A stretch of DNA of 53,276 nt, from contig JAAYJV010000021.1 in the NCBI GenBank assembly GCA_012522755.1, positions 1 through 53,276 of the forward strand, written 5' to 3'. The notes under the pieces are model-generated. The model worked only from the letters and a program-made list of their open reading frames with translations. It searched no databases and was not told the DNA's origin. Numbering within the stretch: the stretch's first letter is position 1; the number at the start of each line of letters is the position of its first letter. The translations under genes were made by a program, and so were the position numbers. Shown piece after piece: positions 1-53,276 of the stretch. Source of the stretch: Candidatus Hydrogenedens sp. (GTDB lineage: Bacteria; Hydrogenedentota; Hydrogenedentia; Hydrogenedentales; CAITNO01).

Positions 1-795
1 GCACAAGAGATCCTGAAAGAAGTGCAGGTCCGTATTCCGGACAGCTTTACCGGTCAGGATTTGCGCATGCGCTTTCATGGAACCCGCGGACAGGTTATTC
101 TCTATGAGAATCTTGGTTTTGAAAAAGAGGAAGAACGCTACGCTCTGTGTTCTCAGGCTCGTATGGATTTTCAGAAGGCTCGGGACTTGGCGGAAAGTGC
201 TGAGGATATAGGCCAGGACAGTTGTTATCTCTATCTCGCAAAAGCATTGCTCTGTCCGGAAACCATTAGCGAAGAGGAAACTGAAGAGACACGCCAAGTC
301 TGTCAGAGCACTGGCAGCGCTCCTTACTTTCAGCGGGCACAATGGCTTGCAGCTTATCGCCATTTGTTACTGGGATTGCCTGATTTGCGCTTGCCGCGGA
401 TTGATTTGCCCCCCTGCATGCCAAATATGGAATGGGTTTACGCCCTATCATTGAAATACAGAGGAGCTGTCCGTAGTGCTCTGGGTGATTGGGAGGGTGC
501 GGAAGAAGATTTCAAGAAGGCCCATGAGACGCTCGAAACTTCCAAAGGACTCATCGCCTTGCTGCATATCAGTATTCTCTTGCAGGCCGCTGAAAGTTTC
601 CGTAATAAAAACAGTACTCTAAGTGGAGAGTGGTTGGAGTTGGCCTATCACTATTGCTGCAGGATGGAAGCGCAGAAAAAAATGATCGCGACAAAATGGG
701 TAGCACCCTGGAAAGCATACATAGAACATTTGTTGCAGTCAGACAATAAGGGATCCGGGCGGATGAAAAATCCACAGCTGAGTTTCCCTTATTGA
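1..795 (+). CDS. TPR-like hypothetical protein, 5' end outside window
   Basis: The frame is open from base 1, so the true start lies upstream; 264 codons are visible, ending at TGA 793-795. The visible part is helical, with a TPR-like unit near the middle (ALSLKYRGAVRSALGDW followed by EGAEEDFKKA). It is rich in Glu, Leu and Cys and has no membrane segment in this part. TPR folds mediate protein-protein contacts, but no partner or reaction can be named. The next gene begins 59 bp downstream behind its own likely promoter, so this gene probably ends a transcription unit. Family assignment beyond TPR-like is not possible from the fragment. Confidence 0.7.
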   Translation, partial: AQEILKEVQVRIPDSFTGQDLRMRFHGTRGQVILYENLGFEKEEERYALCSQARMDFQKARDLAESAEDIGQDSCYLYLAKALLCPETISEEETEETRQVCQSTGSAPYFQRAQWLAAYRHLLLGLPDLRLPRIDLPPCMPNMEWVYALSLKYRGAVRSALGDWEGAEEDFKKAHETLETSKGLIALLHISILLQAAESFRNKNSTLSGEWLELAYHYCCRMEAQKKMIATKWVAPWKAYIEHLLQSDNKGSGRMKNPQLSFPY

Positions 796-823
796 CAAGG
801 TGCTCATGGGGATGAAGTATAGT
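792..823 (+). promoter_or_regulatory. Possible sigma-70 promoter for the small membrane protein gene
   Basis: TTGACA (792-797) overlaps the stop codon of the preceding gene. Candidate -10 boxes are AAGTAT at 815-820 (17-nt spacing) or TATAGT at 818-823 (20-nt spacing, long). The -35 is a perfect consensus match; the -10 is ambiguous. Confidence 0.4.
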
Positions 824-854
824 GGTGTCTTGAGAATTGCAAAGGAGTTTTGAA

Positions 855-1208
855 ATGAGCAGAAGCTACAAAATACGAAGAGATTATAAGCGCAGTTATG
901 CACGGACCATGGGAAGGAGAGATGCTCACAGGCACTCCAATAGAATTGACCGGAAGAACGCCTGGATCAGGACCTTGGCACGACAGTACTTGTTTACTGG
1001 TAAAGGTTTTTTAACAGTGGCTGTCAGCTTGTTGATACCGGCAAGCGGAGCGTATATGCTGTATCAATCGGCGGGAATGGGAAATATATTTGAAAGCGGT
1101 GCCCTGATATTTTTTATTTCAGGAGTACCGTTGACCTTCATCGGATTACATGCCATCTTCGGATTGTTGCGACTCTTCATGGCTATGCTGTTGTTTTTCA
1201 GTGCGTGA
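855..1208 (+). CDS. Small basic two-helix membrane protein, hypothetical
   Basis: 117 aa. ATG 855 is chosen because AAAGGAG (841-847) sits at ideal distance; an earlier in-frame TTG at 837 lies upstream of that ribosome site. The first ~48 residues are very basic (SRSYKIRRDYKRSYAR) and probably cytoplasmic. Two hydrophobic stretches follow (FLTVAVSLLIPASGAYML and, after a short loop, ALIFFISGVPLTFIGLHAI), with a hydrophobic tail. The inside-positive pattern predicts a small inner-membrane protein. No family is recognised. It converges on the glycine-rich peptide gene and shares the hairpin terminator between them. Confidence 0.65.
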   Translation: MSRSYKIRRDYKRSYARTMGRRDAHRHSNRIDRKNAWIRTLARQYLFTGKGFLTVAVSLLIPASGAYMLYQSAGMGNIFESGALIFFISGVPLTFIGLHAIFGLLRLFMAMLLFFSA

Positions 1209-1235
1209 TTATAAAAACTGTTTCGCTCTTCAACA

Positions 1236-1279
1236 AAAAACACCCGGGCTTCATCAGAAATCCGGGTGTTAATTTTTTA
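1236..1279. terminator. Bidirectional intrinsic terminator
   Basis: Perfect 9-bp stem AACACCCGG (1239-1247) / CCGGGTGTT (1262-1270) with a 14-nt loop. An A-run precedes it (1235-1240) and a T-run follows it (1273-1278), so it can terminate both converging genes. Confidence 0.8.
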
Positions 1280-1297
1280 ATCGAAAAAGAACAGAGC

Positions 1298-1537
1298 TTA
1301 GTACTGAGCTACATTCACATCTGCACCGCCGCCGCCTGTGGCTCCACCACCAGCACCACCAGCTGCTCCGCCAGCACCACCGGCACCGTCAATAACAGCA
1401 CTGTCAACCAAGGTGACCTGCGGTGTTTCCACAACTTCAGCATCGCTACTTGCATCACTGGCTGCAATAGCAACACCGACAGCAACACTGGAGAGAACCA
1501 GAAGTCCGACCATCCACATGATTACGCTTTTTTTCAT
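1298..1537 (-). CDS. Secreted glycine-rich small protein
   Basis: 79 aa. A strong site AAAGGAG sits just upstream of ATG 1537. The N-terminus is a classic Sec signal peptide (MKKSVIMWMVGLLVLSSVAV) with probable cleavage after AIAA near residue 26. The mature ~53 residues have an acidic linker and then an almost pure Gly/Ala tract (AGGAGGAAGGAGGGATGGGG) ending in DVNVAQY. Low-complexity glycine tails occur in exported structural or adhesive peptides and in some glycine-rich bacteriocin-like peptides. Neither role can be assigned here, and no processing or immunity gene is adjacent. Confidence 0.7.
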   Translation of the reverse strand: MKKSVIMWMVGLLVLSSVAVGVAIAASDASSDAEVVETPQVTLVDSAVIDGAGGAGGAAGGAGGGATGGGGADVNVAQY

Positions 1538-1675
1538 AACACTTCTCCTTTGGTTTAATACCTTGATCTGATACTTGCCTGTTTATAAAACCAGCGATAG
1601 TTTCAACATAACCTTTACGTATTATACATGAGAAGGACGCAAAAGTAAAGCTTTTTTTTACTGCGGATCAAACAT

Positions 1676-1704
1676 TTGATTCAAACGATCGTTTTGTGTA
1701 TACT
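1676..1704 (+). promoter_or_regulatory. Promoter with embedded TetR operator, efflux operon
   Basis: TTGATT (1676-1681), a 17-nt spacer, then TATACT (1699-1704) form a good sigma-70 promoter. The spacer contains the perfect 12-bp palindrome AAACGATCGTTT (1683-1694). A second imperfect dyad, ATCAAA-CA-TTTGAT, covers 1668-1681 and the -35 box. This is the usual geometry for autorepression by the TetR-family gene that starts 73 bp downstream. Confidence 0.7.
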
Positions 1705-1776
1705 TCAACTTCGTAAGTTGTCAGGCTTGCAGCCTGATCATACTGTTTGCAGGGGACATTTCTCAGGAGACATGAT

Positions 1777-2448
1777 ATGGACGGCGCCGCGCCGGCAACA
1801 AAAGATATTTTATTGGAGACAGCAGGCGAACTTTTCGCTGATGCCGGGCTTGATGGCGTAAGCATACGCGCCATAGCCAAAAAAGCCAAAGCGAATATTG
1901 CGGCCATTCATTACCATTTCGGAAGCAAAGACAATCTGTATATGGAAGTGGTACGCCATGTCATGAATCAGATCCGTTGTACCCTGGCCGGTGAATTGCT
2001 CACCAGGACTGAGGAGTGGCGTAGTGATCCTATGCGCTGCGCTGATGTTGTCTGTCAATTGATTGAAGAGCGTATGCGCCAGTTTTTTCCTGATGCCCAT
2101 CCCCGTTGGTATGGCCGATTATTCATGCGTATGCTGCTCAACCCCACTCCGGCTTTGGGTAAGCTGGCCGAGGAAATCATCGTTCCCGATCTGGATCAGG
2201 TAACGAAAGTATTTCGTTTGTGCAAACCCTCCATGACCGAAACGGAGGCCCGTTGCTGGACCGATACGCTTCTGGGTCAACTGGGCCATTATGTATTCTC
2301 TGAACAGTTTGCGCAGTATGTGCCCAAGAAGAACATTTATGATTCGGAATTTGTGGAGACGGTCTACCGTCATTTGTCCCGTTTGTTATTGAAAGGTCTG
2401 GATCTTCCCTTGCCTGAATCATTGAAGGATGATTGTTTTGAAGAATAA
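1777..2448 (+). CDS. TetR/AcrR-family repressor (CecR/DUF1956-like)
   Basis: 223 aa. ATG 1777 is preceded by AGGAG at 1766-1770; an upstream in-frame start at 1747 has no comparable site. Residues ~8-55 form the TetR helix-turn-helix, with the signature helix SIRAIAKKAKANIAAIHYHF. The C-terminal half (FFPDAHPRWYGRLFMRML, then the EARCWTDTLLGQLGHYVF stretch) resembles the ligand domain of CecR/YbiH-type regulators. Its gene overlaps the start of the TolC-like gene and is the first of four in one operon. It should repress the operon through the dyad in its own promoter and release it on binding a pump substrate. Confidence 0.88.
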   Translation: MDGAAPATKDILLETAGELFADAGLDGVSIRAIAKKAKANIAAIHYHFGSKDNLYMEVVRHVMNQIRCTLAGELLTRTEEWRSDPMRCADVVCQLIEERMRQFFPDAHPRWYGRLFMRMLLNPTPALGKLAEEIIVPDLDQVTKVFRLCKPSMTETEARCWTDTLLGQLGHYVFSEQFAQYVPKKNIYDSEFVETVYRHLSRLLLKGLDLPLPESLKDDCFEE

Positions 2449-3835
2449 ATCTCTGATGCGCCTGTTACAGGGAATGCTGTGCTGTTTTGTCGCCGTGGGA
2501 TGTGCTCGCTTCGACAGCGAAGCACTTCGCTCTGATCACGCAATTTCTTTTGGTGCGGAAATAGAAGCCCGCACAGCGGCGGCTCTGGGTGATTCTTCCA
2601 CTCTGGATCTTGAGCAGTGCATTGCCATCGCTCTGGATAACAATCTTGATGTTCAGTCCGCCGACGTGCAGGCACGTATAGCGCGTCTGAATCGGCTGGT
2701 TGCCTTTTCAAACTTTCTGCCCGCCATAGACCTGAACTACACCTTTACGGAAATGAACAAGACACCTTCTTCTTCCATGCTCGGGCCTTTTTCCGTGGCC
2801 GTTCAGGATCGTATCGTAAAGGATACGGCTGTGCAGGCTCAGATGCCTGTCTTTGCTCCGGCAACCTGGTTTCTTTATGATGCCCACCGTCATGGAGAAG
2901 CCATCGGTGCGCTGGTCTCCGATTATACGCGCCAGATGATCGCACTTCATGTGACCGCTCTTTATTTTCAGTGTCTGGCCCTGGAAGAAGGGGGCAAAGC
3001 ACTGGCCTCGCAGCTGGAGTCGGCTGAAGCGCTGCGTGGCGAAGTGGAATCTTTTTATAAGGAAGGGCTTGTGCTGGAGTCCGAGCTTCTGCAGATTCGG
3101 ACCTTGGTACAGGCGAGAGAAAGCGATTGTTTCAAAAACAAGAATGCACTGGCTGACGCACGTTCAGGTCTGCTGGAAGTGATGGGCCTTTCACCTCTGG
3201 CTTCTCTGGAGCTGAAAGCAGACATGCCTGTTTCCTTGCCTGAAGGGGAACTGGAGGACTGGCTTCAGTATATGCTTCTTCATCACCCCCGCTTGTCCAT
3301 AGCGGACCGGATGGTGGCCGTGGAAGAAGACAAGCTCAAGATCGCCATTACAGAATTTCTGCCCATACTGGCTGTCTTTTCGGCGCGAACTCATACCACC
3401 AACAGCAAAAACACATACCCTTATATGACGGCTACCGGTTTTACCGGCATGATGACCCTGTTCAATGGTTTCGCCAATATCAACGAATACAAAGCCGCAA
3501 GGCTGGAACGTAAAGGGGCCTATCTGGCTCGGGAGCAGGAAAGTCTGTCTCTCATGGCACAGCTCTTCCAGTCCCGGCTCCAGGTGGACAATGCGGCGGC
3601 TGATGCGGCTTTGGCCTCTGTGGCTCTTGAAGCGACTGAATCCGGTCTGCGCGAAGCGGAAGCACGTTTTCGCGAAGGACTCATCAATACATCTGAATTT
3701 CTGGAAGCAAGATCCCGTCGGGATGGTGCGGCATCACAAGTGGTTGCCGCTGAATATATGAAACAAGTGGCTGCGGCTGTGGCGCGTAATATTATGGGCG
3801 CCACCTTTCGCGGAGAAGAGGTATCCCCCCAATGA
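2429..3835 (+). CDS. Outer-membrane efflux channel lipoprotein (TolC/OprM family)
   Basis: 468 aa, normal for OprM/NodT-type channels. The N-terminus is a lipoprotein signal ending VAVGC with Cys25 as the probable lipidated residue. The two-fold repeat typical of OEP domains is visible: an LEQCIAIALDNNLDVQSA block early and two long alpha-helical barrels rich in Ala, Glu and Arg. The start is uncertain. ATG 2429 overlaps the regulator gene by 20 bp, while TTG 2438 has AAGG at a better distance. The lipobox is retained either way. The channel should pair with the following membrane-fusion and RND proteins to export substrates across the outer membrane. Confidence 0.9.
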   Translation: MIVLKNKSLMRLLQGMLCCFVAVGCARFDSEALRSDHAISFGAEIEARTAAALGDSSTLDLEQCIAIALDNNLDVQSADVQARIARLNRLVAFSNFLPAIDLNYTFTEMNKTPSSSMLGPFSVAVQDRIVKDTAVQAQMPVFAPATWFLYDAHRHGEAIGALVSDYTRQMIALHVTALYFQCLALEEGGKALASQLESAEALRGEVESFYKEGLVLESELLQIRTLVQARESDCFKNKNALADARSGLLEVMGLSPLASLELKADMPVSLPEGELEDWLQYMLLHHPRLSIADRMVAVEEDKLKIAITEFLPILAVFSARTHTTNSKNTYPYMTATGFTGMMTLFNGFANINEYKAARLERKGAYLAREQESLSLMAQLFQSRLQVDNAAADAALASVALEATESGLREAEARFREGLINTSEFLEARSRRDGAASQVVAAEYMKQVAAAVARNIMGATFRGEEVSPQ

Positions 3836-5019
3836 AAATAAATAAATGGATTTACGGCAGCACTCTCCTGCTGCTTGGCCTGGGCCTGTCTTTGAGTGCA
3901 TGTTCGCCCAAACCTCAGGGAGTGGCGGCTCAGGAACAAGCTGTGAAAACGGTTTCCATTCGCGTGACTCCTGTGGAAAAACGGCTCTTTGAAGAAAAGA
4001 TCACCGCCCAGGGAACCTTGTCCGCTAAAAACACGGCCATGGTCACCCCGCTCATTGACGGCAATATCACCGAATTTTTCGTTGATGTGGGCGACGTGGT
4101 TGAGGCCGGTAAAACAAAACTTTTCCAGATAGACAAGTTCAAAGTGGAACGTGCTCTGGCTATTTCGGAACAAAGCCTGGCCATGGCCCGCTCAGCCGAA
4201 AAAGATGCCCAGGCGCAGTTGGCCAGTGTACAGGCCCAGTACGACAAAGCGAAACTGGACTTTGAACGGTATTCACGGCTTTACAATGAAAAGGCCATCA
4301 CACCGGACGCCATGGAAAAAGTGGACTCCGGATTCCAAGTGGCTTCAGCAGGGCTGGAACGCGCGAAAGTCGGCGTTGCCGTGACTGCTGAACAGACCGT
4401 CCAGGCCGAAGCTGCTCTGGCCATCTCACAGAAGACCTGTGAGGACTCTCTCATCTATGCGCCCATGAACGGCGTTGTGAGCGCCCGCATGAAAGAGGAA
4501 GGGGAGTTCGGCCCGGCCGGACAACCCCTCATCCGTATTGTCGATCGTAATCTGCTGGAACTCTCCGTTTTCCTGCCTGCCGAATTCTACTCACGCATAG
4601 TGGCGGAAGAAACCAAATTGCATCTCCAGACCCAGGAGGTGGACTTGGGCGCCTTTCCCGTGTCCTTCAAGAGTCCGGAAATCCAACCGACCTTGCGTAC
4701 CTTTGAGGTGCGCTGCCTGATTCCCGATCCGCCTGATACCGTGGCGCCTGGTGCGCTCGTCACAGCCAATGCAGTACTTGTCACCCGTGAAGCTCTCGGC
4801 GTACCCACACCGGCGATTCAGCAGCGGGCTGGCAAGGAGCAGATTTATACTGTAGCAGACAAAGCAGCCCGTGGTATGGAAGTGACCCGGGGTCTGGAAA
4901 CAGCGGGCTGGACGGAAGTGTTGAACGATTCCCTCACTGAAGGTATGCCCATTATCACCATGGGACAGTTCATGGTTGAAGAAGGCAGTCTTGTTCGTTT
5001 GTCAGAGGAGGGCGCTTGA
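3832..5019 (+). CDS. RND periplasmic adaptor (membrane-fusion lipoprotein, AcrA/HlyD family)
   Basis: 395 aa. The start overlaps the preceding stop as ATGA, implying translational coupling. The signal ends LGLSLSACSPK, with Cys24 as lipidation site. A lipoyl/barrel-sandwich half (NITEFFVDVGDVVEAGK) is followed by a long alpha-hairpin at about residues 100-190. The second lipoyl half (LIYAPMNGVVSARMKEEGEF) and beta-barrel and membrane-proximal domains complete the fold. It bridges the inner-membrane RND pump and the outer-membrane channel. Confidence 0.92.
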   Translation: MKINKWIYGSTLLLLGLGLSLSACSPKPQGVAAQEQAVKTVSIRVTPVEKRLFEEKITAQGTLSAKNTAMVTPLIDGNITEFFVDVGDVVEAGKTKLFQIDKFKVERALAISEQSLAMARSAEKDAQAQLASVQAQYDKAKLDFERYSRLYNEKAITPDAMEKVDSGFQVASAGLERAKVGVAVTAEQTVQAEAALAISQKTCEDSLIYAPMNGVVSARMKEEGEFGPAGQPLIRIVDRNLLELSVFLPAEFYSRIVAEETKLHLQTQEVDLGAFPVSFKSPEIQPTLRTFEVRCLIPDPPDTVAPGALVTANAVLVTREALGVPTPAIQQRAGKEQIYTVADKAARGMEVTRGLETAGWTEVLNDSLTEGMPIITMGQFMVEEGSLVRLSEEGA

Positions 5020-8000
5020 TGTCACTTCCAGATCTGAGTGTGCGACGTCCTGTCGCCATGAGTTGTCTCATCATCGCTTTGTCCATTCTCGGCTTCAATG
5101 CCTATCGTAAAATGGGTCTGGAACTGCTGCCATCCGTGGACGTTCCGGTCATTACGGTCATCACCATTTATCCCGGGGCTACTCCTGAAGAAATTGAAAC
5201 GGATGTGGCCAAGCGCATTGAAGACCAGATGGTCACCATTTCCGGGTTGAAGCATGTGAACTCCACCTGTATTGAGAATGCCTGTCAAACCCTGCTCGAA
5301 TTCCATCTGGGAATTGACGTGGATATTGCGGCTACGGACGTCCGTGAAAAGCTCGACCTGGTCCGAAATGAATTTCCCGATGATGTGGAAGACCCTAAAG
5401 TCGTAAAGTTTGACGTCAACTCCAAGCCCATTATCACTCTGGCGCTTACCGGCGATGCGAGTATAGAAGAGCTCTTCGACTTCGCTGACAACGCTCTGCG
5501 CGATCGGCTCACCGTCATTACCGGTGTGGCTGATGTGAGCCTCGTCGGCGGTGCCAAAAGAGAAGTGCATGTGGAGCTGGACCGCGAAAAACTGGCCGCC
5601 CGCGGTCTTACTTCCCTCCATGTGGTGGAAGCGTTGCAAGCAGGTGTGCGCACCATTCCTTCAGGCCGCGTCCGTGCCAATGGCTCTGAATACTCCGTGA
5701 AATTTGATGGGGACTTCAAGGACGCGGAAGCCATCAACGATCTGGAAATTGCCGGAGGAGATGGCCAGCGCTGTTATGTCCGTGATGTGGGCCGTGCCTA
5801 TATGACCACCGCCGAATTGCGCGAAGCGGCCTTCCTCGATGGCGAGCCTTCCATCTCCATTCAGGTGGTGAAGCGTGCGGAAGCCAATGCTGTGGCTGTG
5901 GTGGACGAAGTACAGAAGGCTATCAGCGTCATCAACGAGGAGCTTCCCGGCGGTATGCATCTGGAATGGGTGACCGATGACGGTACCTTTACTCGTGCCG
6001 TAATCGACAGTGCCTGGAGCGACGTCATGCAGGGCGTGATCCTGACAGCCGTCATTCTCTTCCTTTTCCTCTATAACATCCGCTCCACCTTTATCGTTGC
6101 CGTGACCATGCCTCTCACCTTGGTCATCGGCCTCTTCTTCCTGCAGATGATGGGCTTTACCCTGAACACCATGACACTCATGTCCATGGGTCTGTCAGTG
6201 GGTATTCTCGTGACCAACTCCATTGTGGTCATTGAGTCCATTATCTCCCGGCTGGATCAGGGAGCCACGCCCAAAGAAGCGGCAAGGCTTGGAACCAAAG
6301 AAGTCTTTATCGCCGTCTTGGCCAGCGCATCAACCAACATGGTGGTCCTTCTTCCTCTGGCCATCATGAAGAGCATGGTAGGTCTCATTATCAGTCCCTT
6401 TGTCACCACCATGCTGGTTGTGACGATTATTTCTCTCTTTATCTCGTTTACCCTGACCCCGCTCCTGGCATCTTTGATTTTGCGACCTGTGAATAAAGAT
6501 TCCAAGAATCCTCTGGTCTATATGCAACGGGCCTGGGATTGGGTTTTTGATAAGATCACACTGGCGTACCGTAGCATACTGGTGGTTACAGAGCGTTTCC
6601 GTATTGTGGGGCTTCTCATTGTGCTGGCCATTGCCGGCCTCTTCGTATTTTCATTGGGTGCAGCGAAAAGTCTGGGCATGTCCCTGTCCAACGATCCGGA
6701 CCGCGGCGAGATTTTTGTGAAAGCCGAATTCCCCACCTATTACAGTATGGAGACGACCCTGAAACAATTGAAGGATATGGAAGACCTTCTGAAAACCATG
6801 CCCCACTTGAAGCACTATGCTTCCCGTGTGGGAAAAGTGGAGGCCGGTTTCGGTCGTGCCTCCGAAGGGGTCTATCTTGCCCAGATTCTGCTGCGCTTCA
6901 ACGAGCGTACGGAACGTAAAGAAACCCTGGACGATCTCATGGCTGACGCCCGGAAACGCCTGGCCTTTTTCCCCGATTGTATTTTGAGCGTGGGACAGCC
7001 TTCCTTCATGGGTGGTCAGGAAGCCCCCCTGCAAATGGAAATCGTCGGTACTGATCTGGATATGCTGGACACCCTCGCCATGGACGTCATCAGACATATG
7101 GGAACCAATCCGGATCTGGTCGATATTGACTCCACAGTTCGTCCGGGCAAACCGGAGTTGCGTGTACTCCCCAACCGTGCTGTTCTGGCCGACATGGGAG
7201 TCCCGCCCGTGCAACTGGGTCTCATGCTCCGTGGTAATCTCGAAGGGATCACAGCGGGCACCTACAAAAAAGATGCTCGGAATTATGATATTGTTGTGAA
7301 GTTTTCTGATGAAGAAGGCAAAGATCAGATTCGCGATTTTCTCTTCCCCGCTGTGCCGGGCAGACCCATCTCTCTCAATACGGTCAGCACGGTTGAGGAA
7401 GGAACCACCCCCATCCAGATCCCACGGGTGGACAAATCACGTATTTCAAAAATATTTTCTGATCTCAGTCCGACCCTTTCACTGGGTGAAGCGGTGGAAG
7501 TGCTCGATGAAATGATTTTGGAAAACAATCTCCTGCCTCCCGGGTATACACATAACTATTCCGGAGCATATGAAGTGATGGCGGAAGGGCAGGAGGAAAT
7601 GGGAGAGGCCGGCCTCATTGCCATTGTCCTGGTTATTCTGACCCTGGCTGCACTCTTGGAGAGCTTCAAACAGCCCTTCCTTATTCTTGTCACACTTCCC
7701 ATAGGCCTTATCGGTGTTATCTGGGCCTTGGTCTTTACCGGTCATTCCATGTCCATTTTTGTGATGATGAGCGTCGTTATGCTCGTCGGTATTGTGGTGA
7801 ATAATGCCATCCTCATTGTGGATCGCTTCAATCAACTGGTGGATGGCGGCGCCGGGAGACATGAAGCCATGATCGATGCGGCCTGTGATCAGTTCAGGCC
7901 CATTATCATGATCACCCTGGCCGGTATTCTCGGCATGCTGCCCCTGGCCCTCGGAACCGGTATAGGCGCGGAAATGCGTAACGGCATCGGTATAGCCTCT

Positions 8001-8126
8001 GTGGGCGGTATGCTCGCCTCAGGCGTCCTTTCCCTGATTCTCGTGCCGATTCTCTATGACCTGTTCACCAGAAGAAACAACAAAAACAAAAAACAGAAAG
8101 CCCTTGCTGTAACCCCTGAAGATTAA
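5019..8126 (+). CDS. RND efflux transporter (AcrB/HAE1-like) with altered proton-relay residues
   Basis: 1035 aa, full length. ATG 5019 overlaps the adaptor stop (TGATG) and follows AGAGGAGGG at 5005-5012; an in-frame TTG at 5016 is less likely. Twelve membrane helices and two large periplasmic loops are apparent, including the LLPSVDVPVITVITIYPGA entry after TM1. In TM4 the two aspartates of the AcrB proton relay (D407/D408) are replaced: the segment reads VGILVTNSIVVIES, with T399 and N400. In TM10 the lysine equivalent to AcrB K940 is N928 (GIVVNNAILIVD). This points to a divergent subfamily that may couple differently. Substrate cannot be predicted. It is the last gene of the operon, ending at an intrinsic terminator. 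Confidence 0.92.
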   Translation: MSLPDLSVRRPVAMSCLIIALSILGFNAYRKMGLELLPSVDVPVITVITIYPGATPEEIETDVAKRIEDQMVTISGLKHVNSTCIENACQTLLEFHLGIDVDIAATDVREKLDLVRNEFPDDVEDPKVVKFDVNSKPIITLALTGDASIEELFDFADNALRDRLTVITGVADVSLVGGAKREVHVELDREKLAARGLTSLHVVEALQAGVRTIPSGRVRANGSEYSVKFDGDFKDAEAINDLEIAGGDGQRCYVRDVGRAYMTTAELREAAFLDGEPSISIQVVKRAEANAVAVVDEVQKAISVINEELPGGMHLEWVTDDGTFTRAVIDSAWSDVMQGVILTAVILFLFLYNIRSTFIVAVTMPLTLVIGLFFLQMMGFTLNTMTLMSMGLSVGILVTNSIVVIESIISRLDQGATPKEAARLGTKEVFIAVLASASTNMVVLLPLAIMKSMVGLIISPFVTTMLVVTIISLFISFTLTPLLASLILRPVNKDSKNPLVYMQRAWDWVFDKITLAYRSILVVTERFRIVGLLIVLAIAGLFVFSLGAAKSLGMSLSNDPDRGEIFVKAEFPTYYSMETTLKQLKDMEDLLKTMPHLKHYASRVGKVEAGFGRASEGVYLAQILLRFNERTERKETLDDLMADARKRLAFFPDCILSVGQPSFMGGQEAPLQMEIVGTDLDMLDTLAMDVIRHMGTNPDLVDIDSTVRPGKPELRVLPNRAVLADMGVPPVQLGLMLRGNLEGITAGTYKKDARNYDIVVKFSDEEGKDQIRDFLFPAVPGRPISLNTVSTVEEGTTPIQIPRVDKSRISKIFSDLSPTLSLGEAVEVLDEMILENNLLPPGYTHNYSGAYEVMAEGQEEMGEAGLIAIVLVILTLAALLESFKQPFLILVTLPIGLIGVIWALVFTGHSMSIFVMMSVVMLVGIVVNNAILIVDRFNQLVDGGAGRHEAMIDAACDQFRPIIMITLAGILGMLPLALGTGIGAEMRNGIGIASVGGMLASGVLSLILVPILYDLFTRRNNKNKKQKALAVTPED

Positions 8127-8147
8127 AAAAAATTACTCCTCCTCCTT

Positions 8148-8192
8148 TCCCCGGCTGATAAAGAATCACTTTTCGCAGCCGGGGATTTTTTT
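8148..8192 (+). terminator. Intrinsic terminator of the efflux operon
   Basis: Perfect 9-bp GC-rich stem CCCCGGCTG (8149-8157) / CAGCCGGGG (8176-8184), followed by A and seven T (8186-8192), 22 bp after the RND stop codon. Confidence 0.9.
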
Positions 8193-8745
8193 CAAGGACG
8201 TAATTATAGGTGATAGGGAATAGGGAATAGGTGATAGGGAATAGGTGATAGGACTGACGACCTTGCGTCGCGTACCTGGGAACGCCAATTTCCACATTGG
8301 CAAACGGCGCGTAATGACGTGGAGTGTAAAGTGATTTGGTTGCGGTGTAGGGGCTGCCTTTATCTTGAATCCTCCGGCGAGACCATTCCCTGGAAAACTT
8401 TCCGGCGGTGAAGGTCCTAACGTGGGAGCGCCAACGTCCCTGTTGGCACACATCGGGTATAGTGCGCAGATAATTTGTAAACAGTGCTTCGGCAACATGC
8501 CTTCTGAAAATCAGAAATCAATGAAGACTTTACGGCCCCGTTAAATATCCACATGAGTTAAGGTCTTTTCCCGGGTGTCCTGCCAATGTGGAAATTGGCG
8601 TTCCCAGGTAAGTTTTCGCGGCTTTTCTGAACCTTTGCGTACAGCCTGACGACCAGAAAAAAACTTTTCTTCTTCGTGTTACTACCCGTCATCTTTCATT
8701 ATTTTTTCGAAGAAGTTTATTTGTCCAGGGGAACGGCATGCCGTG

Positions 8746-8858
8746 CCCAGTTAGTCCACTCTGCCCAGTTAGTCCACTCTGTCCACTTGGTCCACTCTGT
8801 CCACTTGGTCCACTCTGTCCACTTGGTCCACTCTGTCCACTTGGTCCATTCCGTCCAT
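8746..8858. repeat. 18-bp minisatellite, about six copies
   Basis: Tandem units of CACTCTGTCCACTTGGTC; the first copies vary as CACTCTGCCCAGTTAGTC. Shorter pieces of the same motif recur beside other genes at 12061-12080, 18697-18735 and 48955-48975. Confidence 0.85.
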
Positions 8859-8970
8859 TGAGCCCCGGTAATGCCCTGACCCCAACCCGAGCCCATCCCA
8901 CATCCCACATCCGACCGATCCGACGGATCTGCGAGGGGCGAGGGTTGACTCTTGGGTTTTATATGGGATC

Positions 8971-9014
8971 AATGGACAAAATGGACAGAATGGACAGAAT
9001 GGACAGAATGGACG
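8971..9014. repeat. 9-bp minisatellite (AATGGACAG), about five copies
   Basis: Direct head-to-tail copies of AATGGACAG, starting with one AATGGACAA variant. It is the complementary-sense relative of the GTCCA-rich 18-bp array 110 bp upstream. Confidence 0.8.
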
Positions 9015-9193
9015 TGTTAAGACCATAGATCTTTTTTATGCCGCATTGTACTTTTTCCGTGTGTTCAGTGATTTCCGTGGTTAAAAAGTCATCTTATTTC
9101 TCGGTGGATCCATTGTGTCCCATTGTGTCTCCGTGGTTGAAATCTTCCCTTCTCCCCTTGGTATTCCTCCGCCTCTTGGTCTAAGATGTACCC

Positions 9194-10291
9194 ATGACAA
9201 AGGCCTCCGATAAAAGAAATATAAAAAGCTCTCCGGCAACCTGGTCTCCTTTGGCCCGGACAGCTGTCGTGTGGCTCCTTCTGGCACTTGTCTTTCTGAT
9301 CTTCCATTTCTTTTATTATCCCCGTTATCGGGAGCAGTTTCTCGCTGAACCGGAGCAGTTCTTGAAAAAAGCGGATCAGCTCATCCGCAAAGGGGAGAAA
9401 GAAGAGGCCTGGCATGTTCTGCGACAGGGCATCGCCACGTTCAACCCGCCTCATGCCGATGCATATCGTATGTGTGCGGCCTTGCTCGGTCCTGCTGACA
9501 GTGATGAAAAATCTTTTCTGGAAGGGCGGGCCGCTTTTTATGATTTTTTGTCAGCACCCTCGCTGGACGGGCTGAAAACATTGCAGGAACAAGACTGGTA
9601 CGCACCCTTTGTTTCCACCAGCTTCAAAGATGCCGTCTCTGTGGCCGATGATTCTCTGCTCAGTCTTTGGAAACATTTTTCCAGGGCTCTGCGCCTGCCC
9701 ACGCCTTCGGAATGGAGCGGGGAAGAGGCGGCTGCTCTTTTTTCTCTGGGCGGGAGTATATTTTCCACAGAAGGCAAAATAGGCTCCACGGCCGTGACAA
9801 GTCCGGTGCCTCTTCTGGCTTACAGTGGCGGCGGTGCTGATGAACGGCGTGGCGCAAGCTTCTTCATCAACGGCCGTGACTATGGCAACAACAAACGGGG
9901 CATCCATGTGGCTCTTCTGGATATCTCCACCGGGGAGCTGCTGGCTGTGGAGGTCTTTGATCTTTGGGAACGGCATGAAGAAGGCCGGCGACTCGATGTT
10001 TTTTTGAAGGAGGCGCCCGAGCCCTGTACAGGAATGTTTGCCGTCTGTGATGACGGTTCCGGTGTGCTTACTCATGATCTGGAAGAAAGTCTGTTGCTCT
10101 TTGGTCTCGATCGCTTGATGATGGAAGATCGCAGAGCACGGGTGTTGACCATTCGCGCCAGTTTCGCGGCCATAGGGGTGAAGGGTGCAACCCCGGGTTC
10201 CGCCCTGCAGGTCTGGTCACCCCAATACTTCGGCGACCATCGGGGCCACCCCCTTCTCTGTGCCGTCCTGCCGGAAGGGTCGCCATCATGA
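9194..10291 (+). CDS. Membrane-anchored protein with C-terminal ILEI/PANDER-like domain
   Basis: 365 aa. One membrane helix near residues 20-43 (TAVVWLLLALVFLIFHFF) follows a short basic N-terminus. Residues ~50-100 are helical and TPR-like (FLKKADQLIRKGEKEEAWHV). Residues ~215-330 resemble the ILEI/PANDER (FAM3-type) fold: FFINGRDYGNNKRGIHVALL, then ISTGELLAVEVFDLW, a CDDGSG turn and AAIGVKGATPGSA. In eukaryotes this fold is a secreted ligand or sugar-enzyme accessory domain; in bacteria its role is unsettled. The protein probably faces the periplasm. Its stop overlaps the next start as ATGA, so it is coupled to a WecA-like transferase, which hints at a cell-surface glycan role. No strong ribosome site precedes ATG 9194. 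Confidence 0.7.
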   Translation: MTKASDKRNIKSSPATWSPLARTAVVWLLLALVFLIFHFFYYPRYREQFLAEPEQFLKKADQLIRKGEKEEAWHVLRQGIATFNPPHADAYRMCAALLGPADSDEKSFLEGRAAFYDFLSAPSLDGLKTLQEQDWYAPFVSTSFKDAVSVADDSLLSLWKHFSRALRLPTPSEWSGEEAAALFSLGGSIFSTEGKIGSTAVTSPVPLLAYSGGGADERRGASFFINGRDYGNNKRGIHVALLDISTGELLAVEVFDLWERHEEGRRLDVFLKEAPEPCTGMFAVCDDGSGVLTHDLEESLLLFGLDRLMMEDRRARVLTIRASFAAIGVKGATPGSALQVWSPQYFGDHRGHPLLCAVLPEGSPS

Positions 10292-11337
10292 GGGGCCCAT
10301 TATTGCTCTATGCTGCTGTCTGTGTCGGCAGTTTTCTTTGTGTGTTCCTGCTGGTGCCTCTCAGCCGTCGCCTGGCCCTTTTTCTGGGCGCTCTTGATAA
10401 GCCCGACCACGATAGAAAAGTACATCAGCGCAGCATTCCCTATCTGGGCGGCCTCGCCTTTTATGTTGCCTGGCTGGTCATGCTGGCGACTCTGTCCTTT
10501 TTTGCGCCCGACTGGCTTTATCCCGAATTTTATCCCCTGGCCGTTGTGGGCTTTCCCGTGATACTTCTGGGGATCTATGACGACATCTGCGACCTGAGCA
10601 GCAAGATAAAACTGCCTCTGGAACTCATTCTCGGAGGGAGCCTTTATTTCTGGGGCTTCAAAAGCGTGATCCTTTCCAATCCTTTGGGAGGCACGGTGTA
10701 TATAGGCGGCTTCGCTGTTGTTATCACGGCGTTGTGGGTGGCCGGTATGATGAACGCCGTCAACTTCACTGATGGTCTGGACGGACTCGCCGCCGGATTG
10801 GTGGCCATTGCAGCGGCTGTTCTCTTTTATCTTTCCTTCCGACAGGGCTATGTCTTTTCCAGTATCATCATGGCTTTTTTGATCGGGAGCTGTCTGGCTT
10901 TCCTATGTTACAACTTTCATCCCGCTTCTATTTTCATGGGTGATGCCGGTGCTTTGTTTCTGGGCTTCATGCTCGGTGCGGCCACGGTACTGGAAAGGCA
11001 GAAAGGAACAGCTGTCATTGCTCTTTCCGTTCCGGTCATGGTAGTAGCTGTGCCTCTGCTTGACACAGGCCTCAGTTTTCTTCGAAGGCTCCGCCGTGTC
11101 CGGGATGGCCGTTTCTTCACGCCTGACCGCCATCATATCCATCATCGACTCCTGGCTCTGGGGTTGAGTCAACGTCAGGTGGTTCTCAGTTTGTATGCCT
11201 TGTCGCTTTGCTTCGGTCTCCTCGCCCTGATCTTTGCCGGACTCTCAGCCGGATTCAAACTGCTGCTGCTTCTGACAGCGGGAATCTGCACTTTGCTTGC
11301 CGTGGCTTTTCTGCGCCACAAGGAAAGAATGAAATGA
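10288..11337 (+). CDS. WecA/MraY-family undecaprenyl-phosphate sugar-1-phosphate transferase
   Basis: 349 aa, usual length, with about 10-11 membrane helices. Family motifs are in order: KVHQRSIPYLGGLAFY near the N-terminus, LLGIYDDICDL (aspartate pair), MNAVNFTDGLDGLAAGL, IFMGDAGALFLGF and the histidine-rich loop PDRHHIHHRLLALG. These are the metal, lipid and nucleotide-sugar binding loops of enzymes that move a HexNAc-1-phosphate from a UDP-sugar to undecaprenyl phosphate. The HHIHHR form fits WecA-like enzymes better than MraY. It starts glycan assembly at the inner membrane (O antigen, exopolysaccharide or teichoic-like polymer). ATGA overlaps link it to both neighbours. Confidence 0.9.
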   Translation: MRGPLLLYAAVCVGSFLCVFLLVPLSRRLALFLGALDKPDHDRKVHQRSIPYLGGLAFYVAWLVMLATLSFFAPDWLYPEFYPLAVVGFPVILLGIYDDICDLSSKIKLPLELILGGSLYFWGFKSVILSNPLGGTVYIGGFAVVITALWVAGMMNAVNFTDGLDGLAAGLVAIAAAVLFYLSFRQGYVFSSIIMAFLIGSCLAFLCYNFHPASIFMGDAGALFLGFMLGAATVLERQKGTAVIALSVPVMVVAVPLLDTGLSFLRRLRRVRDGRFFTPDRHHIHHRLLALGLSQRQVVLSLYALSLCFGLLALIFAGLSAGFKLLLLLTAGICTLLAVAFLRHKERMK

Positions 11338-12041
11338 TGAAGGAACGAAGCGCTATCCTCCGGGAAATCTTTGACAGCATGCAAAAGCATTTCGGCCTGA
11401 CCCACTGGTGGCCCGGCGACAGTCCTTTTGAGATTGCGCTGGGCGCCATATTGACCCAGAACACGGCCTGGACCAATGTGGAAAAGGCCTTGAACAATGT
11501 GAAGACAAAAGACTGGTTGAATCCCCGGGCATTGACGGAAGCGCCGCAAGAGGAAGTGGAACAAGTGCTGCGCCCTTCCGGCTATTTCCGCCAGAAAACG
11601 GAACGGGTCCGTCTTTTCTGCAATCATCTGCTGGAACATTATGACGGGAGTATGGAGAAGATGGCGCAACGTCCCTTTCCGAAACTGAGAGAAGAACTGC
11701 TTTTCCTCAAGGGCATAGGCCCTGAAACGGCTGATGATATCCTGCTTTATGCCTGTGATAAAGAAGTCTTCGTTATTGATGCCTATACACGCCGGATTTT
11801 TTCACGCTGTGGTCTGGTCAGTGAAAAGATTGCCTATCATCCTTTGCAGACGCTCATAGAGGACAACTTCAAAAAGGACTTGAAAGACTATCAGGAGTTT
11901 CACGGGCTCATTGTGTGGACGGCGAAAGATTTCTGCAAGAAGAATCCCGCCTGTGAAGGCTGCCCTCTGGCTCTGACGACAAGGCCCGCTGAGGGAAGCT
12001 TTTCCTGTCGCCGCTGTGATGTGCCTTGGGATGGCACGTAG
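11334..12041 (+). CDS. Endonuclease III/MagIII-like HhH-GPD DNA glycosylase
   Basis: 235 aa. ATG 11334 overlaps the transferase stop as ATGA; a second ATG follows immediately. The fold motifs are ALGAILTQNTAW near residue 35, RPSGYFRQKTERVRLF, the helix-hairpin-helix LKGIGPETADDIL and VIDAYTRRIF. Asp149 matches the catalytic aspartate. The position of the lyase lysine of E. coli endonuclease III is Glu131, 18 residues before Asp149, so a monofunctional base glycosylase is likely. A C-x5-C-x2-C cluster follows, but the fourth cysteine is displaced (SFSCRRC), so the usual C-x6-C-x2-C-x5-C iron-sulfur loop is not intact. The sequence is closest to MagIII-type 3-methyladenine glycosylases by motif. 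Confidence 0.85.
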   Translation: MMKERSAILREIFDSMQKHFGLTHWWPGDSPFEIALGAILTQNTAWTNVEKALNNVKTKDWLNPRALTEAPQEEVEQVLRPSGYFRQKTERVRLFCNHLLEHYDGSMEKMAQRPFPKLREELLFLKGIGPETADDILLYACDKEVFVIDAYTRRIFSRCGLVSEKIAYHPLQTLIEDNFKKDLKDYQEFHGLIVWTAKDFCKKNPACEGCPLALTTRPAEGSFSCRRCDVPWDGT

Positions 12042-12106
12042 GGGCACGGCATGCCGTGCCCACTCCGCCCACTTGGTCCACTGATTCGCCATAAATATTC
12101 TGACCC
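12042..12106. repeat. Dispersed palindromic repeat (GGCACGGCATGCCGTGCC type)
   Basis: Perfect 18-bp palindrome at 12043-12060. It is followed by CACTTGGTCCACTGATTCGCCATAAATATTCTGACCCC, whose close relatives occur at 18697-18755 and in part near 8735 and 23436. It lies directly after the glycosylase stop. Confidence 0.75.
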
Positions 12107-12136
12107 CGATCACAGCCGTCATTCCGGTTTTTTTGC

Positions 12137-12161
12137 GAATACCGGCACATTTACGGTATTC
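12137..12161. promoter_or_regulatory. Inverted repeat upstream of hsdM, possible operator
   Basis: Perfect 8-bp arms GAATACCG (12137-12144) and CGGTATTC (12154-12161) with a 9-nt spacer, 73 bp before the hsdM start. Position and symmetry suit a regulator site controlling the restriction-modification operon. No controller gene is adjacent. Confidence 0.4.
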
Positions 12162-12233
12162 TGTCTTTGGGGCGTGTCATGGTGGCAATCCCGATTTTCA
12201 GACCGTAAGCCCGTATCGCCGACAGGAGGGTTG

Positions 12234-14246
12234 ATGAATAATTTCAGTGAAAAAGCGAACTTCATCTGGTCGGTTGCCGATCTCCTCCGCGGTCCCTATC
12301 GTCCCAACCAATACAAGGACATCATGCTTCCGCTCATCGTGCTCCGTCGTCTGGACTGCGTACTCGAGCCGACCCGCGCCAAGGTGTTGCAAGCGAAGAA
12401 GAAACACAAAGGCGGTCTACTCAAAAACATCGATCCCATCCTGCGCAGGGTCACGGGCCTGTCTTTTTACAATACCAGCCCCTACACCTTCGAGAAACTC
12501 AAGGGCGATCCCCAAAATATCTCCGCCAACCTGGTCCATTTCATCCAGGGCTTTTCCACCCGTGCCCGGGAGATCATCGAAAAATTCGGTTTTGAAAAAC
12601 AAATCCCTGGCCTCGAGGAGGCCGACAGGCTTTATCTGGTCGTGTCCAAATTTTGTGAGATCGATCTGCATCCGGAAAAGGTTTCCAACCTCGAGATGGG
12701 CTACATCTTCGAGGAGCTGATCCGCCGCTTCAACGAGGCCTCCAACGAGACGGCTGGCGACTACTTCACGCCTCGCGAGGTCATCCGGCTCATGGTGGAT
12801 CTTCTTTTCACGCCCGATGCCGACATCCTTACGAAAAAAGGCATCGTGAAAACCTTGTATGATCCCGCCTGCGGCACGGGCGGCATGCTTTCCGTGGCGG
12901 AGGACTATGTGCACGAGCTGAACCCCGATGCGCAGCTCGAGGTCTTCGGCCAGGATAACAACCCCGAATCCTACGCCATCTGCGGCTCTGACATGATGAT
13001 TAAAGGTCAGGATATTGGCCATATCGCCTTCGGCAACAGCTTTACCGACGACCATTTCCCCCAGCAGCGTTTTGATTACATGCTTGCCAATCCGCCCTAC
13101 GGTGTCAAGTGGGAGACGGAAAGGGATTTCATCATAAGGGAACATGAGGAGCAGGGCTTCGGCGGGCGTTTCGGTGCGGGATATCCCCGTATCAACGATG
13201 GCGCATTACTCTTCCTGCAGCACATGATCAGCAAGATGAAGCCTGCGAAGGAAGGCGGCACCCGTCTCGGGGTCGTTTTTGACGGATCGCCCCTCTTCAC
13301 GGGAGCCGCCGAATCGGGGGAAAGCGAAATACGCCGCTGGATCATCGAGCACGACTGGTTGGAGACTGTCGTCGCCCTGCCCGATCAACTCTTCTACAAC
13401 ACCGGCATCAGCACCTATCTGTGGATCGTCACCAACCGCAAGGAGAAGCACCGCCGGGGAAAAATACAGCTCATTGACGGTACCGGCTTCTTCACCAAAA
13501 TGCGCAAGTCCCTCGGTGACAAGCGCAACGAGATCAGCGAAAGTCAGCGTGACGAGATCACCCGCCTCCACGGGGACTTCGAGGAGGGCGAATATGTGCG
13601 CATCTTCGACAACGAAGATTTCGGGTACCAGCGCATCACCGTGCAACGTCCCTTGCGGCTCAATTTCGCCGTCACCGAGGAGCGCATCGCCCGGCTCCGG
13701 GAACTTCCCGCCTTCACCAAGCTGGCAACGAGTAAAAAGCGCAAGGATGAAGCCGCTGCCCGGGCGGAGATCGAGGCGGGTCGTAAACTGCAGGAGGCTA
13801 TCCTGACCGCACTGAAGCCCCTTGACGACAAGGGAATTGTCACAAGCCGTGACAGCTTCACGAAAATGTTGAAGGAGGCATTCCGGGAAGGGGAGTTGAA
13901 GCTGCCCGCCCCTCTCTTCAGAGCCCTGCTCAACGCCCTCTCCGAAAGGGATGAGGCAGCCGACATCTGCACTGATGCCAAAGGCAATCCCGAAGCGGAT
14001 CCCGAACTGCGTGACTATGAAAATGTGCCCCTGAAAGAGGATATCAACGCATATCTGGAGCGGGAAGTCCTGCCCCACGTACCCGATGCCTGGGTGGATG
14101 CATCGAAAACAAAGATCGGCTACGAGATCAACTTCAACCGCTATTTCTATCAGTACGAGCCGCCCCGACCCCTGGAAGAGATCGAGGGCGAACTCCAGAG
14201 CATTGAAGAGGAAATCGCCCGGATGCTGGCGGAGGTCACTGAATGA
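12234..14246 (+). CDS. hsdM: Type I restriction-modification DNA methyltransferase subunit
   Basis: 670 aa. ATG 12234 follows ACAGGAGGG, the best ribosome site in the region; the frame stays open upstream into repeat DNA. The N-terminal HsdM helical domain (ANFIWSVADLLRGPYRPNQY) is followed by the N6-adenine methylase core. That core has DPACGTGG at residues 210-217 (SAM binding) and NPPYG beginning at Asn286 (catalytic motif IV). The long C-terminal region is helical and charged. It should methylate adenine in a bipartite target with HsdS and, with HsdR, form the restriction complex. The downstream small ORF begins inside the stop codon. Confidence 0.95.
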   Translation: MNNFSEKANFIWSVADLLRGPYRPNQYKDIMLPLIVLRRLDCVLEPTRAKVLQAKKKHKGGLLKNIDPILRRVTGLSFYNTSPYTFEKLKGDPQNISANLVHFIQGFSTRAREIIEKFGFEKQIPGLEEADRLYLVVSKFCEIDLHPEKVSNLEMGYIFEELIRRFNEASNETAGDYFTPREVIRLMVDLLFTPDADILTKKGIVKTLYDPACGTGGMLSVAEDYVHELNPDAQLEVFGQDNNPESYAICGSDMMIKGQDIGHIAFGNSFTDDHFPQQRFDYMLANPPYGVKWETERDFIIREHEEQGFGGRFGAGYPRINDGALLFLQHMISKMKPAKEGGTRLGVVFDGSPLFTGAAESGESEIRRWIIEHDWLETVVALPDQLFYNTGISTYLWIVTNRKEKHRRGKIQLIDGTGFFTKMRKSLGDKRNEISESQRDEITRLHGDFEEGEYVRIFDNEDFGYQRITVQRPLRLNFAVTEERIARLRELPAFTKLATSKKRKDEAAARAEIEAGRKLQEAILTALKPLDDKGIVTSRDSFTKMLKEAFREGELKLPAPLFRALLNALSERDEAADICTDAKGNPEADPELRDYENVPLKEDINAYLEREVLPHVPDAWVDASKTKIGYEINFNRYFYQYEPPRPLEEIEGELQSIEEEIARMLAEVTE

Positions 14247-14362
14247 AGGCGAATCCGACCATAAAGCATTTCCACAAGGGCAACTGTCAAGTATTCCTTG
14301 ACAGTTCAACGACCATGAAAGAAGGCAGCTCCACAGCGTCAGGGAAAAGGGGGATGGCATGA
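14243..14362 (+). CDS. 39-aa bridging ORF between hsdM and hsdS
   Basis: Begins at ATG 14243 overlapping the hsdM stop (ATGA) and ends at TGA 14360-14362 overlapping the hsdS start at 14359 (ATGA). It starts MKANPTIKHFHKGNCQV and has no recognised domain. The double overlap would let ribosomes travel from hsdM to hsdS without release. The ORF contains a 10-bp perfect hairpin. It may be a translational-coupling leader rather than a functional peptide. Confidence 0.45.
   Translation: MKANPTIKHFHKGNCQVFLDSSTTMKEGSSTASGKRGMA
14282..14306 (+). promoter_or_regulatory. Hairpin inside the hsdM-hsdS junction
   Basis: Perfect 10-bp arms AACTGTCAAG (14282-14291) and CTTGACAGTT (14297-14306) with a 5-nt TATTC loop. 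No U-run follows, so it is not an intrinsic terminator. It could tune mRNA stability or HsdS translation. Confidence 0.5.
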
Positions 14363-15687
14363 AGCGACAGCCCTATCCTAAATACAAACCCTCCGGCGTT
14401 GAGTGGTTGGGAGAAATTCCGGAAGGGTGGAAAGTATTGTCTTTAAGGCGCTACTTGCGCGTCAGTAGTGGCGACATGATTTCAATCGATAATTTCCAGG
14501 AGGAAGGTTATCCGGTTTTTGGGGGCAACGGTTTTCGAGGCTATACAGATCGATGGAATACAGAAACCAACACTATCATCATCGGGAGGTATGGGGCTCT
14601 CTGTGGAAACGTTCGTCTGACTGAAGAGCAAATTTGGGCAACAGAACACGCATTTCGCGTCATTCCTTTGACTACCTTCGATGCTAAGTTTCTGGCGTCT
14701 GTAATTAAAATACTTGACCTGAACAAGCTATCGGCACGTGCTGCACAACCCGGCTTAAACTCAGAAATGGTTCGTAATCATATGGTATGCATTCCTCCCC
14801 TTGCGGAACAGCGCGCCATTGCGTCCTACCTCGATGGGGAGACGGAACGGATTGATGCACTGATAGAGAAGAAGGAGCGTCAAATTGCCTCGCTCCAGGA
14901 GAAGCGTTCCGCCCTGATTTCCTCTCTGGTCACGGGGCAGTTGTCTCTGGTGCGAAACAGAGAGACGGGTAGGGTCAGGACGATCCGGGATGAGGAAATG
15001 CGGTCCATGGCCGAAGATCCCCGCTTTGAGATTCTGGTGGATTGTTCCGTGAAAAAGAATTCCGCCGTGGAATGGCTCGGCCAGATCCCGGAGCACTGGA
15101 AGGTGAAGCGGCTGAAGTATAGCGCTGATTTAATCAACTATAAACTCGATGGCAAGGAATCGGATTTGCCATATACGGGGCTTGAGCATATTGAGCCTTG
15201 GACGGGAAAGCATATTGCTGAAAACGAAGATTTTTCGAGTGAGAGTTTGGCAAGCCACTTTAGGCGAGGCGATGTGCTCTTTGGTAAATTACGGCCTTAT
15301 TTAGCTAAGGTTCACGCAGCAGCCACAGAAGGTCTTTGTTCCAGTGAGCTGCTTGTCCTCCGCCCAAAAGAGGTAATCCAAAACTTCCTTTTTAATTACA
15401 TGCTGAATAGCGACTTCATCACCGTTGTGGACTCATCAACATATGGGGCGAAAATGCCTCGTGCCAGTTGGGATTTCATAGGAAATTTATCGGTGTTAAT
15501 TCCCCCTCTTGCTGAGCAGCATGCGATAGCGTCCTATCTTGATGCTGAGACCTCGCGTCTGGATGGGCTGGTGGAGAAGATAGAAGCGTCTATGGAGCTT
15601 TTGCGGGAATATCGCAGTGCTCTTATTTCCGCTGCTGTGACGGGGCGGATCCGGGTATGCGAGGAAGAAAGTATGGAGGTTGAATAA
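14359..15687 (+). CDS. hsdS: Type I restriction-modification specificity subunit
   Basis: 442 aa. Two target-recognition domains of ~150 residues are each followed by a coiled-coil spacer. The repeated framework is clear: VEWLGEIPEGWKV and VEWLGQIPEHWKVKRL open each half. PPLAEQRAIASYLDGETERI and PPLAEQHAIASYLDAETSRL open each spacer helix, and SALISSLVTGQ and SALISAAVTGR close them. The two TRDs differ in sequence, as expected for a bipartite, asymmetric target. It directs both HsdM and HsdR. Confidence 0.95.
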   Translation: MKRQPYPKYKPSGVEWLGEIPEGWKVLSLRRYLRVSSGDMISIDNFQEEGYPVFGGNGFRGYTDRWNTETNTIIIGRYGALCGNVRLTEEQIWATEHAFRVIPLTTFDAKFLASVIKILDLNKLSARAAQPGLNSEMVRNHMVCIPPLAEQRAIASYLDGETERIDALIEKKERQIASLQEKRSALISSLVTGQLSLVRNRETGRVRTIRDEEMRSMAEDPRFEILVDCSVKKNSAVEWLGQIPEHWKVKRLKYSADLINYKLDGKESDLPYTGLEHIEPWTGKHIAENEDFSSESLASHFRRGDVLFGKLRPYLAKVHAAATEGLCSSELLVLRPKEVIQNFLFNYMLNSDFITVVDSSTYGAKMPRASWDFIGNLSVLIPPLAEQHAIASYLDAETSRLDGLVEKIEASMELLREYRSALISAAVTGRIRVCEEESMEVE

Positions 15688-18684
15688 ATGGCTCGTCGAC
15701 ATACGGAACAGGCTTTTGAGCATGCTATTGAAGAACATCTGACTACGGTGGGGGGGTATGAGAAGGGCAGCGGGGAGGGTTATGATCCTGTGCGTGCTCT
15801 CTTTCCTGCGGAGGTGATGGGTTTTATCCGAGCGACACAGCCGAAGGAGTGGGAGGATCTTTATAATCTTCAGAAGGAGCGGGCAGAAGCAATTTTGCTG
15901 GAGGCTCTTTGCAGTGCCCTCAACTCGGAGAGTCGGGGTTGTCTGTATGTGCTGCGCCATGGCTTCAAATGCTACGGCAAGCTTTTTCGTGTGGCTTATT
16001 TTGCTCCTGCGAGCGGTATGAACCCGGCTACGCAAGCCCTTTATGAGGCGAACCGTCTGCAGGTTGTGCGCCAGCTCCGCTATTCGGAGAAGGATACTAA
16101 ATCACTGGATGTGACCCTGGTGCTGAACGGCATTCCCGTGGCTACGGCGGAGCTGAAAAACCCGATGACCGGGCAGACCTGGCGGAATGCGAAAAGACAG
16201 TATCAACAGGATCGGGACAGGCGGGAGCTTATTTTCCAGTTCAAGAAACGCAGCCTCGTCCATTTCGCCGTGGATACGGATGAGGTGTATATGACGACGC
16301 AGCTCGCGGGGAAGAGCACGTATTTCCTGCCCTTCAACCGGGGCAGCGAGGGCGGCGCCGGTAATCCTGAGAATCCGGAGGGCTGCAAGACGGCCTATCT
16401 CTGGGAGGAAATCCTGGAACGGCACAGTTTTCTGGACATCCTGGCGCGCTTCATCCACCTGCAGGAAGAGGAGAAAATGCAAGGCGGGAAGAAGGTCAGC
16501 CGGAAGACCATGATCTTCCCGCGCTATCATCAGCTGGACTGTGTGCGACGGCTTGTCGCCGATGCCCGTGAAGCAGGTGCCGGTAATAATTATCTGATCC
16601 AACATTCGGCGGGGAGCGGCAAATCCAATTCCATCGCCTGGCTGGCGCACCGTCTCGCAAGCCTTTACACGGAAGGGGATGAAAAGGTCTTCGATTCGAT
16701 CATTGTGGTCACGGACCGGATCGTTCTCGATCAGCAGCTCCAGAATACGATCTACCAGTTTGAACATAAGCGGGGTGTGGTCCGTAAGATTGATACTGAT
16801 TCGGCCCAGCTGGCGGAGGCCCTGGAGTCGGCTGCGCCGGTGATCATCACCACGCTCCAGAAGTTTCCTTTTGTTTCGGAGAAACTGGAACACCTGCCGA
16901 AGCGGCGTTATGCGGTCATCGTGGACGAGGCGCACAGCTCTCAGGGCGGTGAGACGGCTGCGGAACTCAAGGCCGTGCTGGCGGGGACAACGATACGGGA
17001 AGAGGCCCGGGCAAAGGCGGAAGCGGAAGGGTTTCCTGACTATCTGGAAGAAATCTATAAGACCATGGGCAGCCGCGGCCCCCAAAGCAATATCAGTTTT
17101 TTCGGCTTCACGGCTACGCCGAAATATCAGACCCTGGAAATCTTCGGCAAGGCCGGTGAGGACGGCAAGCCCCAGCCTTTCCACCTCTACAGCATGCGCC
17201 AGGCCATTGAGGAGGGCTTCATTCTTGATGTGCTCCAGAATTACACGACCTACAAGACCTATTACCGTCTGCAAAAATCGGTGATGACTGATCCCGAGGT
17301 GGAGAAGCGCCAGGCCGCCCGGGCACTGGCACGGTTCATGAGCCTGCACCCCCATAACATCGCCCAGAAAACAGAGGTCATGGTGGAGCATTTCAATCGG
17401 TTCACGAGGCATAAGATCGGGGGTAAGGCAAAGGCCATGGTGGTGAGTGCGAGCAGACTTCATGCGGTGCGATACAAACAGGCCTTCGACAAGTATATCG
17501 CCGAAAAAGGATATACAGGGATCAAAACACTCGTCGCCTTCTCCGGCACGGTGCAGGATCCGGATGTGCCTCATTTGGAGTATACGGAACCGGGGATGAA
17601 TCTCGGCATACGGGAAAAGGAGCTGCCGGAACGCTTCGCCACTGACGAATATCAGGTGTTGCTTGTGGCGGAGAAATACCAGACGGGATTCGACCAGCCC
17701 CTGCTCCATACCATGTATGTGGACAAACGCCTCGCCGGTATCCAGGCGGTGCAGACCCTCTCCCGACTGAACCGGACCCATGCGGGAAAGGAAGACTGCT
17801 TTGTTCTGGATTTCGTCAATGATCCGGAGGAGATTGCGGCGGCCTTCCAGCCTTATTATGAGCAGACCATGGTCGGTGAAAGGGCGGAGGCGAAACAGCT
17901 CTATGATCTTCAGGCGAAGCTGAGCGACTACCAGATTTACGACGAAAATGAAGTGGAGGAATTCTGCCAGATCTTTTTCAAGCCGAAGAAGAGGCAGACC
18001 TATCGGGATCATGGCTGGATGAACGCCTGCATCGATCCTGTCGTGAAGCGCTATGAGGTACTGGAGGAGGAAAAACAGGAGGAGTGCCGCAAGAGCCTCA
18101 TGGCCTATAAGAAACTTTATGCCTTTCTGTCGCAGGTGATCCCCTTTCAGGATTCTGATTTGGAGAAACTCTACGCCTTCGTCCGATTTCTGCTGACCAA
18201 ACTGCCGAGAGGGAAGGGCGGGCCGGGCTATGATTTCGAGGATGAGGTGACCTTGCAGTCATATCGCCTGCAGGAGAGCATGACAGGCCACATCGTACTG
18301 GAGACAGGAGGGGAGCACGGTGTGGACGGACCCACATCGGTGGGTACCGGCAAGGCGCATACGGACTTGATCGAGCTGTCCCAGCTTATCGAAATACTCA
18401 ATGAGCGCTTCGGGACCGAGTTCACATCGGCTGACCAGCTCTTTTTTGACTCCATACGGGAAGAGGCCATCGCCGACAGCGAATTGCAGGAGAAGGCAAA
18501 AGCCAATACGCTGGAGAACTTCGGATTTCCCTTCAATGAGAAACTGGAAGAGCTGTTTATCGATCGGGTGGATCAGAATGCGGTAATCACCGCCAGGTTT
18601 CTGGATGAGCCAGCCTTCCGCCAAGCCGTAAGCCAATACCTGCTCAAGGAAGTCTACCAAAAAATCCGTCAGGAAAGCCTGTAA
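15688..18684 (+). CDS. hsdR: Type I restriction endonuclease/translocase subunit
   Basis: 998 aa, typical HsdR. The N-terminal PD-(D/E)xK nuclease has Asp141 and the AELKN motif with Glu155 and Lys157. The superfamily-2 translocase follows: Walker A HSAGSGKS with Lys312, VVTDRIVLDQQL (motif Ia), VDEAHS with Asp413 (motif II), FFGFTATP (motif III) and the C-lobe TLSRLNRTHAGK (motif VI). All key residues are present, so restriction should be active. It starts one base after the hsdS stop codon. Confidence 0.95.
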   Translation: MARRHTEQAFEHAIEEHLTTVGGYEKGSGEGYDPVRALFPAEVMGFIRATQPKEWEDLYNLQKERAEAILLEALCSALNSESRGCLYVLRHGFKCYGKLFRVAYFAPASGMNPATQALYEANRLQVVRQLRYSEKDTKSLDVTLVLNGIPVATAELKNPMTGQTWRNAKRQYQQDRDRRELIFQFKKRSLVHFAVDTDEVYMTTQLAGKSTYFLPFNRGSEGGAGNPENPEGCKTAYLWEEILERHSFLDILARFIHLQEEEKMQGGKKVSRKTMIFPRYHQLDCVRRLVADAREAGAGNNYLIQHSAGSGKSNSIAWLAHRLASLYTEGDEKVFDSIIVVTDRIVLDQQLQNTIYQFEHKRGVVRKIDTDSAQLAEALESAAPVIITTLQKFPFVSEKLEHLPKRRYAVIVDEAHSSQGGETAAELKAVLAGTTIREEARAKAEAEGFPDYLEEIYKTMGSRGPQSNISFFGFTATPKYQTLEIFGKAGEDGKPQPFHLYSMRQAIEEGFILDVLQNYTTYKTYYRLQKSVMTDPEVEKRQAARALARFMSLHPHNIAQKTEVMVEHFNRFTRHKIGGKAKAMVVSASRLHAVRYKQAFDKYIAEKGYTGIKTLVAFSGTVQDPDVPHLEYTEPGMNLGIREKELPERFATDEYQVLLVAEKYQTGFDQPLLHTMYVDKRLAGIQAVQTLSRLNRTHAGKEDCFVLDFVNDPEEIAAAFQPYYEQTMVGERAEAKQLYDLQAKLSDYQIYDENEVEEFCQIFFKPKKRQTYRDHGWMNACIDPVVKRYEVLEEEKQEECRKSLMAYKKLYAFLSQVIPFQDSDLEKLYAFVRFLLTKLPRGKGGPGYDFEDEVTLQSYRLQESMTGHIVLETGGEHGVDGPTSVGTGKAHTDLIELSQLIEILNERFGTEFTSADQLFFDSIREEAIADSELQEKAKANTLENFGFPFNEKLEELFIDRVDQNAVITARFLDEPAFRQAVSQYLLKEVYQKIRQESL

Positions 18685-19462
18685 ATAGGGGCGAGGGCTG
18701 CGCCGTCCACTTGCTCCACTTTGTTCACTGATTCACCATAAATACTCTGACCCCGACCCCCGCCCCTCCCACATCCGTCCGATCCGACTGATCCGACTGA
18801 TCGGTCCGACTCCCCGGAGAAGTCTGATCTCTCCAAGTCTCTTAAATCCCCTGATCCTTACCTCAGTCGTATTTCCCTATCCCCTATATTCCCCCGCCGT
18901 TATGCCTGCTTTCTGCCTTTTTGTTCTCCCAAGAGACAGAATTGTATGTTGTGAACTTCTGTGGGTGATGCGTTGACCTCAGGTACTTTCCGGCGTAAAG
19001 TTGTATGACGTGGGAGCGCCAATGTCCCCATTGGCACACATCGCGGCAAAGACAGAGAGTCGATGTAGAACCTTGGCGCGACGTAAAGACTTTGGTGCAT
19101 AAAGAGAGAGAGGGTCAGAAAAGAGCTGTCATGCCGCAACCAAGACAATATCTTCCCCGGGTCATCATACGCTTTCTGCCAATGAGGAAATTGGCGTTCC
19201 CAGGTGCGCGACCCAAGGTCTTTAATTTATCCGTGTCAATCAGTGTTCATCTGTGGTTCCAAGGGGCGTCGTGTCAGTGTCATTTCTTCGGTTAAGATGT
19301 GTTTTTCCGTGTGTTCAATGAATGACCTGGTTCAATTCCAAAAGTATCATTTGGTTGCGGCTGTGCTGTGACCTCCATGACCTCCATTGACCCCGGGCGA
19401 AAGATTTTTCGCCCCTACCAGCGTTTAGTCTCATCCCTGTCCATTTCGCTGACTTTTCGGTG
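18685..19462. repeat. Repeat-filled convergent spacer
   Basis: No gene seen. It holds a TCCACTT/CTGATTCACCATAAATACTCTGACCCC relative of the 12042 element (18697-18755). GATCCGACTGATC motifs occur at 18776-18815. GCCAAT/ATTGGC hairpins lie at 19011-19040 and, inverted, 19177-19205. Decayed CCGTGTGTTCAATG-type sequence covers 19225-19330. A GGGCGAAAGATTTTTCGCCCC hairpin lies at 19391-19419. hsdR and the sugar-kinase gene converge here, but no clear intrinsic terminator is visible. Confidence 0.7.
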
Positions 19463-21055
19463 TTATGAGCGGGAGCGCATCCGATTGAGCCGGTGGTGGA
19501 TGGCCTTGTTCCTGTCGTAGAGGGCGACGAATTCACGGAAGAGTTCGTCGTAGAGTGTGCGCACTTCGTCGCGGGGCTCATAGACGGCCTTATGCCGGAC
19601 AATGCGGGGGATTTCCTTTTTTGTGATTCTTCCGAGACCGAGGAAGGCGATAAAGGCGGCACCGAGGACGTTCACCTGTATGGGATCGGCGAGCTGGCGT
19701 ATCGGGCGCTGGAGCACGTCGGCGAAGATCTGGCACCACACATCGGAATTGGCGCCGCCGCCCGTCAGAGTGATGGCCTCGAGCTTGCGTCCCAGGAAGG
19801 CCTCCACAGGCTTGAGCAGCCAGCGGTTGTTGAAGGCGATGCCCTCAAAAAAGGCGCGGATAATATCCTCCCGCGAGTTTTCCAGGGAGAGGTTGTGGAT
19901 ACCTGCGCGGATGAGCGAATCTTCTACGGGGGAGCGTTCGCCGAAACTCCAGGGCGTGAAGAGGACGCCGTTGCTTCCCGGCGGCGTTCTTTCCACAATC
20001 TGATCCATGAGTGCGTACACGTCGGGCACAGAAGCCTCCGCAAGAAGCTCATCTTTGTGATAGAGGATTTTGTCACGGAGAAAAGTCAGGTTGCCCCCCG
20101 CCGTCGCCTGCAGCGCGATCATGAGATAACGGTCCGTCAGTGCGCAGGGCACCGAGGCGAGGGAAGCGAAGATATCTGTCTTTTTGAAGGGGACATGGGC
20201 CGCCAGCCAGGAAGAAGTGCCGAGGTAGAGATGGGCATCGTAATCCGCCACGGCTCCGGAACCGATGGCTGCGGCGGTGGTGTCTATGGAGCCGGCGACA
20301 ACGGGTACAGTGGAAGGGAGGCCGAGCTGCTCCGCCACTTCGGGCAAGACTGTCCCGATCACTTCCGTGGAGGGGACAATCTCGGGGAACTTGTCCTTTT
20401 CGATCTGGCTGTTTCGGATGAGTCCGTCATGATAGACGATGTCTGCGGGGTCCCGGTTGTCCGTCACCCAGGAGGTGAGAATAGAATCAGGAGTGGCAAC
20501 GATGCGCCCGGTCAGTCGGAGATTCATGTAGTCGGAGACATTCAGGAACTTGGCGGTCTTCCGGTAAATATCGGGCCTGGCATACTTGATCAGGAGCATG
20601 TGCGCGGCGGGATCTTTTCCTGTCAGGGAGGGTGCACCGCCGGTGAGGCGAATCCAGCGCCAGAGTCGGAGAGGGCCGTAGCCCGCCACGCGCAGGCTTT
20701 TCCCGGTGATTTCCCGCAGGTACTCCCCGCCCCGGGTGTCCATCCAGAGGATGCAGGGATGGAGCACTTTACCCTCCACATCGACGGGGACCGTGCCTTC
20801 GCCCTGGGTGCTGCAGCAAATGGCCGCGATCGATTCCGGCGCTGCTCCGGCGCTGTCGAGAACAGAACGCGCGGTTTTCAGGAAAGCATCCCACCAGTCC
20901 TCCGGTTCCTGCTCCGCGCCGCCATTGTCGAAGAGGCGTGTTTCGACAGGCTCAAAACTCCAGGCCGCCACTTCGCCACAGAGGGAGACGAGGGCGGTCT
21001 TGCAGCCTGAGGTGCCGAGGTCCACGGCCAGGACATATGTCTGATCCGCTTTCAT
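19463..21055 (-). CDS. FGGY-family carbohydrate kinase (xylulokinase-like)
   Basis: 530 aa. N-terminal phosphate-1 loop VLAVDLGTSGCKTALV, hinge region PCILWMDTRGGEYLREITG, and C-terminal ATP site ITLTGGGANSDVWCQIFADV with GAAFIAFLGLG: the two actin-like FGGY domains at full length. It should phosphorylate a sugar or ketose in the cytoplasm. The specificity residue set does not let me separate xylulose, ribulose, fuculose or a tetrulose. Last gene of a three-gene minus-strand operon with an aldolase, so its product may feed that aldolase. Confidence 0.88.
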   Translation of the reverse strand: MKADQTYVLAVDLGTSGCKTALVSLCGEVAAWSFEPVETRLFDNGGAEQEPEDWWDAFLKTARSVLDSAGAAPESIAAICCSTQGEGTVPVDVEGKVLHPCILWMDTRGGEYLREITGKSLRVAGYGPLRLWRWIRLTGGAPSLTGKDPAAHMLLIKYARPDIYRKTAKFLNVSDYMNLRLTGRIVATPDSILTSWVTDNRDPADIVYHDGLIRNSQIEKDKFPEIVPSTEVIGTVLPEVAEQLGLPSTVPVVAGSIDTTAAAIGSGAVADYDAHLYLGTSSWLAAHVPFKKTDIFASLASVPCALTDRYLMIALQATAGGNLTFLRDKILYHKDELLAEASVPDVYALMDQIVERTPPGSNGVLFTPWSFGERSPVEDSLIRAGIHNLSLENSREDIIRAFFEGIAFNNRWLLKPVEAFLGRKLEAITLTGGGANSDVWCQIFADVLQRPIRQLADPIQVNVLGAAFIAFLGLGRITKKEIPRIVRHKAVYEPRDEVRTLYDELFREFVALYDRNKAIHHRLNRMRSRS

Positions 21056-21087
21056 GCTTCAGCAGCCCCCCGGATTTTGCGAAGGGG

Positions 21088-21750
21088 TCATGTCGGGTTT
21101 TCATCCTTCCATTGCCTGGAATATTTACGGAGAAAGAACTGGTGCATGAGTGCCGCCTCGAAATAGTTGATACCTTTCGCGCCGCCCAGGAATTCCGCCT
21201 CGATATAGGCCTTGCAGCCTTTTTCGAGCACCTGACAGCAGAGATAGGCTTCCTCGAGATCGCGGCCGAGGCAGATGGCACCGTGATTCGCCATGAGTGC
21301 CGCCATGCGTCCCTTGAGGGCGCGCATGGTCTTTCGCACGATCCTGCCCGTGCTGGGCAGGGCATAGTCGGCTACACGCACGCCGGGGCCGATGAGCTGG
21401 GCGATGTCATCGAGGATGGGCGGCAGGGGTTTTCGCGCCGCCGCCATGGTGGCCGCATGAGGCGAGTGGACATGGATCACGGCGTTGATTTCTTTTCTGC
21501 GGCGGTAGACTTCGAGGTGCAGCCCTTTTTCACTGGAGGGCTTCGCCCCTTCATATGCGCCTGTCTCCAGGTCGATGACGGGCATGTCTTCTTCCCGGAG
21601 CAGGGCGTAGTCGGCACCGCTGGGAGTGATGACTACCTTAACGCCGATGCGCACACTGACGTTGCCCCAGGTGCCGATGACCAGACCCGTTTCGAGGAGG
21701 CGCAGCCCCATGTCACGTACCGCTTTTCTTGCAGTCTGGATATCGCTCAT
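21088..21750 (-). CDS. Class II aldolase/adducin-family protein (L-fuculose-phosphate aldolase-like)
   Basis: 220 aa. Zinc and catalytic residues of the FucA family are all present: Glu74 in SSEKGLH, His93 and His95 in VIHVHSPHA, and His156 in LMANHGAICLG. The phosphate-binding GNVSVR and TPSG motifs are near the N-terminus. Such enzymes cleave a ketose-1-phosphate to DHAP and an aldehyde, or decarboxylate or epimerise related acids. The start overlaps the stop of the upstream aminotransferase (ATGA). The neighbouring FGGY kinase supports a kinase-then-aldolase route. Confidence 0.88.
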   Translation of the reverse strand: MSDIQTARKAVRDMGLRLLETGLVIGTWGNVSVRIGVKVVITPSGADYALLREEDMPVIDLETGAYEGAKPSSEKGLHLEVYRRRKEINAVIHVHSPHAATMAAARKPLPPILDDIAQLIGPGVRVADYALPSTGRIVRKTMRALKGRMAALMANHGAICLGRDLEEAYLCCQVLEKGCKAYIEAEFLGGAKGINYFEAALMHQFFLRKYSRQWKDENPT

Positions 21751-23216
21751 GACTCTTCTCCTTTGGCCCCGTCCCAGTCCGCTTTTTCGAAGACACGGCG
21801 GAAGCGTGCCAGGGCGTCATCGATGCCTTCGTCCGTGTCGGCCAGGCTCGTATAGAGGCGGCTTCCCGCGAGGGTGATGATGCCTTCCGCCATGTAAGCC
21901 GCACCGTATTCCTCCATGGCGTGCTTGCGCGCCTTGATCTCTTGCAGCACTTTCATGATGCGCAGGTAGTCCAGCTTGATGAACATGCCGCCGATGGTTT
22001 CGAGGTGACAGATGGAGCCCTGATTGTAGGCGACGAAGGGCAGCTTCATTTCTTTGATCATGGCGCGGAGACCCTGAGTCAGGCGGTCGCCGGCCTGGCC
22101 GGCCTGGACACAGGCGTTGGTGCGCTCCATCTCCCGGATGGCGAAATAGCCAGCCGCCGCACTCAGCGGATTGGCTGCGAGAGTACCGCCCACGTAGGCG
22201 CGCTTTTTGCCGCTTTCCAGTCCGGCGGCCATGCGTTGGATCAGGTCGCGTCTGCCGCCGACACCGCCAGCAGCGGGATAACCACCCGCCACAACCTTGC
22301 CGAAAATGGTGAGGTCGGGACGGACATTGAAATAGCCCTGCGCTCCGCCCATGCCTAGGCGGAAACCGGTCACCACCTCATCGAAAATGAGCAGAGCACC
22401 ATAGCGGTCACAGAGCTCGCGCACACCGGCATTGTAATCCCGTGCCACGGGACGGGTCCCGCTTTCAGGACCGACAGGCTCCACCAGGACGGCGGCGGTG
22501 CCTCCGCGGAATCGATTTTTGAAGAGACGGCGCTCCAAGTCCTTCAGGTTGTTGTTGGCGGCCTCAGTGGTGTATTTCACGCATGCCCGGGGAATGCCAT
22601 GGGCCTCGAAGCGGCGGGATTTCGGGATTTTCAGGCTGTACACCATCTGATCGGACCAGCCGTGGTATGCGCCGCCCATTTTGATGATGTTCTTCTTGCC
22701 CGTGGCGAGGCGGGCCACACGGATCGCCCCCATGACGCTTTCCGTGCCGCTGCCGAGCATGCGGAACATTTCGACGGCGGGCATGTGCTTCGAGATTTCT
22801 TTGGCGATTTTCAATTCGAATTCGTGGAAGAGGCCGGTGCAAGGGCCGCAATGGCGCAGGAGATCGATGACCTGTTCGAGGACGGCCGGCGGATTGGAAC
22901 CCAGGACAGTGGGACCGCCCGCCTGCAGAAAATCGATGTAGCGGTTGCCGTCGAGGTCATACAGGTAAGGACCTTCCGCACGATCCATGACCAGGGGGAA
23001 GGGATAATTGAAGGAAAGGTTATGCTGCACCCCGCCGGGGATGAATTTTTTTGCCTCGGTGATCATGGTCTTGGACTTTGCGCAGCGCTGATCCAGTTTT
23101 TCCAGCCACTGCTCCATGGCGTCGCGCCGAAGTGTCACGGGCGGCAAAGCCATGAGAGCGTCCAGCTCCCGGTAAATGGCGTCTGTATCGTGGTACTCGG
23201 AAATGGCGTATGACAA
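21747..23216 (-). CDS. Class III PLP aminotransferase (glutamate-1-semialdehyde aminomutase-like)
   Basis: 489 aa. The start is TTG 23216, supported by AAAGGAG 5 bases upstream; no ATG lies near the expected N-terminus. Family motifs: FIPGGVQHN, YLYDLDGNRYIDFL, GSGTESVMGAIRVARLATG, IFDEVVTGFRLG, and the PLP lysine Lys307 in TIFGKVVAGGYPAAG. The N-terminus is ~35 residues longer than HemL. Context with a sugar kinase and aldolase argues against tetrapyrrole synthesis and for transamination or isomerisation of a small oxo or amino sugar compound. It is the first gene of the operon. Confidence 0.85.
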   Translation of the reverse strand: MSYAISEYHDTDAIYRELDALMALPPVTLRRDAMEQWLEKLDQRCAKSKTMITEAKKFIPGGVQHNLSFNYPFPLVMDRAEGPYLYDLDGNRYIDFLQAGGPTVLGSNPPAVLEQVIDLLRHCGPCTGLFHEFELKIAKEISKHMPAVEMFRMLGSGTESVMGAIRVARLATGKKNIIKMGGAYHGWSDQMVYSLKIPKSRRFEAHGIPRACVKYTTEAANNNLKDLERRLFKNRFRGGTAAVLVEPVGPESGTRPVARDYNAGVRELCDRYGALLIFDEVVTGFRLGMGGAQGYFNVRPDLTIFGKVVAGGYPAAGGVGGRRDLIQRMAAGLESGKKRAYVGGTLAANPLSAAAGYFAIREMERTNACVQAGQAGDRLTQGLRAMIKEMKLPFVAYNQGSICHLETIGGMFIKLDYLRIMKVLQEIKARKHAMEEYGAAYMAEGIITLAGSRLYTSLADTDEGIDDALARFRRVFEKADWDGAKGEES

Positions 23217-23331
23217 GGCGGCTCCTTTCTGATTGCGAATACAAGCTGAAGATGCAATTTTTTTACTTGATGAAGATTGCGGCGGAAATTCAGTAATTTA
23301 AAGTTTGTCCAAGTCTGTGATTGAGTTCCTA

Positions 23332-23345
23332 TACAACATGTTGTA
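23332..23345. promoter_or_regulatory. Palindrome upstream of sugar operon, possible repressor operator
   Basis: Perfect 14-bp palindrome TACAACATGTTGTA, 116 bp upstream of the aminotransferase start on the minus strand. Size and symmetry fit GntR- or LacI-type operators that control sugar operons. No regulator gene is adjacent. Confidence 0.5.
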
Positions 23346-23461
23346 ATAACTGTGACTCTATAGTAGCAAAGCTTGTCTTTTCAGGGAAATTTTTTCTGGA
23401 TAGAGATTTGCACATGGTTGTTTTGTGTGTTTCAGGCACGGCATGCCTGTCCACCTTTTTT

Positions 23462-23489
23462 TTGACTGTGATCTGAAAATGTGTATACT
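23462..23489 (+). promoter_or_regulatory. Sigma-70 promoter of the carboxypeptidase-regulatory-domain gene
   Basis: TTGACT (23462-23467), a 16-nt spacer, TATACT (23484-23489). Transcription would begin near 23496, giving a leader of about 160 nt before ATG 23656. Confidence 0.65.
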
Positions 23490-23496
23490 ATTTACC

Positions 23497-23573
23497 GGTC
23501 ATCCTTTGCTCTCCTTTTGGTTGGGCTCATAGGCCGGGTTTTGTATTCACCAAGAGTGAACTAAAGGATGACC
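23497..23573 (+). promoter_or_regulatory. Structured 5' leader with long-range stem
   Basis: Perfect 11-bp inverted repeat GGTCATCCTTT (23497-23507) / AAAGGATGACC (23563-23573), beginning at the predicted transcription start. Inside it an inner hairpin TTCAC-CAAGA-GTGAA (23546-23560) sits next to a GGGCTCATAGGCC segment. It looks like a folded regulatory leader, but I do not recognise a riboswitch class and there is no U-run. Confidence 0.5.
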
Positions 23574-23655
23574 TCGTTTATTGTGGTGCGTTATCGGATA
23601 GCAGGGTTGTTCGGGTAACTGTTTTACGCATGAAGCGTTAATGAAGGAGCTCAAC

Positions 23656-25716
23656 ATGTCCAGATTCAAGCGTATCAGTATGATGCAGATTCTTGCAGTT
23701 GCAGCCGTGCTTCTGGGCGTCGTATCCTGCCTCTTCCTCTTCCTGCTGCGGGAACATCAGCCTGCGTCAGTTACAGGGAAAGGCAGGGTTCAGTCGTCGG
23801 CACCTTCAAGTGGGTCTGCCGATGAACCCTTTGTGGTTCCCGCAGGCACTCCCCGTCACGCCGCCGAAACAGCGGTAACTGTTTATGTTTCCGGAACTGT
23901 CAAGGACACTGAAGGGAATCCAATTCCTGAGGCGCTCGTGTCGCTCAGTTTCGAGGGGATAACACTGTTCCACCCTTTCTCCACGCAGGGACTGTCCGAT
24001 GACCAGGGTGAATTCCGTTTACCCGTCCCGCAATGCAATGCCCGCTATAGTATCAACGCACGAAAAGACGGGTATCTGTGCATCCAGGTTGAGAAGGATG
24101 GGGAAGCGCTTTCATCCACTTTTCCCGTGGGAACAGAAGACGTATCGGGCCTTCAGTGCATCATGACGGTTGACTCCCAAATTGCAGGACGCGTTGTTGA
24201 CCAGTTTGGCAGACCCATTAAGGATATGATGGTCTTTGCCACCGTTATCGGCCGTGATCTGACTTCCGGGTCAGACGGGCGCACCGGGAAGGATGGGAGA
24301 TTCCGCGTCCGTGGGCTTCAGTCTGGAACTTGCGGGCTCTGGGGGAGGCTTTATCTGTCGGACACCATTATGCAGCATTACGGAAGCGCCGAATATCCCC
24401 TGCTGACGACAGAATTGCACGAAGGCGAGCACAAGCAAAACGTCGAACTCATACTGCACCGGGATGCATCGAGAGCCGTTCATGGTCGCGTTGTGGATGA
24501 AAACCGCGTGGCAATTTCCGGAGCCCAGGTGTGGGCCACCCTTGACCTGAGAAACATAACCATAGGAGCAGCCCCTTCAACATCCTCCGCAACGGGCGAG
24601 TTTGCCATTGAGAACATTGACCTGACTACCGGGAAGGGACCGAGAGAGGAAGAAATACAGGACGTTGTGCTGAACGTGACCTGCACAGGATATGAACCAC
24701 GGACAATAACAGGGATTCCGGTGGGTATGAAGGACATTGAGATTGTCCTGCTCCGGGAGGCCTACGGCAACGTCTACGTCGAACTGGTCGATGAGATCAC
24801 AAACATCCCGATTGAGCAGGGAAGCGTTTATTATCTGGGTTCTTATTCCAGGTTCAACGAAGTGATCAAGAATAAATCCCAGCCTGTGAAGCTGAAACGG
24901 GATGGGGCGGGCTTTATTTGCGAAAACATTCCCGAAGGAACGGCGGTGCTGGAGGCCGTGGCGGACGGGTATCCGCCAGTGATCAAAACGGATGTGGTTG
25001 TTCATGCGGCCAAGACCACGTCAGCCACAATAGCCCTGAACCCGCAGGGATACCTCTGCGTGGATATCGTAAAGCCTACACAGAATAAAGATACGTGGAC
25101 CATGCATGTCGTCAATACGTTCTTCGTGCCTGTCTCAAGTCTGGGGGAACGCCGTGACTTTCAGGCGGCAGTGCCACAAGACCCGAGACGTCCCTCCGTC
25201 TGCGACGGGGAGGCGCTGGAGGGACACAAGTACGACGGGATGGTCGGCCCCGCCGGGGAGTACATCCTGTCGCTCAGCGCGGGCGTCTTTGACCAGACAC
25301 AGGAGAAGGTCGGGATCGATGGGATGGTCGTGTGGTACTGTAATACGCGCCTGCAGCTCGAGCCCGGAGCAATCACCGATTTTACTTTTGATTGCGACGA
25401 TCTCATGGGGCAACCGCTGGTGACGGTTGATTTATCCGGTCTCACCGTGGCCCCCAGCTCAAAACTCGTACTCGTTTCCGGAGAATACAACGGGTTTCTG
25501 GAGCAATCGCGCCGTGAGATGCGTGCAGGTCGATATCTTGTGGACTTTTACTGCGAACTGAACCCCCACTACGCTGAGAAGTGTGTCTTCCCCTTTGTGC
25601 CACGGGGCAACTATACACTGCTGTACTTCGAGCATTTCGGGGACTTGGGGTGTTCGAAACCTGAGAGCAAGCGCGTTTCCATAAGCGCATCGGAGGTCGT
25701 TGAGCTGAGTTTTTAG
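23656..25716 (+). CDS. Membrane-anchored protein with carboxypeptidase-regulatory-like beta domains
   Basis: 686 aa. ATG 23656 follows AAGGAG at 23644-23649; an ATG at 23641 is itself upstream of that site. A signal anchor (MQILAVAAVLLGVVSCLF) is followed by a Ser/Pro-rich linker. Several Ig-like CarboxypepD_reg/Cna-B-type modules then repeat the pattern VSGTVKDTEGNPIPEALVSL, AGRVVDQFGRPIKDMMVFA, and VHGRVVDENRVAISGAQVWA. These fold into beta sandwiches on extracytoplasmic proteins. No catalytic domain is visible. It is probably a periplasmic or surface structural or binding protein. Confidence 0.8.
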   Translation: MSRFKRISMMQILAVAAVLLGVVSCLFLFLLREHQPASVTGKGRVQSSAPSSGSADEPFVVPAGTPRHAAETAVTVYVSGTVKDTEGNPIPEALVSLSFEGITLFHPFSTQGLSDDQGEFRLPVPQCNARYSINARKDGYLCIQVEKDGEALSSTFPVGTEDVSGLQCIMTVDSQIAGRVVDQFGRPIKDMMVFATVIGRDLTSGSDGRTGKDGRFRVRGLQSGTCGLWGRLYLSDTIMQHYGSAEYPLLTTELHEGEHKQNVELILHRDASRAVHGRVVDENRVAISGAQVWATLDLRNITIGAAPSTSSATGEFAIENIDLTTGKGPREEEIQDVVLNVTCTGYEPRTITGIPVGMKDIEIVLLREAYGNVYVELVDEITNIPIEQGSVYYLGSYSRFNEVIKNKSQPVKLKRDGAGFICENIPEGTAVLEAVADGYPPVIKTDVVVHAAKTTSATIALNPQGYLCVDIVKPTQNKDTWTMHVVNTFFVPVSSLGERRDFQAAVPQDPRRPSVCDGEALEGHKYDGMVGPAGEYILSLSAGVFDQTQEKVGIDGMVVWYCNTRLQLEPGAITDFTFDCDDLMGQPLVTVDLSGLTVAPSSKLVLVSGEYNGFLEQSRREMRAGRYLVDFYCELNPHYAEKCVFPFVPRGNYTLLYFEHFGDLGCSKPESKRVSISASEVVELSF

Positions 25717-26187
25717 CCATGTTTGCGGCCTTCGGCGTGGCCCTTCTGACGGTCGTCATGTCGGGGTTCTCGGTCACTTCCCTTGCCGCTTGAGGTAAAT
25801 AAGAGACTACAAGGAATTAGAGATCTCAGGGAAATCAGTCGGATCGGTCGGATCAGTCGGATCGGACGAATCTGCGAGGATAATGGCAGGGAGTTCGATG
25901 ACAGAATGCCAGCGCCTAATTTGGTTGCGGCTATGCTGGGCTGTGTTTGTCTTGCTCATCGGTACTGCTTCTCCTTTTTTCAGCTTTTCCCCGTCGGCCT
26001 CGCCCGGTTCCCGTCCCGGAGAGATGAGGGATAGGCTGACAACTTTGAGCCGCGCCACCTGGGAGCGCCAAAGTCCCTGTTGGCAGACGGCTGGCTCTAT
26101 CTTGGAAGTGTCTGTGACCCGGTTCCGGTACATTTATTTTTCCTCAGGCAAGTCCGTTATTTCAAATACTCTGATATAATTAAGGGT
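25717..26187. repeat. Spacer with GTCGGATC minisatellite and a GCCAA hairpin element
   Basis: No gene seen. 25826-25880 carries about five direct copies of a 10-bp GTCGGATCGG/GTCGGATCAG motif. A hairpin element of the dispersed GCCAA..TTGGC family lies at 26060-26087. Confidence 0.7.
26175..26180 (+). promoter_or_regulatory. Consensus -10 box abutting the DUF362 start (leaderless mRNA likely)
   Basis: TATAAT at 26175-26180 is a perfect -10 and the ATG begins at 26188. A start site 7-8 nt downstream of the box would fall on the A of the start codon. No Shine-Dalgarno sequence precedes the ATG. The -35 region (about GTCCGT, 26152-26157) is weak. Confidence 0.5.
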
Positions 26188-27342
26188 ATGAACGACATCA
26201 ATAGAAGAGAGTTTATTGCCCGGGCTGGTCGGCTGGCGGCCTTGACCGGGACCGCCGGGATTCTCTCCGGATGCCCCGGGCCACTGGGCACGCCCTTCAA
26301 TCCGTCTACCCGAACCTGGCCGGTTTTTACGGTCCGCGGACGAAGGCTGCGCACCATGACGCGCAAAGCCCTGAATATGGCGGGCGGTATTGAGAGTATT
26401 GTCAATCCCGGGGAAAGCGTATTCATCAAGGTCAACATGATGACGGTGGGCATGATTCCCGGCAACAGTATCGTTCGCGGTGAATCCACAAAGCCCGAAA
26501 TTGCCATGACCCTGGCCGAGGAATGTCTCCGCGCTGGTGCGTCAAGCGTGATTGTCGGGGATGCCGCACAGCGCAACCATTTTTCCTGGGATTCTGTGCC
26601 ATCACTGAACGGAGATACCAATTATGCGCTGGAAGCGGCACGGCTCACCGGGCTCTATGGCCCCCGGCTCCGTCTCGCATGCCTCATGGGCGATTCGCCG
26701 GACTGGGTCGAGGTGCCCTCTCCCTTCACGAATCTCAACACGCTGAAAATCGCGCGGGCCGCCATGGAAGCCGATCGGCTGTTTTCCGTTGCCGTATTCA
26801 AGACCCACATGACCACAAAGGTTACCGGTGCGTTGAAAAACTGTTTCGGCCTCTCTCCGGCGGAAGGCATCGGTGTCGGCGCAGTCAAGTCCCGATTGAA
26901 TTTTCATGCCGCAGCAGGCGGAGTGCATCAGGTCCTGCTGGACATCATCCAGGCCGTGCGGCCCGACTTCAGTCTGGTCGATCTTTCGATTTGCGTGGAG
27001 GGCAGCGGGCCGGCAAACTCTTACGGACTTTTCAGTCAGACCGTCAATATGCGCGATCACATTGGCGACTACGTTCTGGTGGCAAGTGCGGATCCTGTGG
27101 CGGCGGACGCTACGGCAACCCGGATCATCATGCACAACCCGGAGGAAGTCCGTCATCTCCGCCTCGCCTGGGAACAAGGTCTCGGACAAATCCACGAAGA
27201 CAAGATCGACATTATCGGCGAGCCCATCCATACGCTGGCGGCGCGCTGGCAGCCAGCCGCCCTCGGCGCCAAGTTGCTGATCCCCGAGGAGTGGCGCCAT
27301 ATTCCCCCTTACTGCTGCCCGAACAGCGTCAACGAGACATGA
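26188..27342 (+). CDS. DUF362-domain protein, Tat-exported lipoprotein
   Basis: 384 aa. The N-terminus has a twin-arginine signal (NDINRREFIARAGRLAALTG) running into a lipobox at GILSGC, so it is probably a folded, exported lipoprotein. The DUF362 core is present: VFIKVNMM near residue 80, VIVGDAAQRN, FKTHMTTKVTGALKNCFGL, and DLSICVEGSGPANSYG. DUF362 proteins often accompany ferredoxins or redox pathways, but this one shows no Cys4 ferredoxin domain and its substrate is unknown. It stands alone between repeat-filled spacers. Confidence 0.85.
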   Translation: MNDINRREFIARAGRLAALTGTAGILSGCPGPLGTPFNPSTRTWPVFTVRGRRLRTMTRKALNMAGGIESIVNPGESVFIKVNMMTVGMIPGNSIVRGESTKPEIAMTLAEECLRAGASSVIVGDAAQRNHFSWDSVPSLNGDTNYALEAARLTGLYGPRLRLACLMGDSPDWVEVPSPFTNLNTLKIARAAMEADRLFSVAVFKTHMTTKVTGALKNCFGLSPAEGIGVGAVKSRLNFHAAAGGVHQVLLDIIQAVRPDFSLVDLSICVEGSGPANSYGLFSQTVNMRDHIGDYVLVASADPVAADATATRIIMHNPEEVRHLRLAWEQGLGQIHEDKIDIIGEPIHTLAARWQPAALGAKLLIPEEWRHIPPYCCPNSVNET

Positions 27343-27363
27343 TTAAGACAATCCGGGGATCGG

Positions 27364-28083
27364 CTCCTGGGAACGCCAATTTCCACATTGGCAATGACGA
27401 AAAGAAGAACTCAACACACACGCGGTAGGGGCGAACAACCTTTCGCCCGAAAGCCCTTCACTTCCTGGGCACGCCAATTTCCCCATTGGCAATGACGCAA
27501 GAAAAGAACTCAAAACATATACGGTAGGGGCGAAAAATCTTTCGCCCGAAAGCCCTTCACTTTTCGGGAACACCAATTTCCACATTGGCCATGACGAAAA
27601 AAAAGAACTCAAAACACACGCGGTAGGGGCGAAAAATCTTTCGCCTGAAAGCCCTTCACTTCCTGGGCACGCCAATCTCCCCATTGGCAATGACGCAAGA
27701 AAAGAACTCAAAACACACGCGGTAGGGGCGAAAAATCTTTCGCCTGAAAGCCCTTCACTTCCTGGGCACGCCAATCTCCCCATTGGCAATGACGAAAAAA
27801 AGAACTCAAAACACACGCGGTAGGGGCGAACAACCTTTCGCCCGAAAGCCCTTTATTTCCTGGTAACGCCAATTTCCCCATTGGCCATGACGAAAAAAAG
27901 AACTCAACACACACGCGATAGGGGCGAAAAATATTTCGCCCGAAAGCCCTTCACTTCCTGGGCACGCCAATTTCCCCATTGGCCATGACGCAAGAAAAGA
28001 ACTCAACACACACGCGATAGGGGCGAAAAATCTTTCGCCCGAAAGCCCTTCACTTCCTGGTAACGCCAATTTCCACATTGGCA
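27364..28083. repeat. ~99-bp tandem array, about seven copies
   Basis: Unit boundaries at GGTAGGGG/GATAGGGG fall at 27424, 27523, 27622, 27721, 27819, 27917 and 28016: periods of 98-99 bp. Each unit joins two dispersed-repeat hairpins. One is GGGGCGAAAAATCTTTCGCCC. The other is ACGCCAATTTCCCCATTGGC, followed by an AAAAGAACTCAAAACACACG spacer. The 99-bp period keeps frames open in parts of it, so ORFs read from it are not genes. Confidence 0.9.
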
Positions 28084-28236
28084 GACAGCGTGTATTGATC
28101 TGGAAAACCAAATAGCCTGTTTTGCGGCGTATGGTCTCTCTTCTCTTTTTCTCTTTCTTCCTCTCGGTCTCTGTGCTTCTGTGGTGAAAACCGTCATCAC
28201 GGCGCAATGTGAGTGTCGGAACTCAAGCCGGGGAGG

Positions 28237-28545
28237 TTTCGGGCGAAAGATATTTCGCCCCTACCGTCAGACTACGATTCAAAGCCGGATAGCGGACTCC
28301 AGTTTCGGGCGAAAGATTTTTCGCCCCTACCGTCAGGCTACGATTCAAAGCCGGATAGCGGACTCCAGTTTCGGGCGAAAGATATTTCGCCCCTACCGTC
28401 AGGCTACGATTCAAAGCCGGATAGCGGACTCCAGTTTCGGGCGAAAGATTTTTCGCCCCTACCGTCAGGCTACGATTCAAAGCCGGATAGCGGACTTCAG
28501 TTTCGGGCGAAAGATTTTTCGCCCCTACCGTCAGGGTACGTACTG
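28237..28545. repeat. 66-bp tandem array, five copies
   Basis: TTTCGGGCGAAAGAT starts at 28237, 28303, 28369, 28435 and 28501: exact 66-bp period, with the last copy truncated. Each unit contains a GGGCGAAAGATTTTTCGCCC hairpin plus a CTACGATTCAAAGCCGGATAG spacer. The hairpin is the same one used in the 99-bp array, in opposite orientation. 66 is a multiple of three, so all frames stay open artificially. Confidence 0.92.
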
Positions 28546-28596
28546 TGTGTTTCGCGTAAGCCCGGTATTTATATGAAAGAAGACTGTAGCTTCGCA

Positions 28597-28803
28597 TTAA
28601 GATTCCTCCTTTCTTCGGGATGCAGCGTGCTCTTGAGCCTTCAGCGCTCTGTACTTTCCACTAACACTGTTTTTTTTAATTTCTCTTCCTACAGAAGAAG
28701 GATGAAAGCCCAGAAGTGCACCGATGGCTTTCTTGCTCAGCCCGGCTTCCAGGTAAGCTTCTAGTTTTATCCTCTCTTCTAGTGTAAAATGGTGTGGGGA
28801 CAT
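28597..28803 (-). pseudogene. IS30-family transposase, N-terminal remnant
   Basis: 68 codons from ATG 28803 (GGAG upstream). The sequence is the HTH_38 DNA-binding domain of IS30 transposases: HFTLEERIKLEAYLEAGLSK, then AIGALLGFHPSSVGREIKKN and a YRALKAQEHAASRRK tail. It stops there, before any DDE catalytic region, and I see no continuation or terminal inverted repeats. It is an insertion-sequence fossil next to the tandem arrays. Confidence 0.75.
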
Positions 28804-28970
28804 TGTGGGCTCCTTCGGTTGTTTTGTCGCAAAAACATATTCTACCGAAGAGGGCCGTAATGTCCCCTCTTTTTGTCTGCTGAAAATTGCGTTTCGATAT
28901 TGAACTCACGGATTCACAGCTTTGAATTTGCCACTCCCGTCTGCCATACTTCAGATTGAAAGGAGAAATT

Positions 28971-29408
28971 ATGGATCATGCTATCAGAAAAAATTTGCAG
29001 GATTGTTTTGTCCAGCAGCCCCTTATGAGAACACTGGGGGCCATTGTTGGCTCTGTGAAAGACGGGGAAGTGGTCATCGAACTTCCTTTTCATGAAAAAC
29101 TGACACAGCATCACGGTTTTTTTCATGCAGGTGTTATCACGACGATTATGGATAATGCCTGTGGTGGTGCCGCTCTGTCTCAGATGCCGGCCAATGCGAC
29201 GGTGTTGACGGTGGAATATAAGGTTAATTTTCTTTCCCCGGCCAAAGGTGACAAGTTAATTGCGCGAGGAAAAGTGCTGAAATCCGGACGGGCGCTCACT
29301 GTCTGTCAGGGTGAAGTCCATGTGGTATTGGACGGCGAAGAAAAACTCGTTGCCACCATGCTTGCAACCATGATGTGCCGGGAAATGCCGGGTTCATCGG
29401 CTGAATAA
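28971..29408 (+). CDS. PaaI-like hotdog-fold thioesterase
   Basis: 145 aa. ATG 28971 follows AAAGGAG. The hotdog core has the PaaI/YigI pattern: FHEKLTQHHGFFHAGVITTI, then MDNACGGAALSQMP and LTVEYKVNFLSPAKGDKLIA. The HHGFFHAG stretch and the following Asp supply the usual catalytic positions. It should hydrolyse an acyl-CoA or aryl-acyl-CoA in the cytoplasm. It is monocistronic, so the physiological substrate is not indicated. Confidence 0.88.
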   Translation: MDHAIRKNLQDCFVQQPLMRTLGAIVGSVKDGEVVIELPFHEKLTQHHGFFHAGVITTIMDNACGGAALSQMPANATVLTVEYKVNFLSPAKGDKLIARGKVLKSGRALTVCQGEVHVVLDGEEKLVATMLATMMCREMPGSSAE

Positions 29409-29421
29409 AGGGGACTCGCTT

Positions 29422-29478
29422 TTACATGAGGGGCTGAGCCGCCCTGTCCACGTCGTCAATACTACGAACTTCTTTCAT
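29422..29478 (-). pseudogene. Truncated copy of the 94-aa conserved hypothetical
   Basis: Reads MKEVRSIDDVDRAAQPLM then stop, matching the N-terminus MKKFRSIEDVDRANLP of the protein at 51882-52166. The upstream DNA (GTAAATAGCTATCCATAGAG and beyond) is also shared. The rest of the gene is absent. Confidence 0.7.
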
Positions 29479-29702
29479 GCCTGGGTCCTTCAGGGTAAAT
29501 AGCTATCCATAGAGGATTGATATGGATTTGAGATGAAGCTCAGATACGGGTGAGGGGGTTGGGGATGGAAAGGGGGGAAGAAAATATAGAAAGGGAAGGA
29601 AGATGGTGTGCCGGGATGGATACTCGTATCATAGGACTCGGATACGAGATGGACTGTACTCACTGTCGGACGGAAGTTCTCCCCATGCCGGAAGCACCAC
29701 AT

Positions 29703-29819
29703 TTACCAGCCGGGCTCCGGATCCATTTGTCCACCTGCCGCAATAGATTCTCGATGCACCGCCTTCTGATACCTGTCACGGCACTTCTTCAATACACTTT
29801 TTAAGCCTTCTCCAGCCAT
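29703..29819 (-). CDS. Possible 38-aa peptide
   Basis: ATG 29819 is preceded by CTGGAG 8 bases upstream. The peptide is charged (MAGEGLKSVLKKCRDRYQK...) and ends before the region of the truncated gene. It has no recognised family. It may be a gene fragment rather than an expressed peptide. Confidence 0.25.
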   Translation of the reverse strand: MAGEGLKSVLKKCRDRYQKAVHRESIAAGGQMDPEPGW

Positions 29820-30107
29820 ATTACAATCTCCAGAGTTGAGTGAATCCGGGCAAGATTTCAGATGACTTGATTCGCAATATTGAACTTGCAGGGTGCAGTT
29901 GTGGATAATGATACTACGAGTTTATCTCGATTTCCTCCACAGTATTGAGCAATCTGGGAAAGAAGCGTTTGCGAAAAGTGTGGATGTAACGGGTTCGACT
30001 TGTTGACAGGTGCCCAAACTATGAGCAAGAAGCGCAATGGGACTTTATGACTGCGGGATTGTTTGCGCCGTTCACTTAATGTGGATAGCGCGAAAGGAGC
30101 ATCAGCC

Positions 30108-30941
30108 ATGAGTGAAATATTAGATGTCGCAAAGAACGGGAATCTTGCAAGATTGAAGGATATTCTTGAGGTTGAGCCAAATGCGCTCTTCGAGACTGAC
30201 GAAGCAGGCATGTCAGCTGTGCATAAGGCCGCTTGTTACGGGCATGCTGATATACTCATAGAATTATTGGATCACTGGAATGTTGACCCAAATGTGTGTA
30301 CCCACACAGGGAAACGGCCCCTGCATTTCGCAGCATGGAAGGACCATAAAGACGCGTGCCTGGTATTGCTCGACCGGGGAGCAGATCCAGATGCTACGGA
30401 TGGGATGGGGATGACTGCGCTCTATTGGGCGACCAGTCATGAGGCCACCAGGTGCATAAGACTTCTGAAAGAAAGAATGTCCACCCCCCATGCTCCAATC
30501 GAAAACTCAAGCTTAGGCGAAGGAGCCCGCAAGGTGCTTCAGGAAGCGGGTGTGCCAGGATCAGAAATAGATGAGCCCGTTCAGCGATCGGAAGGTGTGA
30601 CACCATTGATCATGGCTTCCTTCAACAATAACATTGAGATATTTAAAATACTTCTTGCAGACGCCTCTGATTCCGATATCAATGCGCAGGATTGTGAGGG
30701 CTATACTTCTCTGCATTGGGCGTGTTGGCATGGAAACGAAGAGATGGCGAAGATGTTGATAGATCGAGGCTGCGATGTCAATAAGCAAAACAGTAGTGGC
30801 TGGACCCCTCTTGATTTTGCACGCACTCGGCGCGCGCGGCACATCGAAGAGTTACTTCTTCAGAAAGGCGCACGCTTTCATGGACGCAAAACTGACAAAG
30901 GAGTTTTTGGTGCTCTTCTCCGAATTCTTGGACTGAGCTGA
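30108..30941 (+). CDS. Ankyrin-repeat protein
   Basis: 277 aa. ATG 30108 follows AAAGGAG with 8-nt spacing. Ankyrin repeats are clear: AGMSAVHKAACYGHADILIE, KRPLHFAAWKDHKDACLVLL, GMTALYWATSHEATRC, then EGYTSLHWACWHGNEEMAKM and GWTPLDFARTRRARHIEELL after a linker. No signal or membrane segment is present, so it is a cytoplasmic protein-binding scaffold. An 84-bp gap separates it from the TPR gene on the same strand; the two may be co-transcribed. Confidence 0.88.
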   Translation: MSEILDVAKNGNLARLKDILEVEPNALFETDEAGMSAVHKAACYGHADILIELLDHWNVDPNVCTHTGKRPLHFAAWKDHKDACLVLLDRGADPDATDGMGMTALYWATSHEATRCIRLLKERMSTPHAPIENSSLGEGARKVLQEAGVPGSEIDEPVQRSEGVTPLIMASFNNNIEIFKILLADASDSDINAQDCEGYTSLHWACWHGNEEMAKMLIDRGCDVNKQNSSGWTPLDFARTRRARHIEELLLQKGARFHGRKTDKGVFGALLRILGLS

Positions 30942-31025
30942 CTTATGGAAGAATCCTTTGACAGAGACATCTTCGGGTTGATCAGAAACGCAGATCATAT
31001 CCGCAATGGTTAAGGAGAAAGAGCA

Positions 31026-31922
31026 ATGCATGAGAACTGGACAAAACTCGTTACGGACTGTCGAAACTATCTCGAGACAGCGCCGGACTTTTCACGGGAG
31101 AAGGAAGCCGAAGAACTCAACCAATGCGGTTGTGACTACTATGAACGCGGTGATGCCCGTACAGCGATTACGTATCATGAAAAAGCTCTCAACATTCTCT
31201 GGGCATCCCCTGAGTTTCACTTTAACCTTGGGGTAGATTGTCAGACATTTGGCAACGAGGCCAGAGCAGCCTATGAGTTCAGGAGAGCTATTTCTCTTGG
31301 CCTTCCTGAAGACATTCTCTTTCGTGCTTATTATTTTCTTGGGGTTTGTTATCGAAATATGGGAAGGCTCCATCATGGTATCTATTTTCTTCGCAAACTC
31401 AGGGCATTGGCCCCAAATTATGAGGTCGCGCAGGTGGAAGAAGACTTGGATGAGATGCAGGACCTGGTGGGAAAACCCGTGAATTTAGATTCTTTTTTCG
31501 AGGAACTGGATCGCAACAACTTGTGGGCGACAGGTATGTTGGACATGGTTGTGACTTTCATACTGAAGGCGCGGAAGAATGGTATTCGATATCGAATCGA
31601 AGGAAAGGGATACTATCCGGATGGAAGAGAAGCACTGAGGATGGAGATCTTTGAGCAGGACTACCAGGGGAGCGGACAGAATAGAACTCTGAAAATGGAT
31701 ATCGACGCAGCTTCGGTTTCGCAAGAGCCTGACGTCGCAAAACATATACAGCATGTCGTGTGCGACTACTGGGCCTTTTTGGAGGCGATTCGTCTGGCGG
31801 AAGCTTCGGGTTATGACCACGCCCAGATACATTTTTACTTTGCTGACTTCAACCGGAAAATAGGTCGTTTCAGGCAGGCGGACGAGGAGATCAGAAAAGC
31901 CCTGACTCTGAAGCGCGTTTAA
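31026..31922 (+). CDS. TPR-repeat protein
   Basis: 298 aa. ATG 31026 follows AAGGAG. TPR-like helices are visible: YYERGDARTAITYHEKALNI, FHFNLGVDCQTFGNEARAAY, FRAYYFLGVCYRNMGRLHHG. The C-terminal half is globular and charged and contains ALRMEIFEQDYQG; it has no recognised domain. Cytoplasmic. Its position downstream of an ankyrin gene and beside the AAA/FGE island suggests an adaptor role, which is inference only. Confidence 0.8.
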   Translation: MHENWTKLVTDCRNYLETAPDFSREKEAEELNQCGCDYYERGDARTAITYHEKALNILWASPEFHFNLGVDCQTFGNEARAAYEFRRAISLGLPEDILFRAYYFLGVCYRNMGRLHHGIYFLRKLRALAPNYEVAQVEEDLDEMQDLVGKPVNLDSFFEELDRNNLWATGMLDMVVTFILKARKNGIRYRIEGKGYYPDGREALRMEIFEQDYQGSGQNRTLKMDIDAASVSQEPDVAKHIQHVVCDYWAFLEAIRLAEASGYDHAQIHFYFADFNRKIGRFRQADEEIRKALTLKRV

Positions 31923-32160
31923 ACGGGTGATCTTGTGGTGCTGTCTTAGCCCTTATCCTGCGCATCCGCTCTGTTGGGAATGTACATCTGTGCGTATATA
32001 GAGTCGCAGTGGTGCAAGTTCACTTCAGAGCAGCGTTACAACTTTGAAGCAGCATGTAATTGCGTCATCGTGAGACGGGGTGGATTATCCGCAAAATTGA
32101 TACCAAGAATCCGCATTTCCACGCATTCGGCTGATGCTTTTTGCCTGTGCCCTTCAGAGA

Positions 32161-32739
32161 TCAAGGGTCTTTGCGGGGGGTGGACATGCGCAAAGGGTTC
32201 TGTATGCCGGTGACCGTGATGCTTCCGTCTTTGTGAACAATGACTTCCGTAGCGGGAAGGAGGTGGAGATCGCGCGGGGCGTAAGAGGACGTGAGGAAAT
32301 GAAGCTTTTGGTTTTCCGAAGCGAGGAGGTTGTTGTCCATGTGATGGGCATGCTCGTAGCGGCCTGCTATAAGCATGTCGGTGTGGCTGAGGATGGCCGG
32401 ATCCAGGGGCATCCGGTTCACCTCTTCGAGGGTGTAACCGGTAAAAATGACGATGGTGAGTGCCGCGGCATGAATTCGGGTGACCAGGCTGAGGAGGGCC
32501 TCAGGCTGCTGAAAAGGTTCGCCGCCGGAAAAGGAGACGCCCTCGATTTGCTTCTTGCGAGACAGGATTTCCCGGACGGTTTCTTCGACCGTTGTTTCGT
32601 AGCCGCCTTCGGGATCATGCGTCGCGGGATTGAAGCATCCCGGACAGTTCAGAGTACAGCCCTGGAGCCAAAGCACAGCTCTCAGTCCAGGGCCGTTGGC
32701 ACGGCTGGCGGGTTCAAAGGCATGTAAACGCAGATGCAT
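32161..32739 (-). CDS. NrdG-like radical SAM activating enzyme
   Basis: 192 aa. The radical SAM cluster motif C-x3-C-x2-C is Cys28-TLN-Cys32-PG-Cys35, preceded by ASRANGPGLRAVLWLQG as in anaerobic ribonucleotide-reductase activases. The SAM-binding FSGGEPFQQPEAL follows. Canonical NrdG sits beside nrdD, and none is visible here. It is instead the last gene of the minus-strand AAA/FGE island, 125 bp after the third FGE-fold gene. A modification role on a component of that system is possible. ATG 32739 is chosen for alignment with the family; the ribosome site is weak. Confidence 0.82.
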   Translation of the reverse strand: MHLRLHAFEPASRANGPGLRAVLWLQGCTLNCPGCFNPATHDPEGGYETTVEETVREILSRKKQIEGVSFSGGEPFQQPEALLSLVTRIHAAALTIVIFTGYTLEEVNRMPLDPAILSHTDMLIAGRYEHAHHMDNNLLASENQKLHFLTSSYAPRDLHLLPATEVIVHKDGSITVTGIQNPLRMSTPRKDP

Positions 32740-32864
32740 CCGAAGTTGTGTTCCTCACAGGTGACAGGGCTGATTGATTTGCATGAATTTTCTGCGGATT
32801 GCGTGCAAGAAAATTTCGACCGCTCGCAATACAAAGGGTAAAAGAGCTGAAGAGTAAAGGGTAA

Positions 32865-32991
32865 TCATAAGAGAGTCCTGGAACAACGAAAACCCTTGAG
32901 GCCGTTGCGATACGTCGGATCGCCGTCGTCGCGATCCGCGCACCGGAAATGGCCCGTATTACCGTCGTACCACGAACCGCCACGAAGCACC
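32865..32991 (-). other. DGR-type variable region 1 (3' end of FGE gene 1)
   Basis: Constant flank encodes RVLRGGSW and constant end encodes GFRCSRTLL-stop; the core at 32895-32969 is hypervariable relative to paralogues 2 and 3. Many variable codons end in C with changes at the first two bases (TAC/CGC/TAC, GAC/TAC/AAC, GAC/CCC/AAC, GGC/AGC/TAC). This is what adenine mutagenesis of AAC template codons yields. The homology continues past the stop (TTATGATTACCCTTT...CTTTTACCCTTT). Confidence 0.65.
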
Positions 32992-33698
32992 CGATATTCG
33001 TCAGTCACCGGCGCCGTTAAATCCCCCTGTTTATATCTTGTGTATGCGTCCTCATCGTACCAATCAGCGCACCATTCCGATATGTTCCCCGCCATCTGGT
33101 AGCAGCCCCAATAGCTGCACCCTTCCGGATAGGACCAGATCCCGCAGGTCCTCTCATTGCCCCTGCTAACACTGTTTCGGCACTTCTCCGTATCCCAATC
33201 CTTCCCCCACGGGTATTCACGACCGTCCACGCCACGCGCTCCCTTTTCCCACTCCAATTCCGTCGGCAATCTCAAGCCCGCCCACTCGCAATAGGCCTGC
33301 GCGCCAAACCACGATACCCGCACCACCGGATGGTCGGCTTTCCCGTCGTACGACTCGAATCCCCTTCCCGAGGAGCGAACAAAACAATCACTGTCAAGCA
33401 GTATCCACTTCTCCAATTCTGTCTTGTTCGGTCTACGCACAGTCAGGAAACGCGCATACTGCGCGTTCGTCACCGGATGCAAGGCCAGATAATAGGCCGG
33501 CAAATGCACCGGAAAAGGTCCGCAGCCTTCATCACTATACTCAGAGCCTCCCGCCAGAAACTCGCCCTCAGGAATCAACACCAGAAGCGTGCCGTCCGTC
33601 GGGTTCTCAATCAGCAGATCACGACCTTCCGCCCTCAGGAATGGCAAAGGCCGGTGATTTTCAATCGTCGGTGTCTGGCTACTAGTTTCTTCAGTCAT
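32865..33698 (-). CDS. FGE/SUMF1-fold protein 1 with hypervariable C-terminus
   Basis: 277 aa. ATG 33698 follows AAAGGAGAGG, 14 bp from the kinase-AAA gene. The FGE-sulfatase/C-type-lectin-like fold is shown by [74 protein letters not shown] and [14 protein letters not shown]. The two catalytic cysteines of true formylglycine-generating enzymes are absent: the equivalent residues are Asp and His. It is probably a ligand-binding module rather than an oxidase. Its last 40 residues differ sharply from the two paralogues only within a short core, the pattern of a DGR variable protein. No signal peptide is seen, so it is cytoplasmic. Confidence 0.88.
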
Positions 33699-33712
33699 AT
33701 CCTCTCCTTTTT

Positions 33713-36043
33713 TTATTGTGCATGCCTGGCATGGCGTTGCGCCCAATCCGTAAGCGCCCGGATTTCAGCCTGGCGCGATCTGGACAAAGGCGGCGCTTCC
33801 TTCAGTGCGATCAGCATATCCGTTGTTTCGAGCTCGCGATCAGCTTCGAAGGCGCGAAAGAGCCCGGAGATGACGGCCTGTTCGATTTCCGCGCCGGAGT
33901 ACCCTTCGGAAGCCTCGACAAGCGCCTGCAGATCGAAGTTTTCCGGGTCTCGTCCGCGTTTGGCCAGGTGGATACGCAGGATGGCTTCCCGTTCCGGCTT
34001 CGTGGGGAGTCCGACGAAGAAGATATCGTCGAAGCGGCCCTGGCGCAGAAATTCAGGCGGAATAGCGCTGAGGTCGTTGGCGGTGGCCACGACGAAGACC
34101 GGGCTGCGTTTGTCCTGCAGCCAGGTTAGGAAATGCCCGAATACGCGGGCCGCCACGCCACCTCCGCCCTGACCGCGTACGCCTGCAAAGCCTTTCTCGA
34201 CTTCATCAATCCAGAGGATGCAGGGGCTGACGGCCTCGGCGGTCTGGATGGCGCGTCGCAGATTGGCTTCCGAAGCGCCGACTATGGGACCAAAGATGCG
34301 GCCCACGTCAAGACGGAGCAGGGGCACGCTCCAGGCCCCGGCCAGAGCGCGTGCGGTCAGGCTCTTGCCGCAACCGGGGACACCCACGAGCAGCACTCCG
34401 CGGGGTTGCGGCAGACCGGCGTAACGCGCCACGCCCGCGAATACGGGCATCCGGCCTCTGAACCATTCGAGGAGCCGGGTCAGGCCACCCACATCCTTAA
34501 ATGATTCGGAAGTGTGGTAATACTCGAGGATGCCGGACTTGCGGATCACCTGCGTCTTCTCCTCAACCACCATACGGACCGCCTCGATTCCGAGACCGCC
34601 GTGGCGCAAGACCGCCGCCCGAATGGCACGTTCGGCCTCGTTTAACGTCATGCCGGCCGTTGCGCGAAGCAAGGCGGTGCGGGTCTCTTCGTTTTTGTCC
34701 ACGCTCAGGCCCGCTTGCGCGCATTCTTCGGCGAGGCGCTCGATCAGCGGGTCGAGATGCTGGCGGTCCGGCAGCTGGAACACGGCCAGCGCGACCTGTT
34801 TTTCAAGTTCCTCGGGCACTTTGTAGAAGGGGGAGAGGAACAGGACCGATTTGCGCGTCATGCGGACAGCCCGTGCTGCGTCACGCACCAAACGGGTTGT
34901 CACGGGCGTGAAGTGGTGGTGCAGGTCGAGAAACAGGTAGATGGCGTCCTCCGGATTTTCGATCACGTGGACCAGGGCTCTCGTGGGATCTTCCATCGAG
35001 TCCGGCCGGACCAGTTTGTCCTCCTCATCCCGCAGGCCGCGCGAGGCACTCCACAAATACAAGCGGCGCGGTCGGCCCCGGTCTTCGGAAAGCCGCCGGG
35101 CAATGTCTCGCACCGAGGCCATCACGCGGTCCTCCTCGAAGGAAAGTACGCACACAATCGGAAAACTGGCGCGAATCAGAATCTCGAGCCTGCTCTCGTC
35201 GTCGTCTGCCATCCGCGTACGGCGTGCGACGACCTCAAGGTCGCGGCTCAGCTCATCGGCGGTCTGGTAACGGCGCTCCGGGTCCTTGTTGAGCATCTTG
35301 CGCAAGACGCGCACCATACGGTTGTCCACCTGTTTCTCGCGCAACGGTTCCTCGTCATACCGCGCCGCCATGATCTTCTGGATGATTTCGCCGACCTCGC
35401 CGGTGAAGGGGGGCGACCCGGTCACCAACTCGTACAGGATCACGCCGAGCGCCCACAGATCAGCATTCGTTCCCGAGGCACCTTGGAGCGCTTCAGGAGC
35501 CATGTAGGCGACCGTGCCGATCCGGGTGCTGGCTTTGTCACTGATTCGGGCGAGCATCCGTGCCACGCCGAAATCCAGCAGCTTGGGAGTGTTGTCCGAC
35601 GTGATGAAGATGTTTTCCGGCTTGACGTCACGGTGAAACACGTGGGCTGTATGGGCATAGGCCAGGGCCTCGGATATCAGCCCCACATGCCGCACCGCTT
35701 CCGGCAAGGCGAGAGACTTCTGCTCACGCAGGCGGCTGCGCAGCGAGGTGCCTTCGAGATACTCCATGACCAGGAATGAAATGCCTTCGTGCTGCTCCAG
35801 CGCGAACACCTGCATAATGTTCGGGTGGATCAGCCGCCGGGTCATTTGGAATTCTTTATCGAGTTCCGCCAGTCCTTCCGGGTCCTGCCGGTGAGGGAAT
35901 CCCAGTGCCACTATAGCGTCAGGGAGCGTGCCGCCACGGTTGCGCGCCCGGTAGACGCTCTTGAACGCACCAGATCCAAGATATGCCTCCAGAACATAGG
36001 GACCAAATCGCTGCCCGGTTTTGTAAGGCCCGCCTGATGGCAT
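33713..36043 (-). CDS. Ser/Thr-kinase-like domain fused to Ycf46-type AAA ATPase
   Basis: 776 aa. ATG 36043 follows GAAAGGAC. Residues ~10-280 are a PknB-type kinase fold: [10 protein letters not shown] at 22-31, HRDVKPEN at 137-144, DFG at 157-159, and YMAPEAL. The beta-3 lysine is missing: VALG with Gly48 replaces the usual VAxK, so ATP transfer may be weak, rewired or lost. Residues ~300-776 resemble Ycf46: a degenerate N-terminal ATPase half, then Walker A GVPGCGKS with Lys560, Walker B CILWIDE with Asp613, and the [16 protein letters not shown] segment carrying the arginine finger. It lies between FGE genes 2 and 1. It probably senses or remodels FGE-protein complexes; this is inference. 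Confidence 0.88.
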
Positions 36044-36217
36044 AATCTTGTCCTTTCGTAATGAACTGTCACCCTTCAGCGGTCTGGTCTCGCTGACAGC
36101 TGACTGCTGATTGCTTCCCAAAAAACAAAGAAAGGCGCGCCTGCGTCGCGACCAGAGAAGGAGTAATCTCTCTGGATTCTCCCACAAAAGGTAAAAGAGA
36201 CAAAGTGCAAAGGGTAA

Positions 36218-36346
36218 TCATAAGAGAGACCTGGAACAACGAAAGCCGTTGTTTCCGAAGCGAAACGCAGAATCGAAGCTGGGGTAGCGGTGCGTGCACC
36301 GGAAGAGCTTCGCATCGCTTTTGCGCCACGAACCGCCACGAAGCAC
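36218..36346 (-). other. DGR-type variable region 2 (3' end of FGE gene 2)
   Basis: Constant flank RVLRGGSW; variable core at 36248-36325 encoding RKSDAKL, then constant FRC, then [16 protein letters not shown]; constant GFRCSRSLL-stop. The DNA past the stop (TTATGATTACCCTTTGCAC...CTCTTTTACC) is shared with regions 1 and 3. Constant flanks with a scrambled core are not expected from ordinary paralogue drift. Confidence 0.65.
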
Positions 36347-37072
36347 CCGATCGCCGCCAGTCTCGGGTGTCGTCAAATCTCCCTGCTTATACCTTTCGTA
36401 TGCATCCTCGTCGTACCAATCTGCGCACCATTCATCTACGTTCCCAGCCATCTGGTAGCAGCCCCAATAGCTGCACCCTTCCGCATAGGACCAGATCCCG
36501 CATGTTCTCTCACTGCTCTTGTTTGTGTCATTTCGGCACTTTCCCCGGTCCCAGTCATTCCCCCACGGGTACTCACGACCATCCACGCCCCGCGCCCCTT
36601 TTTCCCACTCCAATTCCGTAGGCAATCTCAAGCCCGCCCACTCGCAATAGGCCCGGGCATCCTCCCAGCTCACGCACACCACAGGATGGTCCGCCATCTC
36701 CGGTGGAAAGCTTGCGCCCCGCCACACAGGAGTATCAAACTTGAATTGCGCTTTATCCGGCGGACGGTGCCCTGTCTCATCCACAAAGCGCTTGTACTGC
36801 GCATTCGTCACCGGATGCAAGGCCAGGTAATAGGCCGGCAAATGCACCGGAAAAGGTCCGCCGCCTTCATCATCCTTAGAGCCTCCCGCCAGAAACTCGC
36901 CCTCAGGAATCAACACCAAAAGCGTGCCATCCTTGGGGTTCTCGATCAGCCATTCGGGCATCAAAAAATTCCGGGTGGACAATGGCTCGACATGCGGATA
37001 ATCGTCCGGCGGCCGCCCTGGTACTGTCCAGGCCACAGCTTTCTTTCCTGATTGCTCATGCGCTTCAGTCAT
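36218..37072 (-). CDS. FGE/SUMF1-fold protein 2 with hypervariable C-terminus
   Basis: 284 aa. ATG 37072 follows GGAGGAG. It carries the same fold blocks as paralogue 1 ([64 protein letters not shown]). A different N-terminal extension begins [15 protein letters not shown], and a decayed duplicate of that extension lies at 44250-44393. Catalytic FGE cysteines are replaced by Lys and Leu. The variable core is one codon longer than in the other two copies. The gene starts 21 bp after the Ycf46-B stop. Confidence 0.88.
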
Positions 37073-37093
37073 TTCTCAACTCCTCCGCTGTTG

Positions 37094-38745
<1,652 letters not shown>

Positions 38746-38749
<4 letters not shown>

Positions 38750-38949
38750 CGTCCGGCCTCCAGGTCGCGCTCGACTTCGGACTCAGCTTCGGTCTCGTAA
38801 TACTCGGGTTTGAGCTCCCGTTCGCCGATAGGGATGCCCAGCCGTTTTTCAAGCCCGTGTGTGAACTCGATGCAGGTCTTACCCTCTGCGCCAAGCACCT
38901 CGATGCGCTGCGTACCGTCTTTGTGAATGGTAACTTGCATTTTCTTCAT
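38746..38949 (-). CDS. DUF2997-family small protein
   Basis: 67 aa. ATG 38949 follows AAAGGAG; longer upstream reading in this frame lacks a site and crosses the Ycf35 gene. The sequence MKKMQVTIHKDGTQRIEV..GKTCIEFTHGLEKRLG matches the pattern of DUF2997, a small family found next to Ycf35/DUF1257 genes. Function is unknown. ATGA overlap with Ycf46-B indicates tight coupling. Cytoplasmic, acidic C-terminus. Confidence 0.82.
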
Positions 38950-38971
38950 AATTCGATTCTCCTTTCCTGGT

Positions 38972-39364
38972 TCAACCGCGCTCGGACAACAGCAGCACGA
39001 TATCGCCGTTTTCGAGCACTTCTTCCTTTTCGACGACGAGATACTGCTCGCGTGCCTGATCCTTGACAAGATTGTAGGCATACCGCCGGTTGACATCCTG
39101 TACGAAGGTCTCCTGGCGAATCGGCGAATTGCCCTCTACACCCCACCAGTCCGCAACGATCTCGAATTGTTCAGCTTTGCGCTGAAATCCGATGTCGTAC
39201 TGGCAGCCGGTGTTCACCACCACTTCGGCACGTTCCTGGTTGCCGGAATAACCCCGCACCAGAAGGTTCTGGCCTTCCTGAAACTGGCAGTGCAGATCAC
39301 GGAGTGCCTGCACCAGATGTTCCTGTTCGCGAATCCGGGTCTGAATGTGTAGAAAATGAGACAT
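38972..39364 (-). CDS. Ycf35/DUF1257-family protein
   Basis: 130 aa. ATG 39364 follows AAAGGAG. The start MSHFLHIQTRI and the blocks VRGYSGNQERAEVVV, YDIGFQRKAEQFEIVADWWG and VNRRYAYNLVKDQ are the signature of Ycf35, a protein of cyanobacteria and algal plastids with unknown function. It is placed between two Ycf46-type ATPase genes, 22 bp before the DUF2997 gene. This conserved neighbourhood suggests one complex or pathway. Confidence 0.9.
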   Translation of the reverse strand: MSHFLHIQTRIREQEHLVQALRDLHCQFQEGQNLLVRGYSGNQERAEVVVNTGCQYDIGFQRKAEQFEIVADWWGVEGNSPIRQETFVQDVNRRYAYNLVKDQAREQYLVVEKEEVLENGDIVLLLSERG

Positions 39365-39393
39365 GTTTTCTTCTCCTTTCGTATCTCGAATTC

Positions 39394-40926
39394 TTATTCT
39401 GTTTCAATGATGCGTCCACGCGTACCCGCTACCGTCTGTTCTCCAGTCGAGGCCGGGAATGCCCGGCCTTCAGTTTTCCATTTGCGCAGGCTTTCGATGA
39501 TCTCCGTATGCGATTTGCTGAGGGGTACGACCTCACGTATGGCGGACAGCAAGTCCTCCTCTTCGATCTCACGATGGCCGTCTGCGAAAGCCGTGAACTG
39601 AGCCTCGCGCACAATGCGCTCGATCTCGCGCCCCACGAATCCCCGGCTTCGGGCAATGAGTTCCTCAAATCGGAATTTCCGTTCCGGGAAAGTCTCGCCG
39701 GCACACTTCAGATGGATCTTGAGAATATCGCGCCGCTCCGTCTCATTGGGCAAATCGAGGAAGAAGGTGCGGTCGAAGCGGCCCATCAGTTCTGCGGGCA
39801 GTGCCTCCACGTCGTTGGCCGTCGCGAGTACGAAGACCGGTGTCCGATGCTCCTGCATCCAGGTCAGGAACCCGCCGAAGACCCGTGTGGCGGCCCCGCT
39901 GTTAATGGAGCCCGCCCCGACCCCGGCAAAGGCCTTTTCCATCTCGTCAATCCACAGGATGCACGGGCTGACCGTCTCGGCCAGCATGATGGCCTTTTGC
40001 ATGTGTTTTTCTGACTCGCCCAACAGTGATTCGAAGACCGCGCCGATATCCAGACGCAGCAGCGGCATTTTCCATATCCCGGAAACCATCCTGGCCGACA
40101 GACTCTTGCCCGTACCGGAGATCCCGATCAAGGCCACGCCGCGCGGAAAGGGCAGACCCGCCAGCCGGGCCTCTTCAGAGAAAGCCGTCTCGCGTTTTTT
40201 CAGCCATTCTTTCAGCAGGTCCAGTCCGCCCACTCCTGCTTCGCCTTCTTCGGCGGGCCAGAATTCGAGTGCCCCGCTCTCGCGCACCACCTCGCGTTTG
40301 GCCCACATCACCATCTCGATGCCGCGCTCGTCAAACTTGTCAAAACGCGCCCACACCCGCGCAAAGGCCTGCCGCGCCTGGTTGGTGGTCAGGCCCAGAG
40401 CCGAGGAAATCAGTTTTGCCCGAACCGACTGACTTGGCAGCCCGGTTCGATCCAGACCGCTGGTCTGGTCCGCGAAGAGCCGGGTCAGTTCCTCCGTATT
40501 CGGCAGCGGCACGTGGAGTACCAGTACATCGTCCTTCAGTTCGGCTGGCAAATTAAGCATTGGTGTAATAAACACCAGGAACTGGTTCTTTCTGCGCAAT
40601 TCCGGCGCCATATTGCGAAGTTTCCGCGTGACCAGTCCCTTCCTGGCGGCCCACGTGTGGTGAAAATCCTTGAGGATCATCACCGTTGCCGGTGGCAGAT
40701 GCTCAGAGAGGGCCGGCAGCAGCGTATCGGCCGTCAGATCCTTGTCAAAAACCTGCTGGCCCGCACGGACGCAGCTCAGGCCATCCGCAATGTCCCACGT
40801 GTAGATGCCAAGCTGCCCGGGCAGCTTCTCAATCGTCCGGATCACACGATCTTCTTCATAGGTGATCAGGTTAAGCATCGACACACCAGCGCCAAAGAGC
40901 TCGCTGAGTTCTTCTTTAAGATTCAT
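39394..40926 (-). CDS. Ycf46-type AAA ATPase A
   Basis: 510 aa. AGAGGA lies upstream of ATG 40926. It has the same bipartite plan as ATPase B. The N-terminal half (GVSMLNLITYEEDRVIRTIE, VMILKDFHHTW) lacks Walker motifs. The C-terminal half has Walker A GISGTGKS with Lys274, LDIGAVFESLLGESEKHMQK, Walker B CILWIDEMEKAF with Asp327-Glu328, and ELMGRFDRTFFLDLP. It differs enough from B (for example GISGTGKS against GVPGCGKS) to be an old paralogue. Three related ATPases in one operon suggest a mixed AAA ring. Confidence 0.92.
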   Translation of the reverse strand: MNLKEELSELFGAGVSMLNLITYEEDRVIRTIEKLPGQLGIYTWDIADGLSCVRAGQQVFDKDLTADTLLPALSEHLPPATVMILKDFHHTWAARKGLVTRKLRNMAPELRRKNQFLVFITPMLNLPAELKDDVLVLHVPLPNTEELTRLFADQTSGLDRTGLPSQSVRAKLISSALGLTTNQARQAFARVWARFDKFDERGIEMVMWAKREVVRESGALEFWPAEEGEAGVGGLDLLKEWLKKRETAFSEEARLAGLPFPRGVALIGISGTGKSLSARMVSGIWKMPLLRLDIGAVFESLLGESEKHMQKAIMLAETVSPCILWIDEMEKAFAGVGAGSINSGAATRVFGGFLTWMQEHRTPVFVLATANDVEALPAELMGRFDRTFFLDLPNETERRDILKIHLKCAGETFPERKFRFEELIARSRGFVGREIERIVREAQFTAFADGHREIEEEDLLSAIREVVPLSKSHTEIIESLRKWKTEGRAFPASTGEQTVAGTRGRIIETE

Positions 40927-41040
40927 GGCTCATTTTCCTCTCGTGGGTTCCCGCAAAGGTGCCCAATGCTCCGGGTGAAAAAATCGGCCCCTCCTTTCGC
41001 TCGCGCATAAAGGGTAAAAGAGATAAAAGGCAAAGGGTAA

Positions 41041-41170
41041 TCATAAAAGACTCCTGGAACAACGAAAGCCGCAGCCGTCGTAGCGATGAGCCGGATCGTA
41101 GTTGTTGCGTGCTGCGCACCGGAAGGTGACCAAATAGGAGTTGTACCACGAACCGCCACGAAGCACCAGC
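41041..41170 (-). other. DGR-type variable region 3 (3' end of FGE gene 3)
   Basis: Flank LVLRGGSW, variable core 41071-41145 (YNSYLVT, constant [18 protein letters not shown]), constant GFRCSRSLL-stop. Adjacent AAC AAC codons (NN) remain in the core, as in DGR templates. Shared DNA continues ~60 bp beyond the stop (TTACCCTTTGCC..CTCTTTTACCCTTTATGCGCGAGCGAA). Confidence 0.65.
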
Positions 41171-41832
41171 CTGTTGCCAGTCCTCGGCGCAGTCAAATCT
41201 CCCTGCTTATATCTTTCGTATGCATCCTCATCGTAGCAATCTGCGCACCATTCCCAGGCGTTCCCCGCCATCTGGTAGCAGCCCCAGAGACTGCACCCTT
41301 CCGGATAGGACCAGATCCCGCATGTTGTCTCACCGCCCGTGTTTGCATCATTTCGACACTTCTCCGGGTCCCAGGCATTCCCCCACGGATATTCACGGCC
41401 ATCCACGCCCCGCGCCCCCTTTTCCCATTCCAATTCCGTCGGCAATCTCAAGCCTGACCATTCACAATAGGCCTGTGCATCCTTCCAGCTCACGCACACC
41501 ACAGGATGGTCCGATTTCTCCGGTGGAAAACTTGCGCCTTGCCACACCGGTGTTCCCCAATCGGCTTTATCCGGCGAAGGGTGGTCCGTCGCGTCCACAA
41601 AGCGTTTGTACTGCGCATTCGTCACCGGATGCAAGGCCAGGTAATAGGCCGGTATGCGCACAGGGAAAAGCTCGCCGCCCTCATTTCTCCCCGGGCCTCC
41701 CGCCAGAAACTCGCCCTCCGGAATCAACACCAAAAGCGTACCATCCGTCGAATTCTGTATAAGCACATCGTGCCGGCCTTCAGGGAAAGGCTCGATGGGC
41801 TGGTGATTCTCAATTGCCAGTGTTCGGCTCAT
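41041..41832 (-). CDS. FGE/SUMF1-fold protein 3 with hypervariable C-terminus
   Basis: 263 aa. ATG 41832 is preferred: GGAG lies 9 bases upstream, and the next residues [16 protein letters not shown] align with the start of paralogue 1. The frame is open to an ATG at 41964, but that would overlap the IS630 remnant. It carries the same FGE blocks ([55 protein letters not shown]). Catalytic cysteines are replaced by Asn and Thr. The start overlaps the stop of the upstream small ORF as ATGA. Confidence 0.88.
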
Positions 41833-41975
41833 AACGCTGTCTCCATTCCCGTGGCGGCCAGCAGCGCAATCTTTGCGCGAACCACCACCCGCATCGGTGT
41901 CATAGGGCTCTTGGACCATTTTTTCAGTGTGGTACGTTCCCGAGCATTCACCACAATCTGACATGAATTTCTCAT
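41829..41975 (-). pseudogene. IS630-family transposase N-terminal remnant
   Basis: 48 codons from ATG 41975 (AGGAGA ~9 bases upstream). The peptide [19 protein letters not shown], then [17 protein letters not shown] matches the N-terminal helix-turn-helix of IS630/Tc1-type transposases and then ends. The TGA overlaps the FGE-3 start (ATGA), so whatever its origin it now acts as a coupled leader between the Hsp70 and FGE-3 genes. No catalytic DDE part or inverted repeats are seen. Confidence 0.65.
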
Positions 41976-42046
41976 AGTACTCATTCTCCTATAAAGGATG
42001 AATACCTTTCAAGGCCAACAGCTTGCCTTGATTATGAATCGCTTCG

Positions 42047-43669
42047 CTACAGTCTCACCACGGGGTGATTTTCCATGATATTCCTCCCTTTCAGGTTATC
42101 CAACACTGTTACGAGCAGTTGCCGGCGGGCATCCACCTGGAAGAAACACAAAAAACGCTGTTGGTCCCGTGCCATATTGATCGGCGGGTCGGCGATAATG
42201 AATGTCGGGTTTTCATCATTCAGGCAGATGTACTCGTACTCGGAATCGACCCGGTTGCTGAGGCGGCCGTCGGCGCCATAAATAGAGGTGGTCAGGCTCC
42301 GGCGCTTCATCCGGGACACCTCGAAAATCTTCAAGCCGATGCGCGTCATACCGTTGTAGGCGCCTTTGGCACAGATCCGGACCGCATCGCGTTCGGTAGG
42401 GTACTCGGTTCCCATTTTGAACAGTGGCTTGAACACGGAAGTCCTTTTGTCTGGCCGCAGGCCCCTGATGGCGTAGTCGTGCTGCAAGATCGGTTCGACA
42501 ATGCCCCGACAGGCCCCGCGCACCACCGTGTCAAAGGGATGGTCATAGGCGACCCGCCCGCCGAACTGGTCTTCCAGCATTTTTCGGACGCAGGGCACCA
42601 GGGCGGTTCCTCCCGTGACCAGCACGCGCGTCACGTCATCTCGCCGCATTCCCACCTTCACGGCGGCGTTTTCAAGAGCCTGTTCCAGCACTTCTCGAGC
42701 TTGCCGGGCAAAGCTCATATTCAAAAGGATACAGCCCAGACAGGCCAGCCCGGCTTCTGGATGCTGTCCGGTCTGGCCGCATTCGCAGGCTGCGCAACTC
42801 CGGACATACGAGGTCTGGTGCACCCGGGGCGTTCGGCCCGTCTGCCGCACGATGGTCACGGAGGCGTCTGTTTCCATGGGGTCGGACAAGCGTTTCTTCG
42901 CCTCCTCGACCTGCCGCAGGATAAAGGCGTCGAGTTTGCGCCGCGTGTCGGCGTCCAGGTCATGACGCCGGCAAAAATCGTCCGCCAGGTGCAGGTCGAT
43001 GTCCATGCCACCCAAATCACGGCCGGCCTGGCCCAGTTGAATCGCCTTGCGTTCCGCGCCCGGTGACATATCCAAGCGCACCGCCGACACATCGGTCGTA
43101 CCGCCGCCAAAGTCGAACACCACGAACCGTTCATTCTGGCCGGCCGCACCGTGGTAGCCGAACACACAGGCCGTCGGTTCATCCAGGAGGCGCACGCGTT
43201 GGATTTGCAATCCTTCCGCAACCCGCAGCAGCCAGTCCTGATAGTCCTCGAAGGCCTCAATGGGTTTTGTAAAGGTGAATTCGTCCTGGAAGGAGATGCG
43301 GTCTGTCGCGTAATTCAGCAGCAACCGCAGAAAATCCTCGCCAGCTTCCGCCGCACACTTGAAGCCTTTCGCCGTCTTCTTGCGTCTGGTGTTGCCTTGG
43401 ACAATCGTGCGCTTCATCCAGCGGAAGGTATCGGGATGTTCAGCCAATCCACGTGACAACACCTGGTCGCCAATCAAGATTTCGCTTTCCGAATAGTGGA
43501 TAAGCGACGGAGTCACCTGAACGGACTGTTCCGGTGCGCCCGGCTCGAAGCGGTAGCGCATCTCGGTTGTAATGCCGGGAATCTCAATGGACTCCGGCTG
43601 TTGCAGCGTTTCGCTGAAGCGCGCAAGCAGGGTGTTGCAGGTCCCGAAATCAACGGCCACTTTCCCCAT
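42047..43669 (-). CDS. Hsp70/DnaK-like ATPase with inserted cysteine cluster
   Basis: 540 aa. ATG 43669 follows GAAGGAGGAG and lies inside the GrpE-like gene (20-bp overlap). The actin-fold ATPase motifs are phosphate-1 VAVDFGTCNTLLARF, VRLLDEPTACVFGY, phosphate-2 VVFDFGGGTTDVSAV, and adenosine-site VLVTGGTALVPCVRKML. A CAACEC..CLGC cluster (Cys292, 295, 297, 310, 313) is inserted in the second ATPase lobe where DnaK has none; it looks like a metal site. The canonical beta-sandwich substrate domain and lid are not evident. The last ~130 residues are unlike DnaK. It is a dedicated chaperone-like switch, not the housekeeping DnaK. Confidence 0.88.
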   Translation of the reverse strand: MGKVAVDFGTCNTLLARFSETLQQPESIEIPGITTEMRYRFEPGAPEQSVQVTPSLIHYSESEILIGDQVLSRGLAEHPDTFRWMKRTIVQGNTRRKKTAKGFKCAAEAGEDFLRLLLNYATDRISFQDEFTFTKPIEAFEDYQDWLLRVAEGLQIQRVRLLDEPTACVFGYHGAAGQNERFVVFDFGGGTTDVSAVRLDMSPGAERKAIQLGQAGRDLGGMDIDLHLADDFCRRHDLDADTRRKLDAFILRQVEEAKKRLSDPMETDASVTIVRQTGRTPRVHQTSYVRSCAACECGQTGQHPEAGLACLGCILLNMSFARQAREVLEQALENAAVKVGMRRDDVTRVLVTGGTALVPCVRKMLEDQFGGRVAYDHPFDTVVRGACRGIVEPILQHDYAIRGLRPDKRTSVFKPLFKMGTEYPTERDAVRICAKGAYNGMTRIGLKIFEVSRMKRRSLTTSIYGADGRLSNRVDSEYEYICLNDENPTFIIADPPINMARDQQRFLCFFQVDARRQLLVTVLDNLKGRNIMENHPVVRL

Positions 43670-44222
43670 TAACGATCTCCTCCTTCGCGGTCGCAGCACT
43701 GTCCGCAGTGGTTACCATCGCTTTCAACAGCACCTTCGCGCCCATCCGGTACCCCGGCATCTGCACAACTACCGGCGTCCCCGTACGGACCGTCGAGCCG
43801 CTCATGCGCTGGTGCAGCGCAATGTCAAAGTCCGCGGCGTCGCCCGTTGCACCCACACGTTCGAGCCCCTTCCGCGCCAGTTCGCGTTCCAATGTGTCAA
43901 ACAACTGAACGAAATCCGCCGCTTCGGCTGTCTGGCCTTTACGCGCCAACTCAACCAGTGTCGCCAGGTTTGACAGCGGACCCGCAAGCCGTTTGAACAA
44001 CCCTTCCAGTTCGTTTTGCCCGGCTGTCTCTTTCGCCTTCCCTTTGCTTATCTCGAGCTGGGCATACTCCGCCTGCATCGCGGTAATCCGGTCATCCCGC
44101 TCGCGCAGATCCATTTCGAGCTCGGCTATTCGTGCCCGATGGCCCGCTTCGTCTTCCGGCGCTTCCGCCTCGCGCCCGAACAACGCCGCCCACCATCGCC
44201 ACCAGTGTCCTTTCTTTTTCAT
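43650..44222 (-). CDS. GrpE-like nucleotide-exchange factor
   Basis: 190 aa. ATG 44222 follows CAGGAGG. It has a Trp-rich start (KKKGHWWRWWAALF) and a coiled coil about residues 25-60. The C-terminal beta-domain resembles GrpE: GDAADFDIALHQRM, then GTPVVVQMPGYRMGAKVLLK, equivalent to the DFDPxxHEAV..VVEVxxxGYxxxGRVLRPA pattern. It overlaps the Hsp70-like gene and should be that protein's private exchange factor. Housekeeping grpE would normally sit with dnaK, dnaJ or hrcA, which are absent here. Confidence 0.8.
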   Translation of the reverse strand: MKKKGHWWRWWAALFGREAEAPEDEAGHRARIAELEMDLRERDDRITAMQAEYAQLEISKGKAKETAGQNELEGLFKRLAGPLSNLATLVELARKGQTAEAADFVQLFDTLERELARKGLERVGATGDAADFDIALHQRMSGSTVRTGTPVVVQMPGYRMGAKVLLKAMVTTADSAATAKEEIVNGESGR

Positions 44223-44249
44223 GTCAGATCCTCCTGTCCCGGTCAGCCT

Positions 44250-44393
44250 TCAATATCCGCAGGCAAAACCGGATGTTTTTTTCAAAAAAGTTCCTCCGTA
44301 CCTTCGACTCGCATGCGGCTGACCGTCCGGAGGCTGTCCTGGTACTGTCCCGGTCACATCTTGCTCTCCTGATTGCTCATGCGCCTCAGTCAT
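44250..44393 (-). pseudogene. Decayed N-terminal duplicate of FGE gene 2
   Basis: 47 codons: [20 protein letters not shown] and then divergence and stop. This matches [20 protein letters not shown] of the FGE-2 protein, and the upstream GAGTTGAGAA is also shared. It marks a place where another FGE gene once followed the HEAT-repeat gene. Confidence 0.75.
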
Positions 44394-44396
44394 TTC

Positions 44397-46049
44397 TCAA
44401 CTCTTTCCCGCATCTCCAAATTCGACTGGCGAATCCCCGGATTCGATCTCAACATCATCAAACACAGGTGTCGTTACCCAGTACGTCATGATTCCTTTCA
44501 GAACGCGCCGCACTGCGCTGTAGCGGCCGATCCATGCCTCGTGCGGCGCAGATTGAAGTGCCTCCAAATCTGCTGGAGTCGCCTGGTCGGGCCAGAATTC
44601 AAGCAAAGCATGCGAGGTGACCAGCTCTTCCAGCCAGAAGTTATCATCTTCGACCTTCTCCAGCGAAGGATGCGGACACAGACCCGTCGCATGTCCGGCA
44701 AGTCGGATAAGCCAGTGCGGGCTGCTGCGGATGGCCTCCGCCGTGTCTGCGCCAGTTCCACCCTGACGCGCCAACTCCGCAACGATTGAAACGCCTTCCA
44801 TAGGCGTCACCCTTCGAAGTTGCTCCGCTGAACCCGAGACTGGCCTGGCCAGCCATTGCTCAAACAGTGGGCTCGTGGCATCGCCCTTCCTGACATCCCG
44901 CAGTTTCCGCCCCTGGCTGTCTTGCAAAAGTTGCTTGTACAGCTTGCGCTGGTCGTCTTTGTCCGGCTCCCAGCCCGATGCGCGAAAATGCGCAAGCAAC
45001 CGGAACCCATATTTCAACGGAAGTTGCAGGAAGGCCTCGAACAGACGCGGCCAATCCTTGTGTCGGAGGCCCGACTCGATGGCCAGTGTGATCTCGTCGT
45101 CGCTGCATTCGCAAAGCGGTTTGTGCGAACCGAAAAAGCCCAGGCAGCGCCGGTCGCCTGAGCGGACAATCTCCATCACCTGCGCCTGAACCGTTGCATC
45201 GGCCCGTTCGTACGCCAGCCGGAGATTCTGAAACTCGTAATCCTCCTTGAAATAGGCGTCCAACTGCCGCGTCACAAACAAAAAAAGGCTGACTTCTTCC
45301 GGATCCGATGGACGGTAGCCGGCCTCGATACATATCGTTGCAGCCAGGCCTGCGGGATCGCGCGTCGCCAACCGGCAAAGGGCCGCCCGAAGCTTGGGGG
45401 CGTCGAGCGCACACAGCATCGCGTGGGCTCGTTGGGCCAAATCGGGATCGCTATCCCGGGTGGCGATGCTATACAAAAAGAGGATGGCTTCTTCCGGGTC
45501 CGATGGACGGTAGCCGGCCTCGATGCATATCTTTGCAGCCAGGCCTGCGGGCTCCTGCGTCGCCAACCGGCAAAGGGCCGCCTGCGCCTCGGGATTGCCG
45601 AGTGTGCGCAGTGTCACATACGCACGTTGCACCAAAAGAGGATCGGTATCCCGTGCTGCGGCGACAAAGGCCTCCAAAACGGACTCGTCCCCAATCACGG
45701 AGCTCCCCTGGTTCACCTTCAGCGCAGACAACACCCGCACCTCGACCGGTTGCATCGCAACATACCCGCACTCCTCGATGATCCGCTCCAAGACTTCGTC
45801 GCGGCTCTTAGCCCATATCGCACACAAGGCGTCCACCGCGCCAGTATCCCGAAGGTCACGTAAGGCGCATTCCGCTGTCTCCCGTACCTGTGCGTCCCGG
45901 TCGCTCAACGCTTCCAGGAGATAGGGTACTGCGTCAGCGTCGGCGACCTGCGCAAAATGGGCACAGGCCCGGCGCCGACGTCCGGTTCCCAACAGCGGGG
46001 CATGGCTGTGAAGCCGTTTCGCCCAATACTGAACTTCAGTCTGAACCAT
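44397..46049 (-). CDS. HEAT-repeat protein
   Basis: 550 aa. ATG 46049 follows CAAGGAG. N-terminal HEAT/Armadillo-like helices (VPYLLEALSDRDAQVRETAE, CALRDLRDTGAVDALC) are followed by two near-identical internal repeats of ~75 residues. Each repeat carries ALCRLAT..PAGLAA.ICIEAG then YRPSDPEE. A conserved FVTRQLDAYFKEDYEFQNLR block follows. The C-terminal ~180 residues are a separate helical region. No signal peptide is present. HEAT solenoids are scaffolds; this is the first gene of the minus-strand island and a likely recruiter for the Hsp70/AAA components. Confidence 0.85.
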   Translation of the reverse strand: MVQTEVQYWAKRLHSHAPLLGTGRRRRACAHFAQVADADAVPYLLEALSDRDAQVRETAECALRDLRDTGAVDALCAIWAKSRDEVLERIIEECGYVAMQPVEVRVLSALKVNQGSSVIGDESVLEAFVAAARDTDPLLVQRAYVTLRTLGNPEAQAALCRLATQEPAGLAAKICIEAGYRPSDPEEAILFLYSIATRDSDPDLAQRAHAMLCALDAPKLRAALCRLATRDPAGLAATICIEAGYRPSDPEEVSLFLFVTRQLDAYFKEDYEFQNLRLAYERADATVQAQVMEIVRSGDRRCLGFFGSHKPLCECSDDEITLAIESGLRHKDWPRLFEAFLQLPLKYGFRLLAHFRASGWEPDKDDQRKLYKQLLQDSQGRKLRDVRKGDATSPLFEQWLARPVSGSAEQLRRVTPMEGVSIVAELARQGGTGADTAEAIRSSPHWLIRLAGHATGLCPHPSLEKVEDDNFWLEELVTSHALLEFWPDQATPADLEALQSAPHEAWIGRYSAVRRVLKGIMTYWVTTPVFDDVEIESGDSPVEFGDAGKS

Positions 46050-46082
46050 CGTCTCATTCTCCTTGTCCGTCTGATGCGGGCA

Positions 46083-46187
46083 TTATGCGTTCCTGTCGCA
46101 GACGAAAACCGCACCGGCTGAATACGCCGCTGTTATCAGGTCCTCAAAGGAGCAGACCTGCTCGAAGATGTTGCCATACCGTTTCAT
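46083..46187 (-). pseudogene. DGR-type reverse transcriptase, N-terminal remnant
   Basis: 34 codons from ATG 46187 to TAA. The first ~20 residues, MKRYGNIFEQVCSFEDLITA, have the form characteristic of the N-terminus of DGR and related group-II-like reverse transcriptases (MKRYGNLFE.ICSFENLL.A). The reading then leaves the family and stops, so the catalytic domain was deleted, and the HEAT-repeat gene follows 33 bp on. Its location just after a decayed FGE 3' end is the standard DGR order: target/template, then RT. Confidence 0.6.
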
Positions 46188-46234
46188 CGCTTTACCCGAT
46201 TATGGACAACCGCCCAACCGATTTCAAAAAAAAT

Positions 46235-46345
46235 TCGTCCCATCGCTTCGCTCGCACATAAAGGCTGAAAGGGATAAAGAGCAAAGGGTAATCATAAGAG
46301 AAGAGACTCCTGGAACAAAGAAAGCCGCTGTCCCCAACGCCCGCC
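46235..46345 (-). pseudogene. Fourth, decayed FGE 3' end (variable or template region)
   Basis: Reading minus, GGCTTTCTTTGTTCCAGGAG matches the GFRCSR-encoding end of the three FGE genes. TTATGATTACCCTTTGCTC..CTTTATGTGCGAGCGAAG matches the DNA after their stops. The FGE body upstream is missing. Being ~120 bp before the RT-like remnant, it could be either a lost target's 3' end or the old template repeat. Confidence 0.65.
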
Positions 46346-46606
46346 CCTGTCATTACAAGGGTGCTCCGGGTATTTGCAGAGGGAGAACAGACCGCTGATC
46401 GCAAGTCCCTGCGTCACGATCAGGCCCGGCAAAAGCGCCACCGTCCTTGCCGTGACAGATGCCAACAGGGACGTTGGCGCTCCGTAATGGCGCTCCGTCA
46501 TAAATCCCGAGATCCGCCATTGCAGGCGCTGGTTGTGAATCCTTTTGTTTCCTCCATCGGCAAAGCAACGGAATATCTGGATCTCTTTCAGTTTTCAGGT
46601 ATTCGA

Positions 46607-48250
46607 TTAAGGGACGGGCGTTTCCTCTTTTTTCACTCCGAAGCAGCGTTGCAGATGTTCTGCGGGCAAGGATTTTGTTACAAAGCTTAACGCTACGGTG
46701 ATAACGGCTGACACGGGCAAGCCGACAAAGAGCGCGTCCACCTCGGACCACAGAATGAATCCGGTACGGGTGTCACCGAAGAAGCTGGGCCGACCGAAGA
46801 CAGCGTTGCAGAGTAGCAGTACGCTTGATTCTTTTTCATGGACAAAGAGGATCCAGAGAAGGCTGACAATAAATCCCGCTACGGCACCCCAGATAGCGGC
46901 ACTTCGGGTAATGCGTTTTGTATAGAGGGTGCCAACGAATAGTGGCAGAAAGGTTGCCGCACAAAGACCCATGAAAATAGCCGTGCCGCGGGCGACAATG
47001 GCGATTCCCGATTCAAAGTATACGGGGAGAATATACGCCAGCAGCACACTGGCGAGAAGGGTGATGAGGATTCCGATGCGTGTGGCGAATATACTGGCGG
47101 AACTGCTGAGATCTTTTCCAAAGGTGGCGAAAAGATCACGGCCGGCTGAAGTGCCCATGACATGAAACTGTCCGCTGGCTGTGGACATGGCCGCCGCCAT
47201 CAGTGTGACGAAAAAGACATCGCCGACCCAGAGAGGCATGAAACGCTTCATGAATTCAGGGATGATCTGCTCTATGTCCTTGTTGGCGGCAAGAAAAGCA
47301 ATTTGACCGCTTTCGTTGAAGAAGTATACATTGGAAAGAGCTCCTATCGTGAAAGCCGTTCCCGTCATCAGGAGAATAAAAACACCACCGACGAGAACGG
47401 CCCGGTTCAGCTCCGTATCACTTTTCACTGTCATAAAGCGTACGGCAAGTTGGGGTTGTGCGAGTACTCCGATGCCGACGCCCATAACGAGTGTGGAGAT
47501 GACAACCCACCAGAAACGGGAGCCGAAGGCGGGCATACTGGTCCAGCCCTGATGGCCGGCGGCACCGAAGAGTTCCACTGCTTTGGGGGCGAGTTCGGTC
47601 AGTTGTGTATGGGCGTTGGTAATGCCGCCCAGCTTGTAATAAGTAAGGAACAGCAGCGCCGACATGCCGAAGAGCATGATACCGCCCTGAGCCGCATCGG
47701 CGTACATGACACCTTTAAGACCGCCCATAATGACATATAGAGCGACAATGGCACTGAAGAAGAAGAGCGCAGCCTCATAGTTGATGCTCAAGCGCACTTC
47801 AATAAATTTTGCGGCACCCATGAGTACCACACTGGTATAAAGAGGCATGAACAGAATAATAACCAGTGTGGAGAATAGACCGAGAAAGGGTGAGGAAAAA
47901 CGCTTGTGCAGCAGTTCCGGAAAGGTATGGGCATTCAGGCGGTGTCCCATGGCGCGTGTTCTTTTGCCGATAATTACAAAGGCGATAAAAATACCCACAA
48001 AAATATTGAGTACCGTCAGCCACAGGACGCTCATGCCGAACATGCCGGCGGCACCGCCAAAGCCCACAATGGCACTGGTGCTGATAAAGGAGGCGCCGTA
48101 GGACAATGCCATGACCGCCGGGTGGGTGTTTCGACCGGCAACCATGTAATCGGTGGCGGTCCTGGTGTTTCTATATCCCAGATATCCGAGGAAACCGATT
48201 ACAAACAGATACAGGATGGTGATTATAAATAAGAAGACGGTGCTTTCCAT
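46607..48250 (-). CDS. Sodium:solute symporter (SSS family)
   Basis: 547 aa with about 13 hydrophobic helices. Family features include YLFVIGFLGYLGYRNTRTAT, the conserved SYGASFISTSAIVGFGGAAG in the first core helix, YVIMGGLKGVMYADAAQGGI, and MAAAMSTASGQFHVMGTSAGRD with the Na2-site serines. It should co-import sodium and a small solute (amino acid, sugar or carboxylate; not resolvable). It is preceded by a small two-domain membrane gene and may share its transcript. The ribosome site before ATG 48250 is weak. Confidence 0.92.
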   Translation of the reverse strand: MESTVFLFIITILYLFVIGFLGYLGYRNTRTATDYMVAGRNTHPAVMALSYGASFISTSAIVGFGGAAGMFGMSVLWLTVLNIFVGIFIAFVIIGKRTRAMGHRLNAHTFPELLHKRFSSPFLGLFSTLVIILFMPLYTSVVLMGAAKFIEVRLSINYEAALFFFSAIVALYVIMGGLKGVMYADAAQGGIMLFGMSALLFLTYYKLGGITNAHTQLTELAPKAVELFGAAGHQGWTSMPAFGSRFWWVVISTLVMGVGIGVLAQPQLAVRFMTVKSDTELNRAVLVGGVFILLMTGTAFTIGALSNVYFFNESGQIAFLAANKDIEQIIPEFMKRFMPLWVGDVFFVTLMAAAMSTASGQFHVMGTSAGRDLFATFGKDLSSSASIFATRIGILITLLASVLLAYILPVYFESGIAIVARGTAIFMGLCAATFLPLFVGTLYTKRITRSAAIWGAVAGFIVSLLWILFVHEKESSVLLLCNAVFGRPSFFGDTRTGFILWSEVDALFVGLPVSAVITVALSFVTKSLPAEHLQRCFGVKKEETPVP

Positions 48251-48314
48251 GATGGAGTATTCCTGAGTGAGTGAGGAAGATCGAGGTAAAAAAGAAAAGA
48301 AGAAGAAAGAAAAC

Positions 48315-48488
48315 TTAGAGTTTTTCGGCCAGTTTGTCCGATTCCTCCGCCCAAGCCATGTCTTCTTCTGTGGGAGTGGTTCCGTTTTGCTTCCAGTTGA
48401 TCAGACCGTAACCTACACATAGCAACGCAGCTGCAATGCAGCCGATATAAGCTAGAAAAACCCACACATCAGCAATTCCCAAGTACAT
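48315..48488 (-). CDS. Small symporter accessory membrane protein
   Basis: 57 aa, start ATG 48488 with GGGAGAATG just upstream. One membrane helix (VWVFLAYIGCIAAALLCVGY) is followed by an acidic tail (TTPTEEDMAWAEESDKLAEK). Very small single-helix proteins of this form are found directly upstream of many SSS transporters and are thought to be accessory subunits. It ends 64 bp before the symporter start. Confidence 0.75.
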   Translation of the reverse strand: MYLGIADVWVFLAYIGCIAAALLCVGYGLINWKQNGTTPTEEDMAWAEESDKLAEKL

Positions 48489-49130
48489 ATGCATTCTCCC
48501 TGTCTAAAACCGCCATGAACAATAAGGCAATCGTGGATCTTATATTAACCGTAAAAAATAATTAATTCAAGGGTACGATGGATTGCAATTTTTAATCCCC
48601 CTGTCAAGCCCCCGGTTTTTGGTCCAAATCTTATGGGAGTTTATGGGTTTCATAGGTTCGCCCGCAAGCAACCTTGCCTTGCGGGCGTAAAGGGCGGCGT
48701 TTTTGCTGTTTTTGCGGTCTTTGTCCTGATTTATGCGTCCCGTGCAAGAAAAGAGGGGCCACCGCCCGGTAGGGACGAAAAATCTTTCGCCCGAAAGCCC
48801 TGATATGTTTTGAGTTTTGTGGGTGCTTTCAAGCGTAGAGACATGTTTCCTGGGAACGCCAATTTCCACATTGGCAAACAGCGGGTAAGAGCCATCGAGA
48901 ATATATAGACGATGATACGGCAAGAGAGCTTTCAGACGTGCCTTCTCCGTCCACTTTGTCCACTCCGTCCACAAACAACCTGCCACCGCCCTGCTCCTAC
49001 CACCCGAGCCCGAAACTTGTTCTGCAGATCGCAGTAACTCAATCATCCTTTTTCTAAAAATCAGCCATGCCGGTGGATACTGAAGAATGCCTCTAAAACG
49101 AAAGTTTTTGCTTTATCAACAAAGCCCTCC
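48489..49130. repeat. Spacer with dispersed repeats
   Basis: About 640 bp without a credible gene. It carries a GGGACGAAAAATCTTTCGCCC hairpin of the tandem-array family at 48769-48801, a TGGGAACGCCAATTTCCACATTGGC element at 48851-48879, and a short GTCCACTTTGTCCACTCC stretch near 48955. The part next to the symporter small gene should hold that operon's promoter. Confidence 0.65.
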
Positions 49131-51368
49131 TCAGAAATCATGGTCTTTTAAAACTTTTGCCGCACCCTCGTGTCCCTGCTCCGCTGCTTTAGACAGCCAT
49201 TGTTTAGCCTCAGACTCATCTTTCTCGGCGCCACAGCCAACTGCATAACACAGTCCAATACTGTACTGTGCCTCAGCGAGTCCTTGCTCAGCTGCTTTAC
49301 GATACCATTTGTATACTTCGGACTCATCTTTCTCCACGCCAATGCCTAATTCATAACAATGACCAAGATTGTACTGTGCCCCAGCGAGTCCTTGCTCAGC
49401 TGCTTTACGATACCATTTGTATGCTTCGGACTCATCTTTCTCAACGCCAATACCTAATTCATAATAACAACCAAGATTACTCTGCGCTAGAGCCTTTCCT
49501 TGTTGAGCTGCTTTACGCCACCATTTGAAGGCTTCGGATTCATCTTTTTCCACGCCAACGCCACTTGCATAACACTGACCAAGATGCTGTTGGGCCTCAG
49601 CGAATCCTTGTTGAGCTGCTTTACGATACCATTTGACGGCCTCGGATTCATCTTTCTCAACGCCAATGCCACTTGCATAACACTGACCAAGAAGCTGCTG
49701 TGCCTCAGCATATTCTTGTTGAGCTGCTTTACAGCACCATTTGAAAACTTCGGATTCATCTTTTTCCACGCCAACGCCACTTGCATAACCCTGAGCAAGC
49801 TTGTGTTGTGCCGCATCCTCGTGTCCCTGCTCCGCTGCTTTAGCCAGCCATTTTTTAGCCTCAGATTCATCTTTCCCCACGCCAAAGCCATTTGCATAAC
49901 ACTGACCAAGATTGTACTGTGCCTCAGCCTCTCCTTGTTGAGCTGCTTTACGAAACCATTTGAAAGCCTCAGATACATCTATTTCAACGCCAATACCACT
50001 GGCGCAACAATTACCAAGCCAATTTTGTGCTGTAGCATTTCCTTGTTCAGCTGCTTTAAACCACCATTTGACAGCCTCGGATTCATCTTTCTCAACACCA
50101 AGACCAAATGCATAACCCTGAGCAAGCTTGTGTTGTGCCTCAGCGAATCCTTGTTGAGCTGCTTTACGAAACCATTTGAAAGCCTCGGATTCATCTTTCT
50201 TAACGCCAATGCCTAATTCATAACAATGACCAAGATTGTACTGTGCCGCTGCATCTCCTTGTTGAGCTGCTTTACGATACCATTTGTATGCTTCGGACTC
50301 ATCTTTCTCCACGCCAATACCTAATTCATAACAACAACCAAGAGCATTCTGCGCGTCAGTATCTCCTTGTTGAGCGGCTTTACGATACCATTTGACAGCC
50401 TCAGATTCATCTTGCTGAACGCCGATGCCTAATTCATAACACAGTCCAAGATTGTACTGTGCCTCAGCCTCTCCTTGCTCAGCGGCTTTACGAAACCATT
50501 TGATAGCCTCAGATTTATCTTTCTCTACGCCGATGCCTAAATTATAATAATAACCAACTTTACTCTGCGCTAGAGCCTCTCCTTGTTGAGCTGCTTTACG
50601 AAACCATTTGAAGGCCTCGGACTCATTTTTCTCCACGCCAATGCCACTTGCATAACCGTGACCAAGATTGTACTGTGCCTCAGCACGTCCTTGCTCAGCG
50701 GCTTTACGCCACCATTTGAAAGCCTCGAATTCATCTCTCTCTACGCCGATGCCTAAATTATAATAATAACCAAGATTACTCTGCGCTATAACATCTCCTT
50801 GTTGAGCGGCTTTATGCCACCATTTGAACGCTTCGGATTCGTCTTTCTCAACACCCATGCCACATGCATAACACTGACCAAGATGCTGCTGTGCCTCAGC
50901 CTCTCCTTGCTCAGCTGCTTTACGAAACCATTTGAAGGCCTCGGACTCATCTTTCTTAACGCCAATGCAAAATGCATAACAACAACCAAGCGTACTCCGG
51001 GCTAGAGCGTGTCCTTGTTCAGCGGCTTTACGATACCATTTGAAAGCCTCGGACTCATCTTGCTGAACGCCGACGCCAAATTCATGACACTGACCAAGAT
51101 TGTACTGTGCCTCAGCCTCTCCTTGCTTAGCGGCTTTACGAAACCATTTGAAGGCCTGAAATACATCTTTCTCCACGCCGACGCCATTTGCATAACATTG
51201 ACCAAGATTATTTTGCGCTAGAGCATGTCCTTGTATAGCGGCTTTACGATACCAGATGACGGCTTTGCTCATATCCTTTTTGACATCCAGACCATACTCA
51301 TAATGTTGCGCTAGTCTATACTGTGCCTCAGCCTTTCCTTGTTCAGCGCGTTTTTTGTTATTGGTCAT
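49131..51368 (-). CDS. Sel1-repeat (SLR) protein, about 20 repeats
   Basis: 745 aa. GAGGAGTG lies upstream of ATG 51368. Almost the whole protein is 36-residue Sel1-like repeats of the form A..NLG.CY..GIGVEKDESEA, then KWYRKAAEQG. The DNA is a 108-bp tandem repeat over ~2.2 kb. No signal peptide or membrane helix is seen, so it is cytoplasmic unless exported by another route. SLR solenoids bind partner proteins in signalling and in host or bacterial interactions. The high identity between repeats suggests recent expansion and possible length variation by slippage. Confidence 0.93.
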   Translation of the reverse strand: MTNNKKRAEQGKAEAQYRLAQHYEYGLDVKKDMSKAVIWYRKAAIQGHALAQNNLGQCYANGVGVEKDVFQAFKWFRKAAKQGEAEAQYNLGQCHEFGVGVQQDESEAFKWYRKAAEQGHALARSTLGCCYAFCIGVKKDESEAFKWFRKAAEQGEAEAQQHLGQCYACGMGVEKDESEAFKWWHKAAQQGDVIAQSNLGYYYNLGIGVERDEFEAFKWWRKAAEQGRAEAQYNLGHGYASGIGVEKNESEAFKWFRKAAQQGEALAQSKVGYYYNLGIGVEKDKSEAIKWFRKAAEQGEAEAQYNLGLCYELGIGVQQDESEAVKWYRKAAQQGDTDAQNALGCCYELGIGVEKDESEAYKWYRKAAQQGDAAAQYNLGHCYELGIGVKKDESEAFKWFRKAAQQGFAEAQHKLAQGYAFGLGVEKDESEAVKWWFKAAEQGNATAQNWLGNCCASGIGVEIDVSEAFKWFRKAAQQGEAEAQYNLGQCYANGFGVGKDESEAKKWLAKAAEQGHEDAAQHKLAQGYASGVGVEKDESEVFKWCCKAAQQEYAEAQQLLGQCYASGIGVEKDESEAVKWYRKAAQQGFAEAQQHLGQCYASGVGVEKDESEAFKWWRKAAQQGKALAQSNLGCYYELGIGVEKDESEAYKWYRKAAEQGLAGAQYNLGHCYELGIGVEKDESEVYKWYRKAAEQGLAEAQYSIGLCYAVGCGAEKDESEAKQWLSKAAEQGHEGAAKVLKDHDF

Positions 51369-51573
51369 AGCTTTCTTTCACTCCTCTTTTTTGCCGAAAT
51401 CAGATAGTGTCATCACAGCCGCTTTCGTACAGTATTTCCGCTATAACAAACATGACCCAAAATGAAGGCGGTTTCTCATTAGTATTACTCGTGTTGAGGA
51501 TAACGGATTATGCACATAAATTCAAAATTAAGTGCTAGTCTGGACAGTGGCCCGTGGTGGTTATTCAGAAGTT

Positions 51574-51759
51574 TCAGCGATTCGGTTGGCGACGTTGTTT
51601 CTGACGGCGCTCCAGCAACTTCCGCTCTACCGCCGGGTCGATGCCACGGTACAGCATATTGCGATACTCCCGCCCGGTGCTGTTGTTCCTGCCGAGTACT
51701 GCAAGGGCACCCGGTGTGATCACTGTCATACCGAGGGAAAAGGAAGGGGTTTGCTTCAT
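51574..51759 (-). CDS. Small conserved hypothetical protein
   Basis: 61 aa. AGGAG lies 9 bases upstream of ATG 51759. Begins MKQTPSFSLGMTVITPGALA and ends in a basic tail (VERKLLERRQKQRRQPNR). The FSLGxxVxTPGAL pattern recalls a small family often carried on plasmids and integrative elements and loosely labelled plasmid-related. Function is unknown. It lies 122 bp downstream of the 94-aa gene, beyond a terminator hairpin. Confidence 0.65.
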   Translation of the reverse strand: MKQTPSFSLGMTVITPGALAVLGRNNSTGREYRNMLYRGIDPAVERKLLERRQKQRRQPNR

Positions 51760-51780
51760 AGTGCTGTGCTCCTGTGTCAG

Positions 51781-51820
51781 AGAAACAAAAGGGCAGGACA
51801 CCGTTGATGATGTCCTGCCC
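51781..51820 (-). terminator. Intrinsic terminator after the 94-aa gene
   Basis: Perfect 10-bp stem GGGCAGGACA (51791-51800) / TGTCCTGCCC (51811-51820) with a 10-nt loop. On the minus strand it is followed by TTTTGTTTCTC. The hairpin ends ~60 bp downstream of the 94-aa stop. Confidence 0.8.
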
Positions 51821-51881
51821 AAAGGAAGTGACCCGTGTATATGGGTCCTTCAATGTTTCTCTATGTTTTGTGTTGTGATAT

Positions 51882-52166
51882 TCAGGTGGTAGACTTGTCC
51901 TCCTCTTCGCTGTCAGTCTGACGCTTTATGCGGCGGCTCTGGCGAAGGGTGGACTGGTCTTTGTCTTCGTCTGATGGAGGTGTTTCTGCTTCAGCTGTGT
52001 CGCCTGCCTCGATGAGCACAGTGTGCCCGTCTAGTTCGGGGCTATAGCGCTTACCGATCTCAGCGTAGGCATCGATCAGAGTCGTCAGCGTTCCACGCAC
52101 AGCCTTACGCAGGCCCTCAGGCAGATTTGCCCGGTCCACGTCTTCAATACTACGAAATTTTTTCAT
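51882..52166 (-). CDS. Small conserved hypothetical protein (94 aa)
   Basis: 94 aa. TGGAGGATC lies just before ATG 52166. The N-terminal ~60 residues look folded (MKKFRSIEDVDRANLPEGLR, then TLTTLIDAYAEIGKRYSPEL). The C-terminal ~35 are acidic and low-complexity (TPPSDEDKDQS...SEEEDKSTT). No family is assigned. A truncated relative with the same upstream DNA lies at 29422-29590, so this gene or its control region has been duplicated or moved. Confidence 0.7.
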   Translation of the reverse strand: MKKFRSIEDVDRANLPEGLRKAVRGTLTTLIDAYAEIGKRYSPELDGHTVLIEAGDTAEAETPPSDEDKDQSTLRQSRRIKRQTDSEEEDKSTT

Positions 52167-52275
52167 GTTTAGATCCTCCAGAGTAAATAGCTATCCACAG
52201 AGGATTAATATGGACTTGAAAAGGGAATAGATACGGATGGGGGGGTGGGAGACAGAGAAGGGGGGAAGATGACGT
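52142..52275. repeat. Duplicated segment, partner of 29452-29590
   Basis: Shares CAATACTACGAA, the ribosome-site region, GTAAATAGCTATCC.AGAGGATT.ATATGGA and a GGGGGGAAGA tract with the copy at 29452-29590, in the same orientation. It spans the first codons and the upstream region of the 94-aa gene. Confidence 0.7.
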
Positions 52276-52713
52276 GGATCGGGATGAAAGATTAACGTTA
52301 TGCTTTGCGGGTGTTAATTTCAAAGCTTTCCTGATTTGGACAACAGTGAGAATACCTATTGATTCTGCTATACTAATTTTAAAGATATATTCAGCCTTGA
52401 GCGCAATTGAACTTTAGTGGGGATCTTTCATAATGCATAGTCGCGCCAGACGAAAACCAATGTGCCGAGACCAATGACAATCAGTACAGGTGTGAACGGA
52501 CAAAATGCTCACCGAAAAATCCCCTTAGCGGATAAGCTGAGGATGCCTGACATTTTTTTGGAAATACTTTTCAAAGGATTACTTTGTTTTTCTCCACCCT
52601 CGAGAAGTGGCAGTAAGATGTCAAGCAACATTGAGTCACTTGTGTATTCTCTGTAATGTTTTTTTAACACATTTTTTGGCGTCAGGAAGATTGAACAGTT
52701 AAGGGAGCTGAAA
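52276..52713. other. Spacer, no gene recognised
   Basis: Lies between the minus-strand 94-aa gene and the plus-strand gene at the window edge. It is AT-rich with no repeat of the families seen elsewhere and no credible ORF; promoters for both flanking genes are expected here but are not clear. Confidence 0.4.
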
Positions 52714-53276
52714 ATGGCAGTTACATTGTTTCTCGCCGCATCCGTGCTAAGCCAAATTGTGCCCCAGACAAGTTTGGTGGATGCCGATACGCTTCGCCTT
52801 GCGCTCCTTGAGCAGCTTCTTGCCATGGAGAGTATCGAATGTTCTTACACATATTGTTGCAACAAACGGGCGGAAGAACAACTGGATCGGCTGGAAATGC
52901 GATGGAAAAACGGGTGGCTATTATGGTACGCCAGCCGCCCGACAAATCCTTCCGACAATCCTCAAGCCAATAATTTAATCATGGAGTCTATTGTGGATGG
53001 GGCGGTTTCCGGGTATTGGCAGAGCGCCAACAGCGCTGAATCTTATCACCATACAAATTACGAAAGGCTACGGTTTATGGCATACAACGAATTGTCTCCA
53101 CTGACAGTTCTGGGTATAAGCTCGCTCCACTCCTATTTTTCATACACTAGCAATTTGCGAGATATGTTGCAGGCTGAAACATCTCCTTATATGGAGCTTC
53201 GCGGCGAACAGATTTTGCTCTTTTTATTTCCCGATCCTCCCGATGGCGATTTCAGTGAGAATGAAACAATGGACGC
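52714..53276 (+). CDS. Probable exported hypothetical protein, 3' end outside window
   Basis: ATG 52714 follows AAGGGAG. 187 codons are visible with no stop before the window edge. The N-terminus looks like a signal peptide (MAVTLFLAASVLSQIVPQ). The rest is rich in Tyr, Trp and Asn (RLEMRWKNGWLLWYASRP), a composition common in periplasmic beta-rich proteins. No family is recognised. Confidence 0.6.
   Translation, partial: MAVTLFLAASVLSQIVPQTSLVDADTLRLALLEQLLAMESIECSYTYCCNKRAEEQLDRLEMRWKNGWLLWYASRPTNPSDNPQANNLIMESIVDGAVSGYWQSANSAESYHHTNYERLRFMAYNELSPLTVLGISSLHSYFSYTSNLRDMLQAETSPYMELRGEQILLFLFPDPPDGDFSENETMD

Follow-up and report, generated by a model that had tools for sequence, protein, structure and literature searches.

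A lidless Hsp70-family protein with a four-cysteine insertion, paired with a GrpE-like protein in an AAA-ATPase/FGE gene island of Candidatus Hydrogenedens

The 53,276 nt of Candidatus Hydrogenedens sp. DNA analysed here (contig JAAYJV010000021.1, referred to below as the window) contain an Hsp70-like gene that overlaps a GrpE-like gene and encodes a cluster of cysteines in its ATPase lobe. This raises the question of what work such a pair performs and what the cysteines contribute to it. The pairing of the two genes, the conservation of four of the cysteines, the ATPase residues, the predicted beta-domain, the site of the insertion and the gene neighbourhood were all computed here.

Identification of the gene pair

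A first-pass annotation had placed a dedicated pair of overlapping Hsp70-like and GrpE-like genes at this position, and each of these points was borne out. The features of the pair are as follows.

42050..43669 (stop codon 42047-42049), minus strand: Hsp70-like gene, 540 aa (Pfam HSP70 E 2e-19; DnaK profile match; fold match over the whole model)
43650..44222, minus strand: GrpE-like nucleotide exchange factor, 190 aa (Pfam GrpE E 4e-10; kept in relatives)
42503..43669, minus strand: nucleotide-binding (ATPase) domain, residues 1-389 (hhalign E 7e-31 to the DnaK nucleotide-binding domain; catalytic positions kept)
42731..42796, minus strand: cysteine insertion, residues 292-313, CxxC-x14-CLGC plus the private C297 (end of subdomain IIB; four cysteines in 7 of 7 sequences)
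42050..42487, minus strand: predicted substrate-binding beta-domain, residues ~395-540, without helical lid (profile test; AF2; VIA-align to DnaK 2-503)

The likeliest start of the Hsp70-like gene was ATG 43669, preferred over an upstream GTG at 43699, and with this start the overlap of the two genes is 20 bp (43650-43669). The GrpE-like ORF scored above the curated Pfam cut-off (40.1 versus 25.8 bits), with residues 19-173 aligned to positions 7-164 of the 165 in the profile. The source genome assembly (4.0 Mb, 95 % complete, 199 contigs) has a housekeeping grpE-dnaK-dnaJ operon elsewhere, on contig C8, and a second full-length DnaK on contig C173. Only two GrpE genes were present, one in the window and one in the C8 operon, and neither of the J-domain matches of the genome was located within the window. 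The window pair is thus additional to the housekeeping set. GrpE also adjoined Hsp70 in every relative locus seen (8 of 8), and the status of the window genes as a dedicated pair is well supported.

Two other assignments of the Hsp70 were rejected. The best NCBIfam matches were to HscA models, but at 72 bits versus cut-offs of 620-709. A viral origin was also discounted, with no relative in viral contigs and only ~24 %-identity matches from phage records. Plasmid and phage Hsp70 matches outside the family covered ~80 % of the query at 23-27 % identity.

Domain architecture of the Hsp70

Residues D8, T11, K70, E171, D194 and T199 have catalytic roles in DnaK. All were kept in the window Hsp70, as D7, T10, K86, E164, D186 and T191, and K86, the equivalent of the catalytic lysine K70, was invariant. 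An actin-like nucleotide-binding domain with the Hsp70 catalytic residues is therefore present, and ATP hydrolysis would be expected of the protein.

The first-pass annotation had also held that the canonical substrate domain was lacking, and this was overturned. A profile built solely from the family's C-terminal 146 residues, and free of DnaK sequences, matched the DnaK profile precisely over the substrate beta-domain (template columns 427-522), with a score of 32.1 compared to a maximum of 23.8 in 60 column shuffles and 14.2 for the reversed profile. An AF2 model based on 63 sequences (run 2; mean pLDDT 84, pTM 0.80), for which the deeper alignment came from Hsp70s in viral contigs with DnaK rows included, predicted an all-beta C-terminal part with pLDDT mostly 82-95 and lower values at residues 401-410 (68) and 451-480 (about 50). 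As this run was helped by the DnaK rows, the independent profile test matters. Solved structures matching the whole model were those of DnaK and BiP, several of them lid-truncated (best Foldseek E 5e-28), and VIA-align superposed residues 1-540 of the model on DnaK 2-503 (Z 37, rmsd 5, 451 residues). On the profile test, the model and the fold match, the reading of an Hsp70 with no substrate domain was rejected. The chain stops at the end of the beta-domain, and so only the alpha-helical lid is missing. The window protein is a lidless Hsp70-family protein and not a canonical DnaK; lid truncation is a known state.

The protein shares with DnaK the ATPase fold, the catalytic residues, the substrate beta-domain and a GrpE-family partner encoded alongside. 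It differs in overall sequence (~20-24 % identity), in the four-cysteine insertion in subdomain IIB, in the missing helical lid and in the interdomain linker, which reads ILQHD in the window Hsp70 and VLLLD in DnaK. It also differs in setting, since the window pair has no nearby J-domain gene and sits in an AAA/FGE island. Specialisation and low similarity to DnaK (tblastn matches of ~26 %) are features shared with HscC and other divergent bacterial Hsp70s.

Gene island and its distribution

Six distinct relatives of the window Hsp70, at 52-62 % identity and together with it spanning three phyla, formed the alignment set. One came from a Hydrogenedentota MAG (L017, whose protein is that of L008 in a genome from the same order as the window), two from genomes in the same family as the window (L009 and the partial L010), two from Acidobacteria MAGs (L015 and L016) and one from a Kiritimatiellae MAG (L018, partial). 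In the window, the pair is accompanied by the following genes.

44397..46049, minus strand: HEAT-repeat protein, the conserved first gene of the cluster (Pfam HEAT_2; relatives in L015, L016, L017, L018, L054 and L055)
41041..41964, minus strand: FGE protein 1 (C-type-lectin-fold type) with variable C-terminus, VR-like 41044-41160 (Pfam FGE-sulfatase E 3e-52; VR comparison)
39394..40926, minus strand: AAA ATPase 1 (Pfam AAA; 68-70 % identical in L015, L016 and L017)
38972..39364, minus strand: DUF1257 protein, Ycf35 type (Pfam DUF1257 E 3e-23; relatives)
38746..39096, minus strand: DUF2997 protein (Pfam DUF2997 E 6e-12)
37094..38749, minus strand: AAA ATPase 2 (Pfam AAA E 2e-32; 74 % identical in L017)
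36218..37072, minus strand: FGE protein 2 with variable C-terminus, VR-like 36221-36340 (Pfam FGE-sulfatase; VR comparison)
33713..36187, minus strand: protein kinase fused to AAA ATPase (Pfam Pkinase E 3e-50, AAA E 2e-28)
32865..33746, minus strand: FGE protein 3 with variable C-terminus, VR-like 32868-32984 (Pfam FGE-sulfatase; VR comparison)
32161..32739, minus strand: radical SAM protein (Pfam Fer4_12 and Radical_SAM; also in the L015 and L055 clusters)

The order of the cluster in the window and in the related loci was:

Window: HEAT, GrpE, Hsp70, FGE, AAA, DUF1257, DUF2997, AAA, FGE, radical SAM
L015: HEAT, GrpE, Hsp70, AAA1, DUF1257, FGE, radical SAM
L016: HEAT, FGE, GrpE, Hsp70, AAA1, DUF1257, FGE
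L017: four FGE, HEAT, GrpE, Hsp70, FGE, AAA1, two DUF1257, two FGE, DUF2997, AAA2, FGE
L018: two FGE, HEAT, GrpE, Hsp70
L053: two FGE, GrpE, Hsp70, FGE
L054: HEAT, GrpE, Hsp70
L055: FGE, radical SAM, HEAT, GrpE, Hsp70
Pseudanabaena plasmid: GrpE, Hsp70, DUF1257, ATPase, DUF2997, AAA, HEAT/WD40

The distribution was patchy, with the cluster in at least 4 of 68 genomes from the same phylum as the window and in at least 1 of 396 and at least 2 of 387 genomes in two other phylum-wide samples; these counts are lower bounds because three candidates were scored per genome. The occurrence of close relatives in three phyla suggests horizontal transfer. Three smaller observations concern individual genes of the island. 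The AAA half and the N-terminal part of the kinase-AAA fusion (33713-36187) resemble the two stand-alone AAA proteins. The radical SAM (Fer4_12) protein at 32161-32739 and the nearby small DUF2997 protein could be a peptide-modifying pair. The two DUF1257 genes of L017 (16022-16861) are tandem and diverged, being 78 % and 38 % identical to that of the window.

Variable ends of the FGE genes

A diversity-generating retroelement (DGR) was found beside the related cluster of L016, with a reverse transcriptase ORF at 1268-2353, a template at 894-1025 and a variable copy at 127-246. The reverse transcriptase has the motif IGNLTSQ, as in DGRs, and the variable copy differs from the template at 18 of 31 adenines and at none of 76 other bases. 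When the 3' ends of the three window FGE genes were compared using this template, which is that of L016 and not the window's own, they varied at 25 of 30 template-A columns versus 18 of 72 others. This variation, mainly at template-A columns, makes the window FGE genes look like former or present DGR targets. No DGR reverse transcriptase was found in the window's genome assembly (95 % complete, 199 contigs), in which the sole RVT_1 match (L019 1303-3258, contig C79) lies in a 651-aa ORF resembling an RT-Cas1 (CRISPR) fusion. The retroelement of the window may have been lost or may be unassembled.

The variable FGE proteins provide one of the alternatives to the function proposed below, namely that the pair serves as a private chaperone for fast-changing lectin-fold variants and maintains their solubility, the cysteine knob being incidental. 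FGE genes lie beside the pair in 7 of 9 loci, the window included, their ends show DGR-type variation and the Hsp70 has a predicted substrate beta-domain. However, L054 has HEAT-GrpE-Hsp70 without a nearby FGE relative, and the Pseudanabaena locus shows none. A private chaperone is not known as a need of most DGR targets, and the lid, which is an aid in holding unfolded clients, is missing. A folding helper of this kind is considered unlikely.

Conservation and location of the cysteine insertion

With translation from ATG 43669, the window Hsp70 has cysteines at 292, 295, 297, 310 and 313, exactly the positions given in the first-pass annotation, which had read them as a CxxCxC..CxxC pattern and proposed conservation in homologues as a check. 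Four of these (C292, C295, C310 and C313) occurred in all 7 of 7 sequences aligned, the window protein and the six relatives, while position 297 read C, P, -, N, D, P and N across the same sequences. C297 is private to the window protein, so the five-cysteine motif was rejected and the motif is CxxC..CxxC, or CxxC-x(12-34)-CLGC when written out. The pairs are separated by 12-14 residues, or by 34 in L018, and this spacer is otherwise unconserved. Apart from the four cysteines, invariance within residues 287-317 was confined to L315 and to the L and G that separate C310 from C313. Invariant cysteines around a variable, unconserved spacer look like metal ligands in a loop. C387 and C508 were also kept, as single cysteines, in every sequence covering them. 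In the Kiritimatiellae Hsp70 (L018 3530-4861), the 34-residue spacer holds an additional CxxC, perhaps a second knuckle.

The insertion was absent from DnaK, from the relative on the Pseudanabaena galeata plasmid (31 % identity) and from a second distant relative (32 % identity) in the phylum-wide sample around L018. As it was not seen in these distant members of the family or in the DnaK-type Hsp70s aligned, it is a clade-specific addition. Both distant relatives share the GrpE-Hsp70 arrangement, which indicates that the insertion is not a general requirement for pairing with GrpE.

The first-pass annotation was right to place the cysteines in the ATPase lobe, and the site can be given more precisely. 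When 58 further Hsp70s, for the most part DnaK, were included in the alignment, the insertion followed the PKHLNV strand and preceded the LTRAKFE helix, which puts it at the end of subdomain IIB. The beta-sheet directly before this point and the helices of IIB are contact sites of exchange factors, including GrpE (PMC2940730, PMC10803776). A second look at the IIB/IIA region was taken with an AF2 run on five close sequences only (run 1; mean pLDDT 46). The two runs, with their different alignments, agreed on the local order of a strand to residue 289, a short helix at 293-296, a strand at 308-310 and a helix at 311-317, with local pLDDT about 71-86 in both. The second CxxC pair is at the start of this last predicted helix. 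A CxxC turn followed by a CxxC at a helix start is a usual zinc arrangement. With all four invariant cysteines arranged as CxxC pairs, and the second pair opening a predicted helix, metal dependence is plausible; most likely the four hold a structural zinc.

A redox switch is another alternative. Reduced cysteines would hold zinc, and oxidised cysteines would release it and alter Hsp70 activity or GrpE binding, as do the zinc cysteines in Hsp33 and Ruc. The four cysteines in a chaperone context are reminiscent of these zinc-dependent redox chaperones, and Ruc (Rv0991c) is a redox-regulated chaperone that works with DnaK and has four zinc cysteines of zinc-ribbon type (PMC7448276). The four invariant cysteines of the window Hsp70 and its relatives would be compatible with such a switch. 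However, Hsp33 and Ruc are not Hsp70s, the window cysteines being an insertion in an ATPase domain, and C297, which gives the window protein its Hsp33-like CxC, was not conserved, so that the CxC..CxxC of Hsp33 type is not a feature of the family. Among the genes of the conserved cluster, none of thioredoxin-like or oxidative-stress type was recognised, and a structural role is by far the commoner one for zinc-cysteine sites. A redox switch would be possible but has nothing here in its favour, and it is considered improbable. That the four cysteines hold an Fe-S cluster, in connection with the island's radical SAM protein, is very unlikely, since the recurrence of the radical SAM gene in the cluster, the ability of four cysteines to ligate an Fe-S cluster and the best NCBIfam matches to HscA models are set against two CxxC pairs, with the second at a helix start, that are typical of zinc and an HscA score (72 bits) far below the cut-offs of 620-709.

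Proposed function of the pair

The reading favoured here, and held to be somewhat probable, is that the pair is the dedicated, ATP-driven Hsp70/GrpE machine of the AAA-ATPase/FGE-lectin/DUF1257 island, lidless and with a structural zinc knuckle on IIB for private contact. With an intact ATPase domain and a beta-domain lacking the lid, segments of partner proteins would be bound loosely and, in the absence of a lid, should be exchanged quickly. A single structural zinc would most likely be held by the four conserved cysteines, giving a small knuckle on IIB, the region gripped by exchange factors in known complexes. The likely task of this knuckle would be a private contact, either with the GrpE of the pair or with a further protein of the island (HEAT or AAA), and such a contact would keep the pair apart from the housekeeping DnaK and GrpE. 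The machine would load, hold or remodel a complex in which AAA ATPases are joined by the variable FGE recognition proteins and possibly the HEAT protein, and the island itself may have a recognition or conflict role.

A more far-reaching version is speculative and thought to be distinctly improbable. Here the knuckle would be a metal, redox or docking switch, and the dedicated Hsp70/GrpE cycle would gate an AAA-driven, immune-like system with recognition proteins that are, or once were, diversified by a retroelement, the Hsp70 cycle acting as the threshold device of a bacterial conflict system.

Comparison with known systems

Several described systems share part of this gene content. The GTPase-centric predicted conflict systems of GAP1-N2 type include HSP70 and its GrpE (Kaur et al. 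2020, PMC7159879), and in other systems FGS/FGE domains are tied to DGRs (PMC7159879). The theme of HSP70 with GrpE is common to the GAP1-N2 systems and the window island, but the core of the latter comprises AAA ATPases, DUF1257, DUF2997, HEAT and FGE proteins, and no GTPase was recognised by Pfam among the window genes scanned. Combinations of FGE/CLec DGR targets and ATPases have also been interpreted as putative conflict systems (PMC7159879; Dore et al. 2024, PMC10907252). The island resembles these DGR-diversified systems in combining FGE/CLec-type variable proteins with ATPases, whereas PMC10907252 mentions no Hsp70, chaperone or GrpE. DUF2997 and DUF1257 are also encoded together in the cyanobacterial DUF2997-DUF1257 (ycf35)-fed7 cluster, which as described has no Hsp70/GrpE or FGE (PMC4284462).

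A search of the open-access literature for an Hsp70 with a zinc or CxxC insertion found nothing relevant and, as far as could be found, a conserved four-cysteine insertion in the subdomain with which an Hsp70 binds exchange factors is undescribed. An Hsp70 of this kind would lend itself to asking how a single Hsp70 becomes wired to a single private partner. The neighbourhood links Hsp70/GrpE to DUF1257 and DUF2997, AAA ATPases and DGR-type lectin-fold proteins, and provides a testable context for unexplained families.

Two other parts of the window were recorded. A complete-looking type I restriction-modification set (HsdM, HsdS and HsdR) occupies 12051-18684. A Sel1-repeat protein at 49131-51368 has ~20 near-regular repeats of 36 aa (108 bp), with one spacing of 219 instead of 216.

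Follow-up and report, generated by a model that had tools for sequence, protein, structure and literature searches.

The window, by which we mean the whole stretch of 53,276 nucleotides that was analyzed, carries on its minus strand a cluster of FGE-domain genes and, at the upstream edge of this cluster, a 34-codon open reading frame (ORF), referred to in the following as the stub, that is the start of a DGR reverse transcriptase (RT) gene. The preliminary description of this DNA concerned positions 46083-46345, which span the stub and an FGE 3' end. Reading along the minus strand, the order is FGE 3' end (46328-46229), 41 bp, stub (46187-46083), 33 bp, and a HEAT-repeat gene (46049-44397), with the FGE end upstream of the stub. 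The features are as follows:

32865..33746 (-): FGE-domain gene with a variable region, from its codon-position signature
36218..37072 (-): FGE-domain gene with a variable region, from its codon-position signature
41041..41964 (-): FGE-domain gene (PF03781, E 2.7e-52) with a DGR variable region near the 3' end, from its codon-position signature
44308..44403, at widest 44250-44403 (-): FGE 5'-end fragment between the HEAT and GrpE genes, 87% identical to 36986-37082 over 97 bp
44397..46049 (-): HEAT-repeat protein gene (PF13646, E 1.1e-16), starting 33 bp past the stub stop, with a homologue at the corresponding place in G026
46083..46187 (-): truncated DGR RT, the 34-codon ORF MKRYGNIFEQVCSFEDLITAAYSAGAVFVCDRNA and its stop, from HMM, relatives and phage and plasmid RTs
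46091..46112 (-): GCGGTTTTCGTCTGCGACAGGA, possible remnant of a template repeat 3' end, resembling the FGE and template repeat end; suggestive only
46229..46328 (-): fourth FGE 3' end, comprising the last codons (repeat end), the stop and a conserved post-stop element, from identity to the FGE genes and alignment with G026
46329..46489 (-): junction DNA from the FGE remnant to the cut neighbor, with a dispersed repeat (GGAGCGCCAACGTCCCTGTTGGCA)
46490..46578 (+): remnant of a GH4-like gene, 3' part, 75% identical over 89 bp to contig C48 of G001; called GH4-like from reading the translation

The genomes used for comparison were G026, from another family of the same order (Hydrogenedentota), G013, from the same family as the window, and G001, a sister species; the genome of the window itself is G000. 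From 32161 to 44222, also on the minus strand, the FGE genes are interleaved with genes for a radical SAM activase-like protein, a kinase-AAA protein, two AAA proteins, a DUF1257 protein, and Hsp70-like and GrpE-like proteins, and the main parts of this cluster recur in G026. A defence-system reading of the AAA and kinase domains was set aside, as the PADLOC matches were only to broad families. The interior of the HEAT gene contains a tandem 188-bp repeat at 45278-45660, with 80% identity between the copies.

In G026, the order is FGE (complete, with a variable region), stub, HEAT, GrpE, Hsp70, FGE and AAA, and the window has the same order from the stub onwards. Since FGE, stub and HEAT are also adjacent in G026, the HEAT junction is common to both genomes and is not a local accident. 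The preliminary description had proposed that the local RT was deleted, perhaps when the HEAT gene was joined at this point: no local RT is left, as it said, but the junction is not private to this genome. An intact RT between the FGE and HEAT genes, for which it had pointed to relatives, was not found in any relative examined; G013 has the HEAT gene, a radical SAM gene between FGE and HEAT, and no stub.

Peculiar to this genome is that the FGE body upstream has gone, at the edge where the GH4-like gene was cut. The sister species has an intact, convergent GH4-like gene after a symporter gene; in the window, all that is left of it is 89 bp of the 3' part (46578-46490), separated from the FGE end by 161 bp containing the dispersed repeat. 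This repeat, centered on GCCAACGTCCCTGTTGGC, was seen at 46455-46480, 8428-8448 and 26065-26085 and on many contigs of the genome, with some copies near contig ends.

The 34-codon reading frame

The 34-codon ORF is the N-terminus of a DGR-type RT, in degenerate form. For 14 RTs of the phylum, the 50 N-terminal residues were used to build an HMM, with both stubs left out. Against this HMM, the window stub scored E 2.1e-8, ranking first among the 1396 ORFs of the window (runner-up 0.026), and the G026 stub scored E 2e-8, ranking first among 413 ORFs. In a search of 100 genomes, the window stub matched the intact 372-aa RT frame of G014 with 63% identity over 24 aa (E 7e-4) and the short ORF of G026, the second stub, with 73% identity over 22 aa (E 2.5e-6); other intact RT frames matched it at their start, more weakly than G014. 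In phage and plasmid collections, its weak matches (E 0.4-9) were almost all annotated as reverse transcriptases, one of them beside avd. The protein search thus bears out the preliminary description, which had recognized the opening of a DGR RT in this ORF.

The homology is confined to codons 1-24 (46187-46116). The last ten residues have no match, the RT catalytic motifs are absent, and the ORF stops at 34 codons. Searches with the stub gave no match in PDB or Rfam and a weak RT match in PHROGs (E 0.13). An exact search with the stub motif found nothing among viral contigs and one match among the species genomes, and a related RT used as query matched no viral contig. The unmatched final residues would fit an ORF that had arisen by chance and bore no relation to RTs; given the HMM score, the near-uniform RT annotation of the phage and plasmid matches, which are to N-termini, and the second stub in equal gene order in another family, we consider such an origin exceedingly improbable.

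The RTs to which the stub is related include DGR enzymes. Mismatches between the two copies of a nearby repeat fell on template adenines in 22 of 22 cases at locus C68 of G003, in 21 of 22 at C7 of G013, and in 25 of 31 at C255 of G013, whose RT is related but not included in the HMM. At the remaining related RT loci tested, no adenine-biased repeat pair was found nearby. These three loci show that some RTs of the set, at least, come from DGRs. In related loci, a template-like repeat sits after the RT.

No such RT was detected in the two genomes with stubs. In the genome of the window, the sole RVT_1 match was an RT-Cas1 fusion; in G026, no DGR RT matched at E 1e-8. The fusion gene lies at L002 7978-9933 (contig C79), and its Cas1 part was recognized by eye. 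No additional repeat copy was found by repeat pattern in either genome, where only genes of the FGE cluster matched, or by BLAST in the draft assembly of G000. Both assemblies are drafts with a completeness of 95-96%, and the missing DNA might contain an RT or a template. The locus is not a functional DGR as it stands: neither an intact RT nor an adenine-biased template repeat was found.

The FGE genes as DGR targets

The FGE 3' end next to the stub (46328-46229) is 82-83% identical to the ends of the genes at 41041-41964 and 36218-37072 and about 80% identical to that at 32865-33746. With 80-83% identity to all three, it is indeed a fourth copy, as the preliminary description stated. In the complete FGE genes, the variable region lies between RGGSW and GFRC. 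Here, differences fall on codon positions 1 and 2, while the third bases are mostly C, with G in a few columns; outside the variable region the pattern is reversed and position 3 varies most. The contrast has an odds ratio of 3.1 (p 8e-6) within the window and 12.2 (p 6e-50) within G026, although in both cases the sequence pairs and counts are not independent. In the G026 variable regions, third-base differences are also few (0.105, against 0.308 elsewhere; p 3e-13), indicating recent overwriting. Third-base divergence in the variable regions of the window is not reduced (p 0.37), which favors an older stop here.

By this signature, the FGE genes are DGR targets, past or present. The codon pattern fits adenine mutagenesis, but the adenine rule itself is deduced from that pattern, because no template was found. 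The earlier proposal of a tie between the hypervariable FGE genes and retroelement activity is in agreement with these data.

Copies of the FGE genes appear to have arisen within each genome, with a post-stop element carried along. This element, ACCCTTTGnnCTTTATCyCTTTTACCCTTTG, follows FGE genes at 32833-32861 and 36186-36214 and in homologous places on contig C102 of G026 and contigs C19 and C324 of G013. Among the four genomes searched, the pattern was confined to FGE-cluster contigs, with two matches each in G000, G026 and G013 and none in G001. It has been kept between genomes whose silent sites are saturated, and it may contribute to recognition of the target. Of the hairpins after the variable region, that of one G026 copy is strong (z -3.5), that of one copy in the window has a stem of 7 bp, and the others are weak.

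Probable remains of a DGR cassette

The reading we favor, at a probability of about 85%, is that the locus is what remains of a DGR cassette that belonged to the Hydrogenedentota cluster of FGE, AAA-ATPase, kinase, Hsp70, GrpE and HEAT genes, and whose RT and template have since been deleted. The ancestral cassette would have comprised an FGE target with its variable region, the RT, probably a template repeat, and then the HEAT gene. The RT would have reverse transcribed the template with adenine errors and thereby rewritten the variable regions at the 3' ends of the cluster's FGE genes. Deletion of RT and template would have left approximately the first 22-24 RT codons in front of HEAT, and in this genome the upstream FGE gene would also have been cut away, with its 3' end alone remaining. 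Where the template repeat lay, when and how often deletions occurred, and that this locus itself was once active are inferred. That only 24 RT residues remain counts against the cassette reading.

The DNA after the stubs suggests where the template might have been. In the window, GCGGTTTTCGTCTGCGACAGGA reads GFRLRQE in another frame, and a template in G013 reads GFRLAAARQE; the resemblance has p ~0.015 against random 69-mers of the window. The tail of the G026 stub holds GCCGCGAGAAAAGCG, whose only other occurrences on the contig follow two FGE genes (p 0.007 against random DNA of the contig). Both resemblances are weak and were found after the fact, and homology between the two tails was not significant (p 0.29). 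Together with the template-like repeat that follows the RT in related loci, the repeat-end-like tails suggest an order of variable region, RT and template repeat from which the body of the RT and the template have been removed.

The stub is better conserved than a decaying remnant would be expected to be. Between the window and G026, 51 of 63 nucleotides are identical (81%), including 20 of 21 second codon positions, while fourfold sites in five flanking genes are saturated at 43-49% identity. The excess over a neutral value of 0.485 is significant (p 1e-7), but that over the 73% of a selected gene is not (p 0.10). At the protein level, the stubs are 76% identical over 21 codons, and the AAA-kinase gene of the cluster is 77% identical. 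Conservation begins at about the ATG and ends at codon 22; the sequences that immediately flank this block are not conserved, and the FGE post-stop element, further upstream, is. RT homology stops at about the same codon in both stubs, and the distance from the stub ATG to the HEAT ATG is 138 and 135 bp, respectively. The intact RTs gave no sign of special silent-site conservation at the starts of their genes. The word "fossil", used in the preliminary description, is appropriate in that the ORF is an RT remnant; given conservation far above that of neutral sites, it may be too simple.

How the RT was lost can be explained in several ways. If it was lost twice, separately and rather recently, and the protein was under selection until then, the conservation of the stub is accounted for and the stub needs no present function. 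We give this explanation a little less than even odds. The stub is then expected to be conserved like other proteins of the cluster, as seen with the AAA-kinase gene, and the scarcity of third-base differences in the G026 variable regions is expected of recent overwriting; the tails after the stubs also differ, resembling different parts of the repeat end. Two independent deletions would not be expected to end at nearly the same codon and leave nearly the same spacing to HEAT, however, and the unreduced third-base divergence in the window suggests that activity there stopped longer ago. The shared end point and spacing speak for the other explanation, a single loss before the lineages split. 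The stub must then have a role, given its conservation, and its first 22 codons would have been kept for a function, for example as a leader in HEAT translation or as a nucleic-acid element. Both the identity far above that of fourfold sites, with second positions nearly invariant, and the limits of the conserved block agree with this scenario, which we nevertheless consider rather unlikely: it rests on two sequences and 63 bases that do not differ significantly from a selected gene, G013 carries HEAT without a stub, and such a fragment has no known function and no Rfam match. As to the more specific proposal that selection kept the first 22 RT codons after the enzyme was lost, as a leader or nucleic-acid element between the FGE target and HEAT, we are doubtful.

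A full RT might also never have been present here. In that case, the FGE 3' end and the start of the RT would have arrived together, on a segment copied from another DGR locus, and the RT codons would mark the edge of that segment. The apparent copying of FGE genes with their post-stop element within each genome, and the other FGE fragment at 44308-44403, make such an event conceivable. The source locus was not found in either assembly, though, and the repeat-end-like sequence after the stub in both genomes looks, albeit weakly, as if RT and template had been excised. We think it improbable that the stub arose in this way.

On the cassette reading, a hypervariable FGE cluster is tied to a retroelement no longer found in the genome, and loss of the RT can be dated relative to the gene copies, as overwriting appears to be recent in G026 and to date further back in the window. 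The locus thus offers a test case for the fate of targets after loss of their mutator and for why a short piece of RT stays conserved.

Degenerate DGR loci are a kind already known; new here are a stub common to two families and its conservation. Publications retrieved in a search on truncated or orphan DGR RTs were for the most part unrelated. In Thiohalocapsa PB-PSB1, degenerate loci have targets with a missing or pseudogenized RT or template, repeats and mobile elements shape the loci, and some targets were diversified from elsewhere or before the disruption (PMC10907252). Each class there retains one complete locus, whereas here the assembly yielded no RT and no template, and the present remnant is common to genomes of two families. 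The FGE-target DGRs of the same phylum, such as G003 C68, share an FGE-type target, a homologous RT N-terminus and adenine-biased template and variable repeats, but their RT and template are intact; between target and RT, G003 C68 also carries a short ORF whose position suggests an Avd-like product, and the stub locus lacks this ORF. In the Bordetella phage BPP-1 DGR, elements downstream of the variable region matter for homing (PMC3240598); the variable region is likewise at the 3' end of the target, whereas here a hairpin is clear only in some copies and there is no RT or template. Finally, in the DGR-linked FGS/VMAP conflict systems (PMC7159879), NTPase and chaperone genes similarly occur alongside FGE-type domains that a DGR diversifies. 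The present cluster consists of AAA, kinase-AAA, Hsp70, GrpE, HEAT and radical SAM genes; a core of MoxR-vWA, VMAP or GTPase type was not identified in it.
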